Below are positions 1-25,517 of a DNA stretch of 25,517 bases, piece after piece. Every line of letters starts with the position of its first letter. The stretch's first letter is position 1. This DNA comes from a virus. The translations under genes and the position numbers were made by a program. Location of the stretch: positions 1-25,517 of the IMG/VR virus record IMGVR_UViG_3300045412_000325. The stretch is one strand, 5' to 3'. The notes beneath the pieces are model-generated. The model ran no database searches. It had not been told where the DNA came from and saw only the letters and a list, made by a program, of their open reading frames with translations.

Positions 1-2
1 AA

Positions 3-593
3 GTGAAGACGGTGTCGGGCGTGCAGGGCAGGAATCAGGCCTACCGGGCAGCGGCCGGCATCAGCGACACAGAATATTTCTATGCTGTGTGGGCCAAGAT
101 AAAGACCAATCCCTGTTTTGGTTTCGATTTTGTGCCCGACACCCTAAAATCTCCTAGGCATTACATATTTGATTGTTACAATCCCGTAATAGATTACACC
201 TATGGACACCAGGCCATAATATTATACAACAAGAAGATGGTGCTAGAGAACATGGGCACAGGATTGGATTTTACTCTGTCCCAACAGCACGATCATATCA
301 AACTATTAAGTGGTGAAACCATGTTTTATCGTGATCCTCTGACAGCATACAGGACCGCATTCAGAGAAGTGGTCAAGTTGTTACATGCAAAAAAGACTTG
401 TCCAACAGTGGAAGCCAATTACATCTTGTTGAAATGGTGCACTGAGTCTAACATGCAGAATGCAAACTATGTGCGTGATGCCTATAAAGATGCCGTGGAT
501 TTCGTTGACAACTGTTCTAGTGATTTTGAGAAATTATTGCAATCCTATGAATGGCAGTTCGTTGATGAACTTTATCAACAGAGATACCATTAA
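3..593 (+). CDS. conserved phage-type protein of unknown function, probably 5'-partial
   Basis: This is the only plus-strand gene in the window. The frame is open to the left edge and its first possible start is a GTG at base 3 without visible upstream context, so the true N-terminus probably lies outside. The 196 visible residues are soluble and rich in aromatics, with a segment around residues 52-90 (HYIFDCYNPVIDYTYGHQ, then VLENMGTGLDFTLS) that looks like a compact enzymatic or binding core. There is no signal peptide or membrane segment. I do not recognise the family and assign no function. It converges on the minus-strand genes and its TAA stop overlaps the stop of the next gene, so two transcription units meet here. 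Coding is supported by length and by the absence of any comparable frame on the other strand. Confidence 0.75.
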   Translation: MKTVSGVQGRNQAYRAAAGISDTEYFYAVWAKIKTNPCFGFDFVPDTLKSPRHYIFDCYNPVIDYTYGHQAIILYNKKMVLENMGTGLDFTLSQQHDHIKLLSGETMFYRDPLTAYRTAFREVVKLLHAKKTCPTVEANYILLKWCTESNMQNANYVRDAYKDAVDFVDNCSSDFEKLLQSYEWQFVDELYQQRYH

Positions 594-937
594 TCTTTAA
601 AAGTCTTTTCCAACAATTTGGAAGTTTTTGATTCCATTTCTCTCTTTAATTTGGGAATGTCGAACTTGAGATCCACATGTTTGATGTTGGCATAATTGGT
701 ATTGATGAATCTCTTTAGTGTGTCAGCAACATGGGTCTCGGTCTTTTTGGCCTGTAATTCTTTCTCGACATCATAGTGTATTGTGACATTGTTTTTCAAT
801 TGAATGTCACACCACTTGACGTAGCCAATGGGCATGTTGCTGTATTTAATACCTTCCAGCACTTCTGGCCATTCCTTGACAAATTCCGAGGTCAACTGCA
901 CCCAGGTCTGTTTAGTTCTTGGCAGTTTCCTTGGCAT
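590..937 (-). CDS. small hypothetical protein
   Basis: A 115-residue, Lys-rich soluble protein with no recognised motif. The N-terminal part (WVQLTSEFVKEWPEVLEGIKY) looks like amphipathic helix and the C-terminal half is strongly charged. It is the last gene of the long minus-strand array. Its start overlaps the end of the preceding gene by 26 bases in a different frame, typical of translationally coupled phage genes. The TTAA at its end serves as the stop codon for both this gene and the opposing plus-strand gene. Function unknown. Confidence 0.7.
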   Translation of the reverse strand: MPRKLPRTKQTWVQLTSEFVKEWPEVLEGIKYSNMPIGYVKWCDIQLKNNVTIHYDVEKELQAKKTETHVADTLKRFINTNYANIKHVDLKFDIPKLKREMESKTSKLLEKTFKD

Positions 938-1436
938 TGGGTTTTTTATTGGATTTTGCTGCTGCCTTGGGCTTGTCTTCCTTCACGGATAATTCTGTCA
1001 AAGAAATGCCCATGTCTTTGGCGATCATTTCATTTAACTTGTCCAGACCAATTTTGCCTTCCTCTCCTGGACCATAGGTCACTATCACTTTAGCAGTGGG
1101 CATCTTCTTGATGTAATTGTCATTGTGCAACAAAGCCAGCATGTCTATGCCATCCGGAAATTTCTGCCTGGCAAGATATGTGCCCAGTTCGAAACTGGCC
1201 TGTCCTTCTGCGCTCTCCAGTGCTCTCATGAATGCGTTGTGATACACGTCTGATAGGAACTTGGGTCCTATCACAAGGCAATTTTCTGGTTCCTCTGGAA
1301 CTGTTCTGAATATGATTGCCACCTTTGCGCCATCATCTTTCAATATTCCTGTGTGCTTGAAATACTTCCTTGCCAACTTCGCTTCCACATCTGCTGAGGA
1401 AGCATCCATAACCAATTTGTCGTATAGATTAAACAT
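912..1436 (-). CDS. conserved phage hypothetical protein
   Basis: A 174-residue protein. Residues 1-125 look like a compact alpha/beta domain (MFNLYDKLVMDASS..., then VAIIFRTVPEEPENCLVIGPKFL). The last ~25 residues form a low-complexity Lys/Ala/Asn tail (KPKAAAKSNKKPNAKE) typical of a disordered nucleic-acid-binding or tethering extension. It starts three bases after the stop of the Ala-rich gene upstream, with GGAAAGTAGGAA just before the ATG, and overlaps the next gene by 26 bases. It resembles, from memory, small conserved proteins of T4-like marine myoviruses, but I know no function for them. Confidence 0.72.
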   Translation of the reverse strand: MFNLYDKLVMDASSADVEAKLARKYFKHTGILKDDGAKVAIIFRTVPEEPENCLVIGPKFLSDVYHNAFMRALESAEGQASFELGTYLARQKFPDGIDMLALLHNDNYIKKMPTAKVIVTYGPGEEGKIGLDKLNEMIAKDMGISLTELSVKEDKPKAAAKSNKKPNAKETAKN

Positions 1437-1439
1437 TTC

Positions 1440-1757
1440 CTACTTTCCTGCGGCGGCCGCTGCCGTCGCTGTTTTGTTTTCTTCAGGTTTGGTCTCTGGA
1501 GCCACTTTGGCCAGGAACCCTTGAAGCTTGTTATACATCAATCCCACGGTGGCCATTTCATTGGCTCTGAATGCGCCTCTAGTGGAGGCCACGTCGATGA
1601 TGGTTGCTAGATTTTTGAGATCACCGATGCTGAGATCGGTCGCTGCTTGTTGTGCAGGCGCGGCTTGTGCCGCCTGTGTTGCTTGCGCTGGTTTGGCCTC
1701 GGCGGCTGCTTTTGGCGCCTTGACTTCAGCTTCTTTTTTTGCTTTTTTTGTTGCCAT
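1440..1757 (-). CDS. Ala-rich small conserved phage protein
   Basis: The start is set at the ATG at 1757 (MATKKAKKEA) because AGGAGA lies at ideal distance upstream; a longer frame beginning at 1775 has no such site and would run through a palindrome. The 105-residue protein has a Lys/Ala/Pro/Gln-rich low-complexity N-terminus (about residues 1-40). A conserved-looking helical core follows (DLSIGDLKNLATIIDVASTR, then GAFRANEMATVGLMYNKLQG), and then an Ala/Thr-rich tail. Similar short proteins with an 'IDxxSxRGAFxxxE' core occur, from memory, in cyanophage genomes; function unknown. A sigma70-like promoter and two palindromes lie directly upstream, so it heads its own transcript. Confidence 0.75.
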   Translation of the reverse strand: MATKKAKKEAEVKAPKAAAEAKPAQATQAAQAAPAQQAATDLSIGDLKNLATIIDVASTRGAFRANEMATVGLMYNKLQGFLAKVAPETKPEENKTATAAAAAGK

Positions 1758-1765
1758 TTTTTCTC

Positions 1766-1779
1766 CTAATTGCAATTAG
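1766..1779. promoter_or_regulatory. 14-bp perfect palindrome between promoter and ribosome site
   Basis: CTAATTGCAATTAG reads the same on both strands. It lies at the expected transcription start of the promoter at 1786-1814, and its last bases run into the AGGAGA ribosome site of the Ala-rich gene. A second 8-bp palindrome, ACAATTGT (1784-1791), overlaps the -10 box. The position is where a repressor operator would sit; an operator role is inference. Confidence 0.45.
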
Positions 1780-1785
1780 AATACA

Positions 1786-1814
1786 ATTGTAGCAAAATTA
1801 GTTAGTGAGGTCAA
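1786..1814 (-). promoter_or_regulatory. sigma70-like promoter for the Ala-rich gene
   Basis: On the minus strand TTGACC (1814-1809) is followed by a 17-base spacer and TACAAT (1791-1786). The expected start point is about 1779, giving a ~22-base leader with an AGGAGA ribosome site. It lies in the short gap between two genes. The hexamers and spacing match bacterial housekeeping promoters; activity is inferred. Confidence 0.6.
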
Positions 1815-1817
1815 TGC

Positions 1818-2093
1818 TTAAATTCCAGCATTCTGGGCCATGCCGCTGAGCACGAACATTGTGAGGTCACTGGGCTCTTCAAATCCAATTGTGGTAACGA
1901 TGTTTACTTGATCATTGTGACAACTATAAATCGCACCATTTACCATGGCAAATCTGCCTGCGCAGTTGGCATAGATCCAGCGAGCAGTTTTATGCATCTG
2001 GTGATCTGGTTGACTTGGTAAAGAGATAGACTTGAAGTGTGGGGGTATACGATCTAGCTTCCTAGGATGAAAATTTTTAGCATTAATCCTCAT
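1818..2093 (-). CDS. small hypothetical protein
   Basis: A 91-residue protein with a basic N-terminus (MRINAKNFHPRKLDRIPPHF) and a core with two Cys and several aromatics (WIYANCAGRFAMVNGAIYSC). There is no Cys pair spacing of a clear zinc finger and no membrane segment. Its ATG lies inside the last codons of the VWA/zincin gene (11-base overlap), so it is probably translated by coupling to it and belongs to the MoxR operon. Function unknown. Confidence 0.65.
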   Translation of the reverse strand: MRINAKNFHPRKLDRIPPHFKSISLPSQPDHQMHKTARWIYANCAGRFAMVNGAIYSCHNDQVNIVTTIGFEEPSDLTMFVLSGMAQNAGI

Positions 2094-3327
2094 AGTTCAC
2101 AGTCATCCCGAATGGTGCTTGTATGTTTCTCTCATGACTATTATTGATCAAGAATATGGTGTCGCAATAGTCCTTGTCACCCCAGCTGTCGAACGGCCAA
2201 CCATCTGTGAACATGATGAATTTCTTGGGCTCGATTCCTTCTTCTTTCATGAAATCCCAGTTGCACATGAAGTCAGTGCCACCACCCGACCCTATCACAT
2301 ACTCTGTCAACTCATCCATGTTGTCTGGTGTGAATATTTTGGGGTTGAACACTTTGGTGTCAAACGACCAAAGATGTATCTTGAAGTCCTTGTATTGTTC
2401 CATTATGCCGCGTATCTCGCCCAGGAAATCCCTGCATTGTTGCTCAGTGATAGAACCCGAGGCGTCGATGGCCAGACAGATGTCGATGCTGTCGTTGTTG
2501 ATCATGCCTGGCAGCACGGCGTCCATGTGCCAGCTCCTTCTGCTGGGCTTCATGAAAGTGTAGTCGCTCTTCATCGTGCTCAATATCTGTTGCTGTATGA
2601 TCTCTCTCCAGTTCAATTTGGGTTCGGTTAGGTCTGATATCATCCTCTGTATGCTGCCTGGCAGATTGCCCGCGCCTGTGCTCTGTGCTGCCGACATCAT
2701 GGCTTCCTTGATCTCGTCCTTGATTTTTTTAAGCTCTTCCTTGGTGTACACAGGTTTTCCATTTTGGCCCTGTCCCTGTCCATCCTTGTTCTTGTCCTTG
2801 CCCTCGCCCTCGCCCTGTCCTTTGCCCCAATCGATGTGCTCATCCAACAGTTGTCCCAATTTCTTGAGATCGATCTTGTTCTTCTTGACCTGTTTCATCA
2901 GCTCATCGTAGATCTTTTCTGAAGCCCAGTCCTTGTACTTGTCGTCTTGGAAGCCCTTGTTCTCGCCCTTCTTGCCCTTGGGCATCTCTCCGATCCTGTG
3001 GTCCACCAGTATCTGGTTCACGGCATAGTCGCAGGCGATGTTCCAAATCTCGGGATTCCTGCCCTCGGATCTCAGCAACATGTGCTCGAACACGTTGTGC
3101 AACACCTCATGTCCGAACAGGAACTCGGTCTCTCGGGGAGTGAGGCTGTCTATGAATTTGATGTTGTAGAAGAAGTGTCTGCCATCCGTGGCCGCTGTGG
3201 GGCACCAATCATCCGCATTCACTATCTTGAGTCTAGTTGCAAGATTGCCGAAGAAAGGATGTTTCAACAGCAGTGCTATCCTCGCAGTGACCAGTTTGTC
3301 TAGTATCTTTTGATCTGTGGTGGCCAT
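2083..3327 (-). CDS. VWA-domain protein with N-terminal zincin-like domain, partner of MoxR ATPase
   Basis: A 414-residue, two-domain protein. The N-terminal domain carries HEVLH at residues 73-77 (the HExxH zinc-protease signature), as in the 'putative metallopeptidase' domain commonly fused to VWA. Residues ~168-190 are a Gly/Gln/Lys/Asp-rich linker. The C-terminal von Willebrand A domain has an apparently intact metal site: D288-A-S290-G-S292, T351 in GGGTD and D375 in FTDG. Proteins of this layout work with MoxR-type AAA+ ATPases, which remodel or activate partner complexes; the ATPase is the gene immediately upstream. The start ATG overlaps the ATPase stop codon (TAATG), implying coupled synthesis at similar levels. 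Such pairs are known in cyanophage-like myoviruses, but their target is unknown. Protease activity is inferred only from HExxH. Confidence 0.85.
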   Translation of the reverse strand: MATTDQKILDKLVTARIALLLKHPFFGNLATRLKIVNADDWCPTAATDGRHFFYNIKFIDSLTPRETEFLFGHEVLHNVFEHMLLRSEGRNPEIWNIACDYAVNQILVDHRIGEMPKGKKGENKGFQDDKYKDWASEKIYDELMKQVKKNKIDLKKLGQLLDEHIDWGKGQGEGEGKDKNKDGQGQGQNGKPVYTKEELKKIKDEIKEAMMSAAQSTGAGNLPGSIQRMISDLTEPKLNWREIIQQQILSTMKSDYTFMKPSRRSWHMDAVLPGMINNDSIDICLAIDASGSITEQQCRDFLGEIRGIMEQYKDFKIHLWSFDTKVFNPKIFTPDNMDELTEYVIGSGGGTDFMCNWDFMKEEGIEPKKFIMFTDGWPFDSWGDKDYCDTIFLINNSHERNIQAPFGMTVNYED

Positions 3328-4430
3328 TATTTAGACTCCATGGCAGTTATGACATACTTGCCAAACTTCTTATGGAACCTATCAAATGATTTTAACTTGC
3401 TCGGATCAAATGGCAGCTTGTAGTTTGTGAGAGCGATCTTCGCACCCATCACGACTAACTCTGTTTCAAAGTTGTCCATCATGTAGTTGAAGAACCTGTC
3501 CGCCATGTCGTTCCAATTTTTTTCTTTGTTGATGTGCGCCTGTTGCAGTTCATAGCACAGGCTCACCGTAAGCGAATACATCGCTGATATCTCCTTGGTC
3601 TTGAGGTCCTTGACCTTGCCGCTCAATATGTCGGATGGGTTAGGTAGCTGGCCGCTAATTTTACGATGATTCATAAACTTAACGGCCAGGCCCTCTCCTA
3701 CTGCGCCTGCCACGAGGTCAGTGAGCGTACTTTCAGGCAGGCTGTCCGATAGAAGTTGGCTAACGAAACTCCATGATCTTGGAGTCGCGAAAGAACGTGA
3801 TGATCCCTTGGGATCAAAATCATACAAATCTTGTTTGGCGAATGTCACATAACCCACCACGTCAGGATGAATTCTGTGCAGTGTGGCCCACTGCATCCAG
3901 TCATCATAGTCCACTCTCAGTTCGATGTGTACGAACCTGTTGGCCAACGGTGCTGGCATCCTGTAGGTAACACCTTTGTCAGCATCTCTGTTGCCCGCTG
4001 CCACGATCGCAACACCTTTGGGAAGGTGATATTGACCAACTCGGCGATTTAGGATCAGTTGATATGCAGCCGCCTGCACAGCGGGAGCGGCTGAGTTAAG
4101 TTCATCCAGGAATATTATGTCTGTTGATTTGGGGTCTGTGGGCAATTCTGCCGGAGGAGCCCAGACCATGTTGTTTTCTTTGGAATTGAAATATGGAATA
4201 CCTTTGATGTCAGTGGGTTCCCACAATGGCAATCGTATATCGATCACTTGTCTGCCCTGGTCTTCTGCGATCTGTTTGACTATGTCAGATTTACCAATGC
4301 CCGGCGCACCCCACATCATCAGTGGTCTTTGCAATTGCAGGCAATGCGATAATGCCGCCTTTGCTTCGTTTGGCGTTACGGTTCTGTTTTGAGAGCCAAC
4401 CGTCGTGCTCTTTTCTTTTTTGCTCACCAT
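3327..4430 (-). CDS. MoxR-family AAA+ ATPase
   Basis: A 367-residue AAA+ ATPase. The Walker A motif is GAPGIGKS at residues 41-48 and Walker B is IIFLDEL at 105-111. A long alpha/beta AAA core follows with sensor-like AAGNRDAD, an Arg-finger region after APLANRF and a helical lid. MoxR/CbbQ/RavA-type ATPases form hexamers that remodel substrates presented by VWA-domain partners, and such a partner follows with a TAATG overlap. The first ~20 residues are a charged extension. The gene heads a transcription unit: a sigma70-like promoter lies ~33 bases upstream, and a perfect hairpin with the ribosome site in its loop directly abuts the ATG. The biological substrate in the phage is not known. Confidence 0.88.
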   Translation of the reverse strand: MVSKKEKSTTVGSQNRTVTPNEAKAALSHCLQLQRPLMMWGAPGIGKSDIVKQIAEDQGRQVIDIRLPLWEPTDIKGIPYFNSKENNMVWAPPAELPTDPKSTDIIFLDELNSAAPAVQAAAYQLILNRRVGQYHLPKGVAIVAAGNRDADKGVTYRMPAPLANRFVHIELRVDYDDWMQWATLHRIHPDVVGYVTFAKQDLYDFDPKGSSRSFATPRSWSFVSQLLSDSLPESTLTDLVAGAVGEGLAVKFMNHRKISGQLPNPSDILSGKVKDLKTKEISAMYSLTVSLCYELQQAHINKEKNWNDMADRFFNYMMDNFETELVVMGAKIALTNYKLPFDPSKLKSFDRFHKKFGKYVITAMESK

Positions 4431-4448
4431 TTTTAGACCTCTCTAAAA
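4431..4448 (-). promoter_or_regulatory. hairpin presenting the Shine-Dalgarno in its loop, abutting the moxR start
   Basis: In the minus-strand RNA the sequence is UUUUAGA-GAGG-UCUAAAA directly followed by AUG. The 7-bp stem is perfect and the tetraloop is GAGG, the ribosome-binding core. Such a structure could hold the ribosome site open, or be a target for a phage translational regulator; which of these applies is inference. Confidence 0.55.
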
Positions 4449-4463
4449 TTTGTTTATGTTATC

Positions 4464-4491
4464 ATTATAGCATAAAACCATATAAGGTCAA
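4464..4491 (-). promoter_or_regulatory. sigma70-like promoter of the moxR-VWA operon
   Basis: TTGACC (4491-4486), a 16-base spacer, then a consensus TATAAT (4469-4464). It lies in the 81-base gap between the stop of the upstream gene (4512) and the moxR start. Expected transcription start about 4457. It is the best-defined gap promoter in the left half. Confidence 0.68.
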
Positions 4492-4511
4492 TTGGGCATA
4501 AGCCACTGATT

Positions 4512-4907
4512 TTATTGACTTTTTTGTTCGTCCATCTTGCTCATGGCGCGAGCCAAGCCATATTTGGTCACATCTCCGGCAAACATCATCAGTTGCAGGG
4601 CCATTCTCTCCATGGTCACAGTGATCTGTTTTTTGTCAACATAGTATGGACAGTCCACGAATTCGTCCAGCCATAGGAAGGTCTGCGGCGTGAAAATGAT
4701 CTTGTCGGGAAATTTTATCGTGTAGATTTTTATGTCTAGACGTTTCACGATGTCCAATCCCTGTTTGGTCAATCGCAGTGATCTGGCCTGATAGCTCTCC
4801 CTCACATTCTGCCACCAGGTGTAATAACAGCTCTTGACAGTTTCTTCATGATCAGGCTGGTTCAGCAGTTGCATGAAGGTACGAGTATAGGCGGTCTTGA
4901 CGTCCAT
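4512..4907 (-). CDS. hypothetical protein
   Basis: A 131-residue soluble protein. It is helix-rich at the N-terminus (TFMQLLNQPDHEETVKSCYY), with a charged middle ending in the hydrophobic segment FLWLDEFVDCPYYVD and a C-terminal helical part (MERMALQLMMFAGDVTKY). No family recognised. It begins eight bases after the stop of the next upstream gene and is followed by the moxR promoter, so it is the last gene of its unit. Function unknown. Confidence 0.65.
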   Translation of the reverse strand: MDVKTAYTRTFMQLLNQPDHEETVKSCYYTWWQNVRESYQARSLRLTKQGLDIVKRLDIKIYTIKFPDKIIFTPQTFLWLDEFVDCPYYVDKKQITVTMERMALQLMMFAGDVTKYGLARAMSKMDEQKSQ

Positions 4908-4915
4908 ACTGTTAA

Positions 4916-5203
4916 TTATCTCTTGAATTTTTCTCCGGTCTTTAATAGATACACACCAAACTTGTCGGTCTTGTGCATGGTGTTGAGTTTCTTGGCCAGA
5001 TTCTCCGCGTGTCCCGGATTGGAAAAAGAGACTTTCTTGTATTTGGGACCTGGGTAATTGGAAACCAAACTCGAACTCTTTAGATTGATCGGCTTGCCAT
5101 CGTAAAATACCGCCCAGATTCCCTCCGCAGCCAGAACTTCTTCTTGCTTGTAGGTCTCTTTATTGCTGATTGTTAACAGCACTGTTGGCTTGGGCCTTGA
5201 CAT
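4916..5203 (-). CDS. small hypothetical protein behind a start-codon hairpin
   Basis: A 95-residue basic protein with alternating beta-like segments (TVLLTISNKETYK, GIWAVFYDGKPINLKS) and a Lys-rich C-terminus. I do not recognise it. There is no Shine-Dalgarno before its ATG; instead one arm of an 8-bp inverted repeat ends exactly at the start codon, suggesting regulated translation. It is followed closely by another small unknown. Role unknown. Confidence 0.62.
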   Translation of the reverse strand: MSRPKPTVLLTISNKETYKQEEVLAAEGIWAVFYDGKPINLKSSSLVSNYPGPKYKKVSFSNPGHAENLAKKLNTMHKTDKFGVYLLKTGEKFKR

Positions 5204-5242
5204 AATCTATCAAGGTATTTACCAATTTTTACCAGATAGATT
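5204..5242 (-). promoter_or_regulatory. inverted repeat abutting the start codon at 5203
   Basis: Minus-strand RNA: AAUCUAUC, a 23-base loop that contains a smaller GGU/ACC stem, then GAUAGAUU directly followed by AUG. The 8-bp arms are perfect complements. There is no U-tract, so it is not a typical terminator. A translational operator is plausible but inferred. Confidence 0.42.
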
Positions 5243-5492
5243 ATTTGGAGAAGTTGCCGCCGTCCATTTCGATGTTGATCGTTTGGGCCTGCTGTGCTGT
5301 TTTCAGAGCCTCGATCATTTCTTCCTGCACAGACACTATTCTCGTCATGGTCTGGCTCAAACTGTAAGCTAAACGGTCGGCGTCTTGCATGGTCAAAATA
5401 ACAGTGTTTTCCTGTTTGTTTTTGGAAGTGCGTACTCTGGCTATGAAGTCTTCAATGGGCCGCGTCTGAATTTTGTTCTTTGATTGCGTCAT
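5241..5492 (-). CDS. small helical hypothetical protein
   Basis: An 83-residue protein, mostly predicted helix (IEDFIARVRTSKNKQENTVI, then DADRLAYSLSQTMTRIVSVQ), with possible coiled-coil character in the middle and a short acidic tail. The 'DFIxRVR...DAxxLAxSLSxxMxRI' style recalls small conserved proteins in T4-like marine phages, function unknown. Its ATG lies within the last codons of the preceding gene (41-base overlap), indicating coupled translation. Confidence 0.65.
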   Translation of the reverse strand: MTQSKNKIQTRPIEDFIARVRTSKNKQENTVILTMQDADRLAYSLSQTMTRIVSVQEEMIEALKTAQQAQTINIEMDGGNFSK

Positions 5493-5964
5493 TTAATACC
5501 TGTTGCATTTCTATTTTAGTTTTGATAGGCCCCTTATAGGCATATCGCTGTAGTGTAATTACCTTGGGACAGTATGCCTTCCTCCAACCCTTTGGAAAGT
5601 CTATGATGTAATATCCTGCACAAAACAGACTTCGACTTTTGGGCGTTTTGGTATAGATGGGCAGTTGTTTCTGTACATCAAACATGGAATTGTAAGGCTG
5701 TTGTGAGCAGGGAAATCCATGCACTTGCCATTCGGTTTCACTGTCTTGCGGTTTATTTTTTGGCACTGTGATATCTGTGGCAAATATGCCCGATCCGAAT
5801 CGTGCGTACAAGCTCTCCTGTGTGGCATATTCCTGTCTCTGATCTTTCCTGCCCAGGAAGACCCAACCATTGTCATCCTTCTTCTGCAGTGTGCCCAATT
5901 TCTGGCCATTTTCTTCTATGATCCAAAACTTGTCCTTGACTAATATCTTTGCTTTGACTGTCAT
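5452..5964 (-). CDS. conserved phage hypothetical protein
   Basis: A 170-residue protein. Residues 1-60 look like a small beta-barrel or SH3-like fold (AKILVKDKFWIIEENGQKLG, then TLQKKDDNGWVFLGRK). A second part contains FCAGYYIIDFPKGWRKAYCP. No enzyme motif recognised. Its ATG overlaps the stop of the RNase H-like gene (ATGA), so it is co-translated with a replication nuclease; a role around replication forks is possible but unsupported. From memory such proteins accompany rnh in marine T4-like phages. Confidence 0.68.
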   Translation of the reverse strand: MTVKAKILVKDKFWIIEENGQKLGTLQKKDDNGWVFLGRKDQRQEYATQESLYARFGSGIFATDITVPKNKPQDSETEWQVHGFPCSQQPYNSMFDVQKQLPIYTKTPKSRSLFCAGYYIIDFPKGWRKAYCPKVITLQRYAYKGPIKTKIEMQQVLNDAIKEQNSDAAH

Positions 5965-6944
5965 GCCAACCTCGCATTGAATGGTTCCACATACAACTGT
6001 GCCTGTTCCGTAATCTTCTGTAGGTCATATTTGGCACAGAATTTCATGAATCTTATGCCCACTTGTGTGATCTGTTTGTTCTCTGCCTTGGCATTTTCGA
6101 TGGTTTGATCCAATTCCTGTATGATGGCTTCTGGCTGTGCACGTAGATCAACCAGCAATCTGTTGCGCTCATAATCATCCACGACCCTGTGTTCCACGCC
6201 TTCTGGATCCACCCATTTGCTCAGCATCAGATTGTTCCAGGCATAGCCTTTATTGTTTCTATCTTCATACGCTTCCAATAATCCCACTTTGCTCTTGGTT
6301 CCTTTTTTGCGCACACCTGGGTATGCTGAAAATATGTTATCGGATGAATCACCTCGCATGGCCTTTTCAAACAGCATCCATTCTTTGTTTTCCACTTTCC
6401 TGTGCTCCTTGGTCTTGCTGTCTATCACAGGATTGCCTTTCTTGTCAAAATATCCATCCACTGTCATGGTCTCTTCCGTGATACCATTGTATTGTCGCAC
6501 ATTGGGTGCTATCAATTGATTGAGATCCTTGTCTGTGCTGATGATCACATGCTGCTGATCCGGGTGCAGATCGATCCAGCGAGCTATGAGATCATCGGCC
6601 TCGCATCTGCCATTTTGCAACACCGTGACGTTGGTCTTGGTGCGGATAAAATCCACGAAATCATCATAGCACTCCCAAAACAGTTTGTTCTCTTCTTGCT
6701 CCGCGGCAGTCATTGCCAGCACTGTTTCTGCACGGTTTCTCTTGTAAGGCGGGTAATGATCTTTCCTCCAGCTGCGTCCCTCCAAACAAAACACCACATG
6801 AGTGCCATCGAAGTCGTTCCAGGCTTTCTTGATTGAATTCAGGGTGATGTGTATGGCCATGCCGATCTTCTCAGAAGCGTCGCCACGTATCACGTGCCTC
6901 GCTCGGAAAAAAGTATTCGCAGTATCGACCAATATGTGGGTCAT
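5961..6944 (-). CDS. rnh: FEN-family 5'-3' exonuclease (T4 RNase H-like)
   Basis: A 327-residue nuclease of the FEN/5'-3' exonuclease family, which removes RNA primers and 5' flaps from lagging-strand fragments. Metal-binding acids are visible in the right order: D7 (ILVDTANTFF), E115/D117/D118 (CEADDLIARW), D138/D140 (STDKDLNQLI) and D199/D202 (RGDSSDNI). The segment KDHYPPYKRNR (61-71) matches the basic helical-arch region. Length is close to T4 RNase H (305). The start at 6944 is fixed by the MTHILVDTANTFF N-terminus. No ribosome site precedes it; a strong promoter places transcription initiation at or near the ATG itself. It follows an AT-rich inserted cassette. The polymerase and clamp with which it would act are 13-17 kb upstream in the same array. 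Confidence 0.88.
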   Translation of the reverse strand: MTHILVDTANTFFRARHVIRGDASEKIGMAIHITLNSIKKAWNDFDGTHVVFCLEGRSWRKDHYPPYKRNRAETVLAMTAAEQEENKLFWECYDDFVDFIRTKTNVTVLQNGRCEADDLIARWIDLHPDQQHVIISTDKDLNQLIAPNVRQYNGITEETMTVDGYFDKKGNPVIDSKTKEHRKVENKEWMLFEKAMRGDSSDNIFSAYPGVRKKGTKSKVGLLEAYEDRNNKGYAWNNLMLSKWVDPEGVEHRVVDDYERNRLLVDLRAQPEAIIQELDQTIENAKAENKQITQVGIRFMKFCAKYDLQKITEQAQLYVEPFNARLA

Positions 6945-6950
6945 ATAACT

Positions 6951-6979
6951 ATTATAACAACTATTTGGTTTTTTGTCTA
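6951..6979 (-). promoter_or_regulatory. sigma70-like promoter predicting a leaderless rnh mRNA
   Basis: TAGACA (6979-6974), 17-base spacer, TATAAT (6956-6951), six bases, then the rnh ATG at 6944. Transcription would start about at the A of ATG, leaving no leader. The -35 box overlaps the stop codon of the AT-rich gene upstream. Two other genes in the window share the same -10/N6/ATG geometry. Confidence 0.6.
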
Positions 6980-7627
6980 TATGTTTTTTTCTAATGCTTT
7001 TATTTCATTAATATATATAGAGTTTTTTTGTTGCCATTCTGTGTGATATAGTGTTAATTGTTTTTCATTATTTTTTTTATAAACATTTAATCTTTTTAAC
7101 ACTTTTACAAATTTATCATAATCGTATAAATCTGTCATTTCTATCTTTTCTATATTCTTTTGTTGTTGATATTTTTTCTGTGTATTCCACCATACTATTG
7201 GTAAAATTTTAGAAATATTATTGGTGTCAATTCTTTTGCTTAAACCATCAGTTGTGTAATACTTGAAACAATCAACAGCTTTTTGTAAACTATCACTGCA
7301 TACTTTTGTCAAATACATCTTAATAATTACCGGCAAAATTTCTTTAGAAAATCCAATATAAAAAAATTTTGACGGGTAGGTTTGAAACTCGTCATACCAT
7401 ATATGGCTCAATTCGATATTGTTTGCCTCGTTGAGTTGTAACTCTTGTTTTTTTCCTTTTTTAAATGAAAATTGAGTTTTATTTTTGAATTGACTTGAGA
7501 ATTTTGCTTGTCCAACGTTGGTTATAGTTTTTCTTATTTTTCCTACTTGCATGATTTTACAAGAATTTATTAAAAAATCTCCATGACTGCCACCAAGGGC
7601 CAAGATTATTATTTTGGGATATATCAT
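6977..7627 (-). CDS. AT-rich cargo gene, unknown function (possible P-loop/transferase-like)
   Basis: A 216-residue protein, very rich in Lys, Asn, Ile and Tyr, encoded in DNA far more AT-rich than the resident genes. The N-terminus IIILALGGSHGDFLINSCKI has a strand-loop-helix look similar to phosphate-binding loops of sulfotransferase-like proteins. The C-terminus (LTLYHTEWQQKNSIYINEI) is also reminiscent of such enzymes. This resemblance is weak: there is no true GxxxxGK[ST] motif, and I do not assign the function. Its ATG overlaps the stop of the SGNH-like gene upstream (ATGA), so the two form one inserted unit. A role in surface-glycan modification would fit its neighbour. Confidence 0.6.
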   Translation of the reverse strand: MIYPKIIILALGGSHGDFLINSCKIMQVGKIRKTITNVGQAKFSSQFKNKTQFSFKKGKKQELQLNEANNIELSHIWYDEFQTYPSKFFYIGFSKEILPVIIKMYLTKVCSDSLQKAVDCFKYYTTDGLSKRIDTNNISKILPIVWWNTQKKYQQQKNIEKIEMTDLYDYDKFVKVLKRLNVYKKNNEKQLTLYHTEWQQKNSIYINEIKALEKNI

Positions 7628-8640
7628 AAAAATTTATGTAATTTGTTGGAAAACAGTTGATAATTTTTTACATCTAAATTTTCAATATACACGGGAACAA
7701 AATTTTTTCGATCATTTTTATACCTTTGAATATATAGATTGGTGTACAAAATTTTTAAATTAATATTTTTAGTTTGGCATATTTTTATTAATTTATCAAT
7801 TTTTTTCTCACAAATTTTTCTAATTTTTATAAATTTTGTTTTTTGTGATTGAAAATAATTATAATAATTTTTACACAGGCCGGTATCGTAATGTTCTAAA
7901 GTTTCTCTTGTTATTTGAGATAGAGGTATAGTATGTAAAAAATAATTTCTAAGTTTAATTCTTTTGGGCAAGGAAAAATTATATGGACCCAGTTGTATAA
8001 TTAAAGTTCTACATTCTACTTGTTCAAGTAGGTATTCAGCATTATGCAGCACAGTAAAATGATCTGCTCCATTTACACCAAAATTTCCTGTAGTCTTCTT
8101 AGTTTTATTTTGTAAAAAGAAGGGCCATGTTTTTTTTGGATCAACATTTATTCCCCATGTTGCACTAGCGCCCACACATACTATTTCATAATTTTTTAAG
8201 TCTTTTTTTCTAGATCTATCTAGATTGCCATTATAACTATATCTCCATCCTATAAATCCGTTTTTATCTTTAGATAATATATAACCTTTAAAAACGTTGC
8301 ACTCCCACCATAATTTTTTTAAATTTAAAATTAGTATTCCATTATTTTTAATTTCATTTAAATTTTGTTTTATTGATCGGTCATCTGTATTCTTAAAACA
8401 TGAGCAATCAAAAATTGGTAAAATTTTTTTATTGATTGAATAATATACCTTACAGGTCTGTTTGTGTTTCTTAAAGCCACTAAATTTAAAAAAAAGTGTA
8501 GAATCTATATGAGATTCATCCAGGTCAAAATAATATTTTCCTTGATTGATTTGTAAAAGTTGATTTTGATATTCAATTTGAATTGGAGAATTTTCTAAAA
8601 TATCAATACAAATTTTGACATCAACTAACCTCGGTCTTGC
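6977..8640. other. AT-rich inserted cassette (two genes)
   Basis: Base composition drops sharply between about 6960 and 8640. A spot count of bases 7801-7860 gives 8 G or C in 60, against 33 in 60 at 12901-12960. The cassette carries the unknown 216-residue gene and an SGNH-like gene, and ends inside the 3' end of the resident gene at 8621. No terminal repeats, integrase or transposase are seen. Recent acquisition from an AT-rich source is inferred from composition. Confidence 0.6.
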
Positions 8641-8646
8641 CGTCAT
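7624..8646 (-). CDS. SGNH/GDSL-hydrolase-like protein, AT-rich cargo
   Basis: A 340-residue protein. Residues ~1-150 look like a beta-rich accessory domain. From ~155 the SGNH pattern appears: IVCVGASATWG (Ser161 as the nucleophile candidate) and FGVNGADHFT around 189-198 (Gly/Asn blocks), followed by IIQLGPYNFS. A clear C-terminal DxxH is not visible, so catalysis is uncertain and the C-terminus may be shortened. SGNH enzymes commonly remove or transfer acyl groups on sugars. The N-terminus overlaps the resident upstream gene by 26 bases (MTARPRLVD is encoded in its DNA), and no Shine-Dalgarno is seen. The long inserted frame has no nearby alternative ATG, so coupling to the upstream gene is likely. 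Confidence 0.62.
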   Translation of the reverse strand: MTARPRLVDVKICIDILENSPIQIEYQNQLLQINQGKYYFDLDESHIDSTLFFKFSGFKKHKQTCKVYYSINKKILPIFDCSCFKNTDDRSIKQNLNEIKNNGILILNLKKLWWECNVFKGYILSKDKNGFIGWRYSYNGNLDRSRKKDLKNYEIVCVGASATWGINVDPKKTWPFFLQNKTKKTTGNFGVNGADHFTVLHNAEYLLEQVECRTLIIQLGPYNFSLPKRIKLRNYFLHTIPLSQITRETLEHYDTGLCKNYYNYFQSQKTKFIKIRKICEKKIDKLIKICQTKNINLKILYTNLYIQRYKNDRKNFVPVYIENLDVKNYQLFSNKLHKFL

Positions 8647-8932
8647 TGCGTCTATTTATTTGCACATAACCAGCACCGGTGATATCTATGCCCTGCTCAT
8701 TGCCAATGGTTTTGCATAGGCTTTGGAACCAACGGTCCACGATTTCTTCCTCCGTCTCGCCCTTGTAACCGTTCTGTTTCAACATGTTGACGAACTCATC
8801 ATTCCAGTCCAACTCAAAGAACCCATTCCTTGGATTTTCTGGATTCACATTCACCTGCAGAACCTTGACCATAGGTTCTTCGCTTTTGATGATCTTTTTA
8901 GATTCTGTGTTTTTTGTTTTTTTAACTTTCAT
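8621..8932 (-). CDS. small conserved phage hypothetical protein
   Basis: A 103-residue protein with a Lys-rich N-terminus and a compact core (NGFFELDWNDEFVNMLKQNG, then EEEIVDRWFQSLCKTIGNEQ). Normal base composition distinguishes it from both AT-rich neighbours, so it is a resident gene stranded between two insertions. The FELDWN...EEEIVDxWF pattern resembles a small conserved protein of cyanophage-type myoviruses, function unknown. No ribosome site precedes the ATG; a promoter lies exactly six bases before it, predicting a leaderless mRNA. Confidence 0.72.
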   Translation of the reverse strand: MKVKKTKNTESKKIIKSEEPMVKVLQVNVNPENPRNGFFELDWNDEFVNMLKQNGYKGETEEEIVDRWFQSLCKTIGNEQGIDITGAGYVQINRRNDGKTEVS

Positions 8933-8938
8933 ATCTAT

Positions 8939-8967
8939 ATTTTAATGTACTTTTATAGTTTTATCAA
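8939..8967 (-). promoter_or_regulatory. sigma70-like promoter predicting a leaderless mRNA
   Basis: TTGATA (8967-8962), 17-base spacer, TAAAAT (8944-8939), six bases (ATAGAT), then ATG at 8932. It overlaps the last codons of the AT-rich SGNH gene upstream, so background AT content lowers confidence. The geometry is identical to the promoters before rnh and the cupin gene. Confidence 0.5.
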
Positions 8968-10042
8968 CTTGATTTTGATAAAAATTTACCAAATTTTTAA
9001 AAAATTCTTCATGTTCTTCTGGAGATGCATGGTAATTATTATCTTTACAATATTTGCCATTGGGATTTATATCAAAATAAGGTGCCACATTATTTGGAAA
9101 TATTTTTTTATATATGTCATACTCTTCTCGAAAAAACGATATCAAATAAATTTTAATTTTTTTTTTTTCAACTTCATCAAGGAACTGTCGAATTAAAGGA
9201 ATCTGTACAGCTAGTAAAGGAACAATATCTAGATGTACAAAATAATCCAAAATATTTTTTGGAGTCATACCAGTAAACTCATCAATAAAAGTATCTTCTT
9301 TAGAATTGTCTGAATGTAATGACCATCTATGTACTTCTCCGGTTGTAGTATTTTTTATCTGTCTACCTAGAACACTAATAAGTTGTAAAAAAATAACATT
9401 GGAATGATTATATTTTAAAAAATATTTTATATTTTCTATTATCTCCTGATTTGTCAATGCTCCTAATCCAAAGTTAAATATGCTCATATTTTTAAATTTT
9501 TTTACAAACATATCCGCAAAATTATCTTTATTTTTAATAGGAGGCTTTCCTTTTTCAAAATTCCAATCAGTCATACTGGCGCCAAAAAATACAACATCGG
9601 CATTCAACCCTATTTGATTAAATTTTTTAATAGATTTAACTTTGTCATTTCTTTCTCCTTTAAGAGTTAGACATGGTATCCTTAATTCATACAAACCGTT
9701 AAGATTTAAATCAATTGTGTTTACAACATGATCATCTAAATAAAGATTATCTATAGTTTTAAAATTGCCGATAGAAGGATTAATCACAATGTCATTAATT
9801 GAAATATTTTTAATTTTAATACTTTGTTCGGGTTCGTTTGTAACAACAAATTTGTCTCTTCCTGAGCGTTGTATTTTTATTGATAAAAAATTATTATCTA
9901 AGTTAATAATTTCTTCAATTTTAATAAGAGCATTTAATTTTTGATTAATAAATTCTACGTCATTCAACCACATGATACAGTGAGGTGATATTATTTTAAA
10001 TGTAGGTTCTAGTTCGATAGTTATTTTTTGTTTTACTATCAT
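8942..10042 (-). CDS. SGNH-hydrolase-like protein with N-terminal beta domain, AT-rich cargo
   Basis: A 366-residue protein encoded in AT-rich DNA. Residues ~1-145 are rich in short beta strands (IKIKNISINDIVINPSIGNF) and may be a carbohydrate-binding or beta-sandwich module. From ~148 the SGNH fold begins: ADVVFFGASMTDW (Ser156 as nucleophile candidate), then NFGLGALTNQEI as the Gly block and FLQLISVLGRQ. Near the C-terminus, YHASPEEHEEF supplies a His where the catalytic DxxH is expected. Likely activity is acyl-ester chemistry on a glycan (inferred). It stands alone between queE (stop at 10049) and the small resident gene at 8932, without a Shine-Dalgarno. Together with the other SGNH genes it suggests surface-sugar modification by the phage or its host. 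Confidence 0.65.
   Translation of the reverse strand: MIVKQKITIELEPTFKIISPHCIMWLNDVEFINQKLNALIKIEEIINLDNNFLSIKIQRSGRDKFVVTNEPEQSIKIKNISINDIVINPSIGNFKTIDNLYLDDHVVNTIDLNLNGLYELRIPCLTLKGERNDKVKSIKKFNQIGLNADVVFFGASMTDWNFEKGKPPIKNKDNFADMFVKKFKNMSIFNFGLGALTNQEIIENIKYFLKYNHSNVIFLQLISVLGRQIKNTTTGEVHRWSLHSDNSKEDTFIDEFTGMTPKNILDYFVHLDIVPLLAVQIPLIRQFLDEVEKKKIKIYLISFFREEYDIYKKIFPNNVAPYFDINPNGKYCKDNNYHASPEEHEEFFKNLVNFYQNQVDKTIKVH
8942..10042. other. AT-rich inserted single-gene cassette
   Basis: The whole gene is far more AT-rich than queE on one side and the small resident gene on the other, with composition changing within a few bases of its start and stop codons. It lies only nine bases from the 8621-8932 gene, whose other side is also invaded. 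No mobile-element ends are visible. Confidence 0.55.
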
Positions 10043-10048
10043 AGTATA

Positions 10049-10909
10049 TTACGTACCCCATGCATTTTTAAACAGAGGCACCTGTAATCTATCGCTGTAT
10101 CTGTAGCCCATCTTCATGGCCAGTTCCGCCACTGTTTTGTTGTGCATGTGATACACACTCTCCACCCCGCCCACGGGCATGAGATATACCGATCCCGTAA
10201 ATCCATGTTTCTTGTAATCTTTCACTGCTTCTATGGCCTCATAGGCATCATCCATATCAGCAATCACAAATTTCAAATACACATGACCCACTTCACCATA
10301 TTCTGCAACTACTTCAGGCAGTATGGCTTCTTCCTTCTTCTCTCCGCTCACACTCAATTTCGCACTCACAGAGAATGTTATGGATTCTCGGCTTCTAACA
10401 TTTTTCTTGCTCCATTGGGAGAGATAATCTTTGAAATCTCGGTGTAACTTTTGTGTGCCATTGGTTTCAAAAGTGATCTCCTTTAGATCCTGCATCTTCG
10501 CATGCTCCAACACATCTGGATATGATCTCTGCCAACCCAACAATGGTTCACCGCCTGTGAATATAAAATGTTCATCCACCCATCGTTTGTGAGGCAATAT
10601 CTCCATTGTTCTTTCCACGATGGCGTCGCACGTCAGCATGGGAGATAAATCTTTGAATCTCGGATCCCACGATGCATATGAATCACAGCCTGTGTTCACC
10701 AAAGGTAATTCTTTGTAATCTTTGAATGGATGCAGTTTGTGTTGCTCAAACACTCGATCATGCTCATCACTCCTCATGCCTCTGGGCAATCCGAAACCGG
10801 AACAAGTGAAGTTGCAGCCAAATGTTCTCAGGAACACCGAAGGCACACCCATGTAGCGACCTTCTCCTTGTATGCTGTAAAATAGTTCCGCTACCTTAAT
10901 TTTGCTCAT
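10049..10909 (-). CDS. queE: QueE-like radical SAM 7-carboxy-7-deazaguanine synthase with long insertion
   Basis: Homologue of 7-carboxy-7-deazaguanine synthase, which converts carboxytetrahydropterin to CDG with S-adenosylmethionine and a [4Fe-4S] cluster. The N-terminus AELFYSIQGEGRYMGVPSVF is diagnostic, and FTGGEP at 117-122 is the SAM-binding motif. The cluster cysteines look unusual: C32 and C36 (GCNFTC) are as expected, but the third lies at C75 (NTGCDSYASWDP), giving CX3CX38C instead of CX3CX2C. At 286 residues it is longer than typical bacterial QueE (~210-225). The ATG lies 14 bases inside the end of the repeat mini-protein, with GAGG upstream. With FolE, the QueD-like protein and DpdA it forms a 7-deazaguanine DNA-modification set. 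Confidence 0.88.
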   Translation of the reverse strand: MSKIKVAELFYSIQGEGRYMGVPSVFLRTFGCNFTCSGFGLPRGMRSDEHDRVFEQHKLHPFKDYKELPLVNTGCDSYASWDPRFKDLSPMLTCDAIVERTMEILPHKRWVDEHFIFTGGEPLLGWQRSYPDVLEHAKMQDLKEITFETNGTQKLHRDFKDYLSQWSKKNVRSRESITFSVSAKLSVSGEKKEEAILPEVVAEYGEVGHVYLKFVIADMDDAYEAIEAVKDYKKHGFTGSVYLMPVGGVESVYHMHNKTVAELAMKMGYRYSDRLQVPLFKNAWGT

Positions 10910-11096
10910 TTAATGCCTCGACTGCTTCTAATATTTCTTTTATAGAAAATGTGTTATTTTTCTTCTGTCTATTCAATGTCTCAACTGCTTCCAATATTTC
11001 TTCCATGGAATATGTGCCATGTTTTTTCTTTTCCATTTCTGGATCGCTATCTAGAGTATATACTGGATATTCCTTTTCGTCAATTACCGAATACAT
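10896..11096 (-). CDS. 66-residue mini-protein with a tandem 21-residue repeat
   Basis: The second half of this acidic helical protein is a tandem duplication: YSMEEILEAVETLNRQKK and then FSIKEILEAVEALNEQN, at a 21-residue period. The N-terminal part (MYSVIDEKEYPVYTLDSDPE) is unrelated. It overlaps queE by 14 bases and starts 9 bases after the cupin stop, so it is part of the same unit. No known family. The repeat helices could mediate self-association or act as a small adaptor; this is speculation. Short length keeps confidence moderate, but the in-frame duplication argues it is a real coding sequence. Confidence 0.6.
   Translation of the reverse strand: MYSVIDEKEYPVYTLDSDPEMEKKKHGTYSMEEILEAVETLNRQKKNNTFSIKEILEAVEALNEQN
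10912..11016. repeat. 63-bp-period tandem duplication within a gene
   Basis: Two ~42-base copies, 10912-10953 and 10975-11016, both contain CTGCTTC followed by AATATTTCTT, exactly 63 bases apart. They differ at several positions, mostly silent or conservative in the encoded protein, so the duplication is not brand-new and has been kept in frame. Confidence 0.7.
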
Positions 11097-11105
11097 ATCG
11101 GTCTA

Positions 11106-11495
11106 CTATTTCTTATCTTTTTTGTCTAATCTAACCACGTTGCCGCTCTTGAAATGGCCCACGGTCTCTCTCTGTATGTCATCGTGGTTGAATTCTGCCC
11201 AATAGAGCTCAAAGGCCACCCCATCTTCCATGCCCTCGAACGAATGCATCAATCCCGGCTTGACCCTGGTGAAGTCTCCAGGTCCCAATATGGTTTCGTC
11301 TATGAGATCGTAGTCCTTCTGCCAGACTCGTATCTTCATACGGCCGCTGACCACGTAGAAACCGTTCCATTTGTACTGATGCTTGTGTTTGGAGCAGACG
11401 CCACCTGCCTTGAAATCTATCCTGTGGAATTCCAACACACCATTGGCGTGTATCAACTCCGTCTGCCCCCAAATTTTTCCTGCCTTGTTGCTCAT
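11106..11495 (-). CDS. cupin-domain protein
   Basis: A 129-residue single-domain cupin. Motif 1 includes HKH (H37, H39) and the following strand NGFYVVSGRMKI. Motif 2 is GPGDFTRVKPGLMHSF with H84. The usual Glu of motif 1 appears replaced (Asn44), so metal binding may be altered. Small cupins of this kind include sugar-phosphate isomerases, epimerase-like enzymes and dioxygenases; here it could act on a nucleotide sugar with GalE and the glycosyltransferase, but this is inference. The start codon follows the -10 box of a strong promoter by six bases with no ribosome site, predicting a leaderless mRNA. The Lys/Asp-rich end (RLDKKDKK) is disordered-looking. Confidence 0.78.
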   Translation of the reverse strand: MSNKAGKIWGQTELIHANGVLEFHRIDFKAGGVCSKHKHQYKWNGFYVVSGRMKIRVWQKDYDLIDETILGPGDFTRVKPGLMHSFEGMEDGVAFELYWAEFNHDDIQRETVGHFKSGNVVRLDKKDKK

Positions 11496-11501
11496 GTGTA
11501 T

Positions 11502-11530
11502 ATTATAAGGATATTTAGATCATAAGTCAA
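11502..11530 (-). promoter_or_regulatory. sigma70-like promoter with ATCTAAATATC spacer, predicting a leaderless cupin mRNA
   Basis: TTGACT (11530-11525), 17-base spacer, TATAAT (11507-11502), six bases, then ATG at 11495. It lies in the 53-base gap after the transporter gene. The spacer holds ATCTAAATATC, an 11-mer also present in the spacer of the sliding-clamp promoter. Both consensus quality and position in a true gap make this the strongest of the leaderless candidates. Confidence 0.68.
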
Positions 11531-11548
11531 ATAACCAAAAATATTCGA

Positions 11549-12190
11549 TTATCCTACCAATTTCCTATCCAATTTCCTTGCCAGGTAGGCCAGCAATAGG
11601 CCATAGGCCGGCACGAACACAACCTGTCCCACTATGATCTTGACCATGGTGTTGTTGAAGGCCACCGCATGCACCCACGGTTGTGGATAGAACGCAGTGT
11701 AGAAGAATATGTAGGTGTCTATGACGTTGGCAGCTATCATGCTCAGCGCCGGTGCCGCCCACCAATTATTTTTATATTTTTCTCTGATCATCTGGAACAC
11801 ATACACATCCAACAGTGTGCCGATACCATAGGCCACTCCCGATGCTATGCCCACTCTGTAGGCGTGCTTGTCGCCCAGATATAAGAGCACCAGTACCGAT
11901 GCCACGATGGCCGGTACGATGGCCAACGCAACCACTGCCCTTGCGCTCTGCTTACCGATCAATCTCACAGTGAGGTCGCTTGCCACCACCACCAGCGGAA
12001 AGGTGAATGCCGCCGCTGCCAGGGGAAAGTTGGTCTCCCACCCCAATATATTGATCTTTTCCGCGAACAAACTGAATCTTATAGTAACCAAGTAATTGCT
12101 CACAGCGATAATGATCGTGTGCAATATCACAAGGTTCCTGACCAATATCTTGTCCGTGCCTTTCAAAAGGTCCTGTACAAACTGTATCAT
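11549..12190 (-). CDS. yhhQ: YhhQ/QPTR-type queuosine precursor transporter
   Basis: A 213-residue integral membrane protein with about six hydrophobic segments. These include LVILHTIIIAVSNYLVTIRF near the N-terminus, FPLAAAAFTFPLVVVASDLT, AVVALAIVPAIVASVLVLLY and VKIIVGQVVFVPAYGLLLAY at the end. The sequence around FPLVVVASDLTVRLIGKQSA and the later APALSMIAANVIDTYIFF match the vitamin-transport-like YhhQ family, which imports preQ0/preQ1 in bacteria. A phage copy beside queE, folE and dpdA suggests it supplies deazapurine precursors to the infected cell. The ATG has AGGAG nine bases upstream. Its C-terminus ends in basic residues. Family assignment is fairly firm; the substrate is inferred from context. 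Confidence 0.85.
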   Translation of the reverse strand: MIQFVQDLLKGTDKILVRNLVILHTIIIAVSNYLVTIRFSLFAEKINILGWETNFPLAAAAFTFPLVVVASDLTVRLIGKQSARAVVALAIVPAIVASVLVLLYLGDKHAYRVGIASGVAYGIGTLLDVYVFQMIREKYKNNWWAAPALSMIAANVIDTYIFFYTAFYPQPWVHAVAFNNTMVKIIVGQVVFVPAYGLLLAYLARKLDRKLVG

Positions 12191-12209
12191 TTTTTTCTCC
12201 TGTTGTTTT

Positions 12210-12677
12210 TCATTTTTGCCATTCTTCCCATGGAAAAACCACCCATTGCGGATTTTCTTTTTTGTCTATCTCATAACCAAAATAGTCAACTTTTACTGGG
12301 GAAGGCCTGTTGTTGATAACCACCGCAAACTTAACTCTGTCATGTCGTCCGAAATTGTCCAAGATATATTGGAAGGTGGCTCCGGTGTCATTTATGTCAT
12401 CTATGATCAATATTTTTTTCTGGAAAGCGAATGCTTTCTCCAATGCCGACAGATTGGGCTTGGCGGCGTTATCCCTCAATCTCACATCCAAGACAGCATG
12501 TTCCTTCTTCAACCTGTGGGAAAGGTAAACTCCCGGAACGCAACCACCTCGGTTGATGCCCAGCAAGATATCAGGCAGCCACATGTCATGCACCAACTTG
12601 TCCTCTATCTGTATCAGTGCGTTGCGCATCTGTATGTTGGTGAAATATAATTTTTGCACAGTCATGTTATTTTCCAT
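12210..12677 (-). CDS. PRTase-family phosphoribosyltransferase
   Basis: A 155-residue type I phosphoribosyltransferase. The PRPP-binding motif ILIIDDINDTGATF spans residues 89-102, preceded by the PPi loop region LLGINRGGCVPG (38-49). The fold and size resemble xanthine/hypoxanthine-guanine phosphoribosyltransferases, which join a free purine base to PRPP. The start at 12677 lies within the last codons of guaC (11-base overlap) with AGGG upstream; a second ATG four codons in is possible. Next to GMP reductase it points to purine salvage: recovering free guanine released by DpdA base exchange is an attractive but unproven role. Confidence 0.82.
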   Translation of the reverse strand: MENNMTVQKLYFTNIQMRNALIQIEDKLVHDMWLPDILLGINRGGCVPGVYLSHRLKKEHAVLDVRLRDNAAKPNLSALEKAFAFQKKILIIDDINDTGATFQYILDNFGRHDRVKFAVVINNRPSPVKVDYFGYEIDKKENPQWVVFPWEEWQK

Positions 12678-13710
12678 CGAACACCCTGTTGATCACGTTG
12701 TTCACCCTCACGAAGTGTGCGCACTTGGGCATGTCTTTGATTCTTCTTGCTCCTATGTATGTGCAGGTGCTTCGCACACCGCCCAGGATCTGTTCCACGG
12801 TGTCCTTGACAGGACCTCGGTCATCCAATAAAACTGTTTTGCCTTCGGTGCCTCTGTAGCCATCTTTTCTCATTCCGTGTTTCTCGAACGCTGATTCTGA
12901 GCTCATGCCATAGAACACTCGCTTGCCGTCTCGCAGTTCCAGTTCCGATTCGTCATGTGCTGCCAGCATGCCTCCCAGCATCACGAAATGCGCCCCGGCC
13001 GCCAGGGCCTTGGCCACGTCACCGGACTGAGTGCAGCCACCGTCAGCTATGATGTGTCCACCCACCCCGTTAGCAGCGTCAGCGCACTCCACTATGGCGG
13101 AAAACTGTGGCACTCCCACTCCGGTTTGTGTCCTAGTGGTGCAAACCGATCCAGGACCTATTCCTATCTTGACCACGTCCGCTCCGTTGATGATCAATTC
13201 CTCTGTCATTTCTGGTGACACCACGTTGCCCGCTATCAGCACCTTGTCCGGATACTCCGACCTTATCCTCTTGACGAAGTCCACGAACTGCTCATGGTAT
13301 GCATTGGCCACATCCACAGTGATGGCTGGTATGTCCGGAAATGCCTGCATCACCTGTTTTAATGTTTGATAGTCTTGCGTCTGCTCGTCCCATATGGCAC
13401 CAGTGCCCACGCAGGCCGACACATATTTGAATTTCATTCCTGTGCCCGCTGTGTTCTTCCAATCCTGGAATGTGTAATGTTTTCGTATCACTGTCAGCAT
13501 CTTGTAGTGCTGTAACACCCTGGCCATGCTGAACGTGCCCACTCCATCCATGTTGGAGGCCATGATCGGAGTGTACGAAAGTTGTTTCTTGCTGTTGCGG
13601 AAAGTAAAATCTCTAGTAATATCCACATCTCTGCGGCTGTTCAGGGTGGATCTCTTTGGCTTCAGCAGCACATCCGAATAATCCAGATGTATGTTGTAAT
13701 CAATTCTCAT
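12667..13710 (-). CDS. guaC: GMP reductase
   Basis: A 347-residue protein of the IMPDH/GMP reductase TIM-barrel family, without the CBS domains found in IMPDH. The catalytic loop GIGPGSVCTTR lies at 183-193 with Cys190 as nucleophile, followed by QTGVGVPQ. IIADGGCTQSGDVAKALAAG and MLGGMLAAHDESELE match the phosphate-binding and flap regions. The length equals that of Escherichia coli GuaC. It converts GMP to IMP with NADPH, moving guanine nucleotides toward adenine nucleotides. The start overlaps the end of the preceding gene, and the PRTase gene overlaps its stop. In a DNA-modifying phage it may lower or rebalance the guanine pool; this role is inference. Confidence 0.9.
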   Translation of the reverse strand: MRIDYNIHLDYSDVLLKPKRSTLNSRRDVDITRDFTFRNSKKQLSYTPIMASNMDGVGTFSMARVLQHYKMLTVIRKHYTFQDWKNTAGTGMKFKYVSACVGTGAIWDEQTQDYQTLKQVMQAFPDIPAITVDVANAYHEQFVDFVKRIRSEYPDKVLIAGNVVSPEMTEELIINGADVVKIGIGPGSVCTTRTQTGVGVPQFSAIVECADAANGVGGHIIADGGCTQSGDVAKALAAGAHFVMLGGMLAAHDESELELRDGKRVFYGMSSESAFEKHGMRKDGYRGTEGKTVLLDDRGPVKDTVEQILGGVRSTCTYIGARRIKDMPKCAHFVRVNNVINRVFDGK

Positions 13711-14029
13711 CGACCTCTTCCTCTCTGCTTCTGCACATCTTTAATATATTTTGATAATGCTCCCAGGCCTGTTTCAGCGCAGGATATTTTTCATACAATT
13801 CAAACTCGTAATTCCTAAGAGCTGTTGAGCTCCACCCATCATAGGACACAGTGAAAGATGTTGCCGCGGTGCCGCTGCCCACGCCCTGCGGCAATACCGA
13901 GTTTGGATTCACTGAGAAAATACCAGGAATGTGCACTGCTCCGGTCTTGGGATCAAGATATCCCGGAGATGTTTGATTCTCCAATTCGGGAAATAGAGGA
14001 CAGGTGCTGACTGTTGAGCTGTTAACCAT
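13700..14029 (-). CDS. small hypothetical protein
   Basis: A ~109-residue protein. The ATG at 14029 (MVNSSTVSTCPLF) is preferred over an in-frame GTG at 14038; both overlap the end of folE. The first 75 residues are Ser/Thr/Gly/Pro-rich and beta-like (DPKTGAVHIPGIFSVNPNSV). The C-terminal part is a helix with YEFELYEKYPALKQAWEHYQ, a style common in small T4-like phage proteins. There is no enzymatic motif. It sits between folE and guaC and overlaps both, so it is co-expressed with the purine genes. Function unknown. Confidence 0.65.
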   Translation of the reverse strand: MVNSSTVSTCPLFPELENQTSPGYLDPKTGAVHIPGIFSVNPNSVLPQGVGSGTAATSFTVSYDGWSSTALRNYEFELYEKYPALKQAWEHYQNILKMCRSREEEVDEN

Positions 14030-14774
14030 TGGGACCACACTGAGTTTCTTGTAATTGAATGTTGTGCATGAATTCGTTCTTCAATGCGGGATCGTTTTTC
14101 AACAGACCTTTCAGAACAGTGGTCTGTGTGCTGGAGTTTATGCTCCTAATGCCCCTGTTCTCGCAGCAGCCATGCCTTGCCCTGATGTACACTCCCACCG
14201 CCGGACTCTCTGTGAGCTGTGATATCTTGTATGCTATCTTCTCTGTTAATTCTTCCTGCAGATGTCCGCGAGCTGCCTGATGTTGTGCTATCCTCGTGTA
14301 TTTGCTCAATCCGATCAACCTCTTGCCTGGCAGGCAGCCAATGTAGCACACTCCTGTGACGGGTTGATGGTGATGCGAGCACATGCTCCTGATGTCGGAC
14401 CTTATCACGATCAGTTGATCATAACGACCATCCTCGTTGGGAAAAGTTGTGACTTCGGGCGCGGGATTGTACCTGCCGCCCATTATCTCAGTGATGTACA
14501 TCTTGGCCAATCTCCTGCCCGTGCCTGCACTGTTGGGATCATTGGTCCTATCTATTATCAGACTGTCTAGCACTGCATCGAACTTCGTGGTCAATTCATC
14601 GATGAGTTTTTCTCTCTCGCCTTCTTGTATGTACTTGCTGATGTTATCTGCCGCAAAGAATCTCTCTCCTGCCTTGACGATTCTTTCGCGTATCTGTTGG
14701 CTGACAGGCTTATTTTTGTCCACCCATGTGTCCATCAAACCTTGTACCACGGGGTCTTTATTAATGTCGCTCAT
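14022..14774 (-). CDS. folE: GTP cyclohydrolase I
   Basis: A 250-residue FolE. The zinc site is visible as MCSHHHQP (C132, H134, H135) and C203 in RHGCCENRG, matching C110/H112/H113/C181 of the E. coli enzyme. GLSKYTRIAQHQAARGHLQE (155-174) and SSTQTTV (214-220) are further signatures. It converts GTP to 7,8-dihydroneopterin triphosphate, the first step of both folate and 7-deazaguanine synthesis. The ATG overlaps the galE stop (TGATG). The N-terminal ~40 residues form the usual helical extension. In this setting it most likely feeds queuosine-type base synthesis, as in other phages with DpdA and QueE. Confidence 0.92.
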   Translation of the reverse strand: MSDINKDPVVQGLMDTWVDKNKPVSQQIRERIVKAGERFFAADNISKYIQEGEREKLIDELTTKFDAVLDSLIIDRTNDPNSAGTGRRLAKMYITEIMGGRYNPAPEVTTFPNEDGRYDQLIVIRSDIRSMCSHHHQPVTGVCYIGCLPGKRLIGLSKYTRIAQHQAARGHLQEELTEKIAYKISQLTESPAVGVYIRARHGCCENRGIRSINSSTQTTVLKGLLKNDPALKNEFMHNIQLQETQCGPNG

Positions 14775-15766
14775 CAGTTCAAATCTTTTCTGTTGATCTT
14801 GTTATACCATTTTACAGCAGTCTGCACTATGTTGTCAATAGAACTATGCTTGGGTTCCCAACCCAATTCCGTTTTTGCACGTGTGGTATCGGCCACCAGT
14901 ACCGGGGGATCTCCTGCTCTGCGATCCATTTCCGCGATCTTTATGTTGCCCACATATTTTTTGATGGTTTCCAATAATTGCCTGTTGCTGGTGCTGACAC
15001 CAGATCCCAGATTATATCGCTCACAGATCACATCGCCCGATGCACGTTGAAGGGACAATACATGCGCATTGGCGAGATCGGTCACATGCACATAATCCCT
15101 CACACAGGTTCCGTCTGGAGTGTCAAAGTCAGTGCCAAACAACTTGAATTCTCTGTTGTGATATGCTGCTTCTATGGCCAGTGGTATGATGTGTGTTTCA
15201 TCCTCTCTCAGTTCGCCTATTTCGCTGTCAGCATCTGCCCCTGCTGCATTGAAATATCTCAAGCTCACACTGCTCAATCCATAGGCCACATAATAATCTT
15301 TCAGTATGTTCTCCACCATCAATTTGCTCCTGCCATAGGGATTGATTGGTTGCAGATTGGTCTCTTCGTCGTCGGCTATGCCATTTCGGGGAATGCCGTA
15401 GACTGCCGCGCTGGATGAGAACACGAACTTGTTAACACCTGCCTCTCTCAACCGATCTAATAGTTGCACAGTCATTATCACGTTGTTCTTGTAATATTTA
15501 GATGGATCTCGCACCGACTCTCCCACTTGTGTGTGTGCGGCGAAATGTATGCAAGAATCTATGTTGTATCTGTGAACTATTTCTTTTAGGAAATCTATAT
15601 CTCTAGGCAAGTGGCATTCAAATGCCGGACCATATTGTGTGGCCCATGGTTTGGTCTTTATATCACGGTCCACTACCACGGGAGTGAAACCATTTTTTGT
15701 CAGTTCCTTGGCAGTGTGTGAACCAATGTAACCGGCCCCTCCCACAACCAGCACTGACTTGTTCAT
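14774..15766 (-). CDS. galE: UDP-glucose 4-epimerase (GalE-like)
   Basis: The start is taken at the ATG at 15766 (MNKSVLVVGGAGYIGSHTAK), four bases after the stop of the glycosyltransferase. A longer frame from 15814 would overlap that gene and put 16 unrelated residues ahead of the Rossmann strand. The 330-residue protein has the NAD-binding GGAGYIG loop, FSSSAAVYG with the catalytic Ser, NPYGRSK containing the catalytic Tyr/Lys, and CVRDYVHVTDLA typical of GalE. It interconverts UDP-glucose and UDP-galactose (or GlcNAc forms). With the glycosyltransferase just upstream it probably supplies a sugar donor for decorating a phage or host structure. folE follows by a one-base overlap. Confidence 0.9.
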   Translation of the reverse strand: MNKSVLVVGGAGYIGSHTAKELTKNGFTPVVVDRDIKTKPWATQYGPAFECHLPRDIDFLKEIVHRYNIDSCIHFAAHTQVGESVRDPSKYYKNNVIMTVQLLDRLREAGVNKFVFSSSAAVYGIPRNGIADDEETNLQPINPYGRSKLMVENILKDYYVAYGLSSVSLRYFNAAGADADSEIGELREDETHIIPLAIEAAYHNREFKLFGTDFDTPDGTCVRDYVHVTDLANAHVLSLQRASGDVICERYNLGSGVSTSNRQLLETIKKYVGNIKIAEMDRRAGDPPVLVADTTRAKTELGWEPKHSSIDNIVQTAVKWYNKINRKDLN

Positions 15767-15770
15767 GCCT

Positions 15771-16949
15771 TTAATATTTGCTTTCGGATGCGGTGTTTCT
15801 ATAATGCCTGCCATCTCTCCTCCACTGCTCGCCCTTGCCCATCATGATGTCAATCATCCTATCAATGGTGCCATCGGTCCAGTCGGATATCTGTCCCATG
15901 TTGGCGGATGGTCGAGATAATAATGTTTTTAATTTTTCCATTGCGTCTCTGCCACTCCATGGCACGTACATCCTGGTCTCATCATTGGCAAAGGTCTCTG
16001 GGAATGATCTATACGCTGGGAACAGCACATTGCAGCCCAGTGTGTCTGCCTCTGATACTGTGTTGGACACCCAATCTTGCAGGGCACAGTTGAACAACAC
16101 TCTGGTGTCATTCAATAGTTCATAATAATCATTTTTTTTTAGGTTCTCATAGATTTTTAATGTACCTGCCTCGGCCATCATCCTTACTCGATTAACATAG
16201 ACAGGATTGTTGGACCTCAAGGGTCCCCCACAGAATACGGCAAATTCCACAGCGGGCAAAGTTTTGTTTGCATGCCATTGTTCTATCAGATCCATGAAGA
16301 ATCCAGGTTGTTTCTCCTGATCCCATCTGGCAGCAAATCCAACTCTGCGAGATCTTTGCTCAAATGGTTTGATCTTTTTGACTCTTTCCAGCACTTCTGC
16401 CTTGCCATAACTCAATCCAGATATGTTATAGATAGGAGCCCGCCAATTCGCTATCCTCATATGGGCCACCATCTCTTCATTGGTTGCAAGAATATGCACA
16501 TTGGGTATCTCATTACACATCTGTTCATATAGGCTCATCCACCGGCTCATGCCCCAAACATGTACGAAATCATCCGGGTCTATGGCCTGCGCCAGACATC
16601 TTAGATAGATCCTTGGCCTGTATTGTTCTGGAGATTGTTGTATGATATAAGGCAGTGATTCCATGCCCGGTTGGAACATGTCCTCAAAGAATATCACGTC
16701 ATCTGATGTGATTTCTCCCGCTTTCATCATCCGAACCAGATTCATCATTTGACTCATGCCAAAATAACTTCTCCCATGGGCGTCTAATACCTGTCCTGTC
16801 ACTATCGCTTTGGAATTATCTATAGTGGTGCCCGGAACGATCACATAATTTATACCACGTCTTTTATATACTCGTTCGGTCCAATCTGTCAATTGGAAAG
16901 TATATCGTGCCTGATAACTTTCAAGGCCCATATAAAATAATTTTCTCAT
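15771..16949 (-). CDS. GT-B-type glycosyltransferase
   Basis: The start at 16949 (MRKLFYMGLESYQARY) has AAGGAAC upstream; an upstream in-frame start at 17015 would overlap the previous gene and has no ribosome site. The ~392-residue protein has two Rossmann-like halves. The second begins near RRVGFAARWDQEKQPGFFMD, and contains the donor-side segment YYELLNDTRVLFNCALQDWV followed by SNTVSEADTLGCNVLFPAYR, the pattern of group 1 (GT-B) enzymes. The acceptor is unknown. galE starts four bases after its stop, so donor and transferase are made together. The target could be virion proteins, a host glycan or modified DNA; nothing in the sequence decides this. Confidence 0.75.
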   Translation of the reverse strand: MRKLFYMGLESYQARYTFQLTDWTERVYKRRGINYVIVPGTTIDNSKAIVTGQVLDAHGRSYFGMSQMMNLVRMMKAGEITSDDVIFFEDMFQPGMESLPYIIQQSPEQYRPRIYLRCLAQAIDPDDFVHVWGMSRWMSLYEQMCNEIPNVHILATNEEMVAHMRIANWRAPIYNISGLSYGKAEVLERVKKIKPFEQRSRRVGFAARWDQEKQPGFFMDLIEQWHANKTLPAVEFAVFCGGPLRSNNPVYVNRVRMMAEAGTLKIYENLKKNDYYELLNDTRVLFNCALQDWVSNTVSEADTLGCNVLFPAYRSFPETFANDETRMYVPWSGRDAMEKLKTLLSRPSANMGQISDWTDGTIDRMIDIMMGKGEQWRRDGRHYRNTASESKY

Positions 16950-16978
16950 TTGTTGTTCCTTTTTATTAATTCTTTGTA

Positions 16979-16991
16979 GGGTTACAAACCC
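16979..16991 (-). promoter_or_regulatory. short hairpin in the gap before the glycosyltransferase
   Basis: Minus-strand GGGTT-TGT-AACCC is a perfect 5-bp stem in the 55-base gap between two genes. There is no U-tract after it, so it is not a standard terminator; it could be an RNA-processing or stability element. It is weak evidence. Confidence 0.3.
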
Positions 16992-17004
16992 ATGTAAAAT
17001 ATTT

Positions 17005-17364
17005 TCATCGAGCAACCTTTGCTAATTTAACGCCACCATCACTGGTGTGTTTGATATCATAATCACATTTCGCTCGGAGATGCAGCCAGGTCCTGATCTT
17101 TTCATCTCGTACAAACAGGGTGACAGTGTCTTCCATGTCATCGTTGTAGCCGTGATAGGCCCAGATGAAATCCTTGCCATAGACGTAGCCAGCACTGCCC
17201 ATCATGGTGCACACATTGGCCACAGCATCCACGAACGTGTAGTCGGCATTGAGTGCTCCGCCACCTATGGGAAGATAACCTTTCCTTCGGGTCAGCGTCT
17301 TGACCGGCACGTTGACTTCTATTTTAACCTCTGAGGTATTCTGTTTTCGACCCATTTTCTCCAT
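17005..17364 (-). CDS. small hypothetical protein
   Basis: A 119-residue basic protein with a beta-rich N-terminus (SEVKIEVNVPVKTLTRRKGY), a central segment (NADYTFVDAVANVCTMMGSA) and a charged end. No family recognised. It overlaps the end of the QueD-like gene by 41 bases; a second ATG at 17355 with GGAG just upstream may be the true start. It lies between the QueD-like gene and the glycosyltransferase, so it is in the deazaguanine block by position only. Confidence 0.65.
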   Translation of the reverse strand: MEKMGRKQNTSEVKIEVNVPVKTLTRRKGYLPIGGGALNADYTFVDAVANVCTMMGSAGYVYGKDFIWAYHGYNDDMEDTVTLFVRDEKIRTWLHLRAKCDYDIKHTSDGGVKLAKVAR

Positions 17365-17746
17365 CTTCTGATACCTCTATTGTTATTCTCCTGCCTGGAA
17401 AACTTTCTATGATAGCAAGATATAGGTCATCCGATATCATTTCGCAGCTCTTGTTATCCAAGGACAACGTGTTCTCTGTGTATAATTTCTCCAACCATCT
17501 CTTGAACTGTATGAATTCTATGTCTCTGTCGTGGTGGAACACCTCTATCTCCACCCGGAAATGGAACATGTGCCTGTGCGGATGTCCCAGGAAGCTCACG
17601 TCATACTCGTCGCCTGTGGCCAATTTGGGATCCGTCAGCGCCGCGGGATATTTGTGTATGCCTTCCTTGCGGAAGGTGACCCAGATCCTCTTTTCGCTAA
17701 GGTTTAACTTCTCTCTCAATGCCTGTGATCTGTATGCCTCAATCAT
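17324..17746 (-). CDS. QueD/PTPS-fold protein with altered catalytic residues
   Basis: A 140-residue T-fold protein resembling 6-carboxytetrahydropterin synthase. The three zinc ligands appear conserved: H31 in KEGIHKYP (like FxAAHRL) and H57/H59 in PHRHMFHFRVEIEV (like HGHxxxVxV). DIEFIQFKRWL matches the VIDFxxLK segment. SCEMISDDL (E102) and IEVSED (E127) match the substrate-binding Glu positions. However, the catalytic Cys four residues before HxH is Leu53, and the LDH Asp-His pair reads LDN (His to Asn97). This suggests a QueD relative that no longer does the standard reaction; a decarboxylase acting on CDG (DpdL-type) is one possibility, from context. Its ATG overlaps the previous stop (ATGA). 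Confidence 0.62.
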   Translation of the reverse strand: MIEAYRSQALREKLNLSEKRIWVTFRKEGIHKYPAALTDPKLATGDEYDVSFLGHPHRHMFHFRVEIEVFHHDRDIEFIQFKRWLEKLYTENTLSLDNKSCEMISDDLYLAIIESFPGRRITIEVSEDGENGSKTEYLRG

Positions 17747-18279
17747 TTTATGATCTCATCCTTGCCATATTGACCCCAATCTGTGAATCCTGCCTTGTCT
17801 TTGAAGTCTCGCATGCTCATGGTCCACACGCCCGGATTGCTATGCCGGAAAGCCACGTCGTCGATCTTGATATGCAATTGCTTGTCATCGTCGCTGTCTC
17901 GGAATATGATCGAGCAGAATGGTATGAACTTGGGCTCGTTCCATATCAATGCAAATCTTTTTTTAACTTCCTCATGATCTGCATAGGGATAATCAATTGT
18001 GACATAATAACCATTGTCTAATAATTTTTTTATTTGGAAAACATGTGTGCCTATAGTGTATTTGAATGTCCTGTTGGCACCATAATACACTGCCTCGCAA
18101 CCGTTCAGCGTGGCCAGTTCCAATACTTCGTCAGTGTGCAATTCGTTAGTGGCCAAGAACAATGTTCTTTTACCATATGCCATGGTGTGCTCAATTTCTA
18201 TACCTGTAAATACCTTTACTAAGGTATTGTCAAAATGACCTGTGGCATAATCTCTGTGCATATTGTGTAATTGTAGCAT
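17743..18279 (-). CDS. hypothetical protein in the DpdA-QueD block
   Basis: About 178 residues when read from the ATG at 18279 (MLQLHNMHRDYATGHFDN). An in-frame TTG at 18297 is less likely as a start and neither has a clear ribosome site. The N-terminal half has an alpha/beta look (RTLFLATNELHTDEVLELAT, then LNGCEAVYYGANRTFKYTIG). The middle has IKKLLDNGYYVTIDYPYADH, and the C-terminus is acidic-aromatic. I recognise no family. Its stop overlaps the start of the QueD-like gene and it follows the YdcH-like gene, so it is in the same unit as dpdA and is a candidate accessory to base modification. An 8-bp hairpin lies inside the coding region (18209-18228). Confidence 0.68.
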   Translation of the reverse strand: MLQLHNMHRDYATGHFDNTLVKVFTGIEIEHTMAYGKRTLFLATNELHTDEVLELATLNGCEAVYYGANRTFKYTIGTHVFQIKKLLDNGYYVTIDYPYADHEEVKKRFALIWNEPKFIPFCSIIFRDSDDDKQLHIKIDDVAFRHSNPGVWTMSMRDFKDKAGFTDWGQYGKDEIIK

Positions 18280-18299
18280 AATAAAGTTATCAGTCAAGA

Positions 18300-18500
18300 T
18301 TAATTTATTTTTACCAATTCTTTTTCCAATTCTGCTATCTGATCTTTCAGAGACAGCTTCTCTTTCTTTAATCTCATCAATATAGTTTTGCTTTCCGGGC
18401 TCCTGTCATGGAGCCTCAATTCCGTGACTTCTGCCACCTTTCTATTTAGGTAATCGTGATGCAGTTGTAATTTCCTTAACTTTTTGTTTTTGTTTGCCAT
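18300..18500 (-). CDS. YdcH-like (DUF465-type) coiled-coil mini-protein
   Basis: The start is at 18500 (MANKNKKLRKLQLHHDYLNR), directly after the dpdA stop with GGAG upstream. A longer frame from 18590 would lie in dpdA. The 66-residue protein is two helices: LHHDYLNRKVAEVTELRLHD and a second containing LMRLKKEKLSLKDQIAELEK. The 'LKKExLxLKDxI' pattern is typical of the YdcH/DUF465 family of small bacterial coiled-coil proteins of poorly known function. Its position between dpdA and the unknown upstream of the QueD-like gene suggests a partner or scaffold role, but this is inference. Confidence 0.65.
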   Translation of the reverse strand: MANKNKKLRKLQLHHDYLNRKVAEVTELRLHDRSPESKTILMRLKKEKLSLKDQIAELEKELVKIN

Positions 18501-18501
18501 T

Positions 18502-19947
18502 TTATGCTCCTTCGAATAGTGAACTGAAATTATTCTTGCCCTTGCCTCCACCTGTGGCCCTCTGCCATCTGGTTCCCCTGAGATCTGCAAGGAATGACGT
18601 GGTAGAACTGATCAATTCCATGGGTTTCGCAGACTTGAACAGCTCTTCAACAAATGTGTTGAAATATAAAATATTACGTGGAACGAAATCACTCATTTGA
18701 TCCGTGTTGTCTGAATCTTTGATCTTTCTCCAATGTTTGACCTCGGGTTGATGCTTGATGGATTCTATGTCATTCATGTCATTGGCAATCTGTACCGCTC
18801 TGATATGATTGTAAACATTGTGTGCCATCATTAATACATAACTGAAACTGTCCCAAGAGGTCTTGCCTTCCTTGTTGTTTTTGTTTAGGTCGCCTTCTCC
18901 ATACCAACAAACATCTCCCATGTTCAATCTGTTTCCTATGGCAGATTTGAATGGGAATGGTATGGTGCTGCCTTTCAATCTCCTGTCATCTGGTGCCTTC
19001 TCCATGATGTAACTCCATCTCTTTGGAGTGAATAGATTATGCGTGTAGACCAATCCATTGGCTGTGCTTAAGAAAGCAGATGCAGAATCAAAACTGATTG
19101 TGACGTCTGGATTTACATGTTTCCTTAACTGTCTCTGTATCTGTGTTAGGAAACAAGCCCAGTCCAGTTGTGATGTGCCCAGCACGTGTATCCAATTTTT
19201 TTTATCTAATTTTTTCTCATCTCTCATTATGATCAATCTTTTTAATAGCACTTCCATGTCGCACATGTTGATTCCTCCCATTGCCCAACCTTCGAACTCG
19301 AAATCTTTGATGGCATTATACCATGTTTGTGCTGTCTCCCAGTCGTCGCCCTGCAACACGTTTAGAAATTTTGTATGTCCCAGCCTATTCTTTTGAAAAA
19401 ATTTGTTGTTGTAGATTGTGCCATTTAGTGTATCTTCGAAACTTTTCAATCCTGTTTTTGGAGAATTAAGGTCATCCGCCGCCCAGGTCGGCACGTCCAA
19501 TGTCATTGACCAATCCGCGGTGAGCTCCAACCAATTCAAAATATCTGATCTAGTTTTATTGGCTTTGTTGCCTTCGAAATCCTTCCAATCAAAATTTATG
19601 ACGCCCTTGCCTATCTGGTATCCACCAGAGTCTCCAACTATTATGGAAAAATCCCTATCTCTCTGCACGCACATGCTGTCAGCAACAGGGGCCTTGCTAA
19701 CCTCCAGGCACGCATGTCCCGCCGAGTACAGTCCCACATCATAGGTGAAATATCCCTTTTCCGGATTGAGAAAGTTCAATCCTTCCACATTGTTTTCAAA
19801 AGCCGCTGGTATCCTTTCCTTGGGTATGTGATCACCTTTTGCTCTCTGTTTGCTAATGAAAGTGTTGTAGAAGTTGGATATGGCTGGCAAGAACTTGGCG
19901 AAGTCCCTGTTCAAAGGTGCCAGATGTTCTTGCCTGTGATCTGCCAT
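18502..19947 (-). CDS. dpdA: DpdA-like DNA 7-deazaguanine transglycosylase (TGT family)
   Basis: A 481-residue member of the tRNA-guanine transglycosylase superfamily resembling phage DpdA, which swaps guanine in DNA for a 7-deazaguanine base. TGT-like motifs appear in order: DSGGYQ (106-111, the substrate-binding Asp region), LDVPTW (150-155), VLQGDD (197-202), GWAMGG (220-225), HVLGTS (254-259) and TISFDSASAF (283-292) holding the candidate nucleophile Asp287. The C-terminal Cys/His zinc site of tRNA enzymes is not evident, consistent with a DNA rather than tRNA substrate. The start codon overlaps the sliding-clamp stop (TAATG), so modification enzyme and clamp are co-translated. With folE, queE, the QueD-like gene and yhhQ in the same array, DNA modification is the natural reading. 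Confidence 0.82.
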   Translation of the reverse strand: MADHRQEHLAPLNRDFAKFLPAISNFYNTFISKQRAKGDHIPKERIPAAFENNVEGLNFLNPEKGYFTYDVGLYSAGHACLEVSKAPVADSMCVQRDRDFSIIVGDSGGYQIGKGVINFDWKDFEGNKANKTRSDILNWLELTADWSMTLDVPTWAADDLNSPKTGLKSFEDTLNGTIYNNKFFQKNRLGHTKFLNVLQGDDWETAQTWYNAIKDFEFEGWAMGGINMCDMEVLLKRLIIMRDEKKLDKKNWIHVLGTSQLDWACFLTQIQRQLRKHVNPDVTISFDSASAFLSTANGLVYTHNLFTPKRWSYIMEKAPDDRRLKGSTIPFPFKSAIGNRLNMGDVCWYGEGDLNKNNKEGKTSWDSFSYVLMMAHNVYNHIRAVQIANDMNDIESIKHQPEVKHWRKIKDSDNTDQMSDFVPRNILYFNTFVEELFKSAKPMELISSTTSFLADLRGTRWQRATGGGKGKNNFSSLFEGA

Positions 19948-20684
19948 TACTGTGCCTGTGCTGGTATGATGTAACGATATATTCCCACTCCCGAATCCAC
20001 AGTGAACTGCATCGCGCCCTCGTTAGAGAAATGCAGGATGACCTTAGCGGAATCGCTTAGCTTCAATATCTGCAATATCTGTGCCACCGGCCAGCTCCAA
20101 CCCTTGTTGAGAGTGCCCTTGACACCCGTGGCAAAAGTGAATTCTCCACCATGCGATGCCTGATCACCAAATGTGAATATCAAATTGCTATTATCTGTCC
20201 TGACGACGAACGTGTTGTGTTCTGTGTTTGCAACTGATTGGAAGTTGAATCTCTGAACGCCTGCCACTGTGGGCTCGATTTCCACGTCCCATTTTACGCC
20301 CTTGAATTTGATCGTTTTTAATTTCTCATTGATGATCTCAGCATTCATGAATCGATAATCGTTCTTGAAGTCACCTTTCTCATTCTCAAAGTGTATGCCC
20401 ACAGGAACCTCGGCGCCGTTTCTCGTGCCCTTGATTACTGTGATGTTGGCCTTGTCCTTGTATTCAGGACACTTCAAGTGGATGTCCAATTTGTTCAATT
20501 GTGGCATTCCAAATGTGCCCGCCAATCCTGCCTGTGGCTGTTTGAATGTGCCTTGCAATATCACCGAGCGATCCTCAGCCATGGAATCGATCGCAGTCTC
20601 ATCTGCCGTGCCCGTGATCTTGACCAGATCTAGGAATCCCAAACCATATGTGTGTTTGACTATGTCTCTCAATATGTCTATCAT
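19947..20684 (-). CDS. gp45: sliding clamp (gp45-like, PCNA fold)
   Basis: A 245-residue clamp-like protein. Its layout suggests two similar beta-alpha-beta domains. The first includes GTFGMPQLNKLDIHLKCPEY and YRFMNAEIINEKL. The second ends with SAKVILHFSNEGAMQFTVDS and GIYRYIIPAQ, close to the PCNA/gp45 C-terminal strand pattern. Length matches T4 gp45 (228). Sliding clamps tether the polymerase and in T4 also act in late transcription. It lies two genes downstream of the polymerase and is translationally coupled to dpdA. A promoter with a 25-30 base leader precedes it. No clamp-loader genes (gp44/gp62) occur in the window. Assignment rests on fold pattern, size and neighbourhood. Confidence 0.75.
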   Translation of the reverse strand: MIDILRDIVKHTYGLGFLDLVKITGTADETAIDSMAEDRSVILQGTFKQPQAGLAGTFGMPQLNKLDIHLKCPEYKDKANITVIKGTRNGAEVPVGIHFENEKGDFKNDYRFMNAEIINEKLKTIKFKGVKWDVEIEPTVAGVQRFNFQSVANTEHNTFVVRTDNSNLIFTFGDQASHGGEFTFATGVKGTLNKGWSWPVAQILQILKLSDSAKVILHFSNEGAMQFTVDSGVGIYRYIIPAQAQ

Positions 20685-20715
20685 GTTTTGCCTGTTCTCT
20701 GAAGTTTAAAATCTA

Positions 20716-20744
20716 ATTGTATAAGATATTTAGATAGAAATCAA
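20716..20744 (-). promoter_or_regulatory. sigma70-like promoter of clamp-dpdA with ATCTAAATATC spacer
   Basis: TTGATT (20744-20739), 17-base spacer, TACAAT (20721-20716), in the 68-base gap before the clamp gene. The spacer contains ATCTAAATATC (20735-20725), identical to the 11-mer in the cupin promoter spacer. CTAAATA also resembles the late-promoter core reported for some T4-like marine phages, so early or late use is open. Confidence 0.6.
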
Positions 20745-20752
20745 GTGTTAAA

Positions 20753-21571
20753 TTATTTTTCTGCTGGAATTTCTATCACTTTGTACAGCACCGGATTGTC
20801 TTTACCAGGTTTTTGAAATATGGCATAGTTGGCTGCCGGAGATAATTGATCCATCTCTATCACGTCATAGCCGGTTTCTCGGATCATTTTTTCCATTGTT
20901 GCTTTTGTGTTGTAGTTCCAATACCCCCTCTTTGCCTCATTGAGATCACGATCATATTCGCAGTTGGCATAGTGAATGAACGCATAACCGCCTGGTAACA
21001 CCACCCTAAATAGATCTCTGAGATATTCTCTGATGTGTTCCTGTGTGAAGAAGGTAAAGGTGTCCCAGCTGAACACAAAGTTTACGGCATGGTTTGGTAT
21101 CTCGGGACAGGCGGTCCTGTCTGTGGTATAGAACCTTATGTATTTGTGCTGCTCGGGTCTAAACAATTTCTCAATCTTGCTCTTGCAGTGTGGCAGCAGA
21201 TCCACGTAAAAATTCAGCCGCCATGCCAGGAACGACCTGCTGAACCTACCATAACCCGGACCAATCTCAAGACTGTTGTAGAGTGCAGAACTGGCTCCCA
21301 TCTTGGCGAACTGGCCGATCTTGCTCTCTATCTTGGCATGCAGCAACTTGTCATAGAGACTTTCTCTTCTCTCGTGCCTCCATTCCATGTCCTTGTTGTA
21401 CCAATCTCGGGTTTTGTCCAACCGATCTATTTGATCTTGGTTGTTGATATCTACTGCCAATGCCAAATCTTTGAGTATTCTAAGATTGTCATTGATCAAT
21501 TTTTGAAAGTCATGTGCTTTTATTTTTTCTAATTTTTCAATGAGTAATTTTATTTCTTCTATGCTCAACAT
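20753..21571 (-). CDS. class I SAM-dependent methyltransferase
   Basis: A 272-residue protein. An N-terminal helical region (~1-95) is followed by a Rossmann methyltransferase domain with motif I LEIGPGYGRF at 101-110. Then come NFYVDLLPHCKSKIEKLF, NFVFSWDTFTFFTQEHIREY and DLFRVVLPGGYAFIHYANCE, as in type 11/12 methyltransferases. There is no DPPY-type motif, so a DNA adenine or N4-cytosine methylase is unlikely; small-molecule or sugar methylation is more probable. It lies between the polymerase and the clamp, two bases after the polymerase stop. A substrate related to glycan or base modification is possible but not shown. Confidence 0.8.
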   Translation of the reverse strand: MLSIEEIKLLIEKLEKIKAHDFQKLINDNLRILKDLALAVDINNQDQIDRLDKTRDWYNKDMEWRHERRESLYDKLLHAKIESKIGQFAKMGASSALYNSLEIGPGYGRFSRSFLAWRLNFYVDLLPHCKSKIEKLFRPEQHKYIRFYTTDRTACPEIPNHAVNFVFSWDTFTFFTQEHIREYLRDLFRVVLPGGYAFIHYANCEYDRDLNEAKRGYWNYNTKATMEKMIRETGYDVIEMDQLSPAANYAIFQKPGKDNPVLYKVIEIPAEK

Positions 21572-21573
21572 CT

Positions 21574-24240
21574 TTATGTCAATTCAAATAATTTATTGAA
21601 TGTGTTAGAACTTTCTGTGGATCTCACGTCCCATTCCAACACACCGATCAAGTTCTCTATTTTTCCATCCAATACGCTCTCTTCCATGCCATCAGAATCA
21701 AAATGCAATTGCTTGAACCATTCTGGCAATCTCTGCTCATCCACAGGATATGCGATTGAAGTGTAACCCAGAGGATTGTTCTTTAACTTGCACACGATCA
21801 CTTTGGCTCCGTCAGTGATAGACATGCTGTACCGATCCCCATATATTTCTCTGCAGGTGTTCCAATTTATGCTGGCTCGCACATGTCCTGGCATGTTGGT
21901 TTTGCCTTTCTTCTTTTCTTCCTCGTGATATTCCGTGATGTTGTTGGCACGCTTGGGAGAACCTTTTTCCCAGCCCGGCCTAGATTTAAACTCTTTTCGA
22001 AATTGTTTAATTTTATCCAGTACTTCTGTCTCGGTCTTGCCAACCAGCACAAGATATAGTATCTCGCTGAGGAAATCCTGCACGAACACAGGAGTGTCCG
22101 AACGTTTGAGATCCAGTCCCATTGCTTTCACTTTGCCTTCCTTGCCTGCTGTGTCCACACGCTCGCCTTCCTTGTCAAAGTACAATAATGCATATCTTTT
22201 TTTAGTTATGAACAAGCCTTTGCTTGCCACCAATTCTCTGCCTGCTCTGATCACATCACCGCGGGTCTTGGGACAATGGAATGCTCTGGTCATGAATGCT
22301 GTGAATGTTTCATTCACTTCTTCGGCTATCTTGTCATAGAGAGCAATAATATTTTCTTTGCCCCATGGTATCTGTCCAGAGTTGATTTCTTTCTTTAACG
22401 TGGCATAGGCAGAAAAATACACAGAGTCTGTGTCACCGTATATCACACTCTCGCCCACGTGATCGTACTTGCCTGCGATGATCTCGTTGGTCTTGGCAGC
22501 CATGTGCTGCGTGATGCATCTGCCGGTCAGTGTCACTGATTGTCCAATGCGCATGTCGAAGAAACGACAGCCTGGGTTCAGTATCGCACCATACAGCGAG
22601 TTTAGATTGATTTTCTTAACCAATTGTCTCTTGTCCCAGAACTCCCGTTCGATCTCATTGTCCCCGCATTCGGCCATCTTGGTCTGCATTTCCTTTCTCT
22701 CTGCATACCATCTCTTCAACAATCCTGGTATGACTCCCTCAAACTCATAGGTGAATATGGTGCCATTGGCAGAGATCATCCACTGCCTGTTGCCATCAAA
22801 CACAAGATCATGCAGTTGTGCCGCGCTAATCCTGACGCTGGTTCCGTCCTCCCAATCAATGATCAGTTCCGTTCCCTTGTCTCGGACCATGACCGCCTGA
22901 TATTCCCAGCAACCGAACTGTCCTTCCCATGCAGTGGCGAACGACTTGCCCTGGTGCTTGGCCCTGTTAATCTCTGCCGATGTGATCACAGGGCGTATCT
23001 GCCCCACGATGGTCTCCGGCCCCATGTTCAAGGCCCGTATCACGGACGGGTAAAGCGAGTTTATGTCCACGGATCCTATCCAGTCGTGTATGCCTTTCTT
23101 GGGATAGGCCACATAGGCTCCTGCCGCTGTTTCTACTGGTGCCGACTCATCTCTCTTCATCCTGCCCGGCACTATCATTCCTCGCCTATGTGCCTCGTTG
23201 ATGATGGCCTGTTCTGTCACTGCCACTGCTCCCATTGTGGTCTGCAGCAACACGGTGTTCTGATGTGCGATCTCATTGGCCAACTCAATGAATTTTAATT
23301 TCTTCTCCAGTTTCGCCAAGAGGTCGCAGTCCTGCCTGTTGTATTCTATGAACATGCCAAAGTCCTTGTTGTACAATTGATCCAGTGATCCCTCATACAC
23401 GGTCTTCTTCTCGTCCAGTTCCCATTCACCTATGGCATCCAAACGATAACTGTGTCTCTCCTCATAGGTATATTTCCTATACAGTTCCAATAGATCCAGA
23501 TGTACCCTGCCGATCAAATCATAGCTGATCTGTTCTCTGCCATATTTTTCAAATGTTCTCTTCTTGGGCTTCTCCCCCCAGAAACACAGTCTCCTGGTGT
23601 CATCGGAGCTCAACACTTTTTGTATCCTGCCAACGATGTAGGGCAAGTCATATCCTTCCGAATTCCAACCACTGATAACATCTCCTTCATCCACCAGTGT
23701 CAAGAAAGCGTCCAGCATGTCTTTCTCCTTGTCAAACAGCATCACATTGCTGAATCTCTCCACCTGCAGCTTGGCGTCCGCCATGCTCAATCCTTTAGGA
23801 GGGACTGCGAATGTGACTAACTGATCTGTCCAGTTGAGATAACAAGTTATGGCTGTGATGGGCATGAAAGGATCATCTGTGGTGGAGTATCCTCTCTGTG
23901 GATCAAAGTCTACTTCGATGTCAAAGAAAACCACGTTGAGCTTGGGGGCATCCTTGCCCAGATAGTTCTCTTCCAGGCAGCGGAAAACAGGATTGATGTC
24001 CTGTTCATATAATTTCTTGTTGCTCCTGATCTTTTGTTCCTTTATGAATTCCTTGAATGTGCTGCTGGTAACTTTATGTAGCGTCTCTCCATGGATGCTT
24101 CTGTGTTTGCCTCGGGAGTCAGGATAATAGAACACATATCTGGCATCATAATTTACGAATCTTCTTTGACCATTGTTGTCACGTTCAACCACCAACACTT
24201 TGTCATCATCTCTGCGATAGTAAGCGTCTATGTAACTCAT
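21574..24240 (-). CDS. gp43: family B DNA polymerase (T4 gp43-like)
   Basis: An 888-residue replicative polymerase with proofreading. The exonuclease motifs are Exo I FFDIEV (D107, E109), Exo II GWNSEGYD (191-198) and Exo III YNRQDCD (300-306). The polymerase motifs are A VDINSLYPS (391-399), B KKINLNSLYG (542-551) and C YGDTDS (601-606, catalytic Asp pair). All catalytic acids are present. Length is close to T4 gp43 (898). The start overlaps the stop of the SGNH gene upstream (ATGA), and the methyltransferase follows after two bases. No intein or split is seen. With the clamp and RNase H-like nuclease it defines the window as T4-like. Confidence 0.96.
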   Translation of the reverse strand: MSYIDAYYRRDDDKVLVVERDNNGQRRFVNYDARYVFYYPDSRGKHRSIHGETLHKVTSSTFKEFIKEQKIRSNKKLYEQDINPVFRCLEENYLGKDAPKLNVVFFDIEVDFDPQRGYSTTDDPFMPITAITCYLNWTDQLVTFAVPPKGLSMADAKLQVERFSNVMLFDKEKDMLDAFLTLVDEGDVISGWNSEGYDLPYIVGRIQKVLSSDDTRRLCFWGEKPKKRTFEKYGREQISYDLIGRVHLDLLELYRKYTYEERHSYRLDAIGEWELDEKKTVYEGSLDQLYNKDFGMFIEYNRQDCDLLAKLEKKLKFIELANEIAHQNTVLLQTTMGAVAVTEQAIINEAHRRGMIVPGRMKRDESAPVETAAGAYVAYPKKGIHDWIGSVDINSLYPSVIRALNMGPETIVGQIRPVITSAEINRAKHQGKSFATAWEGQFGCWEYQAVMVRDKGTELIIDWEDGTSVRISAAQLHDLVFDGNRQWMISANGTIFTYEFEGVIPGLLKRWYAERKEMQTKMAECGDNEIEREFWDKRQLVKKINLNSLYGAILNPGCRFFDMRIGQSVTLTGRCITQHMAAKTNEIIAGKYDHVGESVIYGDTDSVYFSAYATLKKEINSGQIPWGKENIIALYDKIAEEVNETFTAFMTRAFHCPKTRGDVIRAGRELVASKGLFITKKRYALLYFDKEGERVDTAGKEGKVKAMGLDLKRSDTPVFVQDFLSEILYLVLVGKTETEVLDKIKQFRKEFKSRPGWEKGSPKRANNITEYHEEEKKKGKTNMPGHVRASINWNTCREIYGDRYSMSITDGAKVIVCKLKNNPLGYTSIAYPVDEQRLPEWFKQLHFDSDGMEESVLDGKIENLIGVLEWDVRSTESSNTFNKLFELT

Positions 24241-24779
24241 AATAATTTGTTTATATTGTCTGCTACTATGCGATTACCTTCATTAGACATATGATTTATA
24301 TCTCCAGGGTATGTTTTCCAAATATGATTATAATTATTCTTAATTTTTTTTGTATCATCTGGTTCATGAAATGTTATATGAATCGTATTCTTTAACAATA
24401 ATAATTCTTTTACTAGCAATTCGTAAATGTCTAGTTGATAATCAAAATCATAATATTTTTTAATATATTCGTAAACTAGTCTTATTTCCTTGTTTATCTT
24501 ACTATGATGTGCTAGATCGTTCAACATAAAATCATTTTCCGGTCGGTCAATACTATTTTTGTAAATTGGATGATTACGTGTGTGTATTCTCCATGGAGAT
24601 GTGTAACAAATAATACTTTTATCAAAATTTAAATTTTGCATTATTTTCTTAAAAATTTTATATTGTCCAACACCATTTTGTGCAAAATTTTGTATTTCTA
24701 CATCAATGTTTTTATTAAGCATGCTTACCCATCCTTTAGAATTTGCGGCAAAACTGTCTCCAAATACAAATAGTCTCAT
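24237..24779 (-). CDS. SGNH/GDSL hydrolase, AT-rich cargo inserted before the polymerase
   Basis: The start at 24779 (MRLFVFGDSFAANSKG) overlaps the stop of the upstream membrane gene (TAATG); a longer frame from 24848 lies inside that gene. The 180-residue protein is a compact SGNH hydrolase: block I GDSFA with Ser9, the Gly/Asn block NFAQNGVGQY, and a C-terminal GDINHMSN supplying the catalytic Asp-x-x-His. All key residues are therefore present, unlike the SGNH-like gene at 7624. Likely an acyl esterase acting on a glycan. Its DNA is much more AT-rich than the polymerase and dsbA-like genes on either side, indicating insertion. It now sits upstream of, and is coupled to, DNA polymerase. 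Confidence 0.75.
   Translation of the reverse strand: MRLFVFGDSFAANSKGWVSMLNKNIDVEIQNFAQNGVGQYKIFKKIMQNLNFDKSIICYTSPWRIHTRNHPIYKNSIDRPENDFMLNDLAHHSKINKEIRLVYEYIKKYYDFDYQLDIYELLVKELLLLKNTIHITFHEPDDTKKIKNNYNHIWKTYPGDINHMSNEGNRIVADNINKLL
24240..24777. other. AT-rich inserted single-gene cassette
   Basis: The composition switches to strongly AT-rich exactly between the polymerase start codon and the stop of the membrane gene. The single gene keeps overlapping start/stop codons on both sides. No flanking repeats are visible. Confidence 0.55.
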
Positions 24780-25057
24780 TAGAAAAATACCAAGTAATTG
24801 CCAATGCAATTCATCAGTGTGAACCAGCTGGCCAACATAGTTATCCATAGGTTCCTCCTGCGATAGGCAGAATAGGCCATGGTGGTGGATCCTATCAGAT
24901 AGAAAGGAAACACCAAGTTCATCTGCGGGTGTGGGCTAGTGAATGTCAGCACCAAGGAACCAAATATAGTGAATATCAAACTGATCAGTTCATAGTAGAA
25001 TGCCACATGATCCGTTCTATAACTATTGGTCCAGAATTGCCTTATGATGCCATACAC
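24779..25057 (-). CDS. small membrane protein (about three TM segments)
   Basis: A 92-residue protein starting with GTG at 25057; the stop of the dsbA-like gene overlaps it (TAGTG), and there is no early in-frame ATG. Hydrophobic stretches are VAFYYELISLIFTIFGSLVL, LVFPFYLIGSTTMAYSAY and LWITMLASWFTLMNCIGNYL, consistent with three transmembrane helices and a basic loop (YRRRN). Function unknown; small inner-membrane proteins of this type occur in many T4-like phages. It is co-transcribed with dsbA. Confidence 0.7.
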   Translation of the reverse strand: MYGIIRQFWTNSYRTDHVAFYYELISLIFTIFGSLVLTFTSPHPQMNLVFPFYLIGSTTMAYSAYRRRNLWITMLASWFTLMNCIGNYLVFF

Positions 25058-25314
25058 TAGATCTTGCCTGCCGCGGATAATATGCTGTCCAACATGTCCA
25101 TGTCATCGGCCACTGCCTTGTAATTGTCTCGGTGCGCAATTGAGATGGCTTTGTTGATCAGCGCTGGTTTGAGTTCCAACTCTTCGGACAGCGCTTTCAC
25201 TGTGTCCTTGAGACCACTCTTGAGATCATCTATCTCTCCCAACACCTGGGAGCCTTCCTTGATCAGTTGTATCAATTTGGTTTTTTCTGCTTCGTTGAAA
25301 TTTCTTCCTGACAT
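25057..25314 (-). CDS. dsbA: DsbA-like double-stranded DNA-binding protein
   Basis: An 85-residue, all-helical charged protein. The pattern FNEAEKTKLIQLIKEGSQVL ... GLKDTVKALSEELELKPALI ... NKAISIAHRDNYKAVADDMD resembles T4 DsbA (89 residues), a small DNA-binding protein implicated in late transcription. T4 dsbA also lies near rnh and replication genes. AAGGAG precedes the ATG at good spacing and a strong promoter lies ~29 bases upstream, so this gene heads the large replication/modification unit. The assignment is by length, helical pattern and context and is moderately sure. Confidence 0.65.
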   Translation of the reverse strand: MSGRNFNEAEKTKLIQLIKEGSQVLGEIDDLKSGLKDTVKALSEELELKPALINKAISIAHRDNYKAVADDMDMLDSILSAAGKI

Positions 25315-25342
25315 TCTATCTCCTTTGTAATTGTTATTGTGT

Positions 25343-25371
25343 ATTATATAACTTTGATGCGATTAGATCAA
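25343..25371 (-). promoter_or_regulatory. sigma70-like promoter of the dsbA-polymerase unit
   Basis: TTGATC (25371-25366), 17-base spacer, TATAAT (25348-25343), in the 57-base gap before dsbA. Expected start about 25336, giving a ~22-base leader with an AAGGAG ribosome site. It could drive the polymerase, and by read-through the clamp and dpdA. Confidence 0.65.
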
Positions 25372-25517
25372 TTACTTTTTCGCGGATTTTGCAATTGCCT
25401 TCCAGCGAGATTCAAACCATGTTCGCAAATTACCTTGTATAGCTTCGGGCAAGATCAACTCACCTGATGATTTGGAATAGCTGATGCCTTTTAGAACAGC
25501 CTTTATTGCTTCGTTTT
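25372..25517 (-). CDS. hypothetical protein, C-terminal part only
   Basis: The minus strand is open from the right edge to a TAA at 25374-25372. It encodes 47 residues beginning NEAIKAVLKGISYSKSSGEL, with PEAIQGNLRTWFESRWKAIA near the end and a basic terminus (SAKK). The N-terminus and start lie outside the window. The -35 box of the dsbA promoter abuts the stop codon. In T4 the neighbour of dsbA is gene 33, but the visible tail is too short to test that. Confidence 0.6.
   Translation of the reverse strand, partial: NEAIKAVLKGISYSKSSGELILPEAIQGNLRTWFESRWKAIAKSAKK

Follow-up and report, generated by a model that had tools for sequence, protein, structure and literature searches.

A widely conserved set of deazaguanine genes, which very likely exchanges guanine in phage DNA for a 7-deazaguanine base, occupies the minus strand at positions 10049 to 19947 of the window, the 25,517-nucleotide stretch of viral DNA analyzed here (IMG/VR record IMGVR_UViG_3300045412_000325). 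The original prediction, which gave the same positions and strand, held that the phage carries 7-deazaguanine in its DNA, and this is now well supported by the fold and invariant active-site motifs of a DpdA-like transglycosylase, the presence of FolE and QueE, and the conservation of the block, so that we regard it with high confidence. The protein families, the folds of the transglycosylase and of a glycosyltransferase, their invariant active-site residues, and the tight, repeated linkage of the genes are established. The most informative partners of the transglycosylase are two pairs that the first reading overlooked, a glycosyltransferase with an epimerase and a purine phosphoribosyltransferase (PRTase) with a GMP reductase (GMPR). 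The best explanation of the block is post-replicative DNA hypermodification with guanine recycling and base glycosylation, which we give an even chance of being correct.

The transglycosylase and its gene block

The 481-amino-acid (aa) protein, whose gene adjoins the DNA polymerase gene, had no match in Pfam, PHROGs, or NCBIfam and none by profile among PDB sequences. Its AlphaFold2 model (pLDDT 84.3, pTM 0.88) has the TIM-barrel fold of tRNA-guanine transglycosylase (TGT). All 50 of the matches listed in a Foldseek search of the PDB were TGTs (best E value, 1.5e-7), and VIA aligned the model with TGT over 308 residues (Z 19.8, rmsd 4.5), which excludes a position outside the TGT superfamily. 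TGT and DpdA enzymes are marked by a catalytic Asp pair, a D-SGG-x-Q motif, and a QG motif. The motif D106-SGG-x-Q111, residues D151 and D287, and the QG motif are invariant in 32 of 32 aligned rows, and the Asp pair is kept in all three rows from named phages, where positions 199 and 224 vary. Membership in the TGT/DpdA superfamily, as first proposed, is thus upheld by fold and motifs. The protein shares with TGT the fold and the order of active-site motifs and differs in its sequence (about 15% identity), its greater length, and its setting in a phage genome, which suggests a DNA substrate; from this setting and from precedent, the enzyme would target DNA rather than tRNA. The model also matched an uncharacterized protein of nt-1 (structural E value, 1.5e-9), and the 481-aa profile matched neither DSGGLQ-type DpdA nor the 9g region.

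Table 1. Genes of the block in the window
Feature	Position	Strand	Basis
DpdA-like DNA transglycosylase, 481 aa	18502..19947	-	Predicted TGT fold and invariant motifs
u184, conserved block member	17743..18297	-	74/74 and 25/25 testable loci in two clades
"QueD-like" protein, phrog_17812 family, not QueD	17324..17746	-	phrog_17812 E 1.2e-34
u119, window clade only	17005..17364	-	65/66 versus 0/18 testable loci
Glycosyltransferase, GT-B fold, GT4-like; probable ATG at 16949	15771..16949	-	Predicted structure
UDP-glucose 4-epimerase GalE	14774..15814	-	TIGR01179 359.2 bits (cut-off 262.3)
FolE, GTP cyclohydrolase I	14022..14774	-	PF01227 126.7 bits (cut-off 27)
u112	13700..14038	-	53/53 versus 2/12 testable loci
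GMP reductase (GuaC type)	12667..13710	-	NF003470 468.4 bits (cut-off 397)
Purine phosphoribosyltransferase (Gpt/XGPRT type)	12210..12677	-	PF00156 48.1 bits (cut-off 26.3)
YhhQ-type queuosine-precursor transporter	11549..12190	-	TIGR00697 84.2 bits (cut-off 50.95); PF02592 72.7 bits
Cupin	11106..11495	-	PF07883 36.1 bits (cut-off 27.2); 34/34 testable loci
QueE, 7-carboxy-7-deazaguanine synthase	10049..10909	-	phrog_2076 E 2.4e-49; PDB QueE E 8.9e-6

The block is real and larger than first described, as GMPR, the PRTase, the glycosyltransferase, GalE, a cupin, and several conserved unknowns, among them u184 (no Pfam or PHROG match), had been passed over (Table 1). The earlier assignments of the DpdA-like protein, FolE, QueE, the YhhQ-type transporter, and a family-B polymerase (phrog_262, E 3.3e-200) stood. 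The QueD identity did not, and the clamp was not confirmed, its gene product matching phrog_12062 ("unknown") and no PDB sequence. The identical gene order was seen again in dozens of contigs, far beyond chance, and at least 546 of the 598 stretches matched in a DpdA profile scan encode a relative. Gene presence was counted by clade in contigs that are, like the window, fragments, and a locus was testable for a gene if a later gene was present, a rule that slightly favors complete loci. On this basis, the window clade carries GMPR at 53/53 loci, the PRTase at 43/43, the glycosyltransferase at 59/60, the QueD-like protein at 70/70, FolE at 53/53, QueE at 17/17, and the transporter at 28/38. In a second clade, the glycosyltransferase (18/18), the QueD-like protein (23/23), and QueE (11/11) are likewise constant, the PRTase is present at 7 of 12 loci and missing at 5, and GMPR was found at none of 12.

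Genes for the deazaguanine base

FolE, QueE, and the transporter each have a supporting family match and fall short of other models: FolE is below the NCBIfam FolE cut-offs, QueE is below those of Pfam radical-SAM and NCBIfam QueE, and the transporter scored 131.7 bits with NF008406, under its cut-off of 252. By eye, the QueD-like protein has three His residues and a C-terminal Glu, as in QueD/6-carboxytetrahydropterin synthase (PF01242), from which it differs in having no PF01242 (PTPS) match at an E value of 0.1 and in having Leu in the slot of a Cys that is catalytic in QueD. The Leu occurs in 22 of 22 rows, with the slot set by an H-x-H motif and the profile alignment being weak. In addition, 10 of the 11 named phages with the QueD-like protein encode a separate PTPS/QueD protein elsewhere in the genome. 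These three points rule out QueD. Comparison of the two families with hhalign gave a probability of 5%, too weak for a claim of homology, a search of PDB sequences with the QueD-like protein returned nothing useful, and two QueD-like fusion proteins had no Pfam match. The QueD-like protein possibly acts on the QueE product. Work by Cui in 2023 reportedly covers DpdA3/DpdA4 and a decarboxylase, DpdL, said to act on 7-carboxy-7-deazaguanine; the QueD-like protein would suit such a step on the product of QueE, a likeness in presumed role.

Five named complete phages have DpdA, the QueD-like protein, and the glycosyltransferase in common, and QueC above the cut-off was found in none of them, so that neither plain preQ0 nor archaeosine is the product to be assumed first. 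QueC was present above the cut-off in 1 of 20 window-clade contigs, which are fragments, and in 1 of 13 and 1 of 14 records; QueF was found in 0 of the 20 contigs. The transporter argues for imported preQ0 over a QueC-free base. The PP-loop of QueC is expected to carry an SGG motif, and the QueC-like proteins of 269 to 270 aa in two close relatives of the window, L085 and L086, were not accepted as canonical QueC, as their PP-loop is without this motif by eye. In L085, the neighbors of this protein look structural.

The glycosyltransferase and purine gene pairs

In GT4-type enzymes, two domains form a GT-B fold, and the donor site carries R/K and E residues. The window glycosyltransferase model (pLDDT 76.5, pTM 0.72) has this fold, with its best Foldseek match to BshA (E 6.2e-10) and a VIA alignment with glycogen synthase over 326 residues (Z 21.0), and R206, K211, and E298 are invariant in 19 of 19 rows. 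T4 glucosyltransferases were not among the structure matches listed, which excludes nothing. GT4 folds serve many acceptors, tetrahydrobiopterin included (5ze7).

The gene-anchored scans started from DpdA-linked alignments and covered the best 80 loci each at most. Anchored on the glycosyltransferase, DpdA and the QueD-like protein were both present at 38 of 38 fully flanked loci among the matches listed, 31 of them outside the window clade. The named phages Paride, Phosso, BUCT-ZZ01, ACP17, and X1 carry the glycosyltransferase together with DpdA of two types; in Phosso, DpdA is about 170 kb away. It is from this gene linkage that the window enzyme putatively acts on DNA. In 6 of the 11 named phages, the regions retrieved encode the QueD-like protein but not this glycosyltransferase. 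Gp469 of Vibrio 2.275.O, adjoining its DpdA, was considered as a relative of the glycosyltransferase and is not related.

GMPR matched human GMPR2 at 452 bits versus 214.9 bits for the best IMP dehydrogenase, which, with the NF003470 score, rules out IMP dehydrogenase; its TIGR01305 score (439.2 bits) is under that model's cut-off of 492. Residues C190, T192, and E289 are invariant in 11 of 11 rows. The PRTase is below the NCBIfam cut-offs, and its nearest solved relatives are a PDB purine PRTase (E 9.3e-20) and XGPRT (E 6.8e-11). Deazaguanine-module genes were present at 39 of 40 fully flanked PRTase-anchored loci and at 21 of 21 GMPR-anchored loci among the matches listed, and GMPR lies in a second position, upstream of DpdA, at 12 of those 21. 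The six phage records with a PRTase match are the same six that carry the QueD-like protein (duplicates included). None of 12 named phages of the deazaguanine type has GMPR, and Cr30, RAS14, and XacN1 have it but neither QueE nor PTPS.

Proposed pathway and alternatives

FolE, then a true QueD encoded elsewhere in the genome or by the host, and then QueE would convert GTP to 7-carboxy-7-deazaguanine, which would probably be processed by the QueD-like protein. DpdA would put the processed base into phage DNA in place of guanine, and the free guanine released would be converted to GMP by the PRTase and then to IMP by GMPR, so that waste guanine would be recycled and purine pools balanced. The inserted base would probably gain a sugar from the glycosyltransferase, supplied by GalE. 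We infer each of these reactions, the identity and the acceptor of the sugar, and protection against restriction. Salvage by the PRTase and GMPR of the guanine released by DpdA is somewhat probable, and attachment of a sugar to the inserted base has a little under an even chance. The joint proposal, that a deazaguanine made without a phage QueC via 7-carboxy-7-deazaguanine and inserted by DpdA is turned by the QueD-like and GT4-type proteins into glycosylated 7-deazaguanine while the PRTase and GMPR regain guanine, is put forward tentatively.

The phage DNA may instead contain ordinary deazaguanine of the kind found in 9g, CAjan, and nt-1 (dPreQ0, dG+, or a minor variant). In that case, preQ0 would come from a QueC of the host or through the transporter, and the genes for sugar and purine reactions would serve other needs. 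DpdA, FolE, and QueE would be enough given host help, the transporter is present at 28 of 38 testable loci, and some phages are without pathway genes and some have YhhQ (Hutinet 2019, PMC6884629). However, this reading is rather unlikely given the glycosyltransferase beside DpdA and the QueD-like protein (38/38) and the PRTase with deazaguanine genes (39/40) at fully flanked loci among the matches listed, and given QueC above the cut-off in 0 of 5 named phages with the glycosyltransferase. Hutinet 2019 (PMC6884629) also suggested a boost of queuosine for phages with pathway genes but without DpdA, and FolE, QueE, and YhhQ are queuosine genes as well. That the block raises host tRNA queuosine rather than modifying phage DNA is nevertheless highly improbable, as a divergent DpdA-type enzyme adjoins the DNA polymerase and a queuosine-finishing enzyme is absent among the 20 window proteins in a Pfam scan.

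The two gene pairs may also have separate roles. The UDP-glucose:tetrahydrobiopterin glucosyltransferase 5ze7 (Z 19.2) is one of the many GT4 enzymes matched by the glycosyltransferase model, the product of FolE is a precursor of pterins, and L019 keeps the block without the glycosyltransferase, all consistent with a pterin, a capsid or tail protein, or the host envelope as the target of a merely co-inherited glycosyltransferase and GalE. Such a target seems rather improbable against the presence of DpdA at all 38 fully flanked loci among the matches listed and the adjoining of the two genes in phages of two DpdA types. A general role in salvaging purines when host DNA is degraded, or the making of deazaguanine nucleotides by the PRTase, in place of the recycling of guanine released by DpdA, would fit the phages with GMPR but without QueE or PTPS, and it is possible, if doubtful, in view of the deazaguanine genes that accompany the PRTase and GMPR at 39/40 and 21/21 fully flanked loci among the matches listed.

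Hypermodification with guanine recycling and base glycosylation has in common with the phage DpdA/DpdA2 systems of 9g, CAjan, and nt-1 (Hutinet 2019, PMC6884629) a TGT-superfamily enzyme, FolE, QueE, and a DNA base exchange that is presumed here. It differs in a sequence-divergent DpdA matched by no family model, in the addition of the QueD-like second protein, glycosyltransferase, GalE, PRTase, and GMPR, and in the named glycosyltransferase phages being without QueC above the cut-off, whereas the transglycosylase of the 9g region has a canonical QueD, a QueC-type protein, and QueE as neighbors. The system of T4-type DNA glucosyltransferases (PMC13216743) shares a GT-B fold enzyme, proposed here to decorate phage DNA, and differs in that the acceptor of the window enzyme would be a substitute for guanine.

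Base exchange by DpdA should release one guanine per modified site, the fate of which was not found addressed in the literature searched, and a PRTase and GMPR that track DpdA are a concrete candidate answer. The glycosyltransferase beside DpdA predicts a sugar on the guanine substitute, and glycosylated 7-deazaguanine, if true, would bring purines, in addition to pyrimidines, within the range of phage DNA glycosylation; no description of guanine recycling or of sugar attachment in such systems was found in the literature searched. The module is common, and most of it lacks annotation in the cultured phages that carry it, among them Pseudomonas phage Paride (host PAO1), Synechococcus phage BUCT-ZZ01 (host strain PCC 7942), and Sinorhizobium phage Phosso.

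Gene order and the DpdA-like protein

The linear 25,517-base IMG/VR record carries a deazaguanine DNA-modification block that is real, conserved, and widespread. As originally noted, all of its genes lie on one strand, the − strand. Read 5' to 3' on that strand, a family-B DNA polymerase, a methyltransferase-like protein, and a presumed clamp precede the DpdA-like protein, followed by a small frame, the conserved protein u184, a "QueD-like" protein, the conserved protein u119, a glycosyltransferase (GT), GalE, FolE, the conserved protein u112, a GMP reductase (GMPR), a purine phosphoribosyltransferase (PRT), a YhhQ-type transporter, a cupin, a doubtful 66-aa frame, and finally QueE.

Locations of features in the window and in other viral or phage loci (L-numbers)
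Feature	Location	Observation
Protein upstream of polymerase	24237-24848	Faint SGNH-hydrolase-like match (E 0.06)
DpdA-like protein	18502-19947 (−)	
u184	17743-18297 (−)	
"QueD-like" protein	17324-17746 (−)	
u119	17005-17364 (−)	
Short frame	~16984-17010 (−)	MKIFYMGL-stop, immediately upstream of GT start
GT	15771-16949 (−)	
u112	13700-14038 (−)	
GMPR	12667-13710 (−)	
PRT	12210-12677 (−)	
QueE	10049-10909 (−)	C-x3-C-x38-C (Cys 32, 36, 75); unusual insertion preceding third Cys
Stretch beyond QueE	8942-10042	No match in Pfam or PHROG
QueC-like	L085:913-1722	C-terminal Cys motif, degenerate PP-loop
QueC-like	L086:1462-2274	As L085; adjoins radical-SAM-like frame
DSGGLQ-type transglycosylase-like, BUCT-ZZ01	L126:9264-10511	
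DSGGLQ-type, ACP17	L131:9698-10969	
DSGGLQ-type, Mendera	L135:7752-8963	
DSGGLQ-type, X1	L144:6614-7924	
Glycosyltransferase-like, BUCT-ZZ01	L126:10507-11847	PF13692, below cut-off; adjoins transglycosylase-like gene
"QueD-like" fusion, Vibrio phage Bakedbeans	L145:7254-8402	N-terminal domain added
"QueD-like" fusion, Chryseobacterium phage MA9V-3	L148:7431-8309	N-terminal domain added

No family model in Pfam, PHROGs, or NCBIfam matched the 481-aa DpdA-like protein, and a profile of 21 relatives found nothing among PDB sequences. Its AlphaFold2 model, built from 32 aligned sequences (pLDDT, 84.3; pTM, 0.88), matched tRNA-guanine transglycosylases (TGTs) in all of the 50 best PDB rows listed by Foldseek (best E value, 1.5e-7), and a second structural comparison aligned 308 residues with the Thermotoga enzyme (Z, 19.8; rmsd, 4.5). 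Matching viral models included the "tRNA guanine transglycosylase" of phage Motura and an uncharacterized nt-1 protein. The residues D106-S-G-G-x-Q111, D151, Q199-G200, G225, H254, and D287 are unchanged in all 32 aligned rows; in three named-phage rows, both Asp residues are kept, and positions 199 and 224 vary. From motif order, we take D106 and D287 to be the TGT catalytic pair. The predicted fold and invariant motifs thus establish the proposed membership in the TGT/DpdA superfamily. We infer action on DNA from the genome setting and, by analogy, from the phage precedent described in PMC6884629.

Conservation and distribution of the block

Among 118 DpdA loci examined, 92 with DpdA at least 70% identical constitute the window's clade, and a slot was considered testable when some later block gene was present in the locus. 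By this measure the clade retains u184 (74/74), the QueD-like protein (70/70), u119 (65/66), GT (59/60), GalE (56/56), FolE, u112, and GMPR (53/53 each), PRT (43/43), cupin (34/34), QueE (17/17), and YhhQ (28/38). After thinning at 95% DpdA identity to 35 loci, GMPR was found in 24/24, PRT in 20/20, and GT in 23/24. In L019, the sole testable locus of the clade without GT, GalE directly follows u119. A second clade of 26 loci (DpdA identity, 54 to 62%) has u184 (25/25), the QueD-like protein (23/23), GT (18/18), and QueE (11/11), with PRT in 7/12, FolE in 6/13, GalE in 2/13, and GMPR in none of 12 testable loci. Many GTs in this clade are of a shorter type but still align with that of the window, and in L108 a UDP-glucose/GDP-mannose dehydrogenase lies downstream of GT.

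Viral contigs were also searched with GT, PRT, and GMPR separately, and other block genes were then sought nearby; loci in which 7 kb or more was available on both sides of the anchor were termed fully flanked. The alignments were seeded with DpdA-linked loci, the best 80 matches are biased to close relatives, and some contigs are shared between scans. DpdA occurred in the fetched stretch of 74 of the best 80 of at least 315 GT relatives, and the other 6 loci end within 2.1 kb upstream of GT. All 38 fully flanked GT loci, 31 of them beyond the window's clade, have DpdA and the QueD-like protein, together with a GalE-type gene (37), FolE (36), PRT (18), QueD (18), QueE (14), and GMPR (8). A deazaguanine gene was near PRT in 78 of the best 80 of at least 552 loci (exceptions, L273 and L300) and in 39 of 40 fully flanked ones (QueE, 38; FolE, 36; QueD-like, 33; DpdA of either type, 32). 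For GMPR, deazaguanine genes were found in 45 of the best 80 of at least 580 loci and in all 21 that were fully flanked (DpdA itself in 20); each of the 35 loci without them extends less than 7 kb on one or both sides. GMPR lies 5 to 6 kb upstream of DpdA in 12 of the 21 fully flanked loci, a position different from that in the window.

A search of 50,697 phage records identified 13 with the window's DpdA family, always annotated as hypothetical: 11 from PA5oct/Paride-like Pseudomonas phages (one a duplicate genome) and one each from Sinorhizobium Phosso and Vibrio 2.275.O. In the regions fetched, the GT family occurs in Paride, Phosso, BUCT-ZZ01, ACP17, and X1, near the QueD-like protein and QueE in all five and near FolE in all except Paride; in Phosso, some 170 kb separates DpdA from GT. 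Six of 11 named phages have the QueD-like protein without the GT family in the fetched regions. ACP17, BUCT-ZZ01, X1, and Mendera carry a second, DSGGLQ-containing transglycosylase-like type, annotated as queuine tRNA-ribosyltransferase only in X1; neither type is detected by the profile of the other. GT paired with the QueD-like protein is therefore seen alongside two DpdA types. The entire block is present in L149, a contig assigned to a Rickettsiales MAG (MED657), and Novosphingobium, Polynucleobacter, and Erythrobacter contigs (L150 to L152) have a distant DpdA with other block genes absent from the fetched stretch.

Probable origin of the inserted base, and the "QueD-like" protein

QueC scored above the cut-off in one of 20 contigs from the window's clade, and appears degenerate there. 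It also did so in one of 13 additional records (Vibrio 2.275.O, also annotated with QueF and not among the QueD-like or GT matches) and in one of 14 others (Vibrio D479, partial). No QueC reached the cut-off in Paride, Phosso, BUCT-ZZ01, ACP17, or X1 (X1 match, 16.2 bits; cut-off, 22). This pattern suggests that the base is made from carboxy-deazaguanine without a phage QueC. QueC could instead come from the host, and the presence of a YhhQ-type transporter favors uptake of preQ0 at some loci.

The "QueD-like" protein of the original description, a member of phrog_17812 (function unknown), is not QueD. It has no PTPS match in Pfam, and the slot of the cysteine that is catalytic in QueD holds Leu in all 22 aligned members, whose invariant residues include three His, a Cys-Glu pair, and a C-terminal Glu. 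Of 11 complete named phages encoding the QueD-like protein, 10 also have a separate PTPS-family protein (5/5 and 5/6 in two sets; Vibrio D479 is the exception), as do 5 of the 16 IMG/VR contigs examined, which are fragments. Profile comparison with QueD was weak, and common ancestry is thus not claimed. Since a carboxy-deazaguanine decarboxylase, DpdL, exists, a step on the QueE product would be an attractive role for the protein. In its two fusions, the added N-terminal domain, for which Pfam gave no match, may offer a clue to what the protein does.

Proposed guanine recovery and sugar addition

GMPR exceeds its NCBIfam cut-off (468.4 versus 397 bits) and matches human GMPR2 at 452 bits versus 214.9 bits for the best IMPDH; judged by sequence, its identity is secure. 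The 155-aa PRT, whose closest solved structures are purine PRTases and XGPRT, is assigned as a purine PRTase. GalE is above its curated cut-off. The original description did not include GMPR, PRT, GT, or GalE. The GT model (pLDDT, 76.5; pTM, 0.72) has a GT-B, GT4-like fold matching BshA, LmbT, MshA, glycogen synthase, and tetrahydrobiopterin glucosyltransferase (5ze7). The short frame before the GT gene resembles the GT start in relatives (MKIFYMGLE), which suggests that the gene's 5' end has undergone recombination.

The conversion of GTP to carboxy-deazaguanine via FolE, QueD, and QueE is established chemistry, and TGT chemistry releases guanine. Here, these three enzymes, with QueD coming from another part of the genome or from the host, would supply carboxy-deazaguanine, and DpdA, following family precedent, would exchange bases in DNA and free guanine. 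Family functions and gene positions suggest a role for PRT and GMPR in salvaging this guanine, linkage suggests that GT places a sugar on the inserted base, and the modified DNA, by analogy, may be protected from restriction. Guanine recovery and sugar addition are two testable ideas added to known deazaguanine modification. A limited survey, from which we claim no priority, found no account of GMPR/PRT guanine salvage or of glycosylation tied to deazaguanine or DpdA, either in the consulted parts of PMC12783734, PMC12707154, PMC13216743, PMC13390438, and PMC10761892 or in the PA5oct/Paride modification literature covered.

Counting against guanine salvage, Cr30, RAS14, and XacN1 have GMPR with no QueE or PTPS found. 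GMPR was absent from all 12 named phages tested. Sequence search placed the PRTase in 6 of 50,697 records, several being one phage, and the same 6 have the QueD-like protein; profile search added a Paride PRTase that adjoins QueE and also matches PF00156. Campylobacter phage CP21 (L134) provides another case of a sugar enzyme near deazaguanine genes: its QueE adjoins the gene for a UDP-glucose dehydrogenase.

Follow-up and report, generated by a model that had tools for sequence, protein, structure and literature searches.

A QueD-like phage paralog with a rebuilt active site is proposed to decarboxylate 7-carboxy-7-deazaguanine

The window analyzed here is a whole stretch of 25,517 nt from a viral record (IMG/VR IMGVR_UViG_3300045412_000325). 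It contains an open reading frame at 17746..17324 on the minus strand that translates to 140 aa. The original prediction, which did not state the strand, read the product as a QueD-fold protein that keeps the zinc ligands and has lost the catalytic Cys and His. What reaction would such a protein carry out? We refer to it as QLP (QueD-like paralog). Its best family match was phrog_17812 (1.2e-34), which PHROGs lists as unknown function. The sequence matched no curated family in Pfam or NCBIfam, and it did not match the Pfam PTPS family PF01242 at E values up to 1.

QLP is one of many consecutive minus-strand genes. Between the DpdA-type gene and the phosphoribosyltransferase gene, adjacent genes share 1 to 89 nt or sit no more than 2 nt apart. 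QLP overlaps its upstream neighbor (the 184-aa gene) by 4 nt and its downstream neighbor by 41 nt. The epimerase gene shares 44 nt with the glycosyltransferase gene and 1 nt with FolE. The gene order is a clamp, the DpdA-type enzyme, a 96-aa ORF, the 184-aa protein, QLP, a 119-aa protein, and the glycosyltransferase. It continues with the epimerase, FolE, a 112-aa protein, GMP reductase, the phosphoribosyltransferase, YhhQ, a cupin, and QueE. The main features are as follows.

18502..19947, minus strand: DpdA-type DNA guanine transglycosylase (TGT superfamily; profile A3 and TGT-like motifs)
17743..18297, minus strand: 184-aa protein (stop overlaps the QLP start by 4 nt; no family match)
17324..17746, minus strand: QLP, proposed 7-carboxy-7-deazaguanine (CDG) decarboxylase (phrog_17812, T-fold model, 12 invariant residues in 157 relatives)
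15771..17015, minus strand: GT-B-type glycosyltransferase (best match of profile A4 a glycosyltransferase, E 3.8e-5; weak Pfam glycosyltransferase matches)
14774..15814, minus strand: NAD-dependent sugar epimerase, GalE-like (Pfam Epimerase, 1.1e-54)
14022..14774, minus strand: FolE, GTP cyclohydrolase I, the first step from GTP (Pfam GTP_cyclohydroI, 8.6e-37)
12667..13710, minus strand: GMP reductase, GuaC (NF003470, 468 bits against a cut-off of 397)
12210..12677, minus strand: purine phosphoribosyltransferase, xanthine/guanine type (Pfam Pribosyltran, 1e-12)
11549..12190, minus strand: YhhQ-type transporter, preQ0/deazapurine uptake type (Pfam Vut_1, 5.7e-20)
10049..10909, minus strand: QueE (phrog_2076, QueE-like radical SAM, 2.4e-49)

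The 25.5-kb fragment contains no QueD of its own; a QueD, if present, lies outside it. In a PDB profile search, the family of the DpdA-type protein (profile A3) matched tRNA-guanine transglycosylases at E 1e-4 (45 of 46 chains). It has the TGT-like motifs DSGG-Q, LD-P, LQG, and HxLG, plus an invariant D287. The best NCBIfam match of the phosphoribosyltransferase was xanthine phosphoribosyltransferase (8.7e-9), below the cut-off of that model. Searches of Pfam, PHROGs, and NCBIfam with the 184-aa protein found nothing. Its model (pLDDT 87) had no PDB structure match below E 0.06 and no informative fold. An alignment of 25 sequences of its family shows 18 invariant residues, and a relative lies near QLP in 118 of the 157 QLP loci, with a median gap of 22 bp.

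The AlphaFold2 model of QLP (44 sequences) had a pLDDT of 94 and a beta-beta-alpha-alpha-beta-beta T-fold. Its best matches among solved structures were PTPS/QueD proteins (Pyrococcus horikoshii PTPS and Escherichia coli QueD), with Z of about 11 and rmsd of 2.2 to 2.7 Å over 94 to 109 residues. An hhalign comparison of the QLP and QueD families gave 95% probability (E 2e-8), with a path shifted by about three residues near the HxH motif. A comparison of profile A2 with solved structures gave only weak bacterioferritin matches, judged to be chance, and PTPS 2dj6 at E 0.54. From the model, we are confident that QLP has the QueD/PTPS T-fold, as originally predicted.

Residues were paired using two MAFFT alignments of QLP with E. 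coli QueD (query sequence identical to PDB 4ntm) and the QueDs of QLP-bearing loci. Both place H31, H57, and H59 on H16, H31, and H33 of QueD, the zinc triad. The substrate glutamates are also retained, with E102 opposite E86 and E127 opposite E110, and L53 stands opposite the catalytic C27. All three of these pairings had been anticipated. The string HxFxxRxEI is common to both families (HSFMVRLEI in QueD, HMFHFRVEI in QLP) and supports this register. The D70-H71 pair of QueD faces either T90-E91 or a gap, depending on the alignment, and has no firm counterpart. The original prediction had placed an Asp-Asn97 there. It was right that no conserved His occupies that position in the QLP family, but the Asn is residue 98, its pairing is not firm, and it varies among relatives (Y in 66, H in 49, F in 18, and others). 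Neither alignment places a Cys and a His as in QueD. QLP probably binds zinc at H31, H57, and H59, judging from these alignments.

Conservation was examined in 157 relatives from IMG/VR, isolated phages, and genome contigs, including the window itself. Identity to the window QLP goes down to 30%. Twelve residues are invariant: H31, L53, H57, H59, F61, R74, E77, F78, S100, C101, E102, and E127. Four others (H71, R58, D128, and E130) change in one or two of the 157, with H71 kept in 156. Columns 49 to 56 are free of Cys throughout the family, and L53 is present in 157/157. Both Cys101 (157/157) and Arg74 are new relative to QueD. Because the 12 residues are invariant down to 30% identity, the site appears to be a working, selected one and not that of a decaying pseudoenzyme. 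At the level of sequence, the active site is rebuilt, not decayed. The paralog has lost Cys and His at the QueD positions; it has acquired an Arg, a His, and a Cys that adjoins the substrate Glu. The predicted loss of the catalytic Cys and His thus holds for those positions, but the family has an invariant Cys101 and a near-invariant His71 elsewhere. In a FastTree phylogeny, 44 QLP sequences form one clade apart from the QueDs; local support was just 0.67, so we do not count this clade as strong evidence.

The family is large. One IMG/VR scan yielded at least 578 confirmed encoded relatives, a second query gave 42 matches, and 23 came from bacterial or archaeal genome contigs. A scan of the viral contig set with the QLP of phage phiST found no relative. 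The hosts are very diverse across the isolated phages, the prophages, and a Magnetospirillum locus. It is the C-terminal part of a longer protein in Vibrio phage Bakedbeans and Chryseobacterium phage MA9V-3 (L007 11254-12405; L011 11431-12312). The N-terminal part of the MA9V-3 fusion looks HNH-like by eye.

QLP is accompanied by a QueD. Each of 11 representative isolated QLP phages encodes a separate PTPS-family protein, ten over the Pfam cut-off and one weak. QueD was also found in 10 of 12 large IMG/VR contigs bearing QLP. The QueDs of QLP loci that were aligned keep C27, D70-H71, and both glutamates. QLP is a paralog of QueD and not the phages' own QueD.

The remaining pathway genes are also present. 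QueE was found in 11/11 isolated QLP phages. A DpdA-type enzyme was found in 10/11, five with each of two subfamily profiles. The first profile matches tRNA-guanine transglycosylases in PDB, and the second detects 9g and CAjan, which have known DpdAs and served as positive controls. Neither profile detected a DpdA in MA9V-3. A DpdA-type relative lies near QLP in 129 of the 157 loci. Of the 81 loci whose flanks reach 7 kb or more on both sides, 80 contain FolE, QueE, QueD, or DpdA, counting same-strand neighbors only. Many of these contigs are related, so the 81 loci are not 81 independent events. At the remaining locus (L151), a second-type DpdA-like ORF and YhhQ adjoin QLP. The most compact set, in two Amycolatopsis prophages, consists of DpdA-like, QLP, QueD, QueE, and FolE genes beside terminase-like genes.

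Several sets have other arrangements. Magnetospirillum contigs of up to 1.4 Mb (L142, L143, L144, L145, and L149) contain GT-QLP-DpdA-QueD sets, which may reflect a prophage or chromosomal defense use. Directly upstream in L142 and L144 is a gene whose product has a CoiA-type nuclease-like domain (domain scan of L142). A Methanosarcinales METP1 contig (L152 2880-7454) has QueD, QueE, FolE, an unknown gene, a linalool dehydratase-like gene, and QLP, followed by a possible methyltransferase. No DpdA was found there, and this set may serve a small-molecule or RNA pathway.

No QueC above the cut-off was found in 10 of the 11 isolated QLP phages, nine of which had no match at all. The QueC-like match of X1 was weak, below the cut-off, and reads as NadE. 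The exception is Vibrio phage D479, which has QLP plus a divergent QueC-family protein. This protein (L159 411-1214) has no standard SGG-DS loop and matches PF06508 in its C-terminal part only (32.8 bits). An ORF beside it is probably nicotinamide phosphoribosyltransferase-like, judged by eye. Four of the 12 large contigs had weak PP-loop (QueC) matches, and the weakest best match (G010) was below the cut-off. By reading, the PP-loop proteins of three contigs were rejected as QueC: two are NadE-type, and one is an unassigned PP-loop protein. The QLP phages thus have FolE, QueD, QueE, and DpdA without QueC, with the exceptions of D479 and, for DpdA, MA9V-3.

The contrast phages 9g, CAjan, Dp-1, and nt-1 carry QueC (180 to 251 bits). 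They use the same FolE-QueD-QueE-DpdA logic for DNA modification, and in such phages QueC takes CDG to preQ0 (PMC6884629). None of the four, nor Mycobacterium phage Bipper, has QLP, while four QLP phages were positive in the same search. Bipper has no QueC. Its gp4 (L162 2047-2472) is a 141-aa protein with an LHFH motif between DpdA and QueD, the position held by QLP in the Amycolatopsis prophages. It may be another divergent T-fold by eye, but a search with the QLP profile did not pick it up. The closest QueE relatives show a similar contrast. Flavobacterium phage immuto has a QueE 76% identical to that of phiST and an annotated QueF-type protein. It has no QLP match, while phiST has QLP. Phage phi38:2, reported as 7-deazaguanine modified (PMC11515303), has QueC and QueF.

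Two candidates for the decarboxylase other than QLP were considered. No UbiD decarboxylase over the cut-off was found in the 20 QLP genomes searched. The cupin of the window (11106-11495) was ruled out; it occurs in only 7 of the 157 loci.

We consider it likely that QLP is a neofunctionalized QueD paralog acting as a zinc-dependent CDG decarboxylase, giving 7-deazaguanine for insertion into DNA by DpdA. This role is the most likely because the family is almost always beside genes that make CDG and insert it into DNA. The context of FolE, QueD, QueE, and DpdA with no QueC, together with the lack of QLP in phages that carry QueC and 7-deazaguanine modification, agrees with the new chemistry on a pterin or deazapurine first suggested for this protein, and with its candidacy for a DpdL-like role, also raised in the original prediction. 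Here, we infer the substrate, the reaction, and the roles of individual residues.

QueD holds a bicyclic pterin with its amino-oxo edge on a Glu and its side chain at the zinc, and its product carries a carboxylate. CDG offers a matching edge together with a 7-carboxylate, and a QueD copy stripped of the carbon-carbon lyase residues, with Arg74 and Cys101 added, could place that group at the zinc. In the proposed route, FolE, QueD, and QueE would make CDG from GTP. QLP would bind CDG as QueD binds the pterin, with the guanine-like edge on Glu127 and perhaps Glu102. The 7-carboxylate would be directed to the metal on His31/His57/His59, with Arg74 aiding. CO2 would then be released, and a general acid (candidates are Cys101, Glu77, and His71) would protonate C7. 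The roles of Arg74 and Cys101 are guesses. A DpdA-type transglycosylase would exchange the 7-deazaguanine into DNA, in place of the QueC-derived preQ0 bases. The putative pathway thus runs GTP, FolE, QueD, QueE, CDG, QLP, 7-deazaguanine, DpdA, DNA. Among free base, nucleotide, and base in DNA, the free base would be the presumed substrate. A cofactor-free lyase reaction may suit a metal-binding T-fold of roughly 120 residues.

Plain decarboxylation does not explain the frequent glycosyltransferase and phosphoribosyltransferase partners. A relative of the GT-B glycosyltransferase lies near QLP in 138 of the 157 loci, and an epimerase relative does so in 47. In the window, overlaps couple the glycosyltransferase to the GalE-like epimerase and FolE, which hints at a sugar-bearing base. 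QLP may instead do other chemistry on CDG, such as readying C7 or the carboxylate for a sugar added by the glycosyltransferase, so that the DNA base would not be plain dDG. The new invariant Cys101 and Arg74 are also consistent with this. However, phiST, RHph_I1_18, Ahp1, D479, Bakedbeans, MA9V-3, and the Amycolatopsis prophages keep QLP with no glycosyltransferase relative found at the locus. The role of QLP is therefore seemingly independent of the glycosyltransferase, and we regard other chemistry on CDG as unlikely. There is a similarly small chance that the end product of the operon is a 7-deazaguanine in DNA that carries a sugar. In that case, QLP would remove the carboxyl group and so expose an electron-rich C7. 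Once DpdA had inserted the base, the epimerase-fed glycosyltransferase would add a sugar at C7 or at another position. We know of no report of sugar-bearing 7-deazaguanine hypermodification of this class in DNA.

QLP could also decarboxylate at a later stage, acting on dCDG in DNA or on a CDG nucleotide made by the phage phosphoribosyltransferase. Tubercidin synthesis uses TubE (CDG phosphoribosyltransferase), TubD (GMP reductase), and TubF (UbiD decarboxylase). Its phosphoribosyltransferase takes CDG, not 7-deazaguanine, and decarboxylation is placed after this step (PMC6112128). The phosphoribosyltransferase and GMP reductase genes of the window are side by side (12210-12677 and 12667-13710), as in tubercidin/toyocamycin clusters. 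They could supply purine nucleotides, consume them, or produce deazapurine nucleotides. A phosphoribosyltransferase occurs in only 66 of the 157 QLP loci, GMP reductase in 21, and a YhhQ relative in 16. Action on a nucleotide would thus not be general, given the first two counts, and a free base would seem a more fitting substrate than DNA for a small QueD-related T-fold. Decarboxylation at either later stage is quite unlikely.

QLP shares its fold, zinc triad, and substrate glutamates with QueD, as would be expected if it replaced or supplemented QueD as a pterin enzyme at that step, and PTPS-III enzymes have a Glu in place of the Cys. However, a QueD with catalytic residues intact where aligned is already present in 11/11 phages (one weak) and 10/12 contigs, and the invariant L53 cannot act as an acid or base, which makes a second pterin enzyme very improbable. 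A noncatalytic subunit or regulator of QueD or DpdA, suggested by the missing QueD Cys and His, is hardly credible against 12 invariant residues, mostly at zinc and substrate positions, that resemble a working site in 157 relatives.

The proposed CDG decarboxylase is closest to QueD (PTPS-I; E. coli 4ntk/4ntm) and archaeal PTPS (2dtt), which have the same T-fold, three zinc-type His, and two substrate Glu. Its pathway neighborhood is common to QueD as well. It differs in the invariant Leu in place of Cys27, in the lack of a conserved Asp-His, in the invariant Cys101 and Arg74 and near-invariant His71, and in coexisting with a true QueD. TubF of tubercidin synthesis is proposed to remove the carboxyl of a CDG derivative, as QLP would, but it belongs to an unrelated family with a prFMN cofactor (PMC6112128). 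QLP is absent from the QueC phages, and QueC from the QLP phages apart from the divergent protein of D479.

DpdL was reportedly predicted as a phage CDG decarboxylase by Cui and colleagues in 2023. It is expected to act downstream of QueE, either ahead of DpdA or together with it, in phages that lack QueC, and the QLP context agrees. The NCBIfam matches include no DpdL model. The QLP family is likely DpdL, as matched on role and gene context. The CDG decarboxylase role was thus probably already predicted by others. What may be new is how large the family is, which residues mark it, and that it has a glycosyltransferase partner.

The strong signature that phrog_17812 gains from this work is H31, L53, H57, H59, R74, E77, S100-C101-E102, and E127. 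It covers a family of at least several hundred IMG/VR relatives. The link to the glycosyltransferase points to possible further DNA modification. The predicted CDG decarboxylation is directly testable in the cultured phages phiST, ACP17, PA5oct, and Paride. If the proposal is right, a T-fold enzyme would have been turned from a pterin lyase into a purine decarboxylase.
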